Assembly (NCBI GenBank): GCA_000227525.2
Contig: AGIG01000034.1
Location: forward strand, 62,001-126,000
Origin: a gamma proteobacterium HIMB30
Lineage (GTDB): Bacteria; Pseudomonadota; Gammaproteobacteria; Pseudomonadales; Litorivicinaceae
Reading direction: 5' to 3'
Length of the DNA: 64,000 nucleotides
Positions within the stretch are counted from its first letter, which is position 1. Every line of letters starts with the position of its first letter. The notes beneath the pieces were generated by a model. It had not been told where the DNA came from, made no database searches, and worked only from the letters and a program-made list of their open reading frames with translations. The position numbers and the translations under genes are program-made. Positions 1 through 64,000 of the stretch are shown here, piece after piece.

Positions 1-665
1 AAAGAAAGGGCTCGCGAGACTGCCTTCCCTTCATCCTCTCGACGCTCAAGATGGTATTTCAATTCATCGAGAATACGACCAGTCAACACGTCATCAAAGC
101 TTCCACTCGACGGCTCTAATCGGACTTCACTTGTACCGACGCGCAATCCAGCTTCCAGAGAGAAACGAAGCCCAACCCGGCCAACCTCGGGCGCAAAATG
201 GCGAATAATTCGACTACCAGAATGCGTGTTGACCCCTTGGAATACGCTCGACTCAACGCGCTGCGTACCATCCGTTTGCGCTGATTCGACAACCGTTAAT
301 TTATTTTCAGTAATGAATCGCTCAAGCTCTGGCCAAACAGCAGACGGCGCCTCTGGGATAGACAGCCAATGCAAATCACCAAGTTGATAGCGGCGGATCG
401 TCGGCAAAGTGAGCGTGCGCAATGCGGCTTCCGCGCGTGGCGCTTCAAATGATCCACCATACAATCCAGCCGTGGGCTCGTCGACGCCAGGAATTCGAAG
501 TGATTCATTCACGCGATCATCAGACAGTCCGTCCGGCACCTTCAGCTTCGGTTCGACGTAGGCGGCTTGGTAATCCAGCTGACGATCGCGGATAGCGGCT
601 TGCTGGTTTGAACCGGAACATCCTACTAATGCACTAATACAAACAATGAAAAGAATACGTCTCAC
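1..665 (-). CDS. bamC: Outer membrane assembly lipoprotein BamC (3' part outside window)
   Basis: This lipoprotein is an accessory subunit of the BAM complex, which inserts beta-barrel proteins into the outer membrane. The reading frame starts at a GTG (663-665) that overlaps the dapA stop codon, giving translational coupling. It opens with a short basic and hydrophobic signal peptide ending in a lipobox-like LVGC near residue 16, followed by a polar, unstructured stretch typical of BamC. About 221 codons are visible before the window edge, so the C-terminal part is missing. The dapA-bamC order is the normal gammaproteobacterial arrangement and supports the call. The GTG start explains why a search for ATG-started frames would miss it. 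Confidence 0.85.
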   Translation of the reverse strand, partial: MRRILFIVCISALVGCSGSNQQAAIRDRQLDYQAAYVEPKLKVPDGLSDDRVNESLRIPGVDEPTAGLYGGSFEAPRAEAALRTLTLPTIRRYQLGDLHWLSIPEAPSAVWPELERFITENKLTVVESAQTDGTQRVESSVFQGVNTHSGSRIIRHFAPEVGRVGLRFSLEAGLRVGTSEVRLEPSSGSFDDVLTGRILDELKYHLERREDEGKAVSRALS

Positions 666-1540
666 AGATGAATACCTGCCTGGCTGCAGGCTTCGCGAAC
701 CACGATTTCCCCCTCCGAGGTCAACGGCACAAGGGGTAATCGGCAGTCTGGACGCATAAGCCCCATCTCAGCTAACGCCCACTTACTCGGAATTGGGTTG
801 GGTTCGACGAATAATTTCGAATGGAGCCCCAACAGCTGATTGTTGAGTGCTTCAGCCTCTGCTCGATGACCGGCCATCGCATGGTCAACCATCTGAGACA
901 TCAGGCGCGGCGCGACATTCGCAGTCACAGAGATGTCACCATCACCACCTAACAGACACAGCTCCATGGCCGTCGGATCATCTCCTGAATAGACAGCAAA
1001 TCCGTCTGGACGATTCTTAAGAACGTACTTCGCTCGCTCTAAATTACCCGTCGCATCCTTGATCCCCGCGATATTCGATACTTCAGCCAATTCGAGTGTC
1101 GTATCGTCGGCAATATCTGTCACTGTCCGTCCAGGGACGTTGTACAAAATAATCGGCAAATGCGTACTGCCTGCAACAGCCTTGAAATGTGCAAGCAAAC
1201 CACTCTGCGGCGGCTTGTTGTAGTACGGAGCAACAGACAAAATTGCATCCGCACCGGCTTCAGTCGCTGCTTCTGTCAACTGGCAAGCTTCTGCTGTTGA
1301 ATTAGAGCCCGCACCCGCGATGACTGGAATACGACCGGCAACGTACTCCACGGTCGCCTTGATGACATCACGATCTTCTGAGTGAGATAGCGTCGCAGAT
1401 TCACCAGTTGTGCCGACAGCAACAATGGCATGTGTGCCCTCGCTCACATGAAACTCAACCAATCGTCTCAGCGCGTCGTAATCCACGGCTCCTGCTGTAT
1501 TAAACGGAGTAACAAGCGCAACGATACTGCCTCGAATCAT
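662..1540 (-). CDS. dapA: 4-hydroxy-tetrahydrodipicolinate synthase
   Basis: It condenses pyruvate with aspartate semialdehyde in the cytoplasm, the first committed step to diaminopimelate and lysine. The product is 292 aa, the usual length. The catalytic residues stand at the same numbers as in the E. coli enzyme: Thr44-Thr45 in GTTGES, Tyr107, Tyr133 and Arg138 in YNVPGRT, and the Schiff-base Lys161 in GIKDATG. It is the first gene of a dapA-bamC unit and diverges from bcp across a 120-bp gap. A GAAGG sequence upstream of the ATG is a plausible ribosome site. The full set of active-site residues separates it from the DHDPS-family aldolase at 26186. Confidence 0.97.
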   Translation of the reverse strand: MIRGSIVALVTPFNTAGAVDYDALRRLVEFHVSEGTHAIVAVGTTGESATLSHSEDRDVIKATVEYVAGRIPVIAGAGSNSTAEACQLTEAATEAGADAILSVAPYYNKPPQSGLLAHFKAVAGSTHLPIILYNVPGRTVTDIADDTTLELAEVSNIAGIKDATGNLERAKYVLKNRPDGFAVYSGDDPTAMELCLLGGDGDISVTANVAPRLMSQMVDHAMAGHRAEAEALNNQLLGLHSKLFVEPNPIPSKWALAEMGLMRPDCRLPLVPLTSEGEIVVREACSQAGIHL

Positions 1541-1660
1541 GTGGAAAAAACCTTCGCTGTGAATAAGCCCTCTATGGTACAGACCGAGCGATTCTTACGG
1601 CAAGGTTGCAAACCAGAAAAAAATCGCCACACACCTCTTTACGCCACATTTGGAGGACTT

Positions 1661-2131
1661 ATGAGCATTGAATTGAATACCCTGATCCCGGAATTTGCAC
1701 CGCTTCAGGCCACTTCCGATACAGAAATTGTGCCGAGCAGTTTGACAGGACAATTTTCAGTTCTTTATTTCTATCCGAAAGATAGTACACCTGGTTGCAC
1801 GACGGAAAGCCAGGATTTCTCGAGCCTGCACGGTGATTTCGCTGCATTGAACTGCCAAATTTTTGGTGTCTCTCGCGACTCACTAAAAAGTCACGAAAAC
1901 TTTAAAGCCAAGTACGATATGCCGTTCGAGCTGATCTCAGACCCTGATGAAGATCTGTGTAACGCATTCGATGTGATGAAAATGAAAAATATGTACGGCA
2001 AGCAGGTTCGCGGCGTCGAACGCTCAACATTCTTGATCGATCCAAACGGGACATTGATCGCTGAGTGGCGAAAGGTCAAAGTCCCTGGCCATGCGGACGA
2101 AGTGTTGCAGACCCTGAAAGATTTGTCTTAG
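1661..2131 (+). CDS. bcp: Thioredoxin-dependent peroxiredoxin, BCP/PrxQ family
   Basis: This is a cytoplasmic thiol peroxidase that reduces hydrogen peroxide and organic hydroperoxides. The start at 1661 follows a strong site (TGGAGG) and gives 156 aa, the normal family length; the frame is open further upstream but that part overlaps dapA and does not look like the family. The peroxidatic Cys46 lies in STPGCTTES. The resolving Cys found five residues later in E. coli BCP is replaced by Gln51, so the protein probably works as a 1-Cys enzyme or uses Cys65 or the later Cys in EDLCNAF. Its stop codon overlaps the convergent tusA-like gene. Confidence 0.93.
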   Translation: MSIELNTLIPEFAPLQATSDTEIVPSSLTGQFSVLYFYPKDSTPGCTTESQDFSSLHGDFAALNCQIFGVSRDSLKSHENFKAKYDMPFELISDPDEDLCNAFDVMKMKNMYGKQVRGVERSTFLIDPNGTLIAEWRKVKVPGHADEVLQTLKDLS

Positions 2132-2349
2132 CGATCCTTCAATTCAATAATGAACTCGTGCGGTTGGCCTTCTGTCACAGCGGTCAACCGATGTCCAGCG
2201 CGTTGACAGAATGCCGGAATATCGCGCAGCGAAATTGGATCTGTAGTCAGTAGCTGGATCACGTTTTCAGGGGAGTCATCGTTGATTGCCACTTTGAGCT
2301 TCAACAACGGTAGCGGGCATTTCAAGTCGGTGCAGTCGAGTGTTCGCAT
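2128..2349 (-). CDS. TusA-family sulfurtransferase
   Basis: This small cytoplasmic sulfur-carrier protein is 73 aa with the start chosen here. The family signature CPLP is present, with the persulfide-carrying Cys at residue 11 (LKCPLPLLK), close to the N-terminus as in TusA and SirA. An upstream in-frame start would add 14 residues that precede the conserved fold, so the internal ATG at 2349 is preferred. TusA homologues pass sulfur to tRNA thiolation or molybdenum cofactor enzymes; which role applies here cannot be told from sequence. It diverges from the bepA-like protease across only 45 bp, which must hold both promoters. Confidence 0.85.
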   Translation of the reverse strand: MRTLDCTDLKCPLPLLKLKVAINDDSPENVIQLLTTDPISLRDIPAFCQRAGHRLTAVTEGQPHEFIIELKDR

Positions 2350-2394
2350 AATCCTTCCTATATACTGCGTAGTATAGTCAAACTGGACCACTCG

Positions 2395-3762
2395 ATGCGA
2401 AAGCTTCTTTTTCTCTGCCTGTTGATCGGCTCGATCAATGCAGAACGCTCGCAGGCTTTGTCAGCAGATGATCTGGCGACCCGCGAAGGCGAAATCGTTT
2501 TCGGCCAAGCCTGGCTGAAATCAACACGCAGCCGATTGGGCGAACGGATTGATCCATTTTGCATTGACCTATTCGAGACCTGGCTAACTCGGCTCAAGAA
2601 CCAATTTGACTTGGGCACAATGCCAATGACCGCTTTATGCCTGAATAGTCAGGAATTCAACGCATTTGCCGCGCCTGGAGGTATCGTTGGCATGAATCGC
2701 GGTGTTTACCTCGATTTGAAGAGCGAATCAGAGGTCATGGCCGTTCTTGCTCACGAACTCGCACACTTAGCCCAACGTCATCATTATCGAGGACTCCGCA
2801 ATTCAGAACGACTATCGACTGGCACCCTGGCGACGCTGGCTGGTGTTGTCGCAGCAATTGCCACAAGACAAGGGCAAGCAGCGCAATCATTAATCATGGG
2901 TGGTCAGGCCGCTAATGCGACCTCAGCCCTTGCCTATTCACGAGAATATGAGCGTGAAGCGGATCGCATTGGCGTCACCGCATTACAAGGCGCTGGATAT
3001 CCCCCTGCTGCAATGTCTCGAGTACTTCAGGTATTGGCTGAAAAACAATCGCAAGCAACTCGTGATCTTGCATTTTTAAGTACGCATCCGCTCGGTATCG
3101 AAAGACAGTCAGATCTTGACGCGCGAATCGCGCAAATGTCGTTTTCAGATGCGAGAACGCCTGTGCTCTCAGCTCATGATTTTACGATGTTTCGCTGTAT
3201 TCAGACCGAAAATCTACAAATCAGCGTTCACACCAACCCAACAACAGACTGTCAACCAATACACAGGATTTTGGAACATTATCGCAATGAAAAGTTTCAG
3301 GAAGCTCTGTCTTTGTTTGATGCGCTACCAAAGACGGTTCGAAATACCTTCAGTGGACTTGATATTGAGATCGCTCTGACAATCCAATCGGGTGATTTCG
3401 ACCGCGCAGCGGAAGCTATTGATACGATCGCGCTATTTTTTCCATCCTGGCTTCAGCCAAGTATCGCCCGCGTCGATCTCACAATCGCGCGAGGCGTACC
3501 CGAGCTACCCCGTGAACTGAGGGATCACATGGTCCAACGTCCCGAACGCCTTGATTTATGGAGAGCACTCGCACGCTACGCACAGGCTTTTAAGAAAGAT
3601 CACCTCCTGTTCGAAGCGCGCGGTTGGGATGCGCTGTTAAACGGTAAACTCGAAGCCTCTAAAACACAGCTCTCACGTGCACGGGACGCTTGGCCAAAAA
3701 CACTCAATCAACGCCCCCTCCAATTGCTTGAAAAAGCAATTAAGCAGACAGCGTCGCTTTGA
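2395..3762 (+). CDS. bepA: Periplasmic M48-family metalloprotease with TPR-like C-terminus (BepA/YfgC type)
   Basis: This is a periplasmic zinc protease and chaperone for outer membrane protein quality control. The 455-aa product begins with a signal peptide ([13 protein letters not shown]). The zinc motif HELAH is at residues 120-124, and a downstream EYEREAD supplies the third ligand. After about residue 270 the sequence becomes helical and repeat-like, as in the TPR domain of BepA. BepA proteins trim or help assemble LptD and other barrels. Placement beside tusA-like and nadA genes matches pseudomonad-like chromosomes. Its 3' end overlaps nadA by 23 bp on the opposite strand. YfgC is the closest assignment; LoiP-like proteins lack the TPR region. 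Confidence 0.88.
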
Positions 3763-4804
3763 AATCGAGCATCCGCGTGAGGGGTTGCATCGCTTTTTTT
3801 CCAAGATCCGCATCAATATGGATCTCGCACCTCTGGTCCCATGTATCGAGGAGTTGATTGAGACCTGATAATCGATTCATTGCCATCCATGGGCAATGCG
3901 CACAGCTTTGACAGGTGCCGCCAGCACCGCGGGTTGGCGCTTCAAGCAACAACTTATCAGGGACTTGTTGCTGCATCTTGTAGAAAATTCCTTTATCCGT
4001 AGCGACGATGAAGGTCGGATTTGGCAGACGAACAGCCGCTTCTATTAATTGTGAAGTTGACCCAACCGCATCGGCACGCTCAATCATTTCATCTGGTGAT
4101 TCTGGATGGACTAATAGACCGGCCTCAGGATGCAAGGTCATTAATGCGTCCAGGTCATGCAAGCGAAATTCCTCGTGCACAACACACGCTGAATCCCACA
4201 ACAACATGTCCGCACCCGTTTGCTTCTGCACGTAGCGACCTAAATACCGATCGGGGGCCCAGATGATTGACTCGCCACGCGTTGTAAGCGCATCAACGAC
4301 CTCAACTGCAATCGATGACGTGACAACCCAATCAGCGCGGGCTTTCACGGCAGCCGAGGTATTTGCATAGACGACCACAGTCCGATCGGAATGTTGGTCA
4401 CAGAACTCGCTAAATGTCTCTTCAGGACAACCAAGATCCAAACTGCAGGTCGCCTCGAGTGTCGGCATAAAAATTCGCTTCTCAGGACTCAGAATTTTCG
4501 CTGTCTCACCCATAAATGACACACCAGCGACGATCAAGGTCGTAGCGGTATCTGCTGCCCCAAAACGGGCCATCTCTAAAGAATCAGCAACGATGCCACC
4601 CGTTTCTTCTGCCAATCGCTGGATGTCTGGATGGACGTAATAGTGCGCGATCAAACGAGCACCTGAGGCGATCAGTTTTTGCTTCACATCATCGTACAAC
4701 TCCAGTTCTCGACTCGAAGTATCATTGGCGTCCTGTAGTGCCTTATCGAGATACGCCCTAACCTCAGCACGGGTCGCAATGTAATCATCCATCTGTACGG
4801 TCAT
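3740..4804 (-). CDS. nadA: Quinolinate synthase A
   Basis: It condenses iminoaspartate with dihydroxyacetone phosphate to quinolinate, the second step of de novo NAD synthesis, in the cytoplasm. It is 354 aa. Conserved cysteines for the oxygen-sensitive [4Fe-4S] cluster are visible in [12 protein letters not shown], in [10 protein letters not shown] and in the C-terminal SCAHCPWM. The N-terminal [11 protein letters not shown] segment is the family substrate-binding region. The start overlaps the stop of the HNH-like gene (ATGA), so the two are probably co-translated. Convergent overlap with bepA leaves no room for a separate terminator. Confidence 0.96.
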
Positions 4805-5106
4805 GTTTTCTTCCGGCGGGACAAACGTGGTGAGAAATCATCCGGCTTATCTTTAAGCCAGTCAACGAAAGCATTGATGTCTGGGTGAGTCCGCAATAAT
4901 TCAATAGAATGAAAATGAACCGCCAGATCCCGTTCCCTGATAGTCCGATGCACATGTCGGTGACATGCTTTACACAAATGGGCAATCAAGCTGTTGAGCT
5001 CAGTCTTTGAATACTTCGCTCGGATCACGCCAAACCGATGTGTACGCTTTGGGATGAGATGATGGCGCGTCAGAGACACTTGTCGACCACACAACTCACA
5101 TGGCAT
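4801..5106 (-). CDS. Small HNH-endonuclease-like zinc protein
   Basis: A 101-aa protein with a zinc-finger HNH layout: CELC at residues 3-6, RHHLIPK at 14-20 and CKACH at 45-49 followed by a second histidine pair. The paired CxxC motifs would hold a structural zinc, and the His-His of RHHLIP would be the general base in HNH nucleases. No other domain is present. It lies directly upstream of nadA with a 4-nt overlap. Whether it cleaves DNA is unknown; many such short proteins are uncharacterised. No clear Shine-Dalgarno sequence precedes the ATG. Confidence 0.7.
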
Positions 5107-5200
5107 GGCACGACAAATTTTTAAAACAATAAAATTGATTAATATGAGTCAAAAGCCGCATAATCTTTTTATTCCTATAAAAAATGAGAATTAAATTTCT

Positions 5201-5662
5201 ATGAAAAATCTATCAGCAAAAGATAAAGAAATTCTCGAAATCCTCCAAATTGATGCCGATATCACTAATGCAGAGCTCGCGAAACAAATCGGCCTCTCGC
5301 AATCCGCCGCACTGGGTCGAGTCAAAAATCTCAAACACGATGGCCTAATCCATGGGATTTACGCAAAACTCGACGCCAACCAACTCGGTTACTCATTGCA
5401 TGTATTTGTGTACATTAAACTCTCGAATCAAGCCAAAGAAACGCTGTCATATCTTGAGGGTGCAGTAAAGATGAATTCGAGGGTGCAGGATTGTTTCAGA
5501 ATGACTGGAGACTATGATTACGCGCTTCGTTTATTGCTGCAAGAAACGGCAGATTTGGAATACTTTCTCACCCACGAACTGAGTCGGATCCCGCATATCG
5601 CATCAATTCGAACTGAGGTGGCGATGAAATGTATCAAACAAGATACCAGCCTAGCTCTCTAA
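5201..5662 (+). CDS. Lrp/AsnC-family transcriptional regulator
   Basis: The 153-aa protein has the standard two-part layout. An N-terminal helix-turn-helix covers about residues 5-55 (LAKQIGLSQSAALGRVKNL), and a C-terminal RAM effector-binding domain runs from about residue 65. Proteins of this family form dimers or octamers and usually sense amino acids. The 94 bp upstream are very AT-rich, as is common for autoregulated Lrp-type genes, and contain a TATAAA-like -10 candidate. The target genes are not evident; the divergent HNH-nadA unit is one possibility. The stop codon overlaps the convergent SUMF1-fold gene by 4 bp. Confidence 0.88.
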   Translation: MKNLSAKDKEILEILQIDADITNAELAKQIGLSQSAALGRVKNLKHDGLIHGIYAKLDANQLGYSLHVFVYIKLSNQAKETLSYLEGAVKMNSRVQDCFRMTGDYDYALRLLLQETADLEYFLTHELSRIPHIASIRTEVAMKCIKQDTSLAL

Positions 5663-6384
5663 TCCATGTCTTTCGCACACCGAAATCCAATATAGACAAC
5701 AGCTGTATTTCTCGGTTTTGTCGCACGGTCGTTTCGATGCATCCGAAAAGACTCATACCACCAACTCCCTCCAGCGGTCACTTTCTGATCACCCTCACCC
5801 CCATCAACCCATTCCCAAACATTGGCGCCCATGTCATAGAGGCCATTGACTCCGCGCTTGGTTGAACCAACGGGTGCTGGACCGATGCCACGGTCCAGTT
5901 GATCGCTGTAACTCACTGGAGGGCGATATTCACATTCAGATAAGCAGTTAGCGCCGATCGGCGAATCACCAGTCGGATACGGATATTCTGTCCCGGCAAC
6001 AAAACCAGAGTCTGGTGCACCTCTGTGCTCGACATACGCAGCTTCACGCCATTCAGCCTCAGATGGTAGACGCGCTCCACGCCACTTGCAGTATGCAGTC
6101 GCCTCATCATATGTCAGGTGGACTGCAGGCAGCCCGGTATCGGACTCGACCCCAAATGGAGTTTTCCAAATCCACCCAGGCTTTTGTTCCCAACCCCAGG
6201 CATACACCTCGCCCCCACCTGCGCGCTCGGCCTGACTGATAAATCCTGTTGCCGACGCAAAACGCTGAAATTCAGCGATTGAAATCTCGGTTCGATCAAT
6301 CAGAAATCCATGAATCGCCTGCATATCGGAAGACGCGTCACAGGTCACTGAACACATCGCCAATATCATGATTGAAAAGCGCAT
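5659..6384 (-). CDS. Exported SUMF1/formylglycine-generating-enzyme-fold protein without the catalytic cysteines
   Basis: With the start at 6384, preceded by AGAGGA at good spacing, the protein is 241 aa and begins with a hydrophobic export signal. The SUMF1 fold is clear: IDRTEISIAEFQRF, ARLPSEAEWREAA, DMGANVWEWV, GGSWWYES and the terminal GFRCA. True formylglycine-generating enzymes carry two active-site cysteines in the segment between GGSW and GFRCA; here that segment reads MHRNDRATKPR with none. It is therefore unlikely to make formylglycine. It may be a binding or structural member of the NirV/SUMF1 superfamily. It diverges from the alcohol dehydrogenase gene. Confidence 0.8.
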   Translation of the reverse strand: MRFSIMILAMCSVTCDASSDMQAIHGFLIDRTEISIAEFQRFASATGFISQAERAGGGEVYAWGWEQKPGWIWKTPFGVESDTGLPAVHLTYDEATAYCKWRGARLPSEAEWREAAYVEHRGAPDSGFVAGTEYPYPTGDSPIGANCLSECEYRPPVSYSDQLDRGIGPAPVGSTKRGVNGLYDMGANVWEWVDGGEGDQKVTAGGSWWYESFRMHRNDRATKPRNTAVVYIGFRCAKDMD

Positions 6385-6436
6385 CCGCTTCCTCTCCCGC
6401 ACACCAGTCAAAGTTTTGATAAGGTTAGATGAATCA

Positions 6437-7594
6437 ATGACAAGGGCCACCATGCGTTCATCAGCAATCCACATTCCACCAATCCGTATTGAGCGTGGAG
6501 CAGCTGACTCAATCCAGTCAATTGTCTCTGAAACCGGATTCCATCATGTTCTCATCGTCACCGGTACGATGCGGGATAAGATTCAAACGATTTATCATGC
6601 AATCGCTCAGTGTACAGAGGTGGTGGCAACCATCGAGATCCATGATGAGCCATCTCTTCCAGTCCTCGAACAACAGTTGGCGGCAATCCATCATCTGACA
6701 ATCGATGGAATCATCGCGATTGGCGGTGGATCAGTGCTGGATATGGCCAAAGCTCTTTCAGGCCTCATGTCTGTTAAAGAGCCTATTACAAACTATCTGG
6801 AAGTCGTCGGACTTGGACTTCCGCTTGATAGCGAGCCCATCCCATGGATTGCCATTCCAACGACAGCTGGAACGGGGTCTGAAGTCACCAAAAATGCTGT
6901 CATCGACATCCCGGATGCTCAACGGAAAGTGAGTTTGCGAGACCCCAGACTCCTACCCAAACTGGCGCTGATTGACCCGGCGCTCACTGATCAGACCCCC
7001 AAAGATGTCACACTGGCTTGTGGTCTTGATGCGGTTACACAATGTATCGAGCCTTACCTCTCCAAGAAACGCACGCCAATCACTGATGCGCTGGTCAGAC
7101 CTGTGATTCCACGCGCATTAAAGGCTCTGGCGAATCTGATGGATGCAGAATCGCCTGATGACCGAGATATGATGGCATTGGCAAGCGTGACTGGCGGTAT
7201 TGCCCTCGCCAATAGTGGACTGGGAATCGTTCATGGTTTTGCTGGGCCTCTCGGCTCTGTGACGGGTGCTGCACACGGCGCAATCTGCGCGGCTTTGCTC
7301 GCTCACGGTCTCCAGTCCCATCAACTGTATGTGCAAGATCCTGATCTCGTCCGTCGCATACAAAATATCCAGCAATGGATTTCCGATGCGCTCGGTGGCG
7401 ACTCTCGGGATGCATTCAATACGCTGGATACTTGGGTTAAAGCGCAGGGAATTTTAGGGCTACGATCGCTCGGGCTCGAGCCAACGCAAATTCCCGATGT
7501 CGCACTCGCGTCTCAGTCATCCTCATCGATGAAAGCTAACCCGGTTGATCTTGAGACTGACATCCTGGCTGGGATCCTTGAAGATGCGCTGTGA
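6437..7594 (+). CDS. Iron-containing (group III) alcohol dehydrogenase
   Basis: This is a cytoplasmic NAD(P)-dependent dehydrogenase of about 385 aa from the chosen start, which has AAGG upstream. The nucleotide motif GGGSVLDMAKA and the segment PTTAGTGSEVT are characteristic. In the metal site the Asp of GLDAVTQ and the histidines of IVHG and AAHG are retained. The His usually found four residues after that Asp is Gln here, and the catalytic HPLG histidine is replaced (AGPLG). These changes mark a divergent subgroup seen in some maleylacetate reductase-like and hydroxyacid dehydrogenases. The substrate is unknown. The frame could also begin at 6368 or 6452. Confidence 0.85.
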   Translation: MTRATMRSSAIHIPPIRIERGAADSIQSIVSETGFHHVLIVTGTMRDKIQTIYHAIAQCTEVVATIEIHDEPSLPVLEQQLAAIHHLTIDGIIAIGGGSVLDMAKALSGLMSVKEPITNYLEVVGLGLPLDSEPIPWIAIPTTAGTGSEVTKNAVIDIPDAQRKVSLRDPRLLPKLALIDPALTDQTPKDVTLACGLDAVTQCIEPYLSKKRTPITDALVRPVIPRALKALANLMDAESPDDRDMMALASVTGGIALANSGLGIVHGFAGPLGSVTGAAHGAICAALLAHGLQSHQLYVQDPDLVRRIQNIQQWISDALGGDSRDAFNTLDTWVKAQGILGLRSLGLEPTQIPDVALASQSSSSMKANPVDLETDILAGILEDAL

Positions 7595-7635
7595 GTGACC
7601 GATATACTGTAAACGGTGACTGGATATGGTGAATT

Positions 7636-7905
7636 ATGGGTTCTGAATTTAAATGGATTTTAGGGTCAATTGGAGCCGTCGTCTTGTTTGGTGCTGGCCT
7701 ATTAATTTATGGAATTGTAGACTCGCAGTCCCGCGTTGCTGACAGAAAGGTAACCATTGATGCCGGCGAAGGCGCTGTCGTAAAGATCGACAGATGGGAA
7801 TGTGTTAAAGGCCAGGACCAACGTGGTATCCAATATGAATACTCGAGAAATAGGCGCAATGGAGCGACTGGCCCAGCTTCTCGTGCTTGCAAAAAGGACC
7901 CTTGA
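7636..7905 (+). CDS. Small single-pass membrane protein, unknown function
   Basis: An 89-aa protein with one hydrophobic segment near residues 8-28 followed by a charged, soluble tail with two cysteines. I do not recognise the family. A GGAT/GGTG stretch precedes the ATG, and the stop is 3 bp before the next gene on the same strand, so it is probably expressed with the YtoQ-like gene. The tail would face the periplasm if the short N-terminus stays inside. Confidence 0.6.
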   Translation: MGSEFKWILGSIGAVVLFGAGLLIYGIVDSQSRVADRKVTIDAGEGAVVKIDRWECVKGQDQRGIQYEYSRNRRNGATGPASRACKKDP

Positions 7906-7908
7906 CTT

Positions 7909-8346
7909 GTGAAGTACACCGTCTATCTCTCAGGAGAAATCCACACCGCCTGGCGTCAAGAGATTATCGATGCCACACGAGATCTGGATATCCAATTCAC
8001 TGCACCTGTGACAGACCATCCAGCGTCTGACGCGGCTGGTGATTTTTTAGGTCCTGTCGAACCGGGTTTTTGGCGAGATCAGCAATCAAGCGGCGTCAAT
8101 GCAATCCGAACACGTCATGACATTGATCGAGCCGATCTTGTAGTCGTCCGATTTGGTGATAAATACAAACAATGGAATGCTGCATTCGATGCTGGCTACT
8201 GTGCAGCTCGAGGTATTCCATATATCACCTTGCACGATGAAGACATCGTGCATCCACTGAAAGAAGTTGATCAAGCAGCATACGCTTGGTGCAAAACAAC
8301 CGAACAAGTCGTTCAACTACTTCGCTACGTTCTCACCCAAGCGTAA
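7909..8346 (+). CDS. YtoQ-family protein (nucleoside deoxyribosyltransferase-like fold)
   Basis: A 145-aa cytoplasmic protein that starts at GTG with YTVYLSGEIHTAWR, the hallmark opening of the YtoQ family. The fold is related to nucleoside 2-deoxyribosyltransferases, with an acidic DLVVVRFGDKYKQWNAAFDAGYC core. The biochemical function of YtoQ is not established. It lies between a small membrane protein and a TSUP permease, with gaps of 3 bp on each side, so a three-gene unit is likely. Confidence 0.85.
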   Translation: MKYTVYLSGEIHTAWRQEIIDATRDLDIQFTAPVTDHPASDAAGDFLGPVEPGFWRDQQSSGVNAIRTRHDIDRADLVVVRFGDKYKQWNAAFDAGYCAARGIPYITLHDEDIVHPLKEVDQAAYAWCKTTEQVVQLLRYVLTQA

Positions 8347-8349
8347 TCG

Positions 8350-9120
8350 GTGGAATCTCTCGCTTGGTATCAATATGCTGCAATCGGCCTCATTTTTGTT
8401 TGGTCCGGATTTGTACGTAGCGGACTTGGTTTTGGCGGAGCCGTATTGGCTCTGCCGTTCTTGTTGCTGATTGTTAATGATCCTCTCGTTTTCTTACCGC
8501 TCATTGCCGCACACCTGATCTTTTTCTCAACCCTGATAATGATTCAGAGTACTCAAAAACAGGGTGCTACCCAGTCCAATACAATTAACTGGCATTATCT
8601 GCGACGCAGCATGGGGATCATGATTGTCCCCAAGATTGCGGGTGTGATTGGTTTATTAACTCTGCCGCCAGTCATCATGAGTACGATCATCTTTTTAATT
8701 GTCATCGCCTACGCCATCGGTTACATCATCAATCGACCAATCAAAATCAAAACCAAATTCCAGGAATATGGATTTTTAGGCCTCGGTGCCTATGTTTCAG
8801 GAACGTCTCTCACTGGAGCACCGCTGATTGTCCCGGTTGTTGCATCCCATGTTGAAAAACACGAACTTCGAAATACCCTGTTCGTTTTATGGTGGATATT
8901 AACGCTGATTAAACTTGCGTCGTTTGTCGTTGCCGGAATCGACTTGCAATTGGTCCATCATCTGTGGCTTCTTCCCTGCGCCTTCGTCGGTCATCTCCTA
9001 GGCAACCGAATGCACAACTATCTCATCGAACAAGAGACGCCCACATTTTTCAGAGTGTTGGGTATTGCTCTGGTCATTGTGAGCCTAACCGGCCTCGTTA
9101 AACCGCTGTTGTTTGGCTAG
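8350..9120 (+). CDS. TSUP (TauE/SafE)-family permease
   Basis: A 256-aa polytopic membrane protein with about seven to eight hydrophobic segments. The family hallmark near the N-terminus, GLGFGGAVLALPFLLL, is present, and the second half repeats a similar pattern (GAYVSGTSLTGAPLIVP). TSUP members export or import small anions such as sulfite, sulfonates or organic acids; the substrate is not predictable here. The GTG start lies 3 bp after the YtoQ-like stop. The 3' end is 5 bp from the convergent aldo/keto reductase. Confidence 0.85.
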   Translation: MESLAWYQYAAIGLIFVWSGFVRSGLGFGGAVLALPFLLLIVNDPLVFLPLIAAHLIFFSTLIMIQSTQKQGATQSNTINWHYLRRSMGIMIVPKIAGVIGLLTLPPVIMSTIIFLIVIAYAIGYIINRPIKIKTKFQEYGFLGLGAYVSGTSLTGAPLIVPVVASHVEKHELRNTLFVLWWILTLIKLASFVVAGIDLQLVHHLWLLPCAFVGHLLGNRMHNYLIEQETPTFFRVLGIALVIVSLTGLVKPLLFG

Positions 9121-9125
9121 ATGAA

Positions 9126-10184
9126 TTAGGGCATATCTGCCAATGTGAGACTCGATGAGTTTTGCCATAGATTCAGATCAAAGTCTCTTGCGAATCCATC
9201 AATTGATGCAAGCTCATCATCACTCAAAGCCAGGTTATCCGTCGCACCGATCAACTCGATCAGCTGCGCTTCCGTTCGTACCCCGACCAAAGCGGAGGCA
9301 ACTGTTGGTTGTCTTAAAACCCAGCTTATCGCCAGCTGAGAGAGCGTCTGATTTCGGTTGCTAGCGATCTGATGCAAACCCTCCAGAGCAGCTCGGACCT
9401 CATCGGTGATTAACCGCGAATCAAATGAACCTGGGTGCGCTGCGCGCGCCTCTTTGGGGATTTGACTTCGATATTTTTCACTCAAAAGACCCTGGGCTAA
9501 GGGCGAGAAAACGATGGCGCCGATACCCTCACTGTCCAATGTATCCAGTAAACCCTCTGACTCAACCCAGCGATTAAACATTGAATAGCTCGGCTGATGA
9601 ATCAAACAGGGTACGCCCATCGCATTGAGTATGTCATTCGCTTTGACAGTCAGTTCTGGACCATACGAGGAAATTCCGACATACAGCGCTTTTCCTTGCT
9701 TAACTGCTGTCGCTAAAGCTCCCATGGTCTCTTCCAGTGGTGTCTCGGGGTCAACACGATGTGAATAAAAAATATCAACGTAGTCCAAACCCATCCGTGA
9801 CAAACTTTGATCAAGACTCGACAACAAATACTTGCGGCTACCCCCATCTCCATAGGGCCCAGGCCACATGTCATAGCCCGCCTTTGTTGAGATAATCAAC
9901 TCGTCTCTAAATGGCTTGAAATCGCGACCGAGAATCTCACCGAACTGAATTTCTGCCGAGCCGTAAGGCGGACCGTAGTTGTTTGCTAAATCAAAATGAG
10001 TGATGCCATGGTCAAAAGCTGTACGTAGGATTTTCTGTATCGATCCGAGTGGGGTTTCAAAGCCAAAATTCTGCCAGAGTCCGAGTGATAGAAGTGGGAG
10101 CTTTAGACCACTGCGACCGACATTTCGATATTGCATCGAGCGATACCGCTCATTCGCAGGCTCATATGTTGTCATCACATTCAT
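9126..10184 (-). CDS. Aldo/keto reductase (YghZ/Gpr-like)
   Basis: A cytoplasmic NADPH-dependent carbonyl reductase of 352 aa. The catalytic tetrad is visible: Asp and Tyr in HFDLANNYG, Lys in ISTKAGY and His in FYSHRVD. The opening (YRNVGRSGLKLPLLSLGLW) and the length resemble YghZ, which reduces L-glyceraldehyde 3-phosphate and methylglyoxal. It is the last gene of the long sugar operon on this strand and overlaps the upstream oxidoreductase stop by 4 nt, so it is probably co-expressed with sugar uptake. In this setting it may act on a keto- or aldo-sugar intermediate. Confidence 0.9.
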   Translation of the reverse strand: MNVMTTYEPANERYRSMQYRNVGRSGLKLPLLSLGLWQNFGFETPLGSIQKILRTAFDHGITHFDLANNYGPPYGSAEIQFGEILGRDFKPFRDELIISTKAGYDMWPGPYGDGGSRKYLLSSLDQSLSRMGLDYVDIFYSHRVDPETPLEETMGALATAVKQGKALYVGISSYGPELTVKANDILNAMGVPCLIHQPSYSMFNRWVESEGLLDTLDSEGIGAIVFSPLAQGLLSEKYRSQIPKEARAAHPGSFDSRLITDEVRAALEGLHQIASNRNQTLSQLAISWVLRQPTVASALVGVRTEAQLIELIGATDNLALSDDELASIDGFARDFDLNLWQNSSSLTLADMP

Positions 10185-11110
10185 TCCATCACCCTCCTTT
10201 CAAATCGATCAGCGATAACGTCTGACCATTCCGCGATACGTAACGATCGAGACAGATCAGTAATCACACCGTCCTCGATATCACAGCAAAATGCGTCAAC
10301 CATCCGCTCATATTGATTGCCCTCAAAATGCGTTTCTTCGGTGATTCCCGACGGACCCATCGTCCAAATAACTGATTGGGACTGCGGGTTAAATGGCCGA
10401 GGAATCACCCAGCACTTCTCTGCTGTTTGCACAACGACCTGCTGGAAACGTGTTCGACGCATAGAAACATCAAAATGTAATCGAATGCTCTGGTCGAACC
10501 ACAAGCTCCCGGTCGATTGAATATCAACGCCGTTTGCAAAATTCTGATAGCCATGCGCGTCGTTTAGAGCGTTTGCGCCCAACCAGTCAGCAACCCACAA
10601 CGCGTAGCAGCCGATATCCAGCCGGGCGCCACCACCTGTTTCTGGACGGTTTCGAATATTGCTTGCGTCTCGATTTTCATAGTGGAACTGAACAGAGATA
10701 TCAATGGGTTGTTTTTCATTAATCTGCGAACGTAACCAATGCCATTGTGGATGAGATGCAACCATGAAGGCTTCCCATACAAGCATCTGATGGTGTTGTG
10801 CAGATTCGGCAAGTTTCGTGACCTGATGGGCTGTCAGTCCGAGTGGTTTTTCGCAAAGTACCGGTTTCTGAGCGATGAGCGAAGCGGCCGTCATCTCATG
10901 ATGCAAATGGTTCGGTAATGCAATGTAGGTCGCATCAACGTCTTCACTTTGTACTGCGTCAAAATAGTCCCGTACGACGCGGCCATTAAATGATTCCGGT
11001 GCGGCGCCTCGAGCAGTTCCAATCACAGTCACTTCATGACCAGACGCCTGAATCGCCGGAATCATGACTTCTCGAGCAATCTTGCCGTAACCAAGGACTG
11101 CAAAGCGCAT
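10181..11110 (-). CDS. Gfo/Idh/MocA-family oxidoreductase (sugar operon, distal copy)
   Basis: A 309-aa NAD(P)-dependent sugar oxidoreductase of the cytoplasm. The Rossmann motif GYGKIA is at the N-terminus, and the catalytic-lysine motif CEKP follows the fourth strand. The usual GGGxxxDxGxH region reads GGGARLDIGCYALW, so the classical second-domain histidine is replaced by Tyr. This is an alternative form seen in some dehydrogenases of the family. It sits between glucokinase and the aldo/keto reductase. The substrate is probably a hexose derivative carried by the upstream importer. Confidence 0.85.
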   Translation of the reverse strand: MRFAVLGYGKIAREVMIPAIQASGHEVTVIGTARGAAPESFNGRVVRDYFDAVQSEDVDATYIALPNHLHHEMTAASLIAQKPVLCEKPLGLTAHQVTKLAESAQHHQMLVWEAFMVASHPQWHWLRSQINEKQPIDISVQFHYENRDASNIRNRPETGGGARLDIGCYALWVADWLGANALNDAHGYQNFANGVDIQSTGSLWFDQSIRLHFDVSMRRTRFQQVVVQTAEKCWVIPRPFNPQSQSVIWTMGPSGITEETHFEGNQYERMVDAFCCDIEDGVITDLSRSLRIAEWSDVIADRFERRVME

Positions 11111-11112
11111 GT

Positions 11113-12084
11113 CTACGGCCTGACCACATATCGTTGCAGGGACCGAGTCGTTAACGCACGCTGAAGGCCATACAGTCCTGCCTCAGAATCCAGAAGTATC
11201 TTGATTGGGATGTTAGATAGGTAATCCGTAAAACGACCCTTGGCTCGAAAGCGATCAAGAAAGATATCGCGAGGAAAATGTTCTCCTAACTTTGGAATGA
11301 CACCGCCTGCAATGACACAACCACCGGTCGCACCCAGTGTCAGACAACCATCTGATGCGACAACACCAAAGAAAGCTGAGAATAATTCGAGCGAGCGGCG
11401 AACCAGCGGATCATCTTTCCACGACTCAATCATGACTTGAGGAGAACACGCACGCGCCGAGACGCCTTCTGACGCACACAATGTGCGATAGATGAGTAGA
11501 AGTCCGGGACCGCTGATCAGACGCTCGGCTGATACATGTGAATACTCTTTTCGCAATACGGTCAGTAAACGCCACTCATCCTCAGTTTGCGAAGACATCG
11601 TCACATGACCACCTTCAGTCGAAAGTGGCGTCCATTCATTGTTGGCGTCCACAATGACGCCACCAACCCCCAAACCTGTTCCAGGACCAATGACAAATAT
11701 TGGGGCGAATTGATCTTCCTGGCCTTGCTGGATGGTTTCAAAAGAGTCTTGGCCGACGGACACAGACGCAAGTGATTGTGCGGTGAAGTCGTTAATCACT
11801 AAAAGTTCATCAAGCGATAATTCTACAATCAATTCACGTTTGCTAAATGACCAAGTGTTGTTGGTGACATCAATCAAGTCGCGACCAGTCGGGCATGCAA
11901 CAGCGATTGCTAACGACCGATTCACGAGTTGATGCTCCTGCAGGTATTGCGAATAAGCTTCAGAAAAATGCTGAAATTCAGCGCACTGATAAATCCGAAT
12001 CCGATCAAGACGGCCATCTTGATCAATCGTGGCAAATCGAGCGTGGGTTCCACCAATATCTGCGACAACAGCACTGCCATTCAT
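11113..12084 (-). CDS. glk: Glucokinase
   Basis: It phosphorylates glucose with ATP in the cytoplasm, feeding glucose 6-phosphate into central metabolism. From the ATG at 12084, preceded by GAGG, it is 323 aa. It has the bacterial Glk signatures: phosphate motif DIGGTHARF at residues 9-17, INDFTAQS with the catalytic Asp, the glycine-rich GPGTGLGVGG, and EGGH. These separate it from ROK kinases, which have a zinc-binding CxCGxxGC motif. An in-frame start at 12117 would overlap the upstream gene. Its place in the operon implies that a glucose-type sugar is produced after uptake. Confidence 0.92.
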   Translation of the reverse strand: MNGSAVVADIGGTHARFATIDQDGRLDRIRIYQCAEFQHFSEAYSQYLQEHQLVNRSLAIAVACPTGRDLIDVTNNTWSFSKRELIVELSLDELLVINDFTAQSLASVSVGQDSFETIQQGQEDQFAPIFVIGPGTGLGVGGVIVDANNEWTPLSTEGGHVTMSSQTEDEWRLLTVLRKEYSHVSAERLISGPGLLLIYRTLCASEGVSARACSPQVMIESWKDDPLVRRSLELFSAFFGVVASDGCLTLGATGGCVIAGGVIPKLGEHFPRDIFLDRFRAKGRFTDYLSNIPIKILLDSEAGLYGLQRALTTRSLQRYVVRP

Positions 12085-12109
12085 TTGAAGAAACCTCGCA
12101 GATCCAAGC

Positions 12110-13309
12110 TCAAGCACTCAGCTCATTAAGTGGATTAGTATCTTGCAGTTGATCCAGGACATCCCAACATGCACCCAACGTGTGATAATCCACTTTGCCC
12201 ATTGGCGACTTCAGGTTGTCAACTGGCTGTCCCCGGCGGTCGCGAATTCTGAACCAGGCGCCATAAGAATGATCGACCAAATACTCCCAAGAAAACTCCC
12301 AAATTCGTTCATACCACTGTAAATACGACGAATTCCCTGTCACTGAATACAGTCGAAAAGCGGCTGCAAAAGCTTCAGCGTGTACCCAAAAATACTTATG
12401 GTCATCGGCGAAACGACCGTCGGGGGCGAATCCATAAACGATTCCGCCGTATTCATGATCCCAACCATGTTCCATTGCTCGATTGAACAGGTCACAAGCC
12501 CTCTGTACGTACCACTCATTAGGCTCAATCGCGTTCAGTTGTAACAATAATTTGGCCCATTCCACTTGATGGCCAGGCTGGAATCCCCACGGCCGGAATA
12601 AATCATCAGGCTTATCGATGTTGTAATCCCAGTCAATCGACCAATCAGCACGATAGTGCTCCCAGATGAGTCCGTCTGCCATCGCCGCAAAATCAACCGC
12701 AAATCGTTGCGCGAGACCCTGAGCCCGAGCGAGGAATTGTTTGTTTTTTGTTGCTTCAAAGGCCGCTATGAAGGCTTCACACAAATGCATGTTTGCATTT
12801 TGACCACGATAATCCGACAAAACGGATAAGTCCGAGGACCGCTCATCAGCAAACACACCAAGTTCTGACTCATAAAACTGATCGATCAACAATTGATCGA
12901 CCGCATTCAGCTTCGCTAAGCACTCGGTTTCACCAATTTGATAGCCTTTCGCTTGAGCGAGCAATACAAACGCATGACCATATGCGTGCGAAGTTTCGTC
13001 ACGATATGTACCGAGCTGCCAGACGTAATGTCCCGTCGTCGGTAGCCGATGCGACTGTTCAAGGAAACTCAATCCATGTTGAGCCCAACGGCGATAGTGT
13101 TCACCAAGACCCCGTCGATACGCTTCTGCGTAATTAAAAATAAATCGAGTCGACGAAACTAAATGGCGAGATGTGTGATCGAAAACACTGCCATCATCTT
13201 GAAAATTATGAAAAAAACCTCCTTTCTCATCCAATACGACCGGCTCATAAAATTGCAGAATTGAGTGAACATGATTGTGAAGGAAATCCTGGGTCGCAAA
13301 ATCCATCAT
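12110..13309 (-). CDS. AGE-family epimerase/isomerase (N-acylglucosamine 2-epimerase / mannose isomerase type)
   Basis: An (alpha/alpha)6-barrel sugar isomerase of 399 aa, acting in the cytoplasm. Family features include HLVSSTRFIFNYA near the N-terminus, the catalytic histidines in SHAYGHAF and GHQVEW, and the C-terminal KYFWVHAEAFAAAFRLY. Members interconvert mannose and fructose, mannose and glucose, or N-acetylglucosamine and N-acetylmannosamine; sequence alone does not decide. Beside glucokinase and a glucose/mannose-type importer, mannose or cellobiose isomerisation is more likely than an aminosugar role. The ATG at 13309 overlaps the upstream stop (ATGA); ATG 13306 has slightly better ribosome-site spacing. 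Confidence 0.88.
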   Translation of the reverse strand: MMDFATQDFLHNHVHSILQFYEPVVLDEKGGFFHNFQDDGSVFDHTSRHLVSSTRFIFNYAEAYRRGLGEHYRRWAQHGLSFLEQSHRLPTTGHYVWQLGTYRDETSHAYGHAFVLLAQAKGYQIGETECLAKLNAVDQLLIDQFYESELGVFADERSSDLSVLSDYRGQNANMHLCEAFIAAFEATKNKQFLARAQGLAQRFAVDFAAMADGLIWEHYRADWSIDWDYNIDKPDDLFRPWGFQPGHQVEWAKLLLQLNAIEPNEWYVQRACDLFNRAMEHGWDHEYGGIVYGFAPDGRFADDHKYFWVHAEAFAAAFRLYSVTGNSSYLQWYERIWEFSWEYLVDHSYGAWFRIRDRRGQPVDNLKSPMGKVDYHTLGACWDVLDQLQDTNPLNELSA

Positions 13310-14301
13310 GCACTCCAAAGATTCGGCGATTGCAGTTGCCCTGTCTTTGCTGATTCGAGGACTGCAAGCGCCGTGGCCAGTGAATTATAGCCAGAAACGC
13401 CGTCACACCATGGTGCTCGACCATCATTGACTGACTCGGCAAAATCAGCGATGACTCCTTCGTAGAGATTCCGATGAACGACATCGATTTCTCGGGACCC
13501 CTGTGCGTCATTCAGTGTGACCCGACCTACAGGTGCTTGACTCATTACCTGCTGACCAAACAACGATCCCTGCGTTCCATGAAATTCGATGCCATGACCC
13601 GCAAAAGGCGTGACAAAGCTCTCATGCGTGGACACCAAGCGATCCCCAGCGTATCGCCAGATCGACATGCATTCATCTTCAACGCCCTGACCCAGTGACT
13701 TCTCACTGGTCATCGATTGAACTTGTTCTGGGTAGCCACCCATGGTGACAGACAATACGTCGGCGTTATGAACTGCGATATCAACGACCACGCCACCACC
13801 CTGTTCGGGTGCATTGATTCGCCATCCCTGAAGATGTGGCGGTAAATGGACCGCATGAAACACGCGAGCAGACAGAATCTCACCGATTGCCCCTTCACCA
13901 ATCAACTCACGTATCCGCTGGTGGGTAGCTGCATATCTCAGGTGATGGTTCGTTCCCAAATGAACCCCAGCTTTACGACAGATCTGCAGCATCGATCGGG
14001 CTTCGTCCAAATCAAGAGTCAGCGGTTTTTCGCAAAGCACATGCAGGCCCATCGAGGCGCAAATTTCGACCTGTCTCAGATGTAAATGATTGATCGAAGA
14101 CACATACACAGCATCAAGTGAAAAGGGTTCAAACTCCTCTGGTCGAGTAATGACTTCAGGAATCCGGTGGTTCGAGGCAAACTCATGTGCATGCTCACCG
14201 CTTCCCGAACACAGCACTTCGATGGCTCCACCCTGAGCACGAATCGCATCGATCATCCACTCAGAGGCAATCGTACTTGCGCCAATCACTCCCCATTTCA
14301 T
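13306..14301 (-). CDS. Gfo/Idh/MocA-family oxidoreductase (sugar operon, proximal copy)
   Basis: A 331-aa cytoplasmic dehydrogenase with the complete family set: GVIGASTIAS as the nucleotide loop, CEKP with the catalytic Lys, and GGGVVVDIAVHNAD carrying the acidic and His residues of the active site. It follows the ABC transporter ATPase gene with a 4-nt overlap and precedes the AGE-family isomerase. The closest family roles are oxidation of a glucose-like sugar or sugar alcohol at C1 or C3. Its intact catalytic motifs contrast with the copy at 10181, so the two probably do different steps. Confidence 0.88.
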   Translation of the reverse strand: MKWGVIGASTIASEWMIDAIRAQGGAIEVLCSGSGEHAHEFASNHRIPEVITRPEEFEPFSLDAVYVSSINHLHLRQVEICASMGLHVLCEKPLTLDLDEARSMLQICRKAGVHLGTNHHLRYAATHQRIRELIGEGAIGEILSARVFHAVHLPPHLQGWRINAPEQGGGVVVDIAVHNADVLSVTMGGYPEQVQSMTSEKSLGQGVEDECMSIWRYAGDRLVSTHESFVTPFAGHGIEFHGTQGSLFGQQVMSQAPVGRVTLNDAQGSREIDVVHRNLYEGVIADFAESVNDGRAPWCDGVSGYNSLATALAVLESAKTGQLQSPNLWSA

Positions 14302-15410
14302 GACACTACCCTCTTCAGCCTTTCACCCGAGTGCTGGTCAAACAGATGGATACGATCAAGATTTAACAGAAATTCGGCTTCACCTCCCTCCTGAATCTTT
14401 GAGTCTCCGCGCACCCGGCATGTCACTGATTGACCACAGACCTGAATCACAACAAAGGTGTCTGATCCGGCGGGCTCAACCACGTCAACAGGCGAAGAAA
14501 ATCGCAATGTATTGGTTTGACGTTGATCACTGGTTTCGATATCCGTCAAATCTTCAGGCCGCACACCGATGACGTACTTACCACCAGTGCATTGATAGCC
14601 GTCGAGTGCGACCGCATGCGTATCACCATTTGAGGTCTCGATTTCAAAGCAGATCTGACCGTTGACATCAGCTGCTTCAATTTCGATTAAATTCATCGAG
14701 GGCGATCCCATAAATGACGCGACGAACAAGTTTTGAGGGTGATAGTAAATTTCTTCGGGACGACCCAATTGCTGTATCACGCCACCGTTCATGACTGCAA
14801 TCCGAGTGGCAAGCGTCATTGCTTCAATCTGGTCATGAGTCACATAGACAACCGTGGTTTTGAGGCGCTGATGCAGGAGTTTAATCTCCGTCCGCATGTC
14901 CACTCTCAGTTTTGCATCCAGATTCGACAACGGTTCATCAAACAGAAACACCAAGGGGTTGCGAACCAGCGCTCTACCCATCGCCACACGTTGACGCTGC
15001 CCGCCTGAGAGTGCTGACGGTTTACGATCTAACAAATGACCAATCTGCAAGATCTCCGCAACTTGATCGCACTGTTGATTTCGCTCGTCTCTTGGAACTC
15101 CCCTCATCTCAAGGCCAAAAGTGATGTTTTCTCGGACCGACATACTCGGATAGAGCGCATATGATTGGAAAACCATTGCTATGTCGCGCTCCGATGGTGC
15201 GACATGAGTGACGTCCTTCTCGTCGATATGAATTGCACCCTGGGTGACGTCCTCGAGGCCTGCAATCATATTTAGAAGCGTCGATTTCCCGCAGCCTGAT
15301 GGACCAACTAAAACAAGGAATTCACCTTTTTCAATACTGATGTTGATGGATTCCAAAACAGGCTGGGACTCATATATTTTCGAAATGTTCTGTAATTGTA
15401 AAAAGCTCAT
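14298..15410 (-). CDS. Sugar ABC transporter ATP-binding protein (UgpC/MsmK/GtsD type)
   Basis: This is the energy-coupling subunit of the importer encoded upstream. The 370-aa sequence contains Walker A GPSGCGKST, the Q-loop in MVFQSYALYP, the signature LSGGQRQRVAMGRAL, Walker B LFLFDEPLSNLDAKL and the switch His in YVTHDQ. A C-terminal TOBE/OB region of about 130 residues is the regulatory and sugar-family hallmark of MalK-like ATPases. The stop overlaps the next gene by 4 nt. It follows the second permease gene after 2 bp. Confidence 0.94.
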   Translation of the reverse strand: MSFLQLQNISKIYESQPVLESINISIEKGEFLVLVGPSGCGKSTLLNMIAGLEDVTQGAIHIDEKDVTHVAPSERDIAMVFQSYALYPSMSVRENITFGLEMRGVPRDERNQQCDQVAEILQIGHLLDRKPSALSGGQRQRVAMGRALVRNPLVFLFDEPLSNLDAKLRVDMRTEIKLLHQRLKTTVVYVTHDQIEAMTLATRIAVMNGGVIQQLGRPEEIYYHPQNLFVASFMGSPSMNLIEIEAADVNGQICFEIETSNGDTHAVALDGYQCTGGKYVIGVRPEDLTDIETSDQRQTNTLRFSSPVDVVEPAGSDTFVVIQVCGQSVTCRVRGDSKIQEGGEAEFLLNLDRIHLFDQHSGERLKRVVS

Positions 15411-15412
15411 CT

Positions 15413-16279
15413 TTAACCCTTAACAGATCCAGCCATCAAACCTCTGACGAAGTACCGACCAGAGACGATGTAGACAATCAATGTCGGTAGCGCTGCCAAA
15501 ATTGCCCCTGCGAAATGCACGTTGTATTCCTTCACTCCGGTGGAAGAGCTCACCAAATTGTTGAGCGCTACCGTGATTGGCTGGGAATCAAAGTCTGTAA
15601 ATGACGCGCCGAACAGAAAATCATTCCAAATATTCGTAAACTGCCAAATGATGCAAACCACGATAATTGGTCCACTCGATGGCAGGAGAATACGGGCAAA
15701 AATCATAAAAAATCCCGCACCATCGAGTTGTGCTGCGCGAATTAATTCCGTTGGAAACGCTTCGTAATAGTTGCGAAAAAATAGCGTACTAAATCCAATT
15801 CCGTAGACAACATGCACTAAAACCAACCCGGGTGTTGATCCAGCGATTCCCAAGATCCCCAATGTTTTAGCCATTGGAATCAAAACGATTTGAAAGGGAA
15901 TAAAACACGAGAACAAGAGCAAGCCAAAAACCCACCGGTGCCCCCTAAACTGCCATTTTGACAGCACGTACCCATTGATCGCCCCGATGAGTGTGGAAAT
16001 GAGCACCGCAGGGATCACCATCGCGATCGAATTGATGAAATAAGGCTTCAATCCAGTCGGCGACACACCAATTTGCGCCGTCGACCAGGCGCTTTCCCAT
16101 GGGGCTAACGTGAAGTTATCTGGTAGCGCGAGCATTGCGCCAGAGCGAATCTCATCAAGTTCCTTAAATGAATTCACAAGCATCACGTATAAAGGCACGA
16201 GATAAAAGATCGAAAAGACCAATAGTATGAGGTATAGCGCTGAGCGCATTGCAGACCCTGGTAAAGAAGCACGCATCAT
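15413..16279 (-). CDS. Sugar ABC transporter permease (GtsC/MalG-like)
   Basis: An inner-membrane permease subunit of 288 aa with six predicted transmembrane segments. The EAA coupling loop is visible in LIRAAQLDGAGFFMIFARILLP. The N-terminal segment and the C-terminal FVRGLMAGSVKG tail are typical of the MalG half of carbohydrate uptake transporters. It overlaps the preceding permease by 4 nt and would form a heterodimer with it. Confidence 0.93.
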   Translation of the reverse strand: MMRASLPGSAMRSALYLILLVFSIFYLVPLYVMLVNSFKELDEIRSGAMLALPDNFTLAPWESAWSTAQIGVSPTGLKPYFINSIAMVIPAVLISTLIGAINGYVLSKWQFRGHRWVFGLLLFSCFIPFQIVLIPMAKTLGILGIAGSTPGLVLVHVVYGIGFSTLFFRNYYEAFPTELIRAAQLDGAGFFMIFARILLPSSGPIIVVCIIWQFTNIWNDFLFGASFTDFDSQPITVALNNLVSSSTGVKEYNVHFAGAILAALPTLIVYIVSGRYFVRGLMAGSVKG

Positions 16280-17154
16280 GATTTCTTGCTTCCTTTGAGT
16301 TCAGAATAGAGATAGGGAACGATGATCGCAGCGATGGTCATGAGCATGACCATGGCGGATGTGGCGCCAACACCCATCTGATTCCGAGTAAACGTATAGC
16401 TGTACATAAAGGTGGCTGGCAGTTCTGTCGCTCGCCCCGGGCCACCGTTGGTCAACGCAATCACAAGGTCATAGGACTTGATCGCCATGTGTGCCAAGAC
16501 AACAAACGCACTCAGGAAGATCGGTCGCAACATCGGAATGATGATCCGGCGATATAACTGCACTGATGATGCTCCATCAACCCGTGCAGCCTTCATGATT
16601 TCCCCGTCGATCCCACGCAGACCCGCCAGAAACATTGCCATGACGAAGCCGCTTGTTTGCCAAACCCCAGCGATTACGATGCAGTAAATTGCCATCGTTC
16701 GATCTTTGATCCAGCGAAATTCGAAGTCGGTATATCCCCAAGATTGAACGATTTGCTCAACACCAATCCCAGGATCCAGAAACCACTTCCAAGCGGTTCC
16801 AGTCACAATAAAACTCAGAGCCATCGGATACAGGTAAATCGGTCTCAAGACACCTTCACCACGAATTTTTTGATCCAGAAATATTGCCAGCATTAATCCC
16901 AACACCAGACAAATTCCAATGTACAGCCCGCCAAAAATTCCTAAATTTGTGATTGCGATCTTCCAGTGTCTCAATGCAAATAACTTTTCATAATTTGCAA
17001 AACCAACCAGCTCGTTGGATGGAAACATTCGAGAATCAGTGAACGACAAATATCCTGTGTAGAGGATAAACCCGTAAACAAAAAACAGGACCAAGGCAAA
17101 ACTTGGAGACAACACAAGCTTTGGCAACTGCTGTTGCCACCATTTTTGGCTCAT
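16276..17154 (-). CDS. Sugar ABC transporter permease (GtsB/MalF-like)
   Basis: An inner-membrane permease of 292 aa with six hydrophobic segments. The EAA loop reads EIMKAARVDGASSVQLYRRIIIP, and the NGGPGRAT segment before the last helix is typical of MalF/UgpA-type subunits. The ATG follows AGGATT. It is separated from the binding-protein gene by 53 bp that contain a strong hairpin at 17176, which probably lowers its expression relative to the binding protein. Confidence 0.93.
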   Translation of the reverse strand: MSQKWWQQQLPKLVLSPSFALVLFFVYGFILYTGYLSFTDSRMFPSNELVGFANYEKLFALRHWKIAITNLGIFGGLYIGICLVLGLMLAIFLDQKIRGEGVLRPIYLYPMALSFIVTGTAWKWFLDPGIGVEQIVQSWGYTDFEFRWIKDRTMAIYCIVIAGVWQTSGFVMAMFLAGLRGIDGEIMKAARVDGASSVQLYRRIIIPMLRPIFLSAFVVLAHMAIKSYDLVIALTNGGPGRATELPATFMYSYTFTRNQMGVGATSAMVMLMTIAAIIVPYLYSELKGSKKS

Positions 17155-17175
17155 GAATAATCCTTTGAAAAACAG

Positions 17176-17201
17176 AGGCCAGGGATAACAATCCCTAGCC
17201 T
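17176..17201 (-). terminator. Intra-operon hairpin after the binding-protein gene (partial terminator)
   Basis: Read on the minus strand, an 11-bp stem (AGGCTAGGGAT pairing with ATCCCTGGCCT, one G-U pair) closes a TGTT loop and is followed by CTGTTTTTC. It begins 7 bp after the binding-protein stop and ends before the next ribosome site. Such structures after the first gene of importer operons stop most transcripts or protect the 5' message, giving excess binding protein. Confidence 0.75.
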
Positions 17202-17207
17202 TGTCAT

Positions 17208-18449
17208 TTACTTCGCTGCGTCGACAGCTGCGACCAGCTCAGACACTGCATCAGCTGACGAGTACTCACCGTTGAAGTGAGCGGTAATCACGTCATACAT
17301 TGCATTCTTCACTGATGCCGGAGCGGCATGGCCGTGAGCCAATGAACCAAGCAACGTATTATTCGCGTTGGCTGATGCGAGATCACGCATCCCCTTCTTA
17401 CCACATGCATCAAAGTCCGCATCTGACACGTCGGTACGCGCAGGTACAGATCCTTTTACCACGTTAAACGCACTTTGGAATGAAGGCGCCATGATTGATG
17501 ATGCCAACTGGTTCTGCGCATCGCGACGATCCGAGCCAACCTTGAACATCATGAACTGATCAGAGTTGAAGGTGACTGCGCCTGAAGTTCCTGGGAAGCG
17601 GAAGCACATAAAATCATCACCAGGCTTCTGTCCGGCGTTCAAGAACTCACCTTTCGCCCAATCACCCATGATCTGCATACCGGCTTTCTTCTCAATGACC
17701 ATCGCTGATGCGAGGTTCCAGTCGCGACCAGAGAAGTTGTCATCGACATAAGAACGCAAGATCGCCATCCGATCGAATACTGTTTTCATGGTATCGCTAC
17801 CGAGTGCATCTGCATCCAGGTCCACGAGCGCCTTCCGATAGAACCCGACGCCACCTGTGGCCAAAACAACGCTATCGAATATGGTCGCTTCCTGCCACGC
17901 CTGTCCACCATGCGCCAGCGGGGTATAGCCTGCTTTTTTGATCGCTTCTAAGGTTGCAACTAATTCATCAAAGTTAATTGGCGCGCTGAGACCGAGCTCA
18001 TCGAAGATTGCCTTATTCGCCCACACCCAGTTTGTCGAATGCACGTTGACTGGCGCAGAAATCCACTTGCCGTCGTGCTTGGCAAAGTTCTGAAGTGCAG
18101 CTGGAACAACCGCATCCCATCCTTCTTTTGCAGCAACAGCGTTCAAATCAGCTGCGGCTCCTTGCTTACCCCAATCCAAGATATCGTAGCCAAGCATCTG
18201 TGCTGCTGTCGGCGCGTTATTGGATGTCACACGTGCACGGAGTACGGTCATGGCGCTTTCGCCACCACCACCAGCGACTGGCATATCAGCCCAAGAAACA
18301 CCTTTAGACGACAAGTCATCTTTCAATACGTTGAGCGCGGCGGCCTCACCACCTGAAGTCCACCAATGCAATACTTCAACTTCTCCAGCAGCAGATACTG
18401 CCCCCGAAGCTGCGACACCCAATGCCAAAGCTAGAGCTCTGATTTTCAT
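17208..18449 (-). CDS. Sugar ABC transporter substrate-binding protein (GtsA-like)
   Basis: A periplasmic binding protein of 413 aa with a cleavable signal ([16 protein letters not shown], cut after VSA). The mature start [17 protein letters not shown] and the later [14 protein letters not shown] are characteristic of the glucose/mannose-binding GtsA subgroup of family 1 extracellular solute-binding proteins. The ATG follows GAGGT. It is the first gene of the nine-gene sugar operon and lies downstream of a predicted LacI operator. Substrate assignment to glucose, mannose or a glucoside is an inference from family resemblance and the glucokinase downstream. Confidence 0.9.
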
Positions 18450-18504
18450 AAAATTACCTCGTTTGTTTATTGTTATCGTGCTACTAAAAACACTGGTTTC
18501 ACAC

Positions 18505-18522
18505 TATGATATCGATTACATA
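18505..18522. promoter_or_regulatory. Predicted LacI-family operator O1, in front of the sugar ABC operon
   Basis: An 18-bp near-palindrome, TATGATATCGATTACATA, centred on ATCGAT. Sixteen of the eighteen positions are symmetric. It shares the core ATCGATTACAT with the second site at 18592. A TTGATT/TAGTGT promoter pair for the minus-strand operon would flank it, so a bound repressor would block that promoter. LacI-family operators usually have a CG-centred palindrome of this size. Confidence 0.65.
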
Positions 18523-18591
18523 AAATCAAGGCTTCAAGTAAAAATTAATTTTTTGCAGTGCAATATCAGTTATTTAGGGTTGCCTCTTCAA

Positions 18592-18609
18592 AGTGCAATC
18601 GATTACATT
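18592..18609. promoter_or_regulatory. Predicted LacI-family operator O2, in front of the regulator gene
   Basis: The sequence AGTGCAATCGATTACATT is centred on the same ATCGAT core as the site at 18505 and has matching outer TG/CA positions. It ends 6 bp before the regulator ATG, which suits autorepression and, with O1 about 87 bp away (roughly eight helical turns), possible looping. Confidence 0.65.
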
Positions 18610-18615
18610 TGGGAC

Positions 18616-19617
18616 ATGAAAAACATAACAATTAAAGATGTTGCTCAACTGGCCGGGGTTTCGACGGCGACGGTATCAAGAGCTCTCAACCGCGATCCGT
18701 CTGTGAAGGCAGAGACGCAACAGATGATTGAGGATGCGTGCACAAGACTCGGCTACTCATCGGATCGCGCTGCAAGACGATTGCGCACGGGCGAGACACG
18801 GGTCATTGCATTCTTAATGCACCGCGAAGATCCTTCAGACAAATTTCTTCGGCAATTACTGTTGGGACTCACAGACCGGCTGATCTTGGACGATTATCAC
18901 TTGATCATTATCCCGGAACAGGAAATTTCCGAACTCGGCTCGATTGAATATTTAAGCAAAAGCCGAACCTGCGATGGCGTAATCTTAACGCACACCAAGC
19001 AATCCGATATGCGCGTGCAATGGCTCATTAATCAACAGTTTCCGTTTATTACACACGGACAAACAGCGCTAATGAACCCTCACGCATATGTGGATTACGA
19101 TCACGAAACTTTCCTCGATGAGTCTGTTGCCCTGTTACGAGACGAAGGCGCAACAAAAATCGCGATCCTTCTTCCTCCGAATGATCGGTTTGATTCGCAA
19201 GTGATGATGACAAAGGTTAGATCAATGGACGAATCCATCATTGCATCAGAAATCACTGCAATCGATAACTTCCCTCCGGATATGACCTCCGCTGATTTGA
19301 CGGCATGGGCAATTCAAACCGGCAAACAATTCGACGGCATCGTTTGTTATACGGATAACTTTGTGAATGGCTTAACGAATGGGTTCCACGAGATCAAACG
19401 AGAAGTCGGCTATACCGTTCACATTGCAACAGGCGTCCACGGAATGACCCGCTCACATCTGACGACAGACGTTCATACATTTCATCAGGATTTGTACGAA
19501 GACGGAAAACTGCTCGCAGAGGGGATCATTGCCCAGTTGAGAGACTCCTCTCAACAACCAATGCAAATATTATCGAAAGCGAAAGTCAATCATCCAAGTC
19601 TAGAGGTATTGTTATGA
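18616..19617 (+). CDS. LacI-family transcriptional regulator of the sugar divergon
   Basis: The 333-aa protein starts at MKNITIKDVAQLAGVSTATVSRAL, the textbook LacI helix-turn-helix with the hinge helix near residue 50 (AARRLRTG). The rest is a periplasmic-binding-protein-like sugar sensor domain. An open frame extends about 400 bp upstream, but that part lies antisense to the binding-protein gene and ignores the HTH start, so it is excluded. It is the first gene of a plus-strand unit with the DUF1479 gene (4-nt overlap), the Dabb gene and galM. It probably represses both arms of the divergon through the two palindromes in the control region. Confidence 0.93.
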   Translation: MKNITIKDVAQLAGVSTATVSRALNRDPSVKAETQQMIEDACTRLGYSSDRAARRLRTGETRVIAFLMHREDPSDKFLRQLLLGLTDRLILDDYHLIIIPEQEISELGSIEYLSKSRTCDGVILTHTKQSDMRVQWLINQQFPFITHGQTALMNPHAYVDYDHETFLDESVALLRDEGATKIAILLPPNDRFDSQVMMTKVRSMDESIIASEITAIDNFPPDMTSADLTAWAIQTGKQFDGIVCYTDNFVNGLTNGFHEIKREVGYTVHIATGVHGMTRSHLTTDVHTFHQDLYEDGKLLAEGIIAQLRDSSQQPMQILSKAKVNHPSLEVLL

Positions 19618-20849
19618 CTGTGAATTACGAAGAACAGATACAGAAATGCAAAGCCGAACTCAAAGCCAAAATTCCTGACCTGTCAGAGCGATTTCAAGCG
19701 GAAACCTCACGATTAAAAGCAGAGGTCGAGCAAGTGCAGCATGAGATGAAGACGCGTCATGCAGTTGTTGAGATCGACTTCCGTGAAATCCAACAAGGAT
19801 CGGTTGATGACGATACGATCAGTCGATTAAAACGCCGAGGCGTGGTCGTCATCCGCAATGTATTTGATCCTCAAGTGGTCGAAGGCTGGAATAACGAACT
19901 CCATCGGTATATCAACGACAATCATTATTTCGAAAAACAGCAAGAAAAGGCTGGATTGGATAGTTACTTCGGTAGTCTGGCGTCTTCAAAGCCACAAATT
20001 TTCGGGGTCTACTGGTCACGCGCTCAAATGGAAGCTCGACAGTCGACCGAATTAGCTGAAGTCAGGCAGTGGCTTAATCAATTATGGAGACATCCGAATC
20101 CGAACCATCCAGAATTCGATGCCTCGGTTGAATGTCTTTACGCCGACCGAATCCGACAGCGAGAACCGGGAGATGCATCGCTCGGCTTAAGCCCTCACGT
20201 CGATGGTGGCTCGATTGAGCGCTGGATTGATCCCAGTTTTTATGAAGTCTACAAAGATGTGTACTTTGGCAACCTCAAGGCCTTTGATCCATTTAATGCG
20301 CATGGGCGAGTGCATACGCGCGAAATACCATCACCTGCAGTTTGTCGCATGTTTAGGACCTACCAAGGATGGACAGCACTCACGCGTCAGGGCCCAGGCG
20401 ATGGCACACTTAATGTCGTACCGATCACGCGCGCAATGGCCTGGGTGTTACTCCGCGCGCTTCAAGATGACGTTGATGACACAGATCTTTGTGGCGCGCG
20501 GGCCGGTCGAGCACTTGGGATCACTGAAAACCATCATCAAATGCTGCTTGACGCTTATGTCCCGATACCAACAGTTGAGCCTGGCGATACGGTTTGGTGG
20601 CATCCTGATGTGATACACGGTGTTGAAGATCAACATCAAGGATCAGAGTATTCCAACGTGATGTACATTGGCGCTGCGCCACGATGCTCAAAAAATGCAC
20701 AATTTCTTGAACTTTTGAGGCCCGCATTTGAGCAAGGGCAGAGTTCGCCAGACTTCGCACCCGAAGACTATGAAACCGATTTCAGCGGTCGATTTACCAT
20801 TGATCAACTCAGCGCCCTGGGTCGAGTACAAATGGGTTACGACCCATGA
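19614..20849 (+). CDS. DUF1479 (YbiU-like) putative Fe(II)/2-oxoglutarate oxygenase
   Basis: A 411-aa cytoplasmic protein that resembles the YbiU/DUF1479 family throughout. A metal-binding HVD (in LSPHVDGGSIERW) and a distal His in VWWHPDVIHGVED form the 2-His-1-carboxylate triad expected of non-haem iron oxygenases. The N-terminal 45 residues are coiled-coil-like. The reaction is not known for this family. Its 4-nt coupling to a LacI regulator and to Dabb and galM genes indicates that it acts on the same sugar or on an adduct of it. It is the least understood enzyme of the sugar region. Confidence 0.85.
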   Translation: MTVNYEEQIQKCKAELKAKIPDLSERFQAETSRLKAEVEQVQHEMKTRHAVVEIDFREIQQGSVDDDTISRLKRRGVVVIRNVFDPQVVEGWNNELHRYINDNHYFEKQQEKAGLDSYFGSLASSKPQIFGVYWSRAQMEARQSTELAEVRQWLNQLWRHPNPNHPEFDASVECLYADRIRQREPGDASLGLSPHVDGGSIERWIDPSFYEVYKDVYFGNLKAFDPFNAHGRVHTREIPSPAVCRMFRTYQGWTALTRQGPGDGTLNVVPITRAMAWVLLRALQDDVDDTDLCGARAGRALGITENHHQMLLDAYVPIPTVEPGDTVWWHPDVIHGVEDQHQGSEYSNVMYIGAAPRCSKNAQFLELLRPAFEQGQSSPDFAPEDYETDFSGRFTIDQLSALGRVQMGYDP

Positions 20850-21172
20850 TCACACATGTTGTACTTCTCCAACCAATGGCAGATGTACCGTTTCAAACGA
20901 TCGATGATTTATTTCGGGATATCGAATCGCTGCGCGATGAAATTCCAGGGTTTCTCTCAATGGAGCGTGGCGAGAATCTCAAACTCGAGCCCTATCACCA
21001 TGGATTTTCCATTGGATTCATTGCGCGATTTGAGAATCGCGAATCCTTGGATACCTATCAAAATCATCCCGACCACAAAGAGACAGGTCGCTCACTAATC
21101 GCATGTTGCGAGGGTGGAACACGTGGAATTTTAGTCTTCGATTACGAACATGCATCATTGGAACCCCTTTAA
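20846..21172 (+). CDS. Dabb (stress-responsive alpha/beta-barrel) domain protein
   Basis: A 108-aa protein with one Dabb domain: ITHVVLLQ opening strand, the GFLSMERGEN segment and FIARFENRESLDTYQNHPDHKE, the most conserved part. Dabb proteins are dimeric ferredoxin-like folds; some are enzymes or small-molecule binding proteins. It overlaps the genes before and after it (4 and 23 bp), so it belongs to the regulator operon. The specific role is unknown. Confidence 0.85.
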   Translation: MITHVVLLQPMADVPFQTIDDLFRDIESLRDEIPGFLSMERGENLKLEPYHHGFSIGFIARFENRESLDTYQNHPDHKETGRSLIACCEGGTRGILVFDYEHASLEPL

Positions 21173-22142
21173 TCCGCCAACAGGGGTCACCCTAATCCAT
21201 TCCGCGAATCACAACCTAGTTGCTTGGATTATTCCGCTCGGCGCGAGACTGATGCAGTTATTTCTACAACACAACGACCAATGGAGGCCATTAGTGCTTG
21301 GGTTCACAGATCCTAAGTTCTATGAGCACGACACAGAATCGATTGGAGCAATTTGTGGCCGATACGCTAATCGGCTGGAAGATGGGCGTATCCGTCATTG
21401 TGACCAGTGGTTTGAGCTCGATCGGAATCACCCGTTGGGTCATTGTATTCATGGTGGGAAGGAAGGTACCGGACAGCAAGCTTGGACATTACGCGGCGAA
21501 GGCTCATCCTGTGTCCGGGCATTCTGTGTGCTCCCTGATGCGCACATGGGATTTCCCGGGCATTGCTCGATCGAGGCCCGCTATTGGATCGAAGACACCG
21601 CGTTGCACTTTACAATCGATGCTGACGTCTCGAAACCATGTCCTTTGAATTTTGTTCAACATGCCTATTTCGCATGGGATCGGCCCAATCAATATCGGTT
21701 ACAGATCCATGCATCTGAAGCGATCCTAACGGATCACAGAGAACTCCCGCTGGCGCAAGTTGATGTCACTGAAACAGACACTGTCTTCAATCAGATGAAG
21801 CCGGTCATCATCGATAACCAAAACAACCTCCCCGCAATCGATCGCGCATTTGTCATCGATCGCAAGACGCCTAGCGGTTCCCAGATGGCAGCAGCGACAC
21901 TTGAAACAAGTGATATTCGGTTAGATGTTTCAACGACCGAACCAATGATTCATGTCTATACTGGTCAGGGGATTCAGCACAATCAACACCATGTGATCGG
22001 ACAAGAGCACCAGCCACTGCGTTCGATCTGTTTGGAGTCAGAGAATTTCCCAAACGGCCCAGCATTAGAGAAGGACGTCTGGTACGGGCAGGATCGTCCA
22101 TATCACCAGCACACGACTTGGACTTTCGAGATCCTTTGCTAA
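21150..22142 (+). CDS. galM: Aldose 1-epimerase (mutarotase)
   Basis: It interconverts alpha and beta anomers of aldoses after uptake. The 330-aa sequence has the family sites: the sugar-binding Asn-Arg in RYANRLEDGRI, a catalytic His in HCIHGG, a second in VQHAYFAW, and a catalytic Glu in CLESENFP near the end. It is the last gene of the regulator arm. An importer, mutarotase, isomerase and glucokinase make a coherent set for a glucose- or mannose-type sugar. The 3' end overlaps the convergent HEPN gene by 4 bp. Confidence 0.9.
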   Translation: MHHWNPFNPPTGVTLIHSANHNLVAWIIPLGARLMQLFLQHNDQWRPLVLGFTDPKFYEHDTESIGAICGRYANRLEDGRIRHCDQWFELDRNHPLGHCIHGGKEGTGQQAWTLRGEGSSCVRAFCVLPDAHMGFPGHCSIEARYWIEDTALHFTIDADVSKPCPLNFVQHAYFAWDRPNQYRLQIHASEAILTDHRELPLAQVDVTETDTVFNQMKPVIIDNQNNLPAIDRAFVIDRKTPSGSQMAAATLETSDIRLDVSTTEPMIHVYTGQGIQHNQHHVIGQEHQPLRSICLESENFPNGPALEKDVWYGQDRPYHQHTTWTFEILC

Positions 22143-22804
22143 GAATCAACGACTGGATAGATTGGTTCATTCCACGGATGATTCGGGTTATCCATCATCA
22201 GTTCGACGAATACCGGAATCAACGATCCAAGGATTTCTGCACCGTCTCGAACTTGTGCGCGGTTAATTGCTCCGGACCACGTGCTGCCACCATGAATAAT
22301 TTGGTTGCGTAGAACATAGAGGCGATCGAATAACTCATTCAAAACACGCTCTGTATTTTTTTCAGCCAACGCGAGCTTGGCTTTTTTCACAGAAGATTCC
22401 AGTCGCTCAGACCAGTCTTCATGACCTTCGATACCGTTTTGATGATTCCAAAACGGACCAAAGACAAATTGGTTTTCCAAAACCAAACGAATCTCGTGCG
22501 GAAATCGAGTCCATACCAGATGATACACATGATCATCTTGATCAAATGACAAAAGCGTACTCAAAAAGCTTTTAAAGCGGCCTTTCTCAGACACATGGTA
22601 AGCAATACCAATATCCTGCGAATAGGCTGAATTAAAAGCGATCCACAGAAAAACAAAGGCAGCATCGGGGTCATCTTGCTCTTGTGCCGCCCGTTGCAAC
22701 CAACTAATCGATCGATGCACTCGGAGGCCCAAACTGTCGCTAAACCCTTCGCGACAATTGCGTTGCTTTTCTTTTAAACGATTGGCTTCAGGCTCTGTAA
22801 TCAC
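22139..22804 (-). CDS. HEPN-domain (Apea-like) protein
   Basis: A 221-aa helical protein when started at the GTG at 22804, which has AAGGGG at ideal spacing; another GTG lies 6 bp upstream. Near residue 166 it carries RNQIIHGG, the R-x4-H signature of HEPN domains. In toxins and defence proteins this motif is the RNase active site. An N-terminal conserved AFVFLWIAFNSAYS segment matches the HEPN proteins called Apea-like. There is no adjacent antitoxin or nucleotidyltransferase, so a classical HEPN-MNT toxin pair is not supported. It may be transcribed with the two genes upstream on the same strand. Confidence 0.75.
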   Translation of the reverse strand: MITEPEANRLKEKQRNCREGFSDSLGLRVHRSISWLQRAAQEQDDPDAAFVFLWIAFNSAYSQDIGIAYHVSEKGRFKSFLSTLLSFDQDDHVYHLVWTRFPHEIRLVLENQFVFGPFWNHQNGIEGHEDWSERLESSVKKAKLALAEKNTERVLNELFDRLYVLRNQIIHGGSTWSGAINRAQVRDGAEILGSLIPVFVELMMDNPNHPWNEPIYPVVDS

Positions 22805-22834
22805 GGCCACCCCTTATATTTTGATACCGAGAGT

Positions 22835-23155
22835 CTACCTTGTTGTCGCGCATTGCGAGAGCGTCTGCATCATTGTGAATTGATACACGCTCGGAATGAT
22901 GCATTGAGGCTTTGATCTGGGAAGTTTGATATGTCTCGGGTCCCGAGGACGTGTTGTACCACTCCCAACATCGTGTGTTTCGATCCGATATTTCGGGATG
23001 GTCCGAACGGCATACGTTTTCTCACAGGCCACTCGAAATTTGAGAGGGGTGTACGGATTGCCATCATGATCATAATGAAACGTACGACAGGCGGCAGTCG
23101 CATTCGACGACACACCGACTCCGAGCATCAAGATCAAAATTGCCAACCGCATCAT
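22835..23155 (-). CDS. Small secreted protein, unknown function
   Basis: A 106-aa protein with a clear signal peptide (MRLAILILMLGVGVSSNATA, cut before ACRT). The mature part has four cysteines and a basic, Pro-rich middle, and may form disulfides in the periplasm. I do not recognise the family. It lies 36 bp downstream of the YeeE/YedE transporter gene and 30 bp upstream of the HEPN gene, on the same strand. Confidence 0.6.
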   Translation of the reverse strand: MMRLAILILMLGVGVSSNATAACRTFHYDHDGNPYTPLKFRVACEKTYAVRTIPKYRIETHDVGSGTTRPRDPRHIKLPRSKPQCIIPSVYQFTMMQTLSQCATTR

Positions 23156-23191
23156 CGTCTAATCGGAGTCATACAGAATTTATTGAACGTT

Positions 23192-24208
23192 TCACGATGA
23201 CTTGTTGATTTGGCGATGCATCGCATAGCCACTCGTGAACACCACAGTTGTGACAAGAATCGACCACATTGATCCGGTGGCCAGCCCAGTAATTGCCTGC
23301 CCCGTGTTACATCCCAGTGCCAAAATACCACCGACACCCATCAACACTGCACCCAAGAAATAGCATGCATGGTCAGACGCTGACTCGAAGCTCTGTAATC
23401 GAAACTCTCCACACACGATTGATGAGACAAATGAGCCAAGTAATACACCGAGCACTAACGTGACGTTAAACGAGGGCTCGAGACCTGACGCCAATTGTAA
23501 GTAGGTGATTGCTTCGCCAACCGGTACCACAAAACTCAATGACATCGGCGCCATCGGATCAAAATCATCCGAACCAAGAACTGACGTCGTGGACCATGCA
23601 CCGGCAACAAGAAAACCAATCAGAAGGCCACCGACCAGGTTACGATTCAATCCATGACGCAGCGCAAAAAAACCGATGATCACGGTTGCAAGCGCAATCA
23701 GAGGCCATTCCAGTCCTTCCATTGATAACAAAACAGATTCCGTCGGCAACTCGAGCACATTCATCTGTTGAAATTGAACACGGATTTCAGCAATTAATCC
23801 CTTAAAGGTGGCATACCCTGATACGCCAATCACCAAGAGCCCGAACCACGCACGGAGATTTCCTGTGGCTGCAAGCACCAATAAACGCGCTGGACAACCT
23901 CGAGTCAGCATCATCCCAATGCCGAAGGCTATCGCACCGATCAGTGTTGTCCACCATGAGAGCGCTTCAGGAAAATAGACAGTCTGGCTTGAATCTAGGT
24001 GTCCGTCGAAAATCATCCATTGAGTCATCGGTAGGGCCACCAATAACGCACCGAGCCAACCGGTCAGAGTCGCGCTACCCTTCCCTTCAGCGAGATCTGA
24101 TATTCCGCGACGCACACAAAATGCGGTCGTTTGAGCAAACAAGCCATATAAACATCCAACAATCAGGCCTGTCACGACGTACAAGGTGCGAACGTCAAAC
24201 TCTTCCAT
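23192..24208 (-). CDS. YeeE/YedE-family sulfur-compound transporter (TsuA-like)
   Basis: An inner-membrane protein of 338 aa with about nine hydrophobic segments. Conserved cysteines occur in the family positions: AFCVRRG near the N-terminus, RGCPARL, IVCGEF and LGCNTGQAITGLATGS. In thiosulfate transporters of this family such cysteines hand the substrate through the membrane. Both halves of the protein are in one chain, as in TsuA, rather than split into two small genes. No sulfurtransferase is adjacent. The tusA-like gene at 2128 is a possible distant partner. Confidence 0.88.
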   Translation of the reverse strand: MEEFDVRTLYVVTGLIVGCLYGLFAQTTAFCVRRGISDLAEGKGSATLTGWLGALLVALPMTQWMIFDGHLDSSQTVYFPEALSWWTTLIGAIAFGIGMMLTRGCPARLLVLAATGNLRAWFGLLVIGVSGYATFKGLIAEIRVQFQQMNVLELPTESVLLSMEGLEWPLIALATVIIGFFALRHGLNRNLVGGLLIGFLVAGAWSTTSVLGSDDFDPMAPMSLSFVVPVGEAITYLQLASGLEPSFNVTLVLGVLLGSFVSSIVCGEFRLQSFESASDHACYFLGAVLMGVGGILALGCNTGQAITGLATGSMWSILVTTVVFTSGYAMHRQINKSS

Positions 24209-24431
24209 TAGGTCTCCTCAACTCATGGAAGGATGCTACCACTTGGACTCTGATAGCGCCAAAGACCGCTATATCAATTAAATAATCTGAAAATTTAGAG
24301 TGCCAACTAAATTCTCAAGATCCGCCGACACACCGGATCGACAAGCCTAAAATATTCAAAAAACCATCACTATCTTACCAAGCCATTGGTGACGACTTGG
24401 CGTATCATTAGAGACACACGAGGAGAGTCCG

Positions 24432-25292
24432 TTGAAACTGAAACTTGGCCTTATTGGGAATGCAATCGCCAAATCAAGAGCGCCTGAACTTCACGTATTC
24501 CTGGGAAAACTTCACGGTTTTGAGGTCAAGTACGATCTGTTTGATCTCTTTCAGAGCACCTCCGACAGCTTTTCCACGACCTTTGATCATCTTCAACATC
24601 TTGGCTACCACGGGTGCAATGTCACCTATCCTTTTAAACAAATTGCCATGCGATCAGTACACGTGTGCGAACCATCGTCTCAGCTGGTCGGCGCGACAAA
24701 TACGGTCAAGTTTTCATCAGCGACACAGGCCATCAATACAGACTACTCGGGTTTCATTCGCGCACTCACGTCAAAGCTACCCAAAGCTGAACTTGGTTCG
24801 TCTTTAATTTTGGGCGCCGGTGGTGTTGGCCGTGCTGTTGCGTTTGGGCTCGCTTCGCTCTCCTCGGGCCCTTGTCACATATTTGATGCATCTGCTGACA
24901 AGGCTAAAGAGTTAGTCGACGCGCTTCTGGAATCAGGACATGACGCCGTGTTCGTTACTGACGCAAATTTGGCCGCCGTGAGCCAAAGAGTCACAGGGAT
25001 TTTGAACTGTAGCCCAATCGGCCATTATCAGTCACCTGGAATACCCATCAATCCAGACTGTATCGGCAGTCAGACGTGGGCCTTTGATGCGGTGTATACA
25101 CCGATCGACACTGAGTTTCTCAAGGCTTGCCGAGAAGCCAACCTTCAAATCGTATCCGGCTTCGAGTTGTTTTTTTATCAGGGCTTGGATTCCTTCGAAT
25201 TTTGGACAGCAACAAAGGTCGATGAACACGATGTTAAAAAGGCCTTCCTCCGCGATCATGATGTTGATCCCGGTTGTTTAATGATTCGCTAG
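24432..25292 (+). CDS. Shikimate/quinate dehydrogenase family protein (AroE-like)
   Basis: A 286-aa NAD(P)-dependent dehydrogenase of the cytoplasm. It starts at TTG behind a strong GAGGAG site. The substrate-binding Ser/Arg segment GNAIAKSRAPELH, the catalytic Lys region GCNVTYPFKQIA, GATNTV and NTDYSGF are all present, followed by the nucleotide loop GAGGVGRAV. The C-terminal lid reads VSGFELFFYQGLDSF, unlike the usual DGLGML..QG of biosynthetic AroE, which suggests a catabolic paralogue. Located next to the TRAP operon and 10 kb from 3-dehydroshikimate dehydratase, it could make 3-dehydroshikimate or 3-dehydroquinate from imported shikimate or quinate. A biosynthetic role cannot be excluded. 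Confidence 0.85.
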   Translation: MKLKLGLIGNAIAKSRAPELHVFLGKLHGFEVKYDLFDLFQSTSDSFSTTFDHLQHLGYHGCNVTYPFKQIAMRSVHVCEPSSQLVGATNTVKFSSATQAINTDYSGFIRALTSKLPKAELGSSLILGAGGVGRAVAFGLASLSSGPCHIFDASADKAKELVDALLESGHDAVFVTDANLAAVSQRVTGILNCSPIGHYQSPGIPINPDCIGSQTWAFDAVYTPIDTEFLKACREANLQIVSGFELFFYQGLDSFEFWTATKVDEHDVKKAFLRDHDVDPGCLMIR

Positions 25293-26198
25293 GAACTCTT
25301 GCACCTCGACCAAAGACGGCACTGAACTAGACGCACCTTCCTTGGTCACTGATAAAGCTGCTGCTGCCATCGCAAACACAACTGACTCACGAAAGCTCAC
25401 GCCATTGACTATCGAAGCTGCAAGTGCCCCATTGAAACAGTCACCTGCCGCAACCGTATCAATCGTGTCGACTTGAAACGCTGGCAGCCAATTACCGTCG
25501 GTACCATTTTCACTGTATGCGACTCCCTGCTCACCCATGGTAATAATCACTGCCTTGAACCCTCCTCGTTTGACAAGTGCGATTGCGCCCTGGACCGCTT
25601 CTTTAGAGTTAAGGATTCTTCGGTTCAATAAGCGCTCAGCCTCGTGCTGATTCGGAGTCAAAATATCGACCACTGGGAAGATCTCATCTATGGCTTCTTC
25701 TGGAATCGGGGCAGGATCGAGGATCGTCAATGCATCGGCATTTGACAGTCTCTTCAGTATCTCCACTGTCACATCAAACGGCGTCTCTAACTGACACAAT
25801 CCGACTGTCGTTCCGTCAAACGCAAGATCTGAAATATGTGAAGTGGTCCACGAGAGATTTGCGCCACCTGATACGGTGATTGAGTTGTGACCGTCTCGAT
25901 CCACGTGGATCAGCGCCATCCCCGTTGGCCTCGTTGGATCGCGACGGATACCGGAGGTCGCCACACCTAGAGCTGCCAGCTCCGACTCCAAAAATGAACC
26001 GAAGTGATCGGTGCCAACCGCACCAATGAATTGAACCAAGGAATGACTCAAACGACTCGCCGCGACAGCCTGATTGAGGCCCTTACCTCCGAGACCAATT
26101 CGATAATCAGATCCCTGTTTGGTCTCACCTAACTTCGGTAAACTCCGCACATCGATTGATATGTCGACGTTGGCTGAACCGAAGACTACGACTGCCAC
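25278..26198 (-). CDS. rbsK: Ribokinase-like carbohydrate kinase (PfkB family)
   Basis: A cytoplasmic sugar kinase of 306 aa with the ribokinase features: GSANVDISIDV opening, the sugar-binding GLGGKGLNQAVAASRL, and DTVAAGDCFNGAL with the catalytic Asp. These match RbsK better than KDG kinase. It is the last gene of the TRAP operon and overlaps the DHDPS-family gene by 13 bp. The substrate may be ribose or a related five- or six-carbon sugar or acid released in the pathway. Confidence 0.85.
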   Translation of the reverse strand: MAVVVFGSANVDISIDVRSLPKLGETKQGSDYRIGLGGKGLNQAVAASRLSHSLVQFIGAVGTDHFGSFLESELAALGVATSGIRRDPTRPTGMALIHVDRDGHNSITVSGGANLSWTTSHISDLAFDGTTVGLCQLETPFDVTVEILKRLSNADALTILDPAPIPEEAIDEIFPVVDILTPNQHEAERLLNRRILNSKEAVQGAIALVKRGGFKAVIITMGEQGVAYSENGTDGNWLPAFQVDTIDTVAAGDCFNGALAASIVNGVSFRESVVFAMAAAALSVTKEGASSSVPSLVEVQEFLANH

Positions 26199-27136
26199 TG
26201 CGCGTCTCTTAGCATCTGAATTCTTCCGCGGTAGTACTCTGTACCCTCTTCAATTTGTTGAAGAATAGACTCAAGTGCCCAGTACTTCTGGAAAATGTCT
26301 TCAGGCACAGCTCTCGAGAATGATGATTGGATCGTCCCCAATCGTTGGTGATAGGCCTTGGCAAGCTTCGGATAGCCCATCCCCTCTGTTGCAGCGGCGA
26401 GGACCAAAAAACGAGTCAACTCACTCGCCAGCTCCACATGCATCTCGCTCTCGTCTTGTAGCCAGCGATAGAGATCAGGATGAAAGTTATTAAATACCCC
26501 ACAAAAGCCTCTGGCTCCTGACTTCATCGCCACATATGCGATCGCAGCATTCGCATTACTGATGACGAGGTTCGAGTCTTTCGTAAGCTCTAGGCGGCGC
26601 CGGACTGTATTGATGTCGCAGGACACATCCTTGAGGATCACAAACCTCGGGTTTTGCGCGAAGTAGGTGATCTCATCGTCTGATAGCAAACGTCGATATG
26701 GCGCAGGACACTCGTAAAGTCCGAGTTGTAAATCAGGTGGCAGCTCTCGCATCAATGTCTCGACAGTATCGAACAGATGTTGAGAACCTAAATTCTCTGG
26801 GTCGAGCCGATTTGTGACAAAAACGAGGCAATCAATCCCTGTTGCAGCGATTCGAGTGAGTTCAGTGATCTGTTCGTCTAGCGTCACTCCAATATGGCCC
26901 GACGCAATCACGGGAACACGATCGTCGACGATATCGACCGTAAAGCGCGCAAGCGCCTCACGCTCGTCCAGATCTAAGTGGAGCATTTCCGATGACTGAC
27001 AAACCGCAAACAAAGACTCACTGCCCTGCTCCAAATACCACTCAGTGAGTTTTTTTTGACTTTCCCAATCGATGCCCCCGCGATCATCAAAAGCTGTCAG
27101 CATGACCGGAATAATCCCTTCTACAGCATTCGGCAC
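26186..27136 (-). CDS. DHDPS/NAL-family lyase or aldolase
   Basis: A class I aldolase of 316 aa that forms a Schiff base with a 2-oxo acid. The start is set at the GTG at 27136, with AGAAGGA nine bases upstream; a longer frame would overlap the previous gene by 71 bp and add non-family residues. The catalytic Tyr is in GLYECPAPY and the Lys in VILKDVS. The usual GTTGES is CQSSEM here, so this is not a second DapA. Family relatives split 2-keto-3-deoxy sugar acids or dehydrate them. With a kinase and Gfo/Idh/MocA dehydrogenases beside it, a sugar-acid pathway is plausible. Confidence 0.82.
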   Translation of the reverse strand: MPNAVEGIIPVMLTAFDDRGGIDWESQKKLTEWYLEQGSESLFAVCQSSEMLHLDLDEREALARFTVDIVDDRVPVIASGHIGVTLDEQITELTRIAATGIDCLVFVTNRLDPENLGSQHLFDTVETLMRELPPDLQLGLYECPAPYRRLLSDDEITYFAQNPRFVILKDVSCDINTVRRRLELTKDSNLVISNANAAIAYVAMKSGARGFCGVFNNFHPDLYRWLQDESEMHVELASELTRFLVLAAATEGMGYPKLAKAYHQRLGTIQSSFSRAVPEDIFQKYWALESILQQIEEGTEYYRGRIQMLRDAQWQS

Positions 27137-27215
27137 TTTGACGATTCCTTCTATCTGATTTGGAGCTTCGAATTTAAAGTCCGAGATCCTAGATATAGCC
27201 TCAACCGAAAATGAT

Positions 27216-28403
27216 CTAGTGATCCAAACTGATCCATGTGCCTCCTCGCTCATTTGAGGCGACGGCGGCCTCAATAAATCTAACACCCTTCACACCATCG
27301 GAGATCAGCGGGTGAGCAACTAGATCAGCCGGAATTGCCCGCCTGTCTCGCCTTGCGGCAACAGATACAGAAAATTCGGTGTAAAGATTAGCCCATGCCT
27401 CAATAAGACCCTCCGGAAAACCACGTCCAGTCCGCACTAGTCTCTCTACGGAAGGACTCACGCCATGCCCATTACCTCGTGTAATGACCTGGTCAGGTTT
27501 CCCAAAAATATTGAGCTTCAGCCGCTCACAATTCTCCATATCCCACTCGAGCCCCCCAAGTTCGCCAAAAACTCTCAAACGCAGACCACCTCGGTTCCCC
27601 GAGGCCAGGCGAGAAGTGATTAAAGTTCCTGGTACCTGGTCGGCGAATTCGAGCGTCATAAATGCGGTATCTTCAAGTCGTTTTGGAGCACCGCACACAT
27701 GAAAGTCAGCCTTGAGACGCTCGAGATCTAATCCAGAAACAAATTGAGCGAGATGAATCGCGTGAGTCCCTATATCGCCGACACAGCTCGTTGGGCCTGA
27801 ACGTGCCGGATCCAAGCGCCACTTGATGTGCGGATTTTCCTCTATGCCTTCGGGAACCATCCAGTCCTGTAGAAATTCAACATGGATTTGGTTGATTTGG
27901 CCAAGGACCCCAGAAGCAACAATTTCTCTGGCCTGCCTAACCATTGGATAACAAGACATCACGTAGCTAACTGCAAATACGACTCCCGAGTCTTGCGCCC
28001 GTTGTTCAAGATCAAGAGCGTCAGCCAAAGTATTGGTCAGGGGTTTGTCGCAAATTACGTCGATACCTGCAGCGATAAACGCGGCGGCAACGTCCCGATG
28101 GAGGTGATTAGGAGTCGTCACCATCACCGCGTCAATACCTTCATTTTTAGACGACTCTATCTCAGCCATTAACTGAAAATCGCCATAACATCGGTCCGCG
28201 TTAATATTAAAATCTCGACCCCGTTCTTTCGATTTTTTTTCGTCCGAAGATAATGCCCCAGCGACGACGGTCCAGCGACCGCTCATTGAGGCGGCAAGGG
28301 ACTGTGTTTGCGCAATACGCCCACCGCCAACAATACCGAGACGCAGCGGTCTTGATAATCTTGGATATTCATTATCAGGATTGATTTCTTTTGGTAGCAG
28401 CAC
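27216..28403 (-). CDS. Gfo/Idh/MocA-family oxidoreductase (TRAP operon, third copy)
   Basis: A 395-aa oxidoreductase with a GTG start. The nucleotide motif LGIVGGGRIAQ lies about 22 residues in, CDKP carries the catalytic Lys, and VGDIGTHAIHLAQF supplies the active-site Asp and His. It has a longer C-terminal part than the other copies, ending in a GVKGVRFIEAAVASN helix. The catalytic set looks intact. It is followed after 79 bp by the DHDPS-family gene. Relatives oxidise inositols, hexoses or sugar acids. Confidence 0.85.
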   Translation of the reverse strand: MLLPKEINPDNEYPRLSRPLRLGIVGGGRIAQTQSLAASMSGRWTVVAGALSSDEKKSKERGRDFNINADRCYGDFQLMAEIESSKNEGIDAVMVTTPNHLHRDVAAAFIAAGIDVICDKPLTNTLADALDLEQRAQDSGVVFAVSYVMSCYPMVRQAREIVASGVLGQINQIHVEFLQDWMVPEGIEENPHIKWRLDPARSGPTSCVGDIGTHAIHLAQFVSGLDLERLKADFHVCGAPKRLEDTAFMTLEFADQVPGTLITSRLASGNRGGLRLRVFGELGGLEWDMENCERLKLNIFGKPDQVITRGNGHGVSPSVERLVRTGRGFPEGLIEAWANLYTEFSVSVAARRDRRAIPADLVAHPLISDGVKGVRFIEAAVASNERGGTWISLDH

Positions 28404-28418
28404 TACACGATTCCTTTA

Positions 28419-29075
28419 TCAGCGTGGAGGTGAGGCACCCTCAGGCAATAACTCGATCGCCAGAAATACGGAGGGCGTGATTGTCTCGTATTGATGCCAG
28501 GGGTACTCGCCATTTTGATCGTACATCGGACGATGAGTATTCCCTGGAGCCATGAGTTCTTCGAAATAGAGAGACGCCAGATTCTTCTCAAGACACTGCT
28601 GCATCTTACCGAGTCCCACCACCTGGGTATGAACCTCTCTATATCCGGGAACTGGACAAAAGCTATGGTCTTTATGCAGTCCAACATTCAAGGGCACGGT
28701 TGCCGAGTAGTAAAACGTAAATCCTTGCTGGCCGACCCATTCCTTTCGAGACATGTAGTGACCCACGTTTCGAAGCCGCTCCTCTTTACGGACTTGGTAG
28801 GCACTTGGCCAGAGCTCTCCTACCTGATCACATAATTCTTTTTCTGATAAATCAGGTCGTAAGTTTCTAATCAAAATCGCCTGATTCACATTGACGAGAT
28901 TGGTTCCCATTACATAGTTAGACTGAAATTCAACGAGTTGTTGTTTTTCAATTGTGATCGGATTGACAGAGAGATTCACCACGATTGTTTTCGAACTCAC
29001 CGGCACACTTTGCTCGTCTTCGACAAGCTCAAGTGAAAAGAACGGCTCACCGATATCTATTTTTGTAATGCTCAT
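28419..29075 (-). CDS. Uncharacterised cupin-like protein in the TRAP operon
   Basis: A 218-aa soluble protein that I cannot assign to a named family. Its second half is rich in histidine and beta-strand patterns: GLHKDHSFC, YREVHTQVVG, GNTHRPMYD and YPWHQYETITPS. This spacing suggests a double-stranded beta-helix with a metal site, as in cupin isomerases or epimerases. The gene overlaps the upstream dehydrogenase by 4 nt, so it is certainly part of the operon. A sugar isomerase, lactonase or keto-acid enzyme are all possible. No signal peptide is present. Confidence 0.65.
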   Translation of the reverse strand: MSITKIDIGEPFFSLELVEDEQSVPVSSKTIVVNLSVNPITIEKQQLVEFQSNYVMGTNLVNVNQAILIRNLRPDLSEKELCDQVGELWPSAYQVRKEERLRNVGHYMSRKEWVGQQGFTFYYSATVPLNVGLHKDHSFCPVPGYREVHTQVVGLGKMQQCLEKNLASLYFEELMAPGNTHRPMYDQNGEYPWHQYETITPSVFLAIELLPEGASPPR

Positions 29076-30214
29076 ACGACAAAACCTTCATCGACCGGCA
29101 TCGGATCTGGCCGAGTGACTGTGCTTAAGATCTCTTGATTGGTCCGATTTCTTGCAGACTCTTCGATGGCAATCAATGCCTCCAAAACATGAAACGCGAG
29201 CTGGCCGTTGGCTCTGGGCTCTCTTTTTTCATCTCTCGCCTGAGCCAAGTCTCTCAAACCCAGTCCCCTATAGTTCGCGTTATATCCATAGCGATTCTCC
29301 GCAACGTGCCATTGTTCTGGTCGGTCGGTCGGTCTTGGCTGGAACTCCCAGCGACTGTCTTTACGCCGACGGAACCATACAGGACCATCGAAATTATTCG
29401 CACCGTGAACCGGATCCAAATCTGGAATACAGATCGATCCCTCTGAGCCATATATCTCGAGCCGAGGAATCTCACTTTCCCAAACATCAAAGCTCATGGT
29501 CATGCTACCCATGACTCCACAATCAAACTCGATCAAAGACAGGGAGTGCGTATCGATTTCGACATCAATTGTTTCCCCATACCTGGACCCGTTCTCAATT
29601 AGACGAGTGTTTGCGCTGCGATTACTCATCCCGCAGACTCTGGTTATAGATCCGAATAAGAACACAAGAACAGTCAAATAGTAGGGGCCTAAATCCAACA
29701 AAGGTCCGCCACCTTCCTTATAGTAAAAGTCTGGGTTTGGATGATGTCTTTCTACTCCATGCGTCCCGACATGTGCAGTAAATCCAGAAGGCTCACCAAT
29801 GACGCCCGAATCGATCAGCCTCCTCACAGTCTGCCATCGCCCTCCCATAAAAGTATCAGGAGCATTCCCGATCAGTAGATGGCGCGCAGACGCAAGATCG
29901 AGCAGCTGTTGTCCTTCATCCAATGACGTTGCGAATGGCTTTTCTGAGTACACGTGTTTACCGGCTTCAAGGGCTGCCTTCGAGATATCGAAATGAGCTG
30001 CTGGAATCGTGAGGTTTAGGACACATTCAATTTCACCATCAGCAAGCAACTCTTCGGGTTTCAGGACCTTTGGTACGTTGAATCGTTTCGCTTTATCCGA
30101 AGCCTCCTCCATATCAAGACTCGCACATGCCACAACATCGAGCTCTTCAAACTTCATACAATTGCTGAGGTATATATCACTAATCCGACCTGTACCTATT
30201 AGCCCGACTTTCAT
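29072..30214 (-). CDS. Gfo/Idh/MocA-family oxidoreductase (TRAP operon, second copy)
   Basis: A 380-aa oxidoreductase starting at MKVGLIGTGRISDIYL; an in-frame TTG upstream would overlap dctM. SEKP gives the catalytic Lys. The region that normally carries DxGxHxxD reads GGGPLLDLGPYYLTV, so Tyr replaces His, as in the copy at 10181. Of the Gfo copies in this operon it is the one directly after the transporter genes. The function is probably dehydrogenation of the imported compound or an early intermediate. Confidence 0.84.
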   Translation of the reverse strand: MKVGLIGTGRISDIYLSNCMKFEELDVVACASLDMEEASDKAKRFNVPKVLKPEELLADGEIECVLNLTIPAAHFDISKAALEAGKHVYSEKPFATSLDEGQQLLDLASARHLLIGNAPDTFMGGRWQTVRRLIDSGVIGEPSGFTAHVGTHGVERHHPNPDFYYKEGGGPLLDLGPYYLTVLVFLFGSITRVCGMSNRSANTRLIENGSRYGETIDVEIDTHSLSLIEFDCGVMGSMTMSFDVWESEIPRLEIYGSEGSICIPDLDPVHGANNFDGPVWFRRRKDSRWEFQPRPTDRPEQWHVAENRYGYNANYRGLGLRDLAQARDEKREPRANGQLAFHVLEALIAIEESARNRTNQEILSTVTRPDPMPVDEGFVV

Positions 30215-30230
30215 CTCATCAAGTTCTCTA

Positions 30231-31520
30231 TCAATAGCCAAGTGACCGCGGTGCCCAAAGCACGATATCCGGGAATACGATCATGATCACCAAGGCGGCT
30301 ACAAGGACCCCTAAAAATGGCCAGATCTCACGAATCATCTCCTTAAGAGGTATCTGACTCACAGCACTGATTACGAATAAAAGGATTCCATACGGAGGGG
30401 TGATCAATCCGATCATCGAATTCACAACGATGAGAACGCCGAAGTGGATTAAATCAATTCCCAACGCGTTACAGGTCGGAATGAAGAGCGGTACGATGAC
30501 GAGGATGATCACTGTCGCGTCAAGGATACAACCAAGTAACAGAACCAGAAGATTGACGAACAGGAGAAAAGTCAAAGGACTGATATCCGATCCAGACATG
30601 ATCTCGGAGATCATCATCGGAACATTTTCTTGGATCACTACATACATCAATATCATTGACGCACCGATCACTAAACCGACGGCAGCGGCGGATTTCGCGC
30701 TCTCGATGAAAACCTCATAGAGCGTCATAAACTTCAATGTGCGATAGAGGAAAGCTGAGACTAAGAGTGCGTAGAACGCAGCAATAGCAGCAGCCTCTGT
30801 CGGTGTTGTCACTCCCGTGTAAATGCAAGTCAGCAAGATCACTGGCATCAGTAATGCAGGCGCAGCATTTAACGTAATCTGCGGAAGTTGGATAATTGGA
30901 ACTGCTTCCTCTTTCCCGAAGTCACGTTTGTGCGCTATCCAGGCATTCATTCCCATCAACACACCGGCCATGATGAGCCCCGGAACGATACCACCAAGGA
31001 ACAGTGATGCGATCGAGGTATCCGAAACGAGTGCGTAAAGAACAAGGGGTATCGAAGGGGGAATGATAGGTCCTATAGTCGCCGTCGCGGCGGTAATCGC
31101 GGCTGCGTAGCCGCGACTGTATTTGCCGCTTTTAACCATCATATCGATGATCAACTTCCCAATACCCGCTGCGTCTGCTACCGCTGATCCGGACATTCCT
31201 GAAAATATTAAACTCGCCACGACATTAACGTGACCTAGACCGCCTCTAAACCGGCCGACCAAGGCGATGCAAAAGCGAAGCAGACGGTCCGAGATCGATC
31301 CCGCATTCATTATATTTGCAGACACAATGAATAGTGGGACCGCTAGCAGAAGGAATCCATCGAACAGCCTTTGAACCATGGTTTCCCCGGCAATCGCCAA
31401 GTCTTGCCCGGCCAAACCGAGATAAACAAGAACGCCAATGATGATCGCATACGCAACCGGCATACCAATCGCGGCCGTACCAAACAGGGTCAGTAATCCA
31501 AAGACTAATTCAAAACTCAT
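30231..31520 (-). CDS. dctM: TRAP transporter large permease (DctM)
   Basis: The large membrane subunit of a tripartite ATP-independent periplasmic transporter, 429 aa with about twelve transmembrane segments. The start at 31520 overlaps the dctQ stop by 4 nt; the open frame further upstream is antisense-like and polar. Typical stretches include GMPVAYAIIIG, FSGMSGSAVADAAGIGKL and GPIIPPSIP, and GLITPPYGILLFV near the end. It couples uptake to a sodium gradient. Confidence 0.93.
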   Translation of the reverse strand: MSFELVFGLLTLFGTAAIGMPVAYAIIIGVLVYLGLAGQDLAIAGETMVQRLFDGFLLLAVPLFIVSANIMNAGSISDRLLRFCIALVGRFRGGLGHVNVVASLIFSGMSGSAVADAAGIGKLIIDMMVKSGKYSRGYAAAITAATATIGPIIPPSIPLVLYALVSDTSIASLFLGGIVPGLIMAGVLMGMNAWIAHKRDFGKEEAVPIIQLPQITLNAAPALLMPVILLTCIYTGVTTPTEAAAIAAFYALLVSAFLYRTLKFMTLYEVFIESAKSAAAVGLVIGASMILMYVVIQENVPMMISEIMSGSDISPLTFLLFVNLLVLLLGCILDATVIILVIVPLFIPTCNALGIDLIHFGVLIVVNSMIGLITPPYGILLFVISAVSQIPLKEMIREIWPFLGVLVAALVIMIVFPDIVLWAPRSLGY

Positions 31521-32107
31521 ATATCGGCCCCGGTTTTGTCTCGATCCGTAATGAATTTTCGATTCAAGCCGACACTCTTTGTGATCACATAACCATATCT
31601 CACCACTATTACGACCATCAGCATCACATATGGAGCAAACAGCCACTTGATCGCTATTTTGTCGCCAGTTATTGGGATCCTGAGAGTCTGAATCTTCTTA
31701 AGATCCATGAGACGACTCCCAAAAATCGCATCCCACATCGGACCAAACGACCATACCATTGCACCCACAACCGTGAGCGCCACCATTATCTTGCAGATAA
31801 AGCTCCATCTAGGGCTCATCGCTTGAGTAAAAACATCGAAGACCACGTGATCACGCTCACGGACGACAAACGAACACCCAAGAAAAATTAGCCAAACCCA
31901 CAACAGCGAAATCAAATTAACCGTCCAACCGATGGGTTCAATCGAGGCGAGCCAAAACGCAATGTTTTCGACTGGGATAAAAACCGCGAGCTTTGGGGCA
32001 TAACGAGCAAAGATTTGGGCAAGAAAGGTGATGAAAATAATGGCCAGCGTAGCGGCCAGAATAAAATTAACGAAACGGTTGGACCATAATTTCAATTCTT
32101 CGATCAT
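31517..32107 (-). CDS. dctQ: TRAP transporter small permease (DctQ)
   Basis: The small membrane subunit of the same transporter, 196 aa with four hydrophobic helices and a longer loop than usual between the first two. The motif VWLIFLGCSFVVRERDHVVFDVF is typical of DctQ (the RExxH segment). It overlaps dctM by 4 nt and follows dctP by 29 bp. Confidence 0.9.
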   Translation of the reverse strand: MIEELKLWSNRFVNFILAATLAIIFITFLAQIFARYAPKLAVFIPVENIAFWLASIEPIGWTVNLISLLWVWLIFLGCSFVVRERDHVVFDVFTQAMSPRWSFICKIMVALTVVGAMVWSFGPMWDAIFGSRLMDLKKIQTLRIPITGDKIAIKWLFAPYVMLMVVIVVRYGYVITKSVGLNRKFITDRDKTGADI

Positions 32108-32136
32108 TGATCCAACCGCCTCTACGATAAGAACGC

Positions 32137-33156
32137 TTAGTTGCCTAACGCGTTGATCTTATCAAGAACACCTGCTGGCCAGCTAGCCGCAGCTTCACTT
32201 CCAACATATTGAGCCTGAACGTGCTCGCGGAACGCTTTTAGGTCTGGAGTGTAGATCTCCACGCCTTGGCTACGGATAAAGTCGGCAAGGTTGTTTTCTT
32301 TGTCCAACTGCTTGAGTCGACCATAGGCAGCCGCTGCATCAGCCGCTCGTTGCACTGCCATTTGCTGATCAGCCGTTAGTCCGTCCCATGTTTTCTTCGA
32401 GAAAGCGATGTAGTTCAGATCAACAAGGTGTGATGTCAACGAAATTTGCTTCGTCACCTCGTAGAACTTCTTATCAACCACTGTTGGTAACGGATTATCC
32501 TGCCCATCCACAGCACCTGAAGCGAGAGCCGTATAAACCTCATTGAATGCCAGTGGAGTCGGCGACGCACCAAGCGCTTTTCCGAGGAATTGCCACGCGT
32601 CTGTGCCAGGCATACGAAGGTTGACACCCGCCAAATCTGCAGGAGTCATCACATTTTTCTCTGAGCGAGGGAAACGGAGATTGACGTGTCTCCGACCAAG
32701 ATACATCACCGACAAGAGCTTGACTCCCAGTTCGTCTTCAACCGTTTTCTTGAACGGATCCATCAGTGGGTCATTGAAGACACGAACTTGATGCGCGGCA
32801 TCCTGATGCACGTAGCCTGTTGCAAAAATCGAGAATTCTGGGAAAAACTGCGCCAGTTCCTGTGCAGACGCGATTGACATGGTCAAATTCCCACGACTGA
32901 TCGCCTCAAGCTCAGTACCTTGAGCGAACAATGAACCACTATAGCCCGCCTTGAAGTTTGCAAAACTAGAAACCATTGGCGCGAAGACTTCCCGCATCGC
33001 GACCGATCTCATATCGGTCTCCGTACCCGATGTTGCGAGCGTAAATGTCATCGATGGAACATTGTTCGCGGCATGAGAGCCAAATGAAGCAGCCATCAGA
33101 ACCCCGGCTGTAGCCAGTGCCGCCCCTACCTTATGGATTTTCATTTTTCTTAACAT
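32137..33156 (-). CDS. dctP: TRAP transporter substrate-binding protein (DctP)
   Basis: A periplasmic binding protein of 339 aa. The start at 33156 has a perfect GAGGAGG site. A signal peptide ends near SHAANN. The DctP core is recognisable: EAISRGNLTMSIAS, VNLRMPGTDAWQFLGKALGASPTPLAFNEVYTALASGAVDGQDNPL, with the conserved Arg that binds the carboxylate of the ligand. The ligand is therefore an organic acid. Members next to Gfo/Idh/MocA genes often bind sugar acids; the dehydroshikimate enzymes nearby also allow a cyclic acid. Confidence 0.92.
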   Translation of the reverse strand: MLRKMKIHKVGAALATAGVLMAASFGSHAANNVPSMTFTLATSGTETDMRSVAMREVFAPMVSSFANFKAGYSGSLFAQGTELEAISRGNLTMSIASAQELAQFFPEFSIFATGYVHQDAAHQVRVFNDPLMDPFKKTVEDELGVKLLSVMYLGRRHVNLRFPRSEKNVMTPADLAGVNLRMPGTDAWQFLGKALGASPTPLAFNEVYTALASGAVDGQDNPLPTVVDKKFYEVTKQISLTSHLVDLNYIAFSKKTWDGLTADQQMAVQRAADAAAAYGRLKQLDKENNLADFIRSQGVEIYTPDLKAFREHVQAQYVGSEAAASWPAGVLDKINALGN

Positions 33157-33211
33157 TTGTATCCTCCTCGGATCATTTTGGCGCATCCATTTGCACCGGA
33201 TTCACAGTTCC

Positions 33212-34333
33212 TTATTCACTGCCGTTTATTACTTCAGTTAGCGGGAGCTCATCTTCGATCTCAGTCGATTCATGGCCTCCGTCTAATTGAACTAATTGAT
33301 GGGTAACCGCTGCACGCTGAATGGCATCGATTACCTCTAAACTCTTGGTCCCTTCAGCACCAGAGACTAAAGGTTCTTCCTCTCCCAAAATTACTCGTCG
33401 AAAGTGGATGATTTGGTTAATCAGAGGATCTGAGTTTACAGTTGGTGCCCGTTCAGACCCCATAGGGTTCCACCAATCAAACCCGCCCTCATGTCTCCAA
33501 ACATGAAGATCTGGAAGCGAAATAGAGCCCTCGCTTCCACCAATGAAATAGGTACTTTGTTGCGTTGATGGATACGCAGGGTTTTCGTCTGACGTAAATT
33601 CCCAACTCCACGGCGATACGATGCTGTCAGACACAGAAACGGTTCCAATCGCCCCGCTGGCAAAACGTAAAATTGCAGACGCTAGATCTTCGTTTTCGTA
33701 GCCTCTCCTCGCGCTTGCGAACTGTGCCTGAACGGCGACGACCTCACCACAGAAATGCCGCATCAAATCGATATCATGTATCAAATTGACGGATACCGGA
33801 CCCGCGCCCTTCTTCTTACGCCAAGACGCATTATCAAAGTAATAGTCTGGTTTATAGAACCAACAGGTTGAATTGATCGCTCGTATGTCACCAACCTCAC
33901 CGGATTTGATGAGGTCGTGAGCGCGTTTGATAATTGGATTGAATCGACGGTGATGTCCGACCAGTAATGGAACGCCTACCTGAGCCGCGTCTTGTGTCAG
34001 TTGCCGCGCCGCCGCAAGATCATCAGAAATCGGCTTCTCGATGAGCGCTGGAATACCAGCCTCGACACAGCGCTGTGAGTGCATCACGTGAAGTTTGGTA
34101 GGAGACGCGATAATCACTCCGTCAGGCTTTGCGAGCTCGAGCATTTGAGCAATATCCGTAAAGATAGAAACCGATGGATCGACAGCACTCCGAGACGCGC
34201 TATTCTCAGGCTCGACAACCGCTGTCAGCTCCACCTGCGGAGAAACCCGGATGGCCTCAGCGTGCCGTTGCCCGATAAGTCCAAACCCTACGATCGCGAG
34301 TTTTGTCGATTGATCAGAGTGTATCAATCTCAT
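33212..34333 (-). CDS. Gfo/Idh/MocA-family oxidoreductase (TRAP operon, first gene)
   Basis: A 373-aa oxidoreductase at the head of the operon. All catalytic motifs are intact: GFGLIGQRH, EKP in ALIEKPISDD, and the acid-histidine pair in VNLIHDIDLMRHF. The VPLLVGHHRRFNP segment is shared with the degenerate paralogue at 43022, which shows that the two arose from one ancestor. The start is 143 bp from the divergent GntR gene, across the repeat-rich control region. It may carry out the first oxidation of the imported compound. Confidence 0.87.
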   Translation of the reverse strand: MRLIHSDQSTKLAIVGFGLIGQRHAEAIRVSPQVELTAVVEPENSASRSAVDPSVSIFTDIAQMLELAKPDGVIIASPTKLHVMHSQRCVEAGIPALIEKPISDDLAAARQLTQDAAQVGVPLLVGHHRRFNPIIKRAHDLIKSGEVGDIRAINSTCWFYKPDYYFDNASWRKKKGAGPVSVNLIHDIDLMRHFCGEVVAVQAQFASARRGYENEDLASAILRFASGAIGTVSVSDSIVSPWSWEFTSDENPAYPSTQQSTYFIGGSEGSISLPDLHVWRHEGGFDWWNPMGSERAPTVNSDPLINQIIHFRRVILGEEEPLVSGAEGTKSLEVIDAIQRAAVTHQLVQLDGGHESTEIEDELPLTEVINGSE

Positions 34334-34372
34334 GTTTTCCTAATCGCTTTATATTTATACGGCGAAATTACC

Positions 34373-34434
34373 ATCATGTATTTTCAAAATCATCATATAT
34401 TTTACCAAATCTCATAGATTGATATATGATCATG
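34373..34434. promoter_or_regulatory. Repeat cluster in the GntR/TRAP-operon control region (predicted operators)
   Basis: Two direct copies of ATCATRTATTTT start at 34373 and 34392, 19 bp apart (about two helical turns). An inverted copy, ATATATGAT, lies at 34422-34430 inside GATATATGATCATG. The block lies between the divergent operon start at 34333 and the GntR start at 34477, so it is the obvious binding region for that regulator. Confidence 0.5.
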
Positions 34435-34476
34435 AGTCTTGGATTGCGATTCGATGAATAAGAAAGGCAATAACGC

Positions 34477-35187
34477 GTGAATAGTGATGAGCTTGGTTTT
34501 CTTGGCGGGCTACGCAGTAAAACTGTGACCCAGTCGACCTACGATCGGATCAAACTTGATATTGTTTTTGGCGAGCTATTACCGGGACAAAAGCTCACGC
34601 TTCAATCCATGAAGAGCCAGTACTCCGCGAGCGTTTCAATCCTCCGCGAGACTCTCAACCGTCTCGCGAGCGATGGATTCGTTACAGCTTCTCCACAAAG
34701 GGGTTTCTTCGTAACCCCCGTATCCAAACAGGACCTAATCGAAATTGGGGGACTCCGCACGCTACTCGAATGTCACGCGATCAAAGAATCGATACAAAAC
34801 GGGGATCATGACTGGGAAGGTCGGGTCGTATCTGCATACCACAAACTGAAAATTGAAGAGGCCAAGATGTTATCTGGAGATGAGTCCGATAAAGGCACGT
34901 GGAAGCAACGGGACTGGGAATTCCATTTGGCAACGATCAGCGCTTGCAACTCGACCAATCTTCTCTCTTTGCATGCGATCATCTTCGCTAAATACCTCAG
35001 ATACCAATTCCTCGTATTAACCCATAGAGGAGACGCCGCCGCGTTGGAACACAAGCAGTTGTGCGAAGCAGCGTTACAAAGAGACTCACAGGAAGCAGAA
35101 CGCATCCTCACTCAACATATTACTGGCGGAGTCAATCATGCACTGGATGCAATGTGGCCTCATCCGCAATTAATTGCCGAGTCGTGA
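34477..35187 (+). CDS. GntR-family (FadR/FCD) transcriptional regulator
   Basis: A 236-aa regulator with an N-terminal winged helix (GELLPGQKLTLQSMKS, ILRETLNRLASDGFV, residues about 30-85) and a C-terminal FCD effector domain carrying the metal and ligand residues in RDWEFHLATISACNS. FCD regulators bind small organic acids. It starts at GTG and is followed after 1 bp by the 3-dehydroshikimate dehydratase gene, so it is probably expressed with it and senses a pathway intermediate. It likely controls the divergent TRAP operon too. Confidence 0.88.
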   Translation: MNSDELGFLGGLRSKTVTQSTYDRIKLDIVFGELLPGQKLTLQSMKSQYSASVSILRETLNRLASDGFVTASPQRGFFVTPVSKQDLIEIGGLRTLLECHAIKESIQNGDHDWEGRVVSAYHKLKIEEAKMLSGDESDKGTWKQRDWEFHLATISACNSTNLLSLHAIIFAKYLRYQFLVLTHRGDAAALEHKQLCEAALQRDSQEAERILTQHITGGVNHALDAMWPHPQLIAES

Positions 35188-35188
35188 A

Positions 35189-37051
35189 ATGCGATATTCG
35201 ATCGCTACCGTTTGCCTCTCAGGAACACTCGAGACCAAGATAGGGGCGATTTCCAAGGCCGGATTTGGTTGCATCGAGATTTTCGAGAATGATCTAGTTA
35301 CAAGTAGGAATTCACCAGAAACAATCGCTACGATGATTTGTGATGCTGGGCTAGAAACAATTGTCTATCAACCATTCCGTGACTTTGAGGGGCTGGCTGG
35401 GAAACTTAGGGCTAAGGCATTCGATCGGGCTGAACGTAAGTTTGATCTAATGACTAGGCTTGACACCGACCTGCTAATGGTTTGCTCCAGCGTCCACCCC
35501 GCGGCGAGACCTGGAATATCTCGAATCGCCGATGATTTGCATGAGTTGGCGGATCGGGCCGCTCAACGAAACATGCGCGTCGCGTACGAGGCCCTTGGTT
35601 GGTCGCACGTAATTTCAGACTACAGAGATTCGTGGGAGGCGGTGAGACAAGCCAACCATCCCGCGCTCGGACTCTGCCTCGATACCTTCCACATCTACAG
35701 CAGACAGACTGAGATAGACAGCGTAGCGAACATACCCGGCGAGAAAATATTTCTTGTACAGATAGCCGACGCACCGAGGCTCAGCATGGACCCACTGTCG
35801 TGGTCACGTCATCACCGGTGCTTCCCCGGGCAAGGCCAGCTTGATCTCGACCAATTCATGGAAAGACTCAGACAGACCGGCTACGACGGCCCTCTTTCTC
35901 TGGAGATCTTTAACGATCAGTTCAGAGCCGGTAACGCAGACAGCGTGGCTTTAGATGGCCACCGGTCACTGGTCTATCTCAACCAATCCTCGAGTGAATT
36001 AACAAGCTCCCAACCAGCCGAACTCGAATCTGCACAGGAGCCAGGTGGTGTTGAGTTTATTGAGTTTGCGGTAGGCGATACCGAGTATCCAAGGTTATCT
36101 GAGACCCTTGGAGCGCTCGGTTTCACGCTCTCTGCAATCCACAAAGCCAAACATGTCGAGCGATGGACACAGGGAAACGTCAATCTTGTCTTTAACCGAG
36201 AAGACGGGTCGTTCGCAAACCGGTACTACGATCTCCACGGATTGTCAGTGTGTGCCTATGGGCTTTCAGTCAATGGGCCTGCGACGATGGTGACAAGGGC
36301 CAACCAATTGGGGTACCCGGTTTCGTACGGGGACCCCAATACAGACACTCACGGTCTCCCTGCCATCATGGGCCCCGAGGGTGCTCAGTTGTACTTTGTT
36401 GATCCGAACGAACAAAGTCCGCATTGGGACAGGGAGTTCATCGATAATGATATTGAAACCCGGAACCCATGGATCGACACAATCGATCACATTGCAGTGA
36501 CAATGGATCATGAGCAATCACTTCAGGCCGCACTGCTTCATAAAGCCCTATTTAACCTCAATCCAACGGCGCCGTTGAATGTACTTGATCCCTCTGGTCT
36601 GGTGCGGTCTCAGGTGTTCGAGAGTACCCAGAGAAACGTGGCGTTTACGATCAATAGTACGGGTGCCCGACGCACTGTTGCGTCGCAGACGCTCGAGAAA
36701 TATGCAGGCTCTGGCGTCAACCATATCGCGTTTCGAACCAAAAATATCTTCGAAATCGCGGAGCGTATGCAGAATCTGTCTATTGAAATCATGGACGTAA
36801 CAGAAAACTATTACGACGACCTCTCCGCTCGATTTGATTTATCGACCGATGAGATACAACGTTTGAAACAACTACACATTTTGTATGATAAGGATGATTT
36901 TGGTTCATTTTTTCAGATATTTACCAAACTTATCTACGGAAGATTCTGCTTTGAGATTGTGCAACGCAACGGATACCGAGGCTATGGATTCCCTAACGCC
37001 CAGCTTCGGCTGACTATGCAGGCGGCCGACATAGATCTCCAAAATGTTTGA
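35189..37051 (+). CDS. quiC: 3-dehydroshikimate dehydratase fused to an HPPD-like domain (QuiC1 type)
   Basis: It dehydrates 3-dehydroshikimate to protocatechuate in the cytoplasm. The 620-aa chain starts at the ATG directly after the regulator stop. The N-terminal TIM barrel (about 1-265) has the divalent-metal residues Glu134, Asp165, Gln191 and Glu239, in the positions I recall for P. putida QuiC1. The C-terminal part (about 285-620) is two glyoxalase-like modules of hydroxyphenylpyruvate dioxygenase type and keeps a full metal triad: His434, His512 and Glu589. The role of that second domain is not known for these fusions. The gene links shikimate-type compounds to the protocatechuate cleavage operon encoded convergently. 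Confidence 0.93.
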   Translation: MRYSIATVCLSGTLETKIGAISKAGFGCIEIFENDLVTSRNSPETIATMICDAGLETIVYQPFRDFEGLAGKLRAKAFDRAERKFDLMTRLDTDLLMVCSSVHPAARPGISRIADDLHELADRAAQRNMRVAYEALGWSHVISDYRDSWEAVRQANHPALGLCLDTFHIYSRQTEIDSVANIPGEKIFLVQIADAPRLSMDPLSWSRHHRCFPGQGQLDLDQFMERLRQTGYDGPLSLEIFNDQFRAGNADSVALDGHRSLVYLNQSSSELTSSQPAELESAQEPGGVEFIEFAVGDTEYPRLSETLGALGFTLSAIHKAKHVERWTQGNVNLVFNREDGSFANRYYDLHGLSVCAYGLSVNGPATMVTRANQLGYPVSYGDPNTDTHGLPAIMGPEGAQLYFVDPNEQSPHWDREFIDNDIETRNPWIDTIDHIAVTMDHEQSLQAALLHKALFNLNPTAPLNVLDPSGLVRSQVFESTQRNVAFTINSTGARRTVASQTLEKYAGSGVNHIAFRTKNIFEIAERMQNLSIEIMDVTENYYDDLSARFDLSTDEIQRLKQLHILYDKDDFGSFFQIFTKLIYGRFCFEIVQRNGYRGYGFPNAQLRLTMQAADIDLQNV

Positions 37052-37985
37052 TGTATTAGGCGTCGTGGCGCCAATTTTCCTACTGATATCGCTCGGTTTC
37101 CTCTCGGTCCGCCTTAGGTGGCTTTCAACTGAGGACTATTCATCGCTTACATCGTTCGTTATGAAGATTTCGTTTCCCTGCCTACTTCTCACGAAACTCA
37201 GCTCTATCGACCTCACCCAACATTTTCGTGGGGATATCCTTTTAATTTTTGGGATTTGTTCGATCTGTCTGGCCGTCGGATCGATTCAATTTTTCCGTCG
37301 GATTCTTGGTCGCGAAGACACTCTGGCTACTCTCCAGGGCGGTATTGGAGTCTCTCTGAGTAATAATGGTTTCATTGGCTACCCAGTACTGTTTATGGCT
37401 TTTGCAAGCCCGCCGATGACGACCTACGCAACCGTTCTACTGGTCGAGAACCTCATCATGCTTCCACTGATCATTTTTCTGCTCGATCGCGTATCACCGT
37501 CGCGACAGGCCTCTATAAGCCAGAACAAAATTGTAGTCATAGCCCAGATTGTAGTGAATCCAATACTTATCGCTGTCATAGCCGGCATGCTCATTAGCGC
37601 AATGCAAATAAACATACCTGAACATGTCACCCTATCGCTTTCCCTGCTGGGGACAGCTGCTGCACCTTTAGCGCTCTTCGCTATAGGGATGGCGCTAGTT
37701 AAGGTACCGTCGATTCAGGAGATAACCGATATTGCCTGGACGAGCCTGGGGAAACTGGTTTTGCATCCTGCGCTTGTTGCGATCAGCTGTTTTTTGTTCG
37801 TTGATAATTTCCATGACCCCGATATCTACGCCGTCATCCTTCTCGCAAGCTCACCAATGGCATCCCTGTATCCTGTTTTTGGGGCCAACTATGGAGCTCC
37901 CTCTTTGACTGCCAGCACCTTGACTACCACTACATTTCTCTCTCTGTTTACGATCAGCTGCTGGATCGCATTCCTGGGAATTTAG
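37044..37985 (+). CDS. AEC-family (auxin efflux carrier-like) permease
   Basis: A 313-aa membrane protein with about ten hydrophobic segments in two halves. The N-terminal VAPIFLLISLGFLSVR and the internal GNNGFIGYPV-type segment (SLSNNGFIGYPVLFM) are characteristic of AEC carriers such as MdcF. It overlaps the quiC stop by 8 bp. Such carriers move organic acids, so it may import or export a substrate or intermediate of the pathway. Confidence 0.86.
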   Translation: MFDVLGVVAPIFLLISLGFLSVRLRWLSTEDYSSLTSFVMKISFPCLLLTKLSSIDLTQHFRGDILLIFGICSICLAVGSIQFFRRILGREDTLATLQGGIGVSLSNNGFIGYPVLFMAFASPPMTTYATVLLVENLIMLPLIIFLLDRVSPSRQASISQNKIVVIAQIVVNPILIAVIAGMLISAMQINIPEHVTLSLSLLGTAAAPLALFAIGMALVKVPSIQEITDIAWTSLGKLVLHPALVAISCFLFVDNFHDPDIYAVILLASSPMASLYPVFGANYGAPSLTASTLTTTTFLSLFTISCWIAFLGI

Positions 37986-38134
37986 GTGTCGTATCAAACT
38001 CCGAAAAGCTAAAAGTCAGGCTCCCAGAATATAAAAACACAGAAAAATTCTCGCTTAAATACCGCCTCACGAAGTCAACCGGATCCACATACTGATCCAT
38101 ACTTCTATCGTGAGCGTTGGAATGAAAAAGTGAA

Positions 38135-38398
38135 TCACAACCTCAAAAAGCAATGCTCGATTGCTTCAAACCCTAAAATGGTAACAGGATCTGGGTTGTC
38201 ACGGGGTAGAACATGAATAGCATTCGCGATACTTATGCGATGTTTTTTAACAAAGCTCATATCCCTGCGAGAGCCTTCCCCTTCTTTGACGGGACCGCCA
38301 CATTCACACCAACTCGTTTCACAATTTAAAAATTGCTGCTTACTCTCCCGAGCCAAGCCCGGGAGAATCAAATTTTGCTCAGGTCTTTCGAACGACAC
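38135..38398 (-). CDS. Doubtful small ORF in the 415-bp gap downstream of ligI
   Basis: The stretch 37986-38399 has no convincing gene. It holds this 87-codon frame, which begins with GTG one base after the ligI stop and has no ribosome site; an internal ATG at 38260 would give 41 aa. The sequence has a CxC-GG element and an ordinary C-terminal half, but no recognised family. It could be a decayed gene remnant. A CTCCCG/CGGGAG hairpin at 38345-38365, followed by AATCAAATTTT on the plus strand, may end the quiC-AEC transcript, but the T-tract is poor. Confidence 0.25.
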   Translation of the reverse strand: MSFERPEQNLILPGLARESKQQFLNCETSWCECGGPVKEGEGSRRDMSFVKKHRISIANAIHVLPRDNPDPVTILGFEAIEHCFLRL

Positions 38399-38399
38399 C

Positions 38400-39284
38400 C
38401 TAAGATCCCCAGTACAACCGCATGGGGTTATCGATCAGAAGCTTTTTTTGTAGCTCATCGGTCCCAGCGATCAAGGGGATCACATCCACCAACGCTCCAT
38501 CGTCAGGTACGTGAGACTTCATATTTGGATGAGGCCAATCTGTGCCCCACAAGACCCTGTCCGGGAAAGACTCAACCAATGCCCTCGCAAATGGAATCAC
38601 ATCGGAATAGTCCGGAGCCTGCTGAGTCAGTCGTTCTGGGCAGCTCACCTTCGCCCAGATATTTGGGTTCTGTTCCAGTAATCTCATGAACGCCAAAAAC
38701 TCATCACTGTCGACCCCAAGACTGACATCGGGGCGACCCATGTGATCGATAACAACAACCTGGTCACTGGCAAGAGACTCAAGAAAAGGCCTGAGGTCCT
38801 CGAGATCTGGACTCTCAAAATAGACAACGATATGCCATCCCAAAGCTTTTACCCGGTTGGCTAGATCCATGAAGACCTCTTTAGGGGTAGAGTCGACCAG
38901 TCGCTTGACGAAGTTAAAGCGCACACCCTTCACTCCCACTTCATCTAAAATTTTCAGTTCGTCATCAGTGACATCTGGAGACAGCACGGAAACACCGCGC
39001 GCGAGCTCACCGGCCACCTCGAGCGCATCGATGAGCGCTGTGTTATCTGAACCATGACAGCTCGCCTGAACGATCACGTTTCTAGAAAACCCGAGATGAT
39101 CTCTGAGCTCAAATAATTTCTCCTTGGGCGCATCACAAGGGGTGTATTTTCGTTTGGGATGATAAGGAAAGCGGTCTGTGGGTCCAAACACATGACAATG
39201 CGCGTCGACCGCACCTTGAGGCGGAACATATGACGGCTTCTTGGGGTTCGGATGAAACGGCAGATAATCAGGATCCATAGTCAT
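38400..39284 (-). CDS. ligI: 2-pyrone-4,6-dicarboxylate lactonase
   Basis: It hydrolyses 2-pyrone-4,6-dicarboxylate to 4-oxalomesaconate or its keto form, in the protocatechuate 4,5-cleavage pathway. This amidohydrolase-superfamily protein is 294 aa from the ATG at 39284, 7 bp after the galD stop. Motifs: VDAHCHVFGP at the N-terminal metal-site strand, KGVRFNFVKRL, VIDHMGRPD and LWGTDWPHPN with the catalytic Asp. The frame is open for 105 bp upstream but that part lies inside galD. It is the last recognisable gene of the lig operon. Confidence 0.92.
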   Translation of the reverse strand: MTMDPDYLPFHPNPKKPSYVPPQGAVDAHCHVFGPTDRFPYHPKRKYTPCDAPKEKLFELRDHLGFSRNVIVQASCHGSDNTALIDALEVAGELARGVSVLSPDVTDDELKILDEVGVKGVRFNFVKRLVDSTPKEVFMDLANRVKALGWHIVVYFESPDLEDLRPFLESLASDQVVVIDHMGRPDVSLGVDSDEFLAFMRLLEQNPNIWAKVSCPERLTQQAPDYSDVIPFARALVESFPDRVLWGTDWPHPNMKSHVPDDGALVDVIPLIAGTDELQKKLLIDNPMRLYWGS

Positions 39285-39291
39285 AGTGTTC

Positions 39292-40353
39292 TCACTTCTC
39301 CAAGGGGTAAACAGCGCCTTCAAATAATTTTCTGGCGGATCGTAATAAGGCGGCACTTCGCAACTCATCACCGTCCATGTAGGCAACAACTGTCATTTCT
39401 CCCGTCGGGTGCTCTACCGCTAATGTTTTCTGATCGCCATCGGGGACCCGCGCTAGCGGATAGGCCACTGTCCCAGGGGTAATCACTGCGGTCGCAACGC
39501 TTACCGCCCCCAACACCCCGATCGATGCATGGCAACGATGAGGAATAAAGGTACGGGTAGAGATACACCCTCCATTTTGTGGCTCACTAACGAGGCTCAT
39601 TTTCGGTACAGATTTTTCGGCCACGTCCCCTAGATTCATCAACGGACCGGCCTGCAATCGAATAGACTCAAGCCGATCCTTCAACCCAGAATTTCCGTCT
39701 AGCTCCGCTCGCGATTCTGTGCCAGAGAGACCAAAATCAGATGCGTTCAAGATGACGACAGGCATCCCGTTATCGATCAGGGTAACGTCAACACCGTCAA
39801 TACAATCCTTCAAGTTTCCGCTCGGATACAAGGCCCCGCAGGTTGAGCCTGCTGTCTCTTTGAATTCGCAGGTCACTGGGGCTGATGTTCCCGGGACGCC
39901 ATCGATAGCGGAATTGCCTTTATAGGTAACTTTTCCATTGGGAGTTTGGATCTGTAAGACAGCGATTTGATCAGTATTTTCCATAAATACAGAAACCTGT
40001 GTGACGTCACCCTCAGCTGGTACAAGCCCCTGCTCAATTGCAAAGGGCCCAACAGCTGCGAGAATATTTCCGCAGTTCTGTGAGTCGGCAACAATAGCCT
40101 GATCGACAAAAACTTGGAGGAATAAATAATCCACATCACAGTCAGGGTGAGACGACTTTTTGACGATTCCAACCTTTGAAGTCAGAGGATCAGCACCGCC
40201 CATGCCATCGATCTGTCTGCAGTCCGGAGACCCCATGATTTCAAGCAAAAGATGATCTCTTTCAACAGGATCCGATGGCAAATCAGTGGCAAGAAAAATA
40301 CCACCTTTAGAGGTTCCTCCACGCATCCAGACACAGGGGATACCCTCAGACAT
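39292..40353 (-). CDS. galD: 4-oxalomesaconate tautomerase (PrpF family)
   Basis: It interconverts the tautomers of 4-oxalomesaconate in protocatechuate or gallate breakdown (also called LigU). The 353-aa protein has the PrpF/DapF-like fold, with Lys60 in [11 protein letters not shown] and Cys94 in [15 protein letters not shown] as acid/base candidates, and DGVPGTSAP in the middle. A second conserved region, [18 protein letters not shown], is near the end. It overlaps ligK by 8 bp. A second PrpF-family gene occurs at 63044 in a different pathway context. Confidence 0.9.
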
Positions 40354-41023
40354 ATTTCAGACCTTTTTCGGCGAGCCTGGGTCTCATATTGTAGATATCC
40401 AAACCAAGCTCGCCGTTCGCCAACCTCGTTCGCTTATCTTCTTCTTTAGCTTCGCGATCCAAGGCGGCCGCGAGAACCGACTCGGCTTCTGAGTACCGAA
40501 CAACGCAGACGCCATCATCATCCGCTATGACAACATCACCTGGATTGACAATCTCCTCGGCGCAAACGATTTGTACATTGACGGAACCTAATGTTTCTTT
40601 AATAGTTCCCTGCGCAAATACGTGCTTTGACCAGACTGGGAAGTTGATTTCTCGAAGAATCTTCGTGTCTCGTACCCCGCCCTCGACAATCAATCCCACT
40701 ACACCCCGAGCCTGCGCCGAAGTGGCCAATAGATCACCGAAAAAACCGTGATTCGATGGTGAAGTTGGGGCAAATATAAGAATATCGCCGGGCTGACACT
40801 GCTCGATCGCGACATGCATCATCCAATTATCCCCGGCTGCACCCGAGATCGTGATCGCGTTACCCGCAACCGCGATATCTTGCTGTATCGGACGCATGTA
40901 GTCGGCTAGCAACCCCCTGCGGCCCTGAGCCTCGTGAACTGTCGCTACTCCCAAACGCGCCAAACCCTCTCTTATCTCTGGGCTTACCCGATCGATTTTT
41001 TGAACCACTACATTCTGCGACAT
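40346..41023 (-). CDS. ligK: 4-hydroxy-4-methyl-2-oxoglutarate / 4-carboxy-4-hydroxy-2-oxoadipate aldolase
   Basis: This is the last step of the pathway: it splits 4-carboxy-4-hydroxy-2-oxoadipate into pyruvate and oxaloacetate, using a divalent metal. The 225-aa protein is of the RraA fold. The metal and substrate region GGVRDTKIL contains the Arg-Asp pair of active aldolases, and [24 protein letters not shown] is typical of LigK/GalC. A C-terminal extension with [15 protein letters not shown] is also present in the aldolases and absent from RraA itself. It follows ligJ by 1 bp. Confidence 0.92.
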
Positions 41024-41024
41024 A

Positions 41025-42041
41025 TCAACTCTCCAATTTCAGTCGACTGAAAACTTTCTTAGCATTACCGGAGAATATTTGCTGTTTCTCATCAGTTGTA
41101 AGCTTGGTGTTGTTATCGATGTACCGCTTGGTATCGTCAAAGTAGTGCCCTGTCTCCGGATCAATCCCTCGCACCGCACCAATCATTTCAGATGCGAATA
41201 AAATGTTCTTCGCAGGGATGATATCTAACAACAAATCGACACCTCGTTGATGATACACACAGGTATCGAAATAGATGTTCTGAAGTGCCGACTCTTCCAA
41301 AGGCGCATATCCTTGATCTTGAAGAATTCCCCGGAAACGTCCCCAATGGTAGGGAACCGCTCCACCACCATGAGGAATGATTATCTTCAGTGATGGAAAA
41401 TCTTTGAAAACATTCGACATCACCAATTGCTGAAATGCAGTTGTATCAGCTCCAAGATAGTGTGAGCCCGTGGTATGAAAGCAGTCATTACAGGCTGCGC
41501 TGACATGAATCATGGCAGGAATATCAAGCTCACACATCACCTCATAAATCGGATAAAACGATCTGTCTGCTAAGGACTGATCCTGCCAGTATCCTCCAGA
41601 AGGATCAGGATTCAGATTGATCCCTAAGAACCCCAACTCTTCAACCGTTCTACGAATCTCAGGGACCGACTTCTCCGGTGCGACACCGGGTGACTGCGGG
41701 AGCTGTGCCACTGGTGCAAAATTCTGTGGAAATAAGTCACAGACGCGTTTGATAATGTCGTTCTGGTGTTGCGTCCAATACAGGCTGGTCCACTCGTTAC
41801 CAACGTGATGACCCATCCAGCTCGCACGAGGAGAAAAGATGGTCAAATCAGTTCCGCGATCCTGCTGAAGTCTGAGCTGATTTTTGACGATCGACTCCCG
41901 AATCTCGTAGTCGGTTACATCAACCGATCCCTTCTCACCTTTAAACAAAGTATTGTTCACGAGAGCCTCTCTCTGCGCGTCTCTGTAAGCGCCTACGCCC
42001 GGCGGTGTGGTTGTGTAATGTCCGTGGCAATCAATTATCAT
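41025..42041 (-). CDS. ligJ: 4-oxalomesaconate hydratase
   Basis: It hydrates 4-oxalomesaconate to 4-carboxy-4-hydroxy-2-oxoadipate. The 338-aa protein belongs to the amidohydrolase superfamily (ACMSD-like) and begins with [15 protein letters not shown], the zinc-binding HxH of the first strand. Further metal and catalytic residues are in [25 protein letters not shown] and [17 protein letters not shown]. Length and motifs match LigJ of Sphingobium rather than GalB, which is a different fold. It follows the DUF1932 gene after 115 bp. Confidence 0.92.
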
Positions 42042-42156
42042 TACTGTCTCCTCAATTCGTGTGTCCGCATGTCGAATGATTCGTCCTCACGACTAACGCG
42101 ATGTCCATTTAGCCATCAAAAAAATGTGTCGATCAGCATCACAATCTCAGCGCGAG

Positions 42157-43038
42157 TTAGCTCAGCCTTTCGTTTAGTAACTGACTTAGTGCCATCAGAT
42201 CCTCTGTTTCAGGCTCGAGCATCAAGTCACCAATTCGCTGCTGCCACTCGATCGTCGAACGAGTCATATCTGCCGACAAACCAGTCTCTTGAATCGTCGC
42301 AACCACCTCACGCATCTCAGCTGCGCGACGAATCCCGTGCTTACTCATCCGTTCGAGGTTATATCCTCCACGCCGCAACCAATCGAGGCCGTCAAAGCCC
42401 TTCGTCAGCGAGGAGACGATCTCGGGCTGGACACCCAAGCGATGTGCGGTCAAAAAACATTCAGCGCTCAAGGCCTCGACACCCTTGACCATAATTGAAC
42501 GAGTCATTTTCAGTGCAGACGCCTGACCGACATCCGGACCACACACCGAAGCGTTGTAACCAAAGTGATTTAGAAAATTAACGCAATCCTCGGCAGAAGG
42601 ACCCGATACGAGAAGTGGCGTGTCTAATCTTGAGGGATTCACTGGACTCATAATCGCCACATCAGTTAACACACCACCCGCGCCTGCAACCATCTGAGCA
42701 TTAGATCTTTTGGTGCCTGGAGAGCAGGAGTTCATTTCAAGGTAAGTAAATTTGGATCGAATACTTGAACACACTTGCTCACATACGACAGCCGCTTGGT
42801 CCGCGGTTACCAAGCTAACAACCCAATCAATATCTATGAGGGCGTCCTCCAACGACGATGCCGGCTGAAACCCAGCGCTCTGAACTCGCTCACGAAAACC
42901 GAATGCGTTTGATGAAAGCTTCAAATCCCAGGCGACTGGGCTTTGGGACTTGAACCCTCCAGAGAGAGCCTCTCCAGCCTCGCCAAACCCAACAAAACAA
43001 ATATTCTGATCAATAGACCAATCAGGTGAGGCTGTCAT
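42157..43038 (-). CDS. NAD(P)-dependent dehydrogenase of the 6PGDH-like DUF1932 family
   Basis: A 293-aa protein with an N-terminal Rossmann domain (ICFVGFGEAGEALSGGF) and a helical C-terminal DUF1932 domain in which the conserved KMTRSIMVKGVEALSAE segment lies. It resembles beta-hydroxyacid dehydrogenases. DUF1932 proteins often accompany protocatechuate 4,5-cleavage genes, but I know of no established step for them in that route. It overlaps the degenerate Gfo/Idh/MocA gene by 17 bp. Possible roles are reduction of a 2-oxo side product or supply of an entry substrate. Confidence 0.85.
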   Translation of the reverse strand: MTASPDWSIDQNICFVGFGEAGEALSGGFKSQSPVAWDLKLSSNAFGFRERVQSAGFQPASSLEDALIDIDWVVSLVTADQAAVVCEQVCSSIRSKFTYLEMNSCSPGTKRSNAQMVAGAGGVLTDVAIMSPVNPSRLDTPLLVSGPSAEDCVNFLNHFGYNASVCGPDVGQASALKMTRSIMVKGVEALSAECFLTAHRLGVQPEIVSSLTKGFDGLDWLRRGGYNLERMSKHGIRRAAEMREVVATIQETGLSADMTRSTIEWQQRIGDLMLEPETEDLMALSQLLNERLS

Positions 43039-44041
43039 ACAACCTCTCTATCAATCGCATCGAGATCAACGCGTCTTCACCCGAACAAACCGGCACCTTC
43101 TTATCATGAATCACGCATTCGAAATCGAGTAACTCCGCAATCACAGCACTGACCGCCGAGTCGGATTTTATTTTTTTAACCCCAAGCCGTGATTCCCAGG
43201 ACGCGTCTTTATCTCCGTAGCTCCAAAAGGCCAGGTCAGGGATCGATAGCGTACCTTCAGAACCTCCAATCCAGAGACAAGACTGGCCGGTTTTTGAATA
43301 TTTATCGGTTTCCCCTGCCGTCAGGAGCCAATTCGCTTGCGAAACGACCTCGTCAGACGCATTCACCGTACAAATTACGTCGTTTTCAAACTTCAGCAGA
43401 CCACCCAAGGACGACGGGACAGAACCACCACGTAACAGGCTCGTTGTGACGCCTGAAATTTCAATCACTTCACCCAACAGATAGCGCAGAACGTCAAGGT
43501 CATCGATCAAATCATTCAGAATCGAAAGATGACCTTGCCGGCTTTCCCAATGAATATCACCTAACTTTGCTTCTGACTTCGGAAACCAAGACGTCGATTG
43601 CGCCGTTATAACGGTACCAATACCACCGCTTGTGATAAGTTCTTTCGCTGCGATGACCGAAGGATGAAATCGCCTATGGTTCCCAACTAAAAGCGGGACC
43701 ATTACCTTCTTGGCCTCCGCGACCAAATCCTGCGAGGCGTCCAATGATGTTCCCTTCGAGGGAACAACTAACATCGGTATCTGACATTCAATCGCAGCTC
43801 GCGAAGCTGCAATAGTCTCGCGCGCGGTGGTGCACACGATCACCCCATCGATCTTGTGATTGTTTAATGCATCCCTGAGACTCTCGTATAGAGGGAGATT
43901 CATCTCTGACGCGCCCTCGTCTCCCGCCGGCGTAGGATCAACGAGTGCGACAAAGTGAAAGTGCTCGGAGGCTTCCCTAAAAATCAACCTCGATTTGAGG
44001 CCGCCCCCTAAAAATACAAAGTGAGTTTTCCTACGAACCAT
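43022..44041 (-). CDS. Degenerate Gfo/Idh/MocA-family protein in the lig operon
   Basis: A 339-aa protein clearly related to the intact dehydrogenase at 33212 (both have VPLLVG.HRRF.P and a similar C-terminus with IGGSEG.LSIPDL). Key sites have changed. GFGLIG is GGGLKS, the EKP lysine motif is replaced by VPSKG, and the LIHDID catalytic histidine is LIDDLD. It is a full-length, uninterrupted frame, so it is translated, but it is probably not a normal dehydrogenase. It lies between ligC and the DUF1932 gene and may be a regulatory or partner subunit, or bind a ligand. A TTG 15 bp upstream is an alternative start. Confidence 0.8.
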   Translation of the reverse strand: MVRRKTHFVFLGGGLKSRLIFREASEHFHFVALVDPTPAGDEGASEMNLPLYESLRDALNNHKIDGVIVCTTARETIAASRAAIECQIPMLVVPSKGTSLDASQDLVAEAKKVMVPLLVGNHRRFHPSVIAAKELITSGGIGTVITAQSTSWFPKSEAKLGDIHWESRQGHLSILNDLIDDLDVLRYLLGEVIEISGVTTSLLRGGSVPSSLGGLLKFENDVICTVNASDEVVSQANWLLTAGETDKYSKTGQSCLWIGGSEGTLSIPDLAFWSYGDKDASWESRLGVKKIKSDSAVSAVIAELLDFECVIHDKKVPVCSGEDALISMRLIERLYDSLT

Positions 44042-44056
44042 GATTTCGATCCGCAA

Positions 44057-45013
44057 CTACGGTGTCATTTTTCGTTCAATTTCATGCATGACTTTCATCG
44101 CTGGCAAACACTGCTGCAATGAGCTGTTAGGTTCCCTATCCTCAAGAATCGCTGAAACGAACTCACGATTAATCAGCTCGATACCATTCAATGAGACATC
44201 GACACCGGAGACATCAATCTGATTATTATGACCATCGAACAAATCGTCATAACTCGCGATATAAGTTCCCTTGTCACAGATATATCTAAAGTACGATCCA
44301 AGCGGACCGTGATTATTGAACGACAACGACAGAGTACAAAGCTTTCCTGACCCAGTTTTCATCAAGATCGCCATATCCATCGCGATTCCAAGATCAGGGT
44401 GGACTGGACCTTGGATCGCATGAACTTCAGTTACATCCTCGCCTGTCTGATAGCGGAATAAATCAATGGAATGACACGCATGATGCCACAACAAGTGATC
44501 GGTCCAGGAGCGCGGCTCTCCCTTGGCGTTCATGTTCGTCCGACGGAAAAAATAAGTTTGAATATCCATCTGCTGTATCGATAACTCACCGGCTAATATT
44601 TGATTATGAATCCACTGGTGAGATGGATTAAATCGCCGGACATGTCCTGCCATTGCCACCAATCCTGTCTGTTTCTGCTTTTCCACCAAAGCCTCAGAAT
44701 CTGCCAAAGTGTCCGCCATCGGTATCTCAATAAGGACATGCTTGCCAGCAGTCATTGCTTTAAGACCCTGTTCGGCGTGGATCTGAGTCGGTGTTGCCAA
44801 GATCACAGCGTCCAACTCTGCCAACTCGAGCATCTCGTCATAGCTATCAAACCGATATGGAATAGAGTATTTGTCGGCCACTGCGTTTGCTTTCTCAAGC
44901 GTGGTCGCCATCGCTGCCACAACCTGAACATTTTCGATCTGTGACAAGGCGTCCAGGTGCTTCGATCCGAATGCTCCATTCGCTCCAGCAACGCCAATGC
45001 GGGCACTATTCAT
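44057..45013 (-). CDS. ligC: 4-carboxy-2-hydroxymuconate-6-semialdehyde dehydrogenase
   Basis: It oxidises the ring-cleavage product of LigAB (as its hemiacetal) to 2-pyrone-4,6-dicarboxylate with NADP. The 318-aa protein is of the Gfo/Idh/MocA fold, with GVAGANGAFGSKH and IEIPMADT in place of EKP. The segment RRTNMNAKGEPRSWTDHLLWHHACHSIDLFRYQTGED is the recognisable LigC core. It overlaps ligB by 4 nt in the canonical ligA-ligB-ligC order. Confidence 0.93.
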   Translation of the reverse strand: MNSARIGVAGANGAFGSKHLDALSQIENVQVVAAMATTLEKANAVADKYSIPYRFDSYDEMLELAELDAVILATPTQIHAEQGLKAMTAGKHVLIEIPMADTLADSEALVEKQKQTGLVAMAGHVRRFNPSHQWIHNQILAGELSIQQMDIQTYFFRRTNMNAKGEPRSWTDHLLWHHACHSIDLFRYQTGEDVTEVHAIQGPVHPDLGIAMDMAILMKTGSGKLCTLSLSFNNHGPLGSYFRYICDKGTYIASYDDLFDGHNNQIDVSGVDVSLNGIELINREFVSAILEDREPNSSLQQCLPAMKVMHEIERKMTP

Positions 45014-45867
45014 TGTTCATTTCTCCGTTTTTTATTCTCAAGGATAATGGCTCCATAGGCGGTCGCAGATACAGGGACATGATAGAGACGAAATACCTCT
45101 GTGACGTTATCGCCGAGTGCACCCCGCATCACATTCCACATAATCATTTCAACGCCCTCACAGCCCGCTTCGCGGATAAAATCTGTGTGAGACAAACGCG
45201 TATTTGCTAGAGGATCCCGGGTCAAATTGTCGAGAAATTGTTGATCGAATTCAGGATTCACTACGCCAACTCGCTCACCACCAAGTTGATGCGACAAACC
45301 ACCAGTTCCCCAAATCCCGACAGTGATGTCGTCTGGATAAGATGCAACAGCCTTACCAATAGCCTTGCCAAATTTGTAGCATCGCAGTGCTGTGGGGAGC
45401 GGGTGCTGAATCACGTTGATGCAAATGGGTACCACAGCTGTCGGCCATTCTGAGGGCTGCCCATAAGCCACTGAAAGTGGGACCGTGAATCCGTGGTCTA
45501 AATCCATACTGGCGTTCACTGCGAGATCAAACTCATCAATCATCGCTGACTCGATCAGATGCCATGCTAATTCAGGATGTCCTTGCATCGCAGGGACCTG
45601 TCGTCGGCCCCAACCCTCATCGGCGGGTTTGAACGACTCCCCGACACCAACCGTGAACGTCGAGTAGCTATCGAGTGAAAATTCTGTCGCGTGGTCGTTA
45701 TAGACAATGATGTTCACGTCTGGGACGTTGGCTCGATGCCACTCCCTCAAAGGCTCTAATCCTAGAAACAAATTTTTCCAATAAGCCTCTTGTGTTTTGC
45801 CATTATCAATGGCGACACCCAGCCCGGGTACGTGTGATGTGCCCATTCCCGCGATAAGGTTAGCCAT
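45010..45867 (-). CDS. ligB: Protocatechuate 4,5-dioxygenase, beta (catalytic) subunit
   Basis: An extradiol dioxygenase that cleaves protocatechuate between C4 and C5. From the ATG at 45867 it has 285 aa; a longer open frame lies within ligA. Iron ligands are visible: His12 in GTSHVPG and His59 in YNDHATEF, with the acidic third ligand later in the chain. WGTGGLSHQLGG carries the catalytic His. It overlaps the ligA stop by 8 nt, which fits the alpha2-beta2 complex being made in one piece. Confidence 0.95.
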   Translation of the reverse strand: MANLIAGMGTSHVPGLGVAIDNGKTQEAYWKNLFLGLEPLREWHRANVPDVNIIVYNDHATEFSLDSYSTFTVGVGESFKPADEGWGRRQVPAMQGHPELAWHLIESAMIDEFDLAVNASMDLDHGFTVPLSVAYGQPSEWPTAVVPICINVIQHPLPTALRCYKFGKAIGKAVASYPDDITVGIWGTGGLSHQLGGERVGVVNPEFDQQFLDNLTRDPLANTRLSHTDFIREAGCEGVEMIMWNVMRGALGDNVTEVFRLYHVPVSATAYGAIILENKKRRNEQ

Positions 45868-46255
45868 TATTCCATTCCTCAACCGACCGGTTACCGTGAA
45901 TCGGACGCCCACCTTCGTGCATCATTTGTTGAAACTCGTCAAATGTGAGCCTCGGGTCTGCCATCTGTCCGTACATCACCTGCGGTGGTTGTCTGTCAAA
46001 CGACACAAGTTTGAAGGCGTAGTACACATTCGCTCCAAGCTTCAAAAGATCGAGATACCGACGCTCTAAAACGGCCAACTTTTGCTCATCTGTCATCTGA
46101 AAGGTGTCCAGATATGCCCGCTCGTCCTTGGAAAACTCATCGCGACAGACTTCTTTGTTGAGACTCATCAAAAACATATTCACGTGATAGCCCTTCCGGT
46201 ATGAGCGGCTATCAAGGAGATAGGTACCCGGTATGTCGTCGTAGTCTCTTTCCAT
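45860..46255 (-). CDS. ligA: Protocatechuate 4,5-dioxygenase, alpha subunit
   Basis: The small non-catalytic subunit of the dioxygenase, 131 aa, which covers the active site of LigB. The family opening IPGTYLLDSRSYRKGYHVNMF is clear, and the later RYLDLLKLGANVYYAFKL is typical. It is the first gene of the nine-gene lig operon. No Shine-Dalgarno sequence precedes the ATG; the leader is A/T-rich, so initiation may depend on low structure or S1. An inverted repeat CCAAT-5-ATTGG lies at 46301-46315 in the leader. Confidence 0.93.
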   Translation of the reverse strand: MERDYDDIPGTYLLDSRSYRKGYHVNMFLMSLNKEVCRDEFSKDERAYLDTFQMTDEQKLAVLERRYLDLLKLGANVYYAFKLVSFDRQPPQVMYGQMADPRLTFDEFQQMMHEGGRPIHGNRSVEEWNNG

Positions 46256-46514
46256 AAAAAATTTTTTAATTTGAGATGCCTGAAATTCTTAGCGAGTTAG
46301 CCAATCGAAAATTGGATGCTCTGGAAACCTGAATGCAAAAAATCTTTTCGAGCCGGTGAACGATATTGAAATGAGATTTACCAACCGGACACTCACTCAA
46401 CACAAAAGCATGCTATTGATTATTGCCAGTCTTCCTACTTTCTACTCCCCGCTACCCAATTCACAGCATAGTCAGAATTTCTGGTTGCAATAAGACCAAT
46501 AATTAGAAATCATT

Positions 46515-46530
46515 GTTGCAAATGTGCAAC
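46515..46530. promoter_or_regulatory. Perfect inverted repeat across the LysR start, in the lig control region
   Basis: GTTGCA-AATG-TGCAAC: a perfect 6-bp inverted repeat with a 4-bp spacer, whose spacer contains the ATG of the LysR gene. A half-site GTTGCA occurs about 31 bp upstream, at 46484. This is the likely LysR binding element for autorepression and for control of ligABC. The remaining divergent spacer, 46256-46514, holds no gene. Confidence 0.5.
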
Positions 46531-47403
46531 ACTGAAGATCTTCGAAATTTTGTCCACATAGTTCGTGCAGGAAACATTTCAAATGCCGCCGCGCAGATGG
46601 GTGTGCCTAAGTCAAAGCTATCCAGAAGCTTGAGACGGCTTGAAGATAACCTCAGCTGCAGTCTCTTCATCCGAAATACCCGCGCTATGCATCTCACTCA
46701 AGATGGAGAATCTCTTTACCAGGACATCGAACCGGCGTTACAAACGTTGGAAAGTAGCTTGGACAGGTTGGCCTCGCAAGCATCTGGCCCAGTAGGACTA
46801 CTTCGAGTAAGCATCCCGCTTGCTCTAGGACGAGAGATTTTAATCCCTGAACTACCTCGATTCAGAGATAAGTTTCCTAACGTCCAGTTGGATATTCGGT
46901 TGACTCCTCAGGGAACGAATCCAGTGCGAGACGGCATCGATTTAAGCATCGAGGTCGGAAAACTCAAATCGTCAGAGTTAGTCGCACAGCGGTTTATTAC
47001 TGTCGAGCAGGTGTTGATTTGCAACCCACAATTTAATCCAAGCCAACCCTATAAGAGCCTTTGGATGGATCGGCGTCATAGGCCCAATAGTACAGTGGTT
47101 ATTGACTCCCCTGCCGACAATTTCGCTTCCAACCCGATATGGCAGGAGGCGCAGATTGTTGACGATCCACTCAGTATTCGAGAATTTATCGCAAGGAGGG
47201 CCAGTCAGGATATCGGCTTGATTCCTGATCTTTACGCGAGACCCTGGATCAACGATGGACGGCTAACTCAAATTGTCATCGACAGTAACTTTACCACCAA
47301 AACACCGCTCTATTTCGTTTCGAACCGAACCAGCTTGCGCCAACCGAAAAATCAGGCATTTATTGAGTTTGCACAAGAATGTGTGACCAATTATCTAAAG
47401 TAG
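46522..47403 (+). CDS. LysR-family transcriptional regulator of the lig operon
   Basis: A 293-aa regulator with the LysR helix-turn-helix (IVRAGNISNAAAQMGVPKSKLSRSLRRLEDNL, residues about 9-42) and a co-inducer domain from about residue 85. It starts at ATG 46522; two in-frame TTG codons precede it. Divergent from ligA across 266 bp, it is the expected activator of the protocatechuate pathway, responding to protocatechuate, a ring-cleavage product or a similar acid. This is an inference from position. Confidence 0.9.
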   Translation: MCNTEDLRNFVHIVRAGNISNAAAQMGVPKSKLSRSLRRLEDNLSCSLFIRNTRAMHLTQDGESLYQDIEPALQTLESSLDRLASQASGPVGLLRVSIPLALGREILIPELPRFRDKFPNVQLDIRLTPQGTNPVRDGIDLSIEVGKLKSSELVAQRFITVEQVLICNPQFNPSQPYKSLWMDRRHRPNSTVVIDSPADNFASNPIWQEAQIVDDPLSIREFIARRASQDIGLIPDLYARPWINDGRLTQIVIDSNFTTKTPLYFVSNRTSLRQPKNQAFIEFAQECVTNYLK

Positions 47404-47440
47404 TCAAACTGAAAACTTTTTCGCACAGTCGATTGAAAAC

Positions 47441-48190
47441 TCAAACTCCAAACAACGTTAGATATATGCCCAAAACGGCAAAAGCCGACAGAAAGATGTG
47501 TTTAAACTGCGCTTCACTCAACAGTTTTCGAATTTGCATGCCAAGCCAGACGCCGAAAGCGACTGGAATACACATAGCGACCGACAGAACAGAGAGCTCT
47601 TGGGTGGCTCGATTCAGCCACCAGAGCGAGCCACCCATGGCGATGGTCGAAATGAAAAAGACGACGCCCATCGCGCACAATAAATCATCTTTCGATAGTT
47701 GTAGCGAACGGAGATACATAACTCCGGGAACTGTCATTGAGCCAGTCATGCCGGTCAGTACTGAATTCAACAAGCCAAGAACGAGAGCAAGCGCAGAATT
47801 ATTCTTCATTTGCATCACAGGATTGAAACCCTTCAACGAAGCAAGACTGTAGACCAGAATCAATAACCCGAGTAGACGCTCGAATGGAAATTCAGGTACG
47901 ACCACGACCATCCAAAGGCCTAATGGAACCAGTAGCACTGCTCCAAAGAGAAATACCCAGGATTTCTGAAGCACATCGCGGAGCGAGCCCGTGCTAAAAA
48001 TTTGAATAATATTGGTGAAAAAAGTGGGCACCAAAATCAACATCATGGCTGTCGGGATATCAGAAATCAGGGCACCCAGACCAATCCCGATGGTGGGCAA
48101 GCCAAACCCCACGACTCCTTTAACGAGTCCCGCCAACACAAAAATCAGGATGATTTGAATCAGAAAGGGAGAGAGTGTGATATCAACCAC
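47441..48190 (-). CDS. TSUP (TauE/SafE)-family permease, second copy
   Basis: A membrane protein of 249 aa with about eight hydrophobic segments. The N-terminal VLAGLVKGVVGFGLPTIGIG and the second-half VLTGMTGSMTVPGVMYLRSL are family hallmarks. The start is taken as the GTG at 48190, one base after the stop of a possible small membrane gene; a TTG six codons upstream is the alternative. It is convergent with the LysR gene (37-bp gap) and may export an acidic compound. The substrate is unknown. Confidence 0.83.
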   Translation of the reverse strand: MVDITLSPFLIQIILIFVLAGLVKGVVGFGLPTIGIGLGALISDIPTAMMLILVPTFFTNIIQIFSTGSLRDVLQKSWVFLFGAVLLVPLGLWMVVVVPEFPFERLLGLLILVYSLASLKGFNPVMQMKNNSALALVLGLLNSVLTGMTGSMTVPGVMYLRSLQLSKDDLLCAMGVVFFISTIAMGGSLWWLNRATQELSVLSVAMCIPVAFGVWLGMQIRKLLSEAQFKHIFLSAFAVLGIYLTLFGV

Positions 48191-48191
48191 A

Positions 48192-48299
48192 TCAATTGCC
48201 AAAGGCAACCACGGCGAGCATTAGTAGCAAATACAGACCAGCCATTGCCATTGACGCCACGATGAACCAATGCAGTATCTTGGCGATTAAATGCTTCAT
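48192..48299 (-). CDS. Possible 35-aa membrane peptide upstream of the TSUP gene
   Basis: A short frame from the ATG at 48299 encodes a basic N-terminus (MKHLIAKILH) and one hydrophobic helix (WFIVASMAMAGLYLLLMLAVVAF). Its stop is one base before the GTG of the TSUP permease, a spacing that permits translational coupling. AAGGAA lies 12 bp upstream of the ATG, which is slightly far. It is too short to judge by homology. It could be a small accessory subunit or a leader peptide. Confidence 0.4.
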   Translation of the reverse strand: MKHLIAKILHWFIVASMAMAGLYLLLMLAVVAFGN

Positions 48300-48385
48300 A
48301 AACGGATTCGGTTCCTTGAATGCCAGCGGTTCGGCCACACACTTTGACCAGTAACGGTTTAAATTATCGAACAACAAGGATCATG

Positions 48386-48964
48386 ATGGATTTTTCAAAA
48401 GAATCAATCTTTACCGAGGCGCGGTCACACAAGAAATTTGATGGACAGCCACTCACAACAGATCAGCTTCGATCGATTTATGAACTAGCAAAGTATGCGC
48501 CCACTGCCAATAATTCATGCCCACTTCGCATCGTGTTTGTGAATACAGCAGACTCAATGACTCGGTTGGCGGAGTGTGCAATGGATTTTAATCAGGAGCG
48601 CACGCGGTCTGCTGGATCGGCGGCCATCCTTGCGTACGATGTTGCGTTTTATGAACAATTCACGACCTTGGCGCCACATATGAAACAACCGCCGTCACAT
48701 GCAGAATGGAATGAAGAACGGCTAACCCGTTTCGCGCTCGCTAACTCAAATATGCAAGCCGGTTTCTTCATCGCTGCAGCTCGCGCACTCGGCTTCGACT
48801 GTGGACCGATGGGCGGATTTCATTCGGCTGAGGTCGAAGCAGATTTCTTCGACAGCCCAACATGGAAGTTCAATTGCGTCATTCTTCTCGGTAACGGTGA
48901 CGCTGATGCCTTACATCCGAGAGCAGCTCGCTTGTCATTCGAAGAAGCTTGTCGAGTCAGGTAG
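48386..48964 (+). CDS. Nitroreductase-family reductase (RutE/malonic semialdehyde reductase type)
   Basis: A flavin-dependent, cytoplasmic reductase of 192 aa from the ATG at 48386, preceded by AAGGA. The opening FTEARSHKKFDGQPLTTDQLRSIYELAKYAPTANNSCPLRIVFV resembles RutE/HadB enzymes, which reduce malonic semialdehyde to 3-hydroxypropionate. The C-terminal LGNGDADALHPRAARLSFEEA has the family FMN-contact region. No pyrimidine (rut) genes are adjacent, so the substrate may be another small aldehyde or a quinone. It overlaps the convergent denD gene by 8 bp. Confidence 0.83.
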   Translation: MDFSKESIFTEARSHKKFDGQPLTTDQLRSIYELAKYAPTANNSCPLRIVFVNTADSMTRLAECAMDFNQERTRSAGSAAILAYDVAFYEQFTTLAPHMKQPPSHAEWNEERLTRFALANSNMQAGFFIAAARALGFDCGPMGGFHSAEVEADFFDSPTWKFNCVILLGNGDADALHPRAARLSFEEACRVR

Positions 48965-49934
48965 CACTCTCGAAGCGTCGCACCACCGCCTCAAACGATT
49001 CATGCGTCTCTAGACCAAGTCGAGAGGCCCTTTCCGATTCGAAGTGCGAGGGCCATCCTGCGACAATTCGCTGAATCATGGGGTCATGATCATATGTCAA
49101 TAGATCCGATGCATCTGAACCGCCAACTCGTTCAAGTGCCTCGATCATCTCGCGCACCTCGAGTCGCATCCCCGGTAGATTGAGCCCGAGCGGGGTACCC
49201 CACTCCGCATCAGAAATACCCATGACTGCGATCAAACCGCCCACGGCTTGCTCCGGACTATTCAGAGCAATCGCTGTATCAATTGGCACAGGTACGTTCG
49301 ACGCGACGCCGGATAGTGGCTCACGGATCATGCCTGAGAGAAATCCACTGGCGGCTTGATTCGGTTTTCCTGGTCTGACAGAGACCGTCATTAAACGCAG
49401 TGTACGAATCGATATCTCGTTTCGTCGCGCAAGATCGGCATACAACGTCTCGAGCATCAGTTTTTGGGCGCCATAACTGTTTTGCGGATTCGGTCTCACA
49501 TCATCGGTAATGACTCGAGGTAGAGGACAGTCTTGAGTACCACCATAGATCGCCAGTGAACTTGAAAAAATCAGTAGTGGGCGATGGCTGGCTGAAGCTA
49601 AGGTCTGACCGAGTGCGATCCCAGTCTCTAGATTCACTGAGAGTCCGAGATTCAAATCTTGTTCGCATTCTCCACTGACGGCGCTCGCCAGATGAAATAC
49701 CACGTCACTTGACTGAAATCTCTCGGGTTGGGATTGAAGCAGACTCAATAGATCTCCTTCAATGACGTCCACTCCCAACTCACGCATCCAAGGGGGTATC
49801 AAACGATCCACGACGCACAGTGACGACAGTTCACAGTCAGTCCCGTTGACCGTAAAGCGGTTCATCGAAAGCAAGGAGCGAACGACACGTTGACCCAAAA
49901 ATCCACCCCCACCGGTTACAACAATTCTGGCCAC
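48957..49934 (-). CDS. denD: D-erythronate dehydrogenase
   Basis: It oxidises D-erythronate to 2-oxo-D-tetronate with NAD in the cytoplasm. The 325-aa protein is an extended short-chain dehydrogenase with GGGGFLGQRVV at the N-terminus and the catalytic YGAQK after IYGG. It resembles DenD, and the divergent genes encode exactly the downstream steps, which is the main support. It is separated from ltnD by 92 bp. Sugar-nucleotide epimerases look similar, but no sugar-nucleotide context exists here. Confidence 0.88.
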   Translation of the reverse strand: MARIVVTGGGGFLGQRVVRSLLSMNRFTVNGTDCELSSLCVVDRLIPPWMRELGVDVIEGDLLSLLQSQPERFQSSDVVFHLASAVSGECEQDLNLGLSVNLETGIALGQTLASASHRPLLIFSSSLAIYGGTQDCPLPRVITDDVRPNPQNSYGAQKLMLETLYADLARRNEISIRTLRLMTVSVRPGKPNQAASGFLSGMIREPLSGVASNVPVPIDTAIALNSPEQAVGGLIAVMGISDAEWGTPLGLNLPGMRLEVREMIEALERVGGSDASDLLTYDHDPMIQRIVAGWPSHFESERASRLGLETHESFEAVVRRFESAT

Positions 49935-50026
49935 GTAATGCTCCTTTTCATTATGATAAGTGAATGATCTTGGCTAACAATGAACTACAGTAACTTTCAA
50001 GATCAACACAATTATAAGGAGTCCCC

Positions 50027-50917
50027 ATGCAAACGCTGGTCATTGGTCTTGGATCGATGGGCTTTGGTGCCGCTGTGTCTTGTGTTCGAGCAGGCTTTCA
50101 AACCATAGGTTTCGACATTAATCCAGATGCGCTCGATCGTTTTCAGGCCGAAGGTGGCCACCCGGTCCAGTCGCTCGATGCCTGTACCGGTATCGACTGT
50201 GTTTTGATCTTTGTTGTCAACGCTGCCCAAGCCGAGTCGGTGCTTTTTGAATCTAACCTACTATCCAAACTCAATCCGGACGCACTGGTAATTAACTGTG
50301 TCACGCTTGCGCCATCTAAGGCGATTGAGATCGCAAAGAACGTTAAAGGCAATGGATTCCGGTACATCGATGCCCCGGTCAGTGGTGGCGCCGCAAAAGC
50401 CCTCGAAGGCCGAATGTCAATCATGGCCTCCGGAGCGCCAGACGCGATGCGCGATGCAAAACCCGTCTTTGACGCTATTTCCGAGCATGTTTTTGAGCTC
50501 GGTGATGATCCAGGTTATGGATCGCGAATGAAATTAGTTAACCAATTGCTGGCTGGAGTTCATATCGCTGCAGCCGCTGAAGCGATGAACTTGGCTGCGT
50601 CATTGGATATGGATTTGCACCAAGTCATCGATGTGATCAGCAAATGTGCAGGCTCATCCTGGATGTTCGAGAACCGCGCACCGCATATTGCTGACGGGGA
50701 TTACACCCCGCTTTCCAGCGTCAATATCTTTGTTAAAGACCTTGGTATCGTGACAGACGAGGCCTCAGGAAACCAGGTCGCTACCCCGCTCTCTGAGGCA
50801 GCGTTGTCTTTGTACCAAAAGGCATCGGAATTGGGTCTCGGTAGCGAAGATGACAGTGCTGTCGTAAAAATCTTGGCTCAACAATCAAAGGTCACGCTCC
50901 CAGGATCAAACACATGA
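50027..50917 (+). CDS. ltnD: L-threonate dehydrogenase
   Basis: It oxidises L-threonate to 2-oxo-L-tetronate with NAD. A 296-aa beta-hydroxyacid dehydrogenase with the nucleotide loop VIGLGSMGFGAA, the substrate motif DAPVSGGAAKALEGRMSIMASG and the catalytic Lys in SRMKLVNQLL. AAGGAG precedes the ATG. It overlaps otnK by 4 nt, placing it first in the tetronate operon. Confidence 0.92.
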   Translation: MQTLVIGLGSMGFGAAVSCVRAGFQTIGFDINPDALDRFQAEGGHPVQSLDACTGIDCVLIFVVNAAQAESVLFESNLLSKLNPDALVINCVTLAPSKAIEIAKNVKGNGFRYIDAPVSGGAAKALEGRMSIMASGAPDAMRDAKPVFDAISEHVFELGDDPGYGSRMKLVNQLLAGVHIAAAAEAMNLAASLDMDLHQVIDVISKCAGSSWMFENRAPHIADGDYTPLSSVNIFVKDLGIVTDEASGNQVATPLSEAALSLYQKASELGLGSEDDSAVVKILAQQSKVTLPGSNT

Positions 50918-52128
50918 AACTTGGATGTGTGGCAGACGATTACACGGGTGCGACCGACCTGGCAGGTCTTCTGAGACGGAGCGGTGCCTCAGTCAAACTG
51001 CATTTTGGATTACCAAAGACGCCGTCAGACGGTCTTGCCGATATCGAAATCGTCGCGCTCAAATGCAGAACGGAACCAGTTGATCAAGCGATCAGTGATT
51101 GCGCGGATGCGGCACACTGGCTTCTGGCTGGTGGCGCCAATCAACTGTATTGGAAATACTGCTCCACTTTTGACTCCACCGCAGAGGGTAATATCGGACC
51201 CGTTGCTGAAGCCTTAATGGCGGTTACTGGACAAACGCAAGCGCTTTACTGCCCGGCGTTTCCAGAAAACGGACGGGCAGTTTTTATGGGTCATTTATTC
51301 GTTGCCGATCAACTGTTGAATGAGTCGAGCATGAAAGATCACCCGCTTACGCCGATGGACGATGCCAACCTGGCGCGGGTATTGGCCCCACAGGTTAAAG
51401 GATCTGTTGGCATTTGGAATCGAGTTGATCAGAAACAGGGAATGCCAATTCCCGATGCAATACACATTATCGGCGATGCAGTCGAATTTGCTGATCTTGA
51501 GTTTTTGATCGAAAACACACCCCGTAATGTCTTACTCACCGGTGGTAGCGCACTCGCGATGCCCCTTCCGAATCATTTAGGGATTGCGTCTACCCATCAG
51601 GTGGGTGACCCCAAACCAGACTCCCGTGCGCTGATATTGAGCGGAAGCTGTTCACAGATGACACAGCAGCAAGTGGCAGAGTATGCAGTAAATCATCCGA
51701 GTTATCAGTTACACCCAGAGAATCTTGGCGAGGCCACGATCCAGGATTGCGTCAACTGGCTTCAGTCGCTGCAATCAACGGAAACTCCGTTGGTGTTTGC
51801 GACAGCGAGTCCAGAGGCAGTCAAAGCGGCCCAATCAGCCCTAGGAGTGACCGAAGCCGGAGCGATCATCGAGCGTGCGATGGCACAAATTGCACAGAAG
51901 GCATTCGAAATGGGCGTCCGACGGTTTGTTGTCGCCGGTGGTGAAACTTCTGGTGCAGTCACTCAGGCGCTCCAAGTGTCTGAGGTCATGATCGGTCGCG
52001 AAATCTGTCCAGGTGTGCCTTGGGTATTCAGCGGATCCGATTCGAATTTGGTTGGGCTGGCCTTAAAGAGTGGGAATTTCGGGTCCCCTTCATTTTTTAG
52101 TGATGCGTTAGCGCTTCTCGAGGACTAG
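50914..52128 (+). CDS. otnK: 3-oxo-tetronate kinase
   Basis: It phosphorylates 3-oxo-tetronate to its 4-phosphate with ATP. The 404-aa protein is of the DUF1537/OtnK family: an N-terminal substrate domain starting LGCVADDYTGATDLAGLL and a C-terminal nucleotide domain with FVVAGGETSGAVTQAL and LALKSGNFG. The central LSGSCSQMT is also a family mark. The stop is 2 bp before otnC. Confidence 0.93.
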   Translation: MKLGCVADDYTGATDLAGLLRRSGASVKLHFGLPKTPSDGLADIEIVALKCRTEPVDQAISDCADAAHWLLAGGANQLYWKYCSTFDSTAEGNIGPVAEALMAVTGQTQALYCPAFPENGRAVFMGHLFVADQLLNESSMKDHPLTPMDDANLARVLAPQVKGSVGIWNRVDQKQGMPIPDAIHIIGDAVEFADLEFLIENTPRNVLLTGGSALAMPLPNHLGIASTHQVGDPKPDSRALILSGSCSQMTQQQVAEYAVNHPSYQLHPENLGEATIQDCVNWLQSLQSTETPLVFATASPEAVKAAQSALGVTEAGAIIERAMAQIAQKAFEMGVRRFVVAGGETSGAVTQALQVSEVMIGREICPGVPWVFSGSDSNLVGLALKSGNFGSPSFFSDALALLED

Positions 52129-52130
52129 TC

Positions 52131-52769
52131 ATGGATCTACGTGAGCAATTATGCGACTTCGGCTTGAGCCTTTACAGCAGAGGGTTCACTCATGGAAGCA
52201 CAGGAAATCTCTCGGTTCGCCTACCCGATGGCAATCTATTGGTGACTCCGACGGGCAGCTCTTTGGGACGTCTTACGCCCGAAGGTCTCAGTGTCATCAA
52301 GCCAAACGGGGAACTAATTTCCGGACCAAAACCCACCAAAGAAGTTCCACTGCATCAAGCGCTCTATTCGACACGCGGAGAGCGCGCTGGTGCTGTGGTT
52401 CATCTACACAGTTGCTATGCAACGGCACTTTCTTTACTGCCCGATCAAAACGAAAAGGACTGGCTTCCTCACTTGACACCCTACGGAATCATGCAACTCG
52501 GGCAGGTACGCCTTTTGCCTTATTTTATTCCGGGTAGTCCTGAGATTGGGTCTGCGATCAAAGGACTTGCTGGTAAGCACTCCGCTATTATGCTCGCCAA
52601 TCACGGGCCCGTCGTATCAGCAAAAACACTCGAGGCGGCCGTTTATGCATCTGAAGAACTTGAGGCAACATCGAAGCTTGCCTATCTGACACGCGCTCTA
52701 GAACCCAATGCATTGAGCCCTGAACAAGTGAATGAACTCGTCTCGACATACAACGTGGAGTGGAACTGA
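52131..52769 (+). CDS. otnC: 3-oxo-tetronate 4-phosphate decarboxylase
   Basis: A class II aldolase-type enzyme of 212 aa that decarboxylates 3-oxo-tetronate 4-phosphate to dihydroxyacetone phosphate. Zinc ligands are in VVHLHSCYATAL and in the later MLANHGPVVSAK; the phosphate loop is in FTHGSTGNLSVRL. OtnC differs from fuculose-phosphate aldolases mainly in context, and the flanking otnK and otnI genes decide the call. Confidence 0.92.
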   Translation: MDLREQLCDFGLSLYSRGFTHGSTGNLSVRLPDGNLLVTPTGSSLGRLTPEGLSVIKPNGELISGPKPTKEVPLHQALYSTRGERAGAVVHLHSCYATALSLLPDQNEKDWLPHLTPYGIMQLGQVRLLPYFIPGSPEIGSAIKGLAGKHSAIMLANHGPVVSAKTLEAAVYASEELEATSKLAYLTRALEPNALSPEQVNELVSTYNVEWN

Positions 52770-53524
52770 TGCCTCAATTTTCTGCCAATCTCGGTTTCCT
52801 ATGGCCTGATGACTCACTGGCCGATGCCATTCGTGCAGCAAAGTCTGCTGGCTTTCATGCTGTCGAATGTCATTTTCCTTTTGATGAGCCGATCGACGCA
52901 GTACAACAGTCACTCGAGGAGACAGGCTTCACAATGCTCGGTCTCAATACGATACGAGGGCCATTGAATGCCGGCATGGCAGCATTACCAGATTCAGTCC
53001 CTGAAGCGAGGGTAGCAATCGATCAGGCGTTTGATTATGGTTCTCAAATTCAGGCGCTCAACGTCCACGTCATGGCTGGAAAGACCGCTGGCGAAAGGGC
53101 TGAAAAGGTGTATCTGGATAATCTCAAATATGCCTCAGATGTCGCAGCGAAAAATAACATGTCTGTCTTAATAGAACCTCTCAACCCCTATGATATGCCT
53201 GGATATTTTCTACGTGATACAGCGCATGCGTGTGATCTGATCAGCACCCTTCAGTTAACCAACGTAAAACTGATGTTTGATTGTTACCATATCGGCCGGA
53301 CAGAGGGCGATGTGATCTCACGCTTTAAGGAATGCTTTCCCTACATTGGTCATATTCAATTTGCGTCGGTACCGGATCGTGGACCACCTGACCGAGGGAT
53401 TGTTGATTACGATGCGGTCTTTGCTGCCATTGATGCAGGCGGGTGGAAAAGACCACTGGGTGCAGAGTATAAAGTTGAAAGCCTCACTGAAGACTCTCTC
53501 GATTGGCTCAATTCCTACATCTAA
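52769..53524 (+). CDS. otnI: 2-oxo-tetronate isomerase
   Basis: It converts 2-oxo-tetronate to 3-oxo-tetronate. A 251-aa TIM-barrel protein of the hydroxypyruvate isomerase family: FSANLGFLWPDDSLADAI at the start, LIEPLNPYDMPGYFL with the catalytic Glu, and LMFDCYHIGRTEGDV for the metal site, with the second Glu in LGAEYKV. The ATG overlaps the otnC stop (TGATG), with GGAG upstream; a GTG nine bases earlier is an alternative. It completes the tetronate pathway to dihydroxyacetone phosphate. Confidence 0.93.
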   Translation: MPQFSANLGFLWPDDSLADAIRAAKSAGFHAVECHFPFDEPIDAVQQSLEETGFTMLGLNTIRGPLNAGMAALPDSVPEARVAIDQAFDYGSQIQALNVHVMAGKTAGERAEKVYLDNLKYASDVAAKNNMSVLIEPLNPYDMPGYFLRDTAHACDLISTLQLTNVKLMFDCYHIGRTEGDVISRFKECFPYIGHIQFASVPDRGPPDRGIVDYDAVFAAIDAGGWKRPLGAEYKVESLTEDSLDWLNSYI

Positions 53525-53545
53525 TAACTGACTAAAGAGAACACT

Positions 53546-54502
53546 ATGAAAATCGCACTCCTCGATGACTATTATGATCGTGCCAGAGATTACGCCGACT
53601 GGGATTCAGTTGAATTTGCCAGCATTGATTTCATTGATCACCATATCGCCGATGAGGATGCATTGATTGAACGACTACGTCCATACGATGCTGTGGGCTT
53701 AATGCGTGAGAGAACGCCTTTTCCTGAGTCAATTATCAATGCTCTCCCGAATCTTAAGCTGATTGTGACCTCTGGAAAGCAAAATGCGGCGATTGATGTG
53801 AGAGCCGCCTCCAAACGGAATATCGTGGTCTGCGGCACACCGTCTCCGGGACACGCAACTGCCGAGCTGGCTTTTCTACTTATTATGGCGCTTTGCAGGA
53901 AGCTTTTACCTCTCGTAAATGGGTTGCAGATTGATCAGCAATGGCAGCCAGTCATGGGAAATGATTTACGCGGTAAAACACTTGGGATACTCGGTCTAGG
54001 CCGCTTAGGCTCTCAGGTCGCTTCCTTAGGCCAGGCGATTGGGATGCGTGTAGTTGCTTGGAGCACAAACCTCGATCGAGAGACTTGTGTCGAAAAAGGT
54101 GTCGAATATGTCTCTAAAGATGCCCTTTTCGAGGAGTCAGACTTCGTCTCGATTCATCTCCGGCTGTCTGAACGAAGTCGAGATCTTGTGACACTAACAG
54201 AGTTACAAGCGCTTGGTTCAAAAGGTTATCTGGTGAACACATCGCGTGCAGAAATTATTCATCATCAGGATTTACTGACTGCACTTGATGATGGATTAAT
54301 CGCTGGAATCGCAACAGATGTTTTAACATCGGAGCCAGCTTCGGCCGATGACCCGATCGTCGATCATCCGCGCTCGCTCGTCACACCACACATCGGGTAT
54401 TGCACCGAAGAGACATTTCGCGTGTTCTACAGCGAGATGCTGAATGCCTTCACAGCATTTAATGACGGAAATCCTATCAATGTGATTGAACCTAAAGCCT
54501 GA
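53546..54502 (+). CDS. D-2-hydroxyacid dehydrogenase family protein
   Basis: A 318-aa NAD-dependent dehydrogenase with the catalytic set Arg (in NTSRAEIIHHQDLL), Glu (in ASADDPIVDHPRS region) and His (in TPHIGYCTEETF), and the nucleotide motif LGILGLGRLGSQVA. It is last in the tetronate operon (21 bp after otnI, with AAAGAG before the ATG). It may act on a C4 hydroxyacid or 2-oxo acid related to tetronates. Its last three codons lie in a hairpin shared with the convergent tcuB gene. Confidence 0.87.
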   Translation: MKIALLDDYYDRARDYADWDSVEFASIDFIDHHIADEDALIERLRPYDAVGLMRERTPFPESIINALPNLKLIVTSGKQNAAIDVRAASKRNIVVCGTPSPGHATAELAFLLIMALCRKLLPLVNGLQIDQQWQPVMGNDLRGKTLGILGLGRLGSQVASLGQAIGMRVVAWSTNLDRETCVEKGVEYVSKDALFEESDFVSIHLRLSERSRDLVTLTELQALGSKGYLVNTSRAEIIHHQDLLTALDDGLIAGIATDVLTSEPASADDPIVDHPRSLVTPHIGYCTEETFRVFYSEMLNAFTAFNDGNPINVIEPKA

Positions 54503-54517
54503 TTTGTCAGGCTTTAG
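54492..54517. terminator. Bidirectional hairpin built from the ends of two convergent genes
   Basis: CTAAAGCCTGA-TTTG-TCAGGCTTTAG is a perfect 11-bp inverted repeat with a 4-nt loop. The left arm is the last codons of the hydroxyacid dehydrogenase gene and the right arm, on the other strand, the last codons of tcuB. Both genes end in Lys-Ala-stop (AAA GCC TGA). The loop is the whole intergenic space. Neither side has a long T-run, so the structure may act as a weak terminator or a 3' stabiliser. Confidence 0.7.
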
Positions 54518-55568
54518 CCATTTGAGCTTCGCGAATCAGAGCCGCCAAGCGAAAAAATCCATGTGCCATTTTTGTATATGGCAACGTTAAAAAAAATGCA
54601 GCAATACTAGCGAGATGTATGTTTAGCATGGCGCCAGCGGCAGCAGTTCCGCCGAGCCAGTACAACAAAAGGCCCGAGGTAGATACAAGCCATAGGATTA
54701 AAATGAATCCGTATTCGCCAGATCGTCGATCAGAAACGCCAAGTTTCGGGTCAGATTTTGTTTTGAGATAGAGAAGCTTTGAAGTACCCAAGGTCAAGAG
54801 AATTCCACCGGACACCCCAAATATTTTGGGTAGCGAAAGAAAAGGATAAGGCGCCTCAAGCCCAAAACCATAGTGCATGACGGTCGCGACAGAAGTTGAC
54901 GCAAAACACAGAAGAAAACCATACATCGTGGCATGATGCGCCCACTTCCGTGTCTGACTATAACGATCATCATTCTCGTAATTACAGCCCTGCCCCATAC
55001 CACCGTCAAGATTCTTCATCGTCCCAGCTGCGTGAAATGCCGCCGATAGGTCTCTCCCCTGAATCCAGTCACCTCCGACAGTATTCCAATATCGATAAAG
55101 ACCTATAAAAAGGATCAATAACGGGCCAAGAAACAGCGGTGTAAATACAGCAACTAGGCTATTGTGGGAAACCAGACTGTAGAAATTCTCATCTGAAATC
55201 CATGGAATATTGCCAATCAACCCAAACATGATCGCCGCCACCACTGTGATCAAAGCAATAATCCAGCCATTACTTTGAATTTTCTCAGCAGCAACGGAAC
55301 CTGGAACATGAGACTCCCAACTTTCTGCTCGAACATTCGCCAGAGCCTTCGGTATGTTCAGATCGAACTCGTGTGGACAGGTAAATTGGCAGCTGTGATA
55401 ACACGCTTGGCAGTTGTGACAGAGGTTGGCCATATGAATAATATTTTCATCATCGAAACTCCGGTATCGCGTCATCGCCTGAAATGACGCACAAAAACCT
55501 TCGCAGTAGCGACACGCGTTACAAATTGCTAGCTGACGATTCGCTTCTTCAAGCGCTTTGGCTTGCAT
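54507..55568 (-). CDS. tcuB: Tricarballylate dehydrogenase electron-transfer membrane protein TcuB (CitB-like)
   Basis: It re-oxidises the flavin of TcuA and passes electrons to the membrane quinone pool. From the ATG at 55568, with AAGGAGG at 9-nt spacing, it has 353 aa; a longer frame would overlap tcuA further. Two [4Fe-4S] motifs sit near the N-terminus: CNACRYCEGFC and CHNCQACYHSCQFTCP. About six hydrophobic segments follow, with conserved His residues for haem in the later helices. The tcuA-tcuB overlap (20 bp) is standard for this system. Confidence 0.93.
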   Translation of the reverse strand: MQAKALEEANRQLAICNACRYCEGFCASFQAMTRYRSFDDENIIHMANLCHNCQACYHSCQFTCPHEFDLNIPKALANVRAESWESHVPGSVAAEKIQSNGWIIALITVVAAIMFGLIGNIPWISDENFYSLVSHNSLVAVFTPLFLGPLLILFIGLYRYWNTVGGDWIQGRDLSAAFHAAGTMKNLDGGMGQGCNYENDDRYSQTRKWAHHATMYGFLLCFASTSVATVMHYGFGLEAPYPFLSLPKIFGVSGGILLTLGTSKLLYLKTKSDPKLGVSDRRSGEYGFILILWLVSTSGLLLYWLGGTAAAGAMLNIHLASIAAFFLTLPYTKMAHGFFRLAALIREAQMAKA

Positions 55569-57012
55569 ACTCAGCGGCCTCCTTCCCGGCAATACGGCCG
55601 AATACCGTTCCAATTGTCATACCAAATCCTGCCAAATAGCCCTGTCCTAGGATGCTTCCAGCCATGATTTCGCCTGCTGCCCAAACGTTTGTGGCGCGCT
55701 CATTGGAAAAAGAAACGCGAGCATCATGATCGACCCTAAACCCGAGATATGTGAAAGTCACACCGGGTCTCAATTCATAACCATAAAATGGCGGCGTATC
55801 GATTGGCCGAGCCCAGTTTGTTTTAGCTGGCTCCAGATCTTTTGTTGCTAATCCATCAAGCTCTGTCGGATGGAACTCCCCTTCCTGACAAGCTGCATTG
55901 AATTCCGCTGTCGTCTTCGCAACTGTTTCGATCGGAAGACCGAGCTTCTCAGCTAACTCAGGAATTGAATCGGCTTTGGTCGCAGTAAAAACGGTCGGCA
56001 TAAAGAGATTGTAGGATTTTTGATCGATAATCGCATAGCCCACTTGATCGGGTTGCGCCGCAACCAACCGGCCCCAAATCGCGTAGCGCTTTGGCCAGAC
56101 ATCTTCACCCTCGTCATAAAAACGCTCACCGTTTTTGTTCAGAACAATAGAAAACGGCACGCAGTCAACTCGAGTCACAATCCCTCCATCATACTCCGGC
56201 GCACGACCATCAATAGCGACCGCATGGCATTGAGTTGGATCGCCAACCTGGTCGGCCCCTTTGTCTAGAAGGTTCTTGAGCACTCCTCCAGTGTTATACG
56301 GAGTACCACGAATCAGGAAGTTTTTAGCCGCATCACCCCATGCACGAGTTAACCATTCTTTATCGGATTCAAAGCCACCAGAAGCCAAAACGACACTCCG
56401 TCCGCGAATGTAGGATTGAATCCCTTTGATATCGACAAGGACACCATCGAACAATCGATCTTCAACAATGACATCCAAGACGGTCGCCAAATAATGAACA
56501 TCAACACCGAGGTCTTCCAAACGGTTGTAGTAGGCATTCACGAGCGCCTTCCCACCACCAAGGAAAAAAGCATTCGTGCGGGATAACGACAGGGTTCCGG
56601 AGAGCGATTCTTGAAAATACACTCCTTGGCTTTGCATCCAATCGTAACATTCTTCAGAGCTTTGGATTGCCAGCCTGGCAAGTGGTTCGTCGGTATTCCC
56701 TTGGGTGACCTTGAGTAAGTCCTCGAAGAATTCGTCCTCAAGATACTGGTCAGTTAACATACCCTTCGGTGCATCATGCATACACCGAAAATTGCGTGTA
56801 TGGCGTGAGTTTCCTCCTCGGTATGAACGACGGGCTCTTTCGAGAAGTAGTACTTTCGCTCCAGACTCGGCCGCTCTGATAGCCGCGCATAGTGCCGCAT
56901 TTCCACCACCAACAACGATAACATCGTAGGAGACAGGGCCCTCCCCTGGGCGAATCAATCCGAGTTCCGGTTCAATTTTCGGTATTTCGATAGGCATCTG
57001 TTGCACGCTCAT
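55549..57012 (-). CDS. tcuA: FAD-dependent tricarballylate dehydrogenase TcuA
   Basis: It oxidises tricarballylate to cis-aconitate. The 487-aa flavoprotein has the FAD loop VVGGGNAALCAAIRAAESGAKVLLLE, the substrate and active-site stretch RGGNSRHTRNFRCMHDA, and the C-terminal GYEL(R)PGVTFTYLGF and VWAAGEIMAGSILGQGYLAGFGM of the FrdA/TcuA family. The start at 57012 overlaps the GntR gene by 41 bp; an ATG at 56997 is an alternative. With TcuB, a Tct-type transporter and a PrpF-like isomerase nearby, a tricarboxylate route to the TCA cycle is well supported. Confidence 0.93.
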   Translation of the reverse strand: MSVQQMPIEIPKIEPELGLIRPGEGPVSYDVIVVGGGNAALCAAIRAAESGAKVLLLERARRSYRGGNSRHTRNFRCMHDAPKGMLTDQYLEDEFFEDLLKVTQGNTDEPLARLAIQSSEECYDWMQSQGVYFQESLSGTLSLSRTNAFFLGGGKALVNAYYNRLEDLGVDVHYLATVLDVIVEDRLFDGVLVDIKGIQSYIRGRSVVLASGGFESDKEWLTRAWGDAAKNFLIRGTPYNTGGVLKNLLDKGADQVGDPTQCHAVAIDGRAPEYDGGIVTRVDCVPFSIVLNKNGERFYDEGEDVWPKRYAIWGRLVAAQPDQVGYAIIDQKSYNLFMPTVFTATKADSIPELAEKLGLPIETVAKTTAEFNAACQEGEFHPTELDGLATKDLEPAKTNWARPIDTPPFYGYELRPGVTFTYLGFRVDHDARVSFSNERATNVWAAGEIMAGSILGQGYLAGFGMTIGTVFGRIAGKEAAEYASQSA

Positions 57013-57646
57013 GAAACTGTTTTAATCGATAACGCTGGGCATTGGTAAGGTGCTCACCCATGACCTTTTCAGCCAACGTGACATCTCGCGCCCTGAGCGC
57101 ATCAAGTAGTGAACGATGTTCTTCGATCGCTGTTTCAGCACGCTCAGGAAACTCCATGGTCGATGGACCCAAAATGAGCATTGCCTTTTGAACCGACTCA
57201 AGGGCTTTCCACAGGTACCGGTTTTTCGCGCTGTTTAGGATAGCGACATGAAAGGTGTGATTAATTAACGCCATTTCTCTTGCATCATGTCGAACCTTTT
57301 CCATTCTCGACTGAATAACTTCGAGCTCTTGTAGTTCGACCTCTGTAATGACCCGTGCACTCATCTGCGCAGCTGTTCGCTCCAGGACTTCACGTATCTG
57401 ATACAGTTCAATCACTTCGGCATACGATAGGTCTCTTATGACCATTCCAAACCTGGGTTCTGAGGTCACCAATCCATCCGACTCTAGCCGTCGCAATGCT
57501 TCCCGCACCGGAGTACGGCTGACACCCAGTGCTTCGGCAATCGCTTGTTCACGCAAGTAATCGCCAGGCTTCAATTGTCCTCTCTGGATTTGCGTCAACA
57601 GCTGCTGGTAACAACCAATTGCTTGGTTTTCCTTCACTTCTGTCAT
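56972..57646 (-). CDS. GntR-family (FadR/FCD) regulator of tricarballylate genes
   Basis: A 224-aa regulator: N-terminal winged helix (GVSRTPVREALRRLESDGLV, residues about 35-75) and C-terminal FCD domain with the ligand-metal segment REMALINHTFHVAILNSAKN. It lies directly upstream of tcuA and overlaps it, so it should regulate tcuAB and itself through the TATAC-G-GTATA palindrome 5 bp upstream of its start. In Salmonella the tcu genes use a LysR-type regulator, so this is a different arrangement. Confidence 0.88.
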   Translation of the reverse strand: MTEVKENQAIGCYQQLLTQIQRGQLKPGDYLREQAIAEALGVSRTPVREALRRLESDGLVTSEPRFGMVIRDLSYAEVIELYQIREVLERTAAQMSARVITEVELQELEVIQSRMEKVRHDAREMALINHTFHVAILNSAKNRYLWKALESVQKAMLILGPSTMEFPERAETAIEEHRSLLDALRARDVTLAEKVMGEHLTNAQRYRLKQFHERATDAYRNTEN

Positions 57647-57650
57647 AATC

Positions 57651-57661
57651 TATACGGTATA
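57651..57661. promoter_or_regulatory. Predicted GntR operator between the tcu regulator and the AbrB-like gene
   Basis: TATAC-G-GTATA, a perfect 11-bp palindrome (13 bp with flanking C and C), 4 bp upstream of the regulator ATG on the minus strand and 37 bp before the AbrB-like start on the plus strand. FCD-type regulators commonly bind short AT-rich palindromes with a GT/AC core. Its position would obstruct initiation of the regulator gene. Confidence 0.55.
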
Positions 57662-57698
57662 CTTTTGAATACAGAAATGTCAACGCCAAGGATTTTCT

Positions 57699-58736
57699 TT
57701 GAGACACCAGGTTTCCACCATTGCACTCTGCCTCTTGTGCGGCCTGATACTCAACTCGATTGGCGCTCCTCTTCCGTTTTTATTCGGGTCGCTGGCCGGC
57801 TGCCTTATTGGCGCGCTATTGGGAATGAATCTCAAAGGAATTCCTATCTGCTCGACCATAAGTCGAACGGTCCTTGGTGTCGCCATTGGAACATCGTTGA
57901 GTTGGGCCCTGGTGCTCGCGATTCCCAACTATTTAGCGACACTTATTCTCATACCGATCTATGTGGTGCTGATTGGCCTTTGTGGCATCCCTTACTTCTA
58001 TCGAATCTTTGGGTACGATCTTCCAACCTCCTTCTACGCGTCTATGCCGGGCGGACTCCAGGACATGGTCATCTTCGGAATAGAAGCTGGCGCCAATCCT
58101 CGTGCACTCTCTCTGATTCATGCGACACGCGTCTTGGTCTTGGTCACAGCCGCTCCACTTGCACTAGTTTATTTTTTTGACCTTGATCTCAACCGTCCGC
58201 TAGGCGAACCTCTCGTTGCACTGCCAGCGTCCGAACTTGCGATGCTCTTCGGCATTGGGATATTGGGATGGCAAGTCTGCAAGCGGATCGGAATGTTTGG
58301 GGCATCGGTATTAGGGCCCTTATTATTCTCAGCGCCCCTTGCGTTAGCCGGGATCCTAACGCACCGGCCGCCGCAGGAGGCAATTCTCGTCTCCCAATTC
58401 TTCATTGGTCTTGGTATTGGTGTTCACTATCGAGGAATCACGGTGGCTGAGCTTAAGCGCGATATTTTAGCTGCGCTGGGATATATCTTCATTCTAGCGA
58501 CCATTGCTATTGGAACGATGATCATCGCCTCCGAATTCAGTACGCTGAGAGATGCTGATGTATTTCTCGCTTTTTGGCCTGCCGGACAGGCTGAGCTTGC
58601 CGTTTTATCACTCGCTGCAGGAAGTAACCTTGGTGTGATTGTTTTACATCACCTCGTGAGGATTATTCTAGTCATCATGGGGGCGCCGATTATTAGCTCA
58701 AAAGCACTTAATATCAGCGCTCCAAGACACCGGTGA
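57699..58736 (+). CDS. AbrB-family membrane protein (duplicated membrane domain)
   Basis: A 345-aa membrane protein of ten or so hydrophobic segments in two homologous halves (each with a FGSLAGCLIGALLG- or FGASVLGPLLFSAPLA-like glycine-rich helix). It belongs to the AbrB family of E. coli, often annotated as a putative ammonia monooxygenase or regulator, which is not supported by function; transport is more likely. It starts at TTG with AAGGA upstream. It diverges from the tcu regulator and is convergent with the LysR gene. Confidence 0.82.
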   Translation: MRHQVSTIALCLLCGLILNSIGAPLPFLFGSLAGCLIGALLGMNLKGIPICSTISRTVLGVAIGTSLSWALVLAIPNYLATLILIPIYVVLIGLCGIPYFYRIFGYDLPTSFYASMPGGLQDMVIFGIEAGANPRALSLIHATRVLVLVTAAPLALVYFFDLDLNRPLGEPLVALPASELAMLFGIGILGWQVCKRIGMFGASVLGPLLFSAPLALAGILTHRPPQEAILVSQFFIGLGIGVHYRGITVAELKRDILAALGYIFILATIAIGTMIIASEFSTLRDADVFLAFWPAGQAELAVLSLAAGSNLGVIVLHHLVRIILVIMGAPIISSKALNISAPRHR

Positions 58737-58844
58737 TCTTGGATAAATAGCGATACACCAAAATTTAGACCACCCAGATTGACGCACCAATCAAGAAAAC
58801 TTGTCTGTCACAAGGTCAAGCGGCAACGCATAGAAACACTCGGG

Positions 58845-59741
58845 TCAATCGATGTTTCGATGATCAAGAAACATATCCACTAAGATTTGTGCCAACGGAC
58901 TCAGCTCGCGCCCTCGGCGTCTGATCAAGCCCACGACGCGTTTAACTTCTGGTTCAATTAAGGGGACGCTCACCAACAGCGGATGATCTTCCGAAGGCAT
59001 CGCCATCGAGGGCACGGATGCAATGCCCAATCCAGCTTCAACCAGACCAATCATTGTGGTCCCGTGCTGGGTTTCAAAAATACTGTGCGGTTTATCGGGA
59101 GCGGAGGCCAGCGCTTGATCAATAATCAAGCGATTACCGGACCCTTTATCAGCTGCGATGTAGTCGTATTTCGCTAATTCACTCCAGCGAATCTGTCGTT
59201 GTTTTGCGAGAGGATGATCACGGCGGCAAGCCGCAACAAAGTGCTCGGTCACCAGTTCTGTAAACTCAACTTCTTTATCCTGAGCCCCAACAAAATTGAT
59301 CCCAAAATCGGCGTCACCTCGAGCAACATCAAGCAAAATATCATTAGCACTCGAATCGATGAGCTTCACCTTGACCATTGGATGCAGCGTATGAAATTTT
59401 TGAATAACTCGTGAGGCGAAGTAGTTTACCGCCGATGGCACACATCCGATGATAACTTCACCCTGGCTGACCGGTGTTGTCCCTTTCACTCCTAAAATCG
59501 TCGTATCAAGGTCCGCCAAGATCCGATCAATATTTCGATGAAAATCGCGCCCCGTCGCTGTCAGCATCACCTGCCTGGTTGTTCTTTCGACAAGCTGTGA
59601 TTCGAGTGCTTTTTCAAGTTTATCAATGCGACGACTGAACGCCGGTTGTGAAATATGAATCTGCTCTGCGGCGGCGCTGAACGAGCCAAGTTGAGCCAGC
59701 GCGGAAAAAGCGACTAAGTCGTCAATATCGATCTTTGCCAT
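58845..59741 (-). CDS. LysR-family regulator divergent from the Tct transporter
   Basis: A 298-aa LysR protein with the helix-turn-helix LAQLGSFSAAAEQIHISQPAFSRRIDKLEKAL near residues 14-45 and a full co-inducer domain with GVKGTTPVSQGEVIIGCVPS at its start. It is divergent from tctC across 129 bp that carry the inverted repeat at 59825. It should sense a tricarboxylate. The 108-bp gap to the AbrB-like gene has no strong terminator. Confidence 0.9.
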   Translation of the reverse strand: MAKIDIDDLVAFSALAQLGSFSAAAEQIHISQPAFSRRIDKLEKALESQLVERTTRQVMLTATGRDFHRNIDRILADLDTTILGVKGTTPVSQGEVIIGCVPSAVNYFASRVIQKFHTLHPMVKVKLIDSSANDILLDVARGDADFGINFVGAQDKEVEFTELVTEHFVAACRRDHPLAKQRQIRWSELAKYDYIAADKGSGNRLIIDQALASAPDKPHSIFETQHGTTMIGLVEAGLGIASVPSMAMPSEDHPLLVSVPLIEPEVKRVVGLIRRRGRELSPLAQILVDMFLDHRNID

Positions 59742-59824
59742 CGAATTAATTCATGTAACGCATAAGTGGATAAGATTAATGCATTTTAATTTGCTTTCCT
59801 ACTAAGTAATCATGCGCTCGGGCA

Positions 59825-59842
59825 AGTCGTATGGTGACGACT
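59825..59842. promoter_or_regulatory. Inverted repeat in the tctC leader or operator region
   Basis: AGTCGT-ATGGTG-ACGACT, a perfect 6-bp inverted repeat with a 6-bp spacer, located 28 bp before the tctC ATG and 83 bp from the LysR start. It could be a regulator site or a small hairpin in the tctC leader. It lies just upstream of the AGGAGA ribosome site. Confidence 0.4.
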
Positions 59843-59870
59843 CCTTAATAATAAGTATCAGGAGACTGAA

Positions 59871-60953
59871 ATGATTAAAATTCGGACTAAATTCTTAGGC
59901 GTGATCGCAGGAGCAATCCTCTCTCAATCAGCCTTTGCTGAGGTCAACTTCGCGGGTAAAACAATTGAATGGACGATTCCATTTTCGGAAACTGGTGGCT
60001 CTGCCAAATGGGCAAACTTCTTTGCACCACTCCTATCTGATGCATTGCCAGGTAACCCAACGGTCGTCGTCAAATTTATGCCGGGCGCTGGATCAACGAA
60101 GGGCGCAAACTGGTTCCAAAGACAAAAGCATACGGACGGTACAGTCATGTTCGGTTCTTCAGGATCGACACAGTTTCCGTACCTACTGGGCGATCCCCGT
60201 GTGAAATATGAATATTCAGACTGGGTCCCCGTCATGGCATCCGGTACTGGAGGAGTTGCGTACTTAAATGCTGAGGCTGGCGCGAAGTTTGATGGTTCAG
60301 CCAATAACCTTAAGGGTATGAAGTTCGTTTACGGAAACCAAGGTGCAACTCGTCTTGATTTGGTTCCCGCGATGGCGTGGGACATGCTCGGACTCGACGT
60401 CAAGCACGTGATGGGTATTAAAGGTCGGGGTGACGGTCGTAAAATGTTCGAGTCAGGTGAAGCGAATATCGACTATCAAACATCTGCTGGATACTTGAAA
60501 GGGTCTAAAAAATTCGTCGACGATGGCAAAGCAGTTGCAATGATGACTTGGGGCGCTTTAGACGATAAGGGAGACATTGTTCGCGATCCAACTTTCCCAG
60601 ATATTCCAACTTTCAAAGAAGTCTGCGAAAAAACAGACGGCTGTGATACCTCGAGTAAGCAATTCCGCGTATGGAAAGCCTTCTTCGTTTCCGGCTTCCC
60701 AGTCCAGAAACTCGCTTTCCTACCCGCGGGAACGCCTAAAGAAGTGAGTGATACCTATGCTGCTGCATTTGAGAAAATCCGTAGTCGTCCAGATTTCGAG
60801 AAGCTCGCTGCAAAGCGTCTGGGTAAATACCCAATGTTTGTTGGTGCTGAATCTCAGGATGCACTAAAAACTGCGACCACACTTGATTTCAACGCAAAGG
60901 CCTACGCCACGCACTATCTAAAAGAGCGCTTCGGCGTAACGCTTCGGAAGTAA
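59871..60953 (+). CDS. tctC: Tripartite tricarboxylate transporter substrate-binding protein (TctC)
   Basis: A periplasmic binding protein of 360 aa, longer than the usual 320. The signal peptide ends at SQSAFA. The fold is recognisable from FAGKTIEWTIPFSETGGSAKWANFFAPLL and the NPTVVVKFMPGAGSTKGANWF region, with a conserved LPAGTPKEVSDTY segment near the C-terminus. AGGAGA precedes the ATG. It is the first gene of the transporter operon and is followed by a strong hairpin. The ligand is expected to be a tricarboxylate. Confidence 0.9.
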   Translation: MIKIRTKFLGVIAGAILSQSAFAEVNFAGKTIEWTIPFSETGGSAKWANFFAPLLSDALPGNPTVVVKFMPGAGSTKGANWFQRQKHTDGTVMFGSSGSTQFPYLLGDPRVKYEYSDWVPVMASGTGGVAYLNAEAGAKFDGSANNLKGMKFVYGNQGATRLDLVPAMAWDMLGLDVKHVMGIKGRGDGRKMFESGEANIDYQTSAGYLKGSKKFVDDGKAVAMMTWGALDDKGDIVRDPTFPDIPTFKEVCEKTDGCDTSSKQFRVWKAFFVSGFPVQKLAFLPAGTPKEVSDTYAAAFEKIRSRPDFEKLAAKRLGKYPMFVGAESQDALKTATTLDFNAKAYATHYLKERFGVTLRK

Positions 60954-60969
60954 GCCGAAGTATTGGATA

Positions 60970-60991
60970 ACCGCTGGCTTCGGCCAGCGGT
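60970..60991 (+). terminator. Intercistronic UUCG-loop hairpin between tctC and tctA
   Basis: ACCGCTGGC-TTCG-GCCAGCGGT is a perfect 9-bp stem closing a C(UUCG)G tetraloop, the most stable common RNA loop. It starts 16 bp after the tctC stop. The following GATCTGATCGTTTT is only weakly T-rich, so it is more likely a partial terminator or mRNA stabiliser than a full stop. It would give more binding protein than permease. Confidence 0.75.
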
Positions 60992-61005
60992 GATCTGATC
61001 GTTTT

Positions 61006-63033
61006 ATGGATATCATCAACGTAGCCCTCGACTCCCTTGTGAGTGCGATGATCCTTATTCTCACCCCGGAAGTCTTCTTATTCCTCGGCATGGGTGTGGT
61101 TCTGGGCTTATCCGTCGGAATTTTCCCCGGTCTCGGTGGCATCGCAGGCTTATCGCTGATGCTCCCCTTTATCTTTGGGCTTGATCCGATTATTGGGCTC
61201 GCATTAATGATTGGCTTGATTGCCGTTGTACCAACTTCGGACACCTTTGCGTCAGTGTTGATGGGTATCCCTGGCTCTTCGTCGAGCCAGGCGACCGTAC
61301 TCGATGGGTTTCCGATGTCGAAACAGGGACATGCTGCTCGAGCGTTATCTGCGGCTTTTGCGTCATCTCTTTTCGGCGGGCTAGTTGGTGCATTATTTCT
61401 AACCCTATTTATCCTTGTTGCTAGGCCGATTGTTTTAGAGTTTCAATCGCCCGAACTATTAATGGTTTCAATTTTCGGTCTGTCGATGGTCGGAATCTTA
61501 GCCGGCAAGATCCCATTAAAAGGCGTTGCAGCCGCGGGACTCGGCATCATGGTGGCATCAATTGGTGAGGGGCCTTTCAACGGGGAGCTCCGTTTAGTCT
61601 CCTACGAAGTCCCTTACTTACTCGACGGATTCAAGCTTGTGATTGTTGGCTTGGGAATATTTGCAATTCCAGAAATTGTGGCACTACTTCGTAAAGGCGG
61701 AAGTATTAGCGAAAGATCACCACTCGGTTCTGGCTGGCTGATCGGCATCAAGGATTGGTGGACCAATCGTTGGTTATCAATCCGCTGTTCTATTATTGGC
61801 GTTCTTGTCGGTGTCATTCCCGGTTTGGGCGGATCTGTCGTTGATTGGATTGCGTATGGGCATTCAATTCAAACGACAACCGATAAATCGAAATTCGGAA
61901 AAGGAGAAATCCGCGGCGTCATCGCCCCTGAAAGTGCAAATAACGCTAAAGAAGGTGGCGGCTTAGTACCAACGCTGTTATTCGGAATACCAGGCTCCGG
62001 ATCGATGGCAATTTTCATTGGAGCACTTGCTCTTCTTGGCTCAGGTGAACTCGAAGTTGGGCAATCGATGCTCACCGATAATCTTGACTACACGTATGGG
62101 ATCGTTTGGCTTTTGGCTATCGCCAATGTGATCGGCACCGCCCTCTGTATTGTCCTAGCACCACAAATAGCACGTCTGACATCGATCCCATTTGTATTGG
62201 TCGCACCCTTCGTCTTTATGATCATTACATTTGCCGCATTTCAATCCGGACAAGATGTTCTCGATTTAGCCGCACTGTTTTGTATTGGTATCTTGGGCAT
62301 CCTGATGAAGCGGTTCGACTGGTCTCGTCCGGCTTTCTTGATTGGATTCGTACTCGCAAATCCAGTGGAAAATTTTTCAAATAATGCCTATCAAATAGCG
62401 GGTATCCGGTTCGACGACAGCTTGGCAAAAGGCTTGGATTATTTATTTGGGCCGATTGTTATAACAATCGCGGTAATCACGATCATTTCAATTGTCGTTG
62501 GTGTTCGCCAAGCGAAATTTATTCAGCCAGAAGGTGAACTCGCCACGGGAACCAAACGAGCACCTTTCAAATTTATTTTGACGCTCATCGCATTTACGGG
62601 AATTTTTCTATTCAATATTGGATCTATCCCAGACTACGCTTGGACGGATGCAGTATTTCCCTTCGCCATCGGATGTACGGTATTGGTGATACTGCTTTAT
62701 TTAATGATCCAGATGATGCTAAAGCCCGAATCAGATCCGCTGTTCGTTGATGGGGAAATCCAATCCACTCAAGACCATGAGCGTCCGTTGTGGAGCACGA
62801 TCGGTTGGTTTATTGCACTTCTTTTAGGGACAGTTATTGCTGGTTTCATCATTTCGCTAAGCGTGTTTCTGACGTGCTTCTTTCGATTAAGAGCGGAACT
62901 GACATGGCCGCGAACCCTCTTTATGTCCGCTTGTGGTATTTGTTTTATGGTGTTCATGGGATGGATGCTCAATCGAGAATTCCCAGGCGGACTTCTACAA
63001 TATTACGTCGCGCTTCCCTGGCCATTACGCTGA
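61006..63033 (+). CDS. Fused TctA-TctB tripartite tricarboxylate transporter permease
   Basis: A 675-aa inner-membrane protein. About the first 505 residues are a TctA large permease (start GMGVVLGLSVGIFPGLGGIAGLSLMLPF, and repeat GVIPGLGGSVVDWIAYGHS, then ESANNAKEGGGLVPTLLFGIPGSG). The last 165 residues hold about four hydrophobic segments with TctB character after a polar linker near residue 510. Normally tctB is a separate gene between tctC and tctA and none exists here, so the fusion explains its absence. There is no clear ribosome site, and the start follows the hairpin. Confidence 0.85.
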   Translation: MDIINVALDSLVSAMILILTPEVFLFLGMGVVLGLSVGIFPGLGGIAGLSLMLPFIFGLDPIIGLALMIGLIAVVPTSDTFASVLMGIPGSSSSQATVLDGFPMSKQGHAARALSAAFASSLFGGLVGALFLTLFILVARPIVLEFQSPELLMVSIFGLSMVGILAGKIPLKGVAAAGLGIMVASIGEGPFNGELRLVSYEVPYLLDGFKLVIVGLGIFAIPEIVALLRKGGSISERSPLGSGWLIGIKDWWTNRWLSIRCSIIGVLVGVIPGLGGSVVDWIAYGHSIQTTTDKSKFGKGEIRGVIAPESANNAKEGGGLVPTLLFGIPGSGSMAIFIGALALLGSGELEVGQSMLTDNLDYTYGIVWLLAIANVIGTALCIVLAPQIARLTSIPFVLVAPFVFMIITFAAFQSGQDVLDLAALFCIGILGILMKRFDWSRPAFLIGFVLANPVENFSNNAYQIAGIRFDDSLAKGLDYLFGPIVITIAVITIISIVVGVRQAKFIQPEGELATGTKRAPFKFILTLIAFTGIFLFNIGSIPDYAWTDAVFPFAIGCTVLVILLYLMIQMMLKPESDPLFVDGEIQSTQDHERPLWSTIGWFIALLLGTVIAGFIISLSVFLTCFFRLRAELTWPRTLFMSACGICFMVFMGWMLNREFPGGLLQYYVALPWPLR

Positions 63034-63043
63034 GAAATAAATC

Positions 63044-64000
63044 ATGAGTCAACAAACTTCATTCCCATTTGTATTCATGAGAGGTGGAACTTCACGCGGT
63101 CCATACATGCGCCGAACCGACCTCCCTCTCGATTTGGACGAATTAAGCAAAGTACTGATTTCATTAGTGGGCTCAGGTCAAAGCCTGAACATTGATGGAA
63201 TCGGTGGTGGAAATGCGGTGACCACCAAAGTCGCCATGCTCAGCCAGTCCGATGATCCATGGGCTGATGTGGACTATTTTTTCGCCCAGGTCGGCGTTGA
63301 TGATCAAACCGTCGATTACAAACCAACGTGTGGAAACATTTTATCCGGAGTTGGACCAGCTGCAATTGAAATGGGGTTAGTACAGGCATCTGATGGAGTA
63401 ACTGAAATAAACATCAAAGCAGTCAATACAGGTGCCAGAGTGATTGCAAAAGTACAGACTCCAGATCGCAACGTCAGTTATTTCGGTGATGCCACGATCG
63501 ACGGTGTTCCCGGCACATCATCTCCTATTGAATTGCTCTTTTTGGACGTAGCCGGCTCCTCGACTGGAAAACTATTTCCGACGGGCGCTATGACAGACAG
63601 AATTGGCGGGATCGACGTCACTTGTATGGACTTGGCGATGCCAATGGTCATTGCGAGGGCTGATAGTTTTGGTCTGACGGGCAACGAATCCGTTGACCAA
63701 TTGAACGGAAATACAGAATTCTTTAGTACGATGGAGCAGATACGTATTGAGGCTGGAAACTTAATGGGTATGGGAGACGTCACTCAATCGGTGACACCCA
63801 AGTTTGGCCTTCTGGCCGCTCATCAAACAACCGGACACATTATTTGTCGATATTTTATGCCCTGGAAAACCCATCCATCGCTAGCAGTCACAGGTAGTCA
63901 ATGCCTGGCATCTTGTGCTTTAGCTCCAGGAACCGTCGCTGACGACCTGATGGATGCCCCAAAAGAGCGGCCATCTCGAATCACTCTTCACCATCCTATG
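63044..64000 (+). CDS. PrpF-family isomerase, truncated by the window end
   Basis: A PrpF-type protein with 319 codons visible, still open at the right edge. It shows FMRGGTSRGPYM near residue 11, Lys62 in GGGNAVTTKVA and Cys96 in KPTCGNILSGVGPAAIE, the acid/base pair expected in the family, then DGVPGTSSP. PrpF proteins isomerise aconitate-type compounds (2-methylaconitate, trans-aconitate) or 4-oxalomesaconate. Just downstream of a tricarboxylate transporter and near tcuAB, trans- to cis-aconitate isomerisation fits best. It is clearly diverged from the galD copy at 39292. Confidence 0.88.
   Translation, partial: MSQQTSFPFVFMRGGTSRGPYMRRTDLPLDLDELSKVLISLVGSGQSLNIDGIGGGNAVTTKVAMLSQSDDPWADVDYFFAQVGVDDQTVDYKPTCGNILSGVGPAAIEMGLVQASDGVTEINIKAVNTGARVIAKVQTPDRNVSYFGDATIDGVPGTSSPIELLFLDVAGSSTGKLFPTGAMTDRIGGIDVTCMDLAMPMVIARADSFGLTGNESVDQLNGNTEFFSTMEQIRIEAGNLMGMGDVTQSVTPKFGLLAAHQTTGHIICRYFMPWKTHPSLAVTGSQCLASCALAPGTVADDLMDAPKERPSRITLHHPM

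Follow-up and report, generated by a model that had tools for sequence, protein, structure and literature searches.

A candidate tricarboxylate utilisation module combining TcuAB, a tripartite transporter and a PrpF-family protein in the gamma proteobacterium HIMB30

Gene content of the locus

The window, i.e., the whole stretch of 64,000 nucleotides that was analysed, ends with a module that spans positions 54507-64000 and whose named genes are intact reading frames with family support. The preliminary description had placed a tricarboxylate module at 55549-64000. Its genes were recovered but both limits had to be moved, since tcuB lies mostly outside this start and prpF2 has its stop codon at window-equivalent position 64135, beyond the window end. 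Two genes of the region, encoding an AbrB-family permease and a protein of the D-2-hydroxyacid dehydrogenase (HADH) family, were absent from that first list.

The minus-strand part of the module starts with tcuB (54507..55613), which probably encodes the membrane Fe-S/cytochrome electron-transfer partner of TcuA. Of the two TcuB models, its product passes TIGR02484 (325.6 bits, cut-off 246.6) but not NF011607 (376.5 bits, cut-off 524). The TTG start of tcuB overlaps by 65 bp the gene tcuA (55549..57012, minus strand), although a later start is possible. TcuA, an FAD-dependent tricarballylate dehydrogenase, is recognised by NF006130 (678 bits, cut-off 369) and by TIGR02485 (588.2 bits, cut-off 372.55). 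The gene of a GntR-family (FCD) regulator (56972..57646, minus strand; PF07729 FCD and PF00392 GntR) overlaps tcuA by 41 bp, so that gntR, tcuA and tcuB probably form one transcript. The HADH gene (53546..54502, plus strand; Pfam PF02826/PF00389) is convergent to tcuB with a gap of 4 bp and is a possible partner of the module.

The AbrB-family permease gene (57699..58736, plus strand; PF05145, 213.9 bits, cut-off 29.2) is divergent from gntR. The 52 bp between them (57647..57698) hold a conserved GTATAC...GAATAC block that could be an operator, as suggested by an alignment of three sequences only. In the same way, a LysR-type regulator gene (58845..59741, minus strand; PF03466/PF00126), whose product is 40% identical to E. 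coli YbhD (BLASTP E 3e-86), is divergent from tctC; an inverted GCAT/ATGC repeat spotted by eye in the region between them (59742..59870), again aligned in three sequences only, is another candidate site.

The tight operon downstream of this region includes tctC, a fused tctA-tctB gene and prpF2, separated by gaps of 52 and 10 bp. The first of these (59871..60953, plus strand) encodes a divergent periplasmic tricarboxylate receptor of the TctC type, which scores 21.6 bits against PF03401, below the cut-off of 27. Its search by sequence against solved structures found no relative. However, when its AlphaFold2 model (mean pLDDT 82.3) was compared with the PDB, ranks 1-17 included TphC/terephthalate-binding proteins, BugD, Bug27, MatC and a TctC protein, and TRAP receptors appeared only from rank 18. 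The predicted fold is thus that of a TctC/Bug-type receptor, despite the sub-cut-off Pfam score. The following gene (61006..63033, plus strand) encodes a permease made of an N-terminal TctA (PF01970, 363.6 bits, cut-off 28.9) and a TctB-like C-terminal third, for which PF07331 is the best Pfam match but remains under its cut-off (24.1 bits versus 29.1). The last one, prpF2 (63044..64000, plus strand, cut by the window end), encodes a putative isomerase of the PrpF family; the whole gene reaches 315 bits against PF04303 (gathering cut-off 27). None of the 10 proteins scanned with Pfam/NCBIfam profiles in 52760-64000 matched an MFS-type family, to which TcuC would belong.

Past position 64000, where an extension had initially been suggested as a check, prpF2 faces a convergent gene encoding an isocitrate/isopropylmalate-type dehydrogenase and no prp genes immediately follow. 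The best model for this dehydrogenase is that of isopropylmalate/isohomocitrate dehydrogenases, those of isocitrate and homoisocitrate dehydrogenases being close, and none is passed over its cut-off.

Position of PrpF2 within its family

Lys62 and Cys96 of PrpF2 correspond to the catalytic pair of the PrpF superfamily and are invariant across 55 aligned rows. They align with two positions that vary among the LigU entries 6p3j, 6p3h and 6p3k. Residues specific to each clade could also be listed from the PrpF alignment.

In a 71-row PrpF tree, PrpF2 falls in a clade of 49 rows (support 99/92) that also holds E. coli YbhH and further importer-linked proteins, separate from the LigU clade (18 rows, support 99/94). 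The latter includes the other PrpF protein of the window (39292-40353), a LigU-type tautomerase found within a protocatechuate 4,5-cleavage cluster. Gene neighbourhoods follow this division: LigK adjoins PrpF or is one gene off in all 18 rows of the LigU clade and is beside none of the 49 rows of the YbhH/PrpF2 clade. By contrast, 40 of these 49 rows have a TTT, DASS, ABC or MFS importer gene close to PrpF, according to a hand count across several tables; the nine rows without a recognised importer are L130, L063, L052, L107, L084, L048, L071, L011 and L025. As for the trees themselves, the first was built from 59 of 116 rows, after frames with a stop or of fewer than 300 residues had been skipped, 4 duplicates removed and near-relatives thinned by hand. 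The second, of 71 rows, omits L129, which has an in-frame stop, and 7 rows taken out by hand because they were near-copies or to reduce the set; it gave a long-branch warning for L102 and L133, the placement of L133 being unsure.

Several operons of the PrpF2 clade consist, by annotation or by the query set used, only of genes for LysR, PrpF and an importer. This suggests that a single isomerisation must suffice for the substrate to reach central metabolism. The conversion of trans- to cis-aconitate would provide such a one-step entry and the tautomerisation of oxalomesaconate would not, which favours a role in aconitate use.

Conservation of the gene set among relatives

The neighbourhoods of the best 80 of 256 relatives of this PrpF were compared, 48 of them being considered well covered (7 kb or more on each side); these scans detect relatives of the supplied query proteins only. 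In the flanking DNA examined, TctA was found in 69 and TctC in 64 of the best 80 of 256, this TctA being missing from 11 of them, and both are present in 45 of the 48 well-covered loci. The tcuAB genes are less constant: a true TcuA (at least 50% identity) occurs in 19 of these 48 loci and TcuB in 20, while 20 further loci have only a flavoprotein of the TcuA family with less than 40% identity and 9 have none. TcuA is carried by 6 of 7 same-family genomes that have this PrpF versus 2 of 18 that lack it (Fisher 0.001, a descriptive value rather than a test since the tree rows are related). Furthermore, in a phylum sample of 348 genomes, the four genomes that have a PrpF of this clade (60% identity or more) all carry TcuA within 10 kb (hypergeometric 5e-5, or 6e-4 without the genome of the window itself), although these co-occurrences are not independent because the three other genomes belong to one family. 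The genes recur together both in relatives and in this sample, and their arrangement by chance is unlikely. A more distant PrpF (43%) is also found in two genomes of another family, beside TctC, TctA and an isocitrate-type dehydrogenase; these loci hold in addition a two-component pair, TcuAB and GntR. In a relative from Paracoccus yeei, three MmgE/PrpD genes lie beside PrpF. Like the loci that lack TctA, TcuA or a recognised importer, this one weighs against the reading proposed below.

Regulation appears more variable. It was proposed in the preliminary description that two regulators, GntR and LysR, split the control of the two halves of the module. Their positions in the window agree with this proposal, but the arrangement is conserved only in part among relatives. 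The LysR of the window was matched in 1 of the 48 well-covered relatives, which by their titles are mostly alphaproteobacteria, and a two-component pair is found in the locus of 44 of them, on the opposite strand and upstream of TctC where it could be placed.

Proposed function, alternatives and known systems

The genomic context makes aconitate isomerisation the likeliest role of PrpF2, and we consider it reasonably probable that the locus is a two-entry tricarboxylate utilisation module, in which PrpF2 would isomerise imported trans-aconitate and TcuAB would oxidise tricarballylate, both reactions leading to cis-aconitate. The TctC receptor and the TctA-TctB permease would import a tricarboxylate such as trans-aconitate, whose double bond could then be shifted by PrpF2 through Lys62 and Cys96. 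With its partner TcuB, TcuA would convert tricarballylate to cis-aconitate, as known for its family, and pass electrons to the membrane. The genome encodes AcnB, which would turn cis-aconitate into isocitrate, on which the nearby dehydrogenase of the isocitrate/isopropylmalate family may act further. Judging from gene positions, the YbhD-like LysR would control the import/isomerase half, and the GntR-FCD protein the tcuAB/AbrB half.

A difficulty comes from the HADH gene, found in the locus of 45 of the 48 well-covered relatives and no more than 3 kb downstream of prpF in 43 of them. This near-constant partner is not explained by an aconitate pathway and leaves room for another substrate. The module could thus degrade another polycarboxylate, such as a tricarboxylate that is hydroxylated or one carbon longer, through the joint action of HADH, the isocitrate/isohomocitrate-type dehydrogenase and PrpF2, trans-aconitate being a side substrate at most. 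The divergence of the TctC receptor would agree with this, as would the isocitrate-type dehydrogenase gene found next to prpF, and in the same orientation, in L005, L036, L082, Shinella L109 and L139/L140. However, only 6 of the best 80 of 256 loci gave a match to such a dehydrogenase, and several relatives of the superclade that show just a regulator, PrpF and an importer agree with entry in one step. In addition, the HADH gene of the window is away from the prpF operon. Both here and in LSUCC0096 it is the last gene of a four-carbon acid-sugar operon, some 9-10 kb upstream of prpF. When the HADH of the Shimia module (L014) is compared with this genome, the protein of the window ranks first (E 2.4e-51, the next being 6.5e-29), but with 35% identity only. 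On balance, a different main substrate is possible but somewhat unlikely. It is unlikely too, and put forward only tentatively, that TctC, TctA-TctB, PrpF2, HADH and TcuA, with or without TcuB and sometimes with an isocitrate/homoisocitrate-type dehydrogenase, form a conserved marine island for the breakdown of a polycarboxylate from dissolved marine organic matter for which no catabolic pathway is described; in this case PrpF2 would act in sequence with the dehydrogenases, and trans-aconitate would be a model substrate only.

The other alternatives concern the family assignments. PrpF2 passes the equivalog model NF033377 of 4-oxalomesaconate tautomerases (450.1 bits, cut-off 440), the annotations of its relatives agree with this name, and 22 kb upstream of prpF2 there is a protocatechuate 4,5-cleavage cluster. 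In two same-genus loci (L007 and L009), a 2-pyrone hydrolase of the aromatic cluster is found 8-10 kb downstream, one of them with LigU, which weighs against the aconitate reading. PrpF2 might be a second GalD/LigU tautomerase of a protocatechuate/gallate pathway, fed by a transporter of aromatic-pathway intermediates. But NF033377 is also passed by E. coli YbhH and an ABC-linked protein (515 and 521 bits) and so does not separate the two clades. Moreover, that cluster already includes a protein of the LigU clade (526.9 bits), which makes a second tautomerase unneeded. In the flanking DNA examined for the best 80 of 256 relatives, LigK occurs at one locus (L071, beside its own LigU) and LigJ and LigB at none. 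Given the separate clade, the lack of linkage with LigK and the unspecific model, oxalomesaconate tautomerisation was rejected as the main role of PrpF2 and appears quite improbable. Membership of the same Pfam family would also allow PrpF2 to isomerise 2-methylaconitate in a methylcitrate cycle of the AcnD type. This role was rejected and is extremely improbable: PrpF2 is far under the cut-off of TIGR02334 (163.8 bits versus 440.55), the genome, with a stated completeness of 98.55%, yielded neither AcnD nor MmgE/PrpD and has AcnB and LeuC as its two members of the aconitase family, and no prp genes are present in the 8.8 kb downstream of the window. Lastly, the name CobZ_N-term borne by TIGR02485 could suggest that the tcuAB-like genes encode B12-synthesis enzymes of the CobZ type, unrelated to the transporter and to PrpF. 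However, TcuA and TcuB are separate proteins in the window, and part of the relatives keep their genes together with those of PrpF and the transporter. As the corrin-ring enzyme CobJ is below cut-off in the genome (24 versus 246.35 bits), this hardly credible role was rejected as well.

A module that joins tcuAB to trans-aconitate use has counterparts. In Acinetobacter baylyi ADP1, Baugh et al. 2024 are said to have linked trans-aconitate and tricarballylate use through tcuAB, tcuC-pacI and TcuR/TclR, the isomerase reportedly being the periplasmic PacI, with uptake by TcuC, of the MFS type, and two regulators of the LysR family. As in the window, tcuAB lie close to the genes of a tricarboxylate transporter and of an isomerase, which in the window would act on aconitate, and there are two regulators; in contrast, the window has a PrpF protein without a recognised export role, a tripartite transporter, LysR plus GntR, and an AbrB permease. 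The tcuRABC genes of Salmonella include one LysR and are not known to include an isomerase; tcuA and tcuB are common to both, whereas the region of the window lacks TcuC. The E. coli ybhD-ybhHI-ybhJ genes likewise combine a LysR, the PrpF-family YbhH, whose structure (6otv) is the best-scoring solved one for PrpF2, and a putative tricarboxylate transporter. They differ by this other putative transporter, presumably of the DASS type, by the putative hydratase YbhJ, which we take to be aconitase-like, and by having no TcuAB alongside. LigU/GalD 4-oxalomesaconate isomerases (PDB 6p3h/6p3j/6p3k), including that of the window, have in common with PrpF2 the family and the Lys/Cys pair, but belong to the separate, LigK-linked clade.

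The available part of PMC9068703 links the derepressed YbhH operon to L-malate and not to aconitate. PrpF of S. oneidensis isomerises aconitate, and its Lys73 and Cys107 matter for function (PMC5690661). PrpF-family aconitate isomerases are also represented by TarA and TbrA, according to the accessible part of PMC11495376, and by Adi1, for which the characterised match listed is the oxalomesaconate tautomerase of P. putida (PMC4720413). PrpF2 may be likened to these three by family description. The TarA-TarB-TarR system of Bacillus velezensis resembles the locus by its PrpF-superfamily aconitate isomerase, importer and adjacent activator, but its importer is of the MFS type and the accessible text contains no tcuA, tct or tripartite (PMC11495376). 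Thus, the preliminary description of a PrpF-like protein standing in for a known aconitate isomerase does not hold, PrpF-family aconitate isomerases being already known, while the grouping of PrpF, importer and TcuAB in one module is borne out by context. Under the proposed reading, the module is a variant of known systems (TarA, TbrA, Adi1 and the A. baylyi pathways), not a new kind. In the open-access literature, no association of TcuAB with both a tripartite transporter and an isomerase of the PrpF family appeared in the titles and abstract starts among the matches listed.

From its gene content, the module probably imports plant-type three-carboxyl acids and converts them to a normal cell metabolite. 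Related gene sets occur in other marine bacteria, which points to tricarboxylate use by members of the OM252 clade and roseobacters. Both PrpF clades carry the NF033377 name, and the key isomerase of importer-linked sets is probably misnamed in public databases. The locus thus provides a testable function for a large protein group, with E. coli YbhH among its members, that the NCBI model names 4-oxalomesaconate tautomerase and whose usual neighbour is an importer, not a ring-cleavage enzyme.

Gene layout of the tricarboxylate module

The 2,168,870-base genome contains the window as contig C3:62001-126000. The module region opens on its left with a gene encoding a D-2-hydroxyacid dehydrogenase (HADH; 53546-54502, + strand). 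This gene follows an operon (50027-53524) of LtnD/OtnK/OtnC/OtnI-like genes (four-carbon acid-sugar use), and it may belong to the tricarboxylate module. It is followed by tcuB and tcuA (54507-57012, - strand) and by the gene of a GntR-FCD regulator on the same strand, which overlaps tcuA, so that gntR, tcuA and tcuB form a set of overlapping genes. Then come an AbrB-family permease (57699-58736, + strand), a LysR regulator (58845-59741, - strand) and an operon on the + strand made of tctC, a tctA-tctB fusion and prpF (59871 to the equivalent of 64135), with intergenic gaps of 52 and 10 bp. Downstream of prpF, an isocitrate/isopropylmalate-type dehydrogenase is encoded on the opposite strand, with a TauE-type permease beyond it. 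In Gammaproteobacteria bacterium LSUCC0096, a congeneric OM252-clade isolate (PMC8269220), a dehydrogenase 51% identical to this isocitrate-type one lies 3' of prpF on the same strand.

Two PrpF proteins and their clades

The genome search found two PrpF proteins. Against the solved LigU, the first (39292-40353) scores 497 bits; its neighbours are LigB, LigK, a LigJ-type amidohydrolase and a 2-pyrone hydrolase-like protein. The names LigJ, 2-pyrone hydrolase and LigC in this neighbourhood are presumed from position. The same holds for some gene names in the surrounding protocatechuate 4,5-cleavage cluster (35174-45912), which includes a QuiC-like dehydroshikimate dehydratase, the 2-pyrone hydrolase-like protein, LigU, LigK, the LigJ-type amidohydrolase, a Gfo/Idh oxidoreductase and LigB. 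The second protein, PrpF2, is the PrpF of the module (63044 onwards) and matches E. coli YbhH (320 bits) better than the solved LigU (282). Alignments show that both proteins retain the catalytic lysine and cysteine, residues described as functionally important in the PrpF of S. oneidensis (PMC5690661).

In the PrpF tree (71 rows), PrpF2 groups with importer-linked proteins (49 rows, support 99/92), separately from the LigU clade (18 rows, support 99/94). All 18 LigU-clade rows have LigK directly next to PrpF or, in loci L099 and L100, at a distance of one gene; LigK adjoins PrpF in none of the 49 importer-clade rows. In L071, an importer-clade locus, LigK lies elsewhere, beside the locus's own LigU. 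An importer is found near PrpF in 40 of these 49 rows and can be tripartite, DASS, ABC or MFS. Furthermore, a LysR at least 40% identical to YbhD is close to PrpF in 19 of the 25 loci of one neighbour scan, and the window LysR shares 40% identity with YbhD. In locus L132 (genome G219), LysR and PrpF precede an apparent outer-membrane porin and TctC/TctB/TctA-sized frames, all in one direction (porin, TctC and TctB called by eye).

It should be noted that NF033377, the NCBI tautomerase model (cut-off 440), is passed by PrpF2 (450 bits), by the PrpF at 39292-40353 (527), by YbhH (515) and by a Rhizobium ABC-linked relative (521). All seven proteins scanned (the two of the window and those of loci L105, L106, L108, L109 and L117) pass it, LigK-linked and importer-linked alike. 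This model thus cannot tell function, and the automatic 4-oxalomesaconate tautomerase names in the importer-linked clade are doubtful.

Partners of PrpF2 in related genomes

Among 80 named relatives of PrpF2 (the best 80 of 256), and within the locus DNA covered, true TcuA (at least 50% identity) is found in 29 loci and TcuB in 28, while 27 others carry only a TcuA-like flavoprotein (less than 40% identity). The 48 loci covered over 7 kb on each side encode TctA (45), TctC (45, both together in 45), HADH (45; in 43 of the 48 within 3 kb downstream of prpF), a two-component kinase (44), AbrB (30), GntR (29), true TcuA (19), TcuB (20), TcuA-like only (20), the isocitrate-type dehydrogenase (3) and the window's LysR (1). 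No TcuA-family protein was found in 9 of these 48 loci; LigK occurs in one, LigJ and LigB in none. A TcuA-family flavoprotein sharing 30-35% identity with the window TcuA is encoded in L014 (14462-15925) and in 26 further relatives whose loci have no true TcuA, a replacement seen in many roseobacters.

Of 25 genomes of the HIMB30 family, 7 carry this PrpF, 8 TcuA and 6 both. TcuA is present in 31 of 348 genomes sampled across the phylum, and this PrpF (at least 60% identity) in 4, each time with TcuA at most 10 kb away. Matches to PrpF of any kind (E-value of 1e-60 or lower) occur in 13 of the 31 TcuA genomes versus 46 of the 317 others, and lie within 10 kb of TcuA in 6 of these 13. Two genomes of another family, whose PrpF is only 43% identical to PrpF2, group TctC, TctA, PrpF, the isocitrate-type dehydrogenase, a two-component pair, TcuAB and GntR.

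Putative function and comparison with known systems

Where a locus shows no enzyme other than the isomerase beside its regulator and importer, isomerisation alone should yield a compound of central metabolism. Unannotated neighbours outside the query set could weaken this argument, but the recurrence of several importer types around a single enzyme clade speaks for it. We infer that cis-aconitate fits this expectation and that the enol of oxalomesaconate does not. Most probably, TctC and TctA-TctB would import the substrate, PrpF2 would convert trans-aconitate and TcuAB tricarballylate to cis-aconitate, and AcnB would drain the latter. The analysis shows the genes, their arrangement in operons, the catalytic residues and the pattern of clades and neighbours; the substrates, the direction of the reactions and the regulation are inferred from these. 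AcnB and LeuC are the only aconitase-family proteins found by the genome search. Such a drain is needed, since the purified fungal PrpF enzyme Adi1 is reported to reach an equilibrium of 88% trans to 12% cis (PMC4720413).

Some observations agree less well with trans-aconitate. Nearly every related locus carries an HADH, an enzyme that trans-aconitate use does not require, and the window HADH is the best match in the genome to that of a relative's module (E 2.4e-51 versus 6.5e-29). The TcuA of 20 of the 48 well-covered loci is of a different, TcuB-less type; one such protein passes one TcuA model (547, cut-off 369) and fails the other (229, cut-off 373). Locus L107, on a Paracoccus yeei plasmid, has a module-clade PrpF next to which lie three genes of the MmgE/PrpD family, an AbrB protein and an ABC transporter with an amino-acid annotation, and a link of the E. 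coli ybh operon to L-malate use has been suggested (PMC9068703). Because of these four points, another polycarboxylate keeps a small but appreciable probability of being the substrate of the module.

The E. coli K-12 locus ybhD-ybhH-ybhI-ybhJ (L105), encoding the PrpF-family YbhH, a putative tricarboxylate transporter and a putative hydratase, is a candidate trans-aconitate operon. No description of TcuAB combined with a tripartite transporter and PrpF was found among the titles and abstract starts listed by searches of an open-access library. The isomerase here is a PrpF, whereas that of Acinetobacter baylyi is reportedly PacI, a periplasmic protein that is not a PrpF. PrpF-family aconitate isomerases are an established kind of enzyme, for example TarA and TbrA (PMC11495376) or Adi1 (PMC4720413), and in A. 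baylyi the use of trans-aconitate and tricarballylate is reported to be linked in one system (cited in PMC12338516). The module of the window is thus best called a version of known systems with parts swapped.
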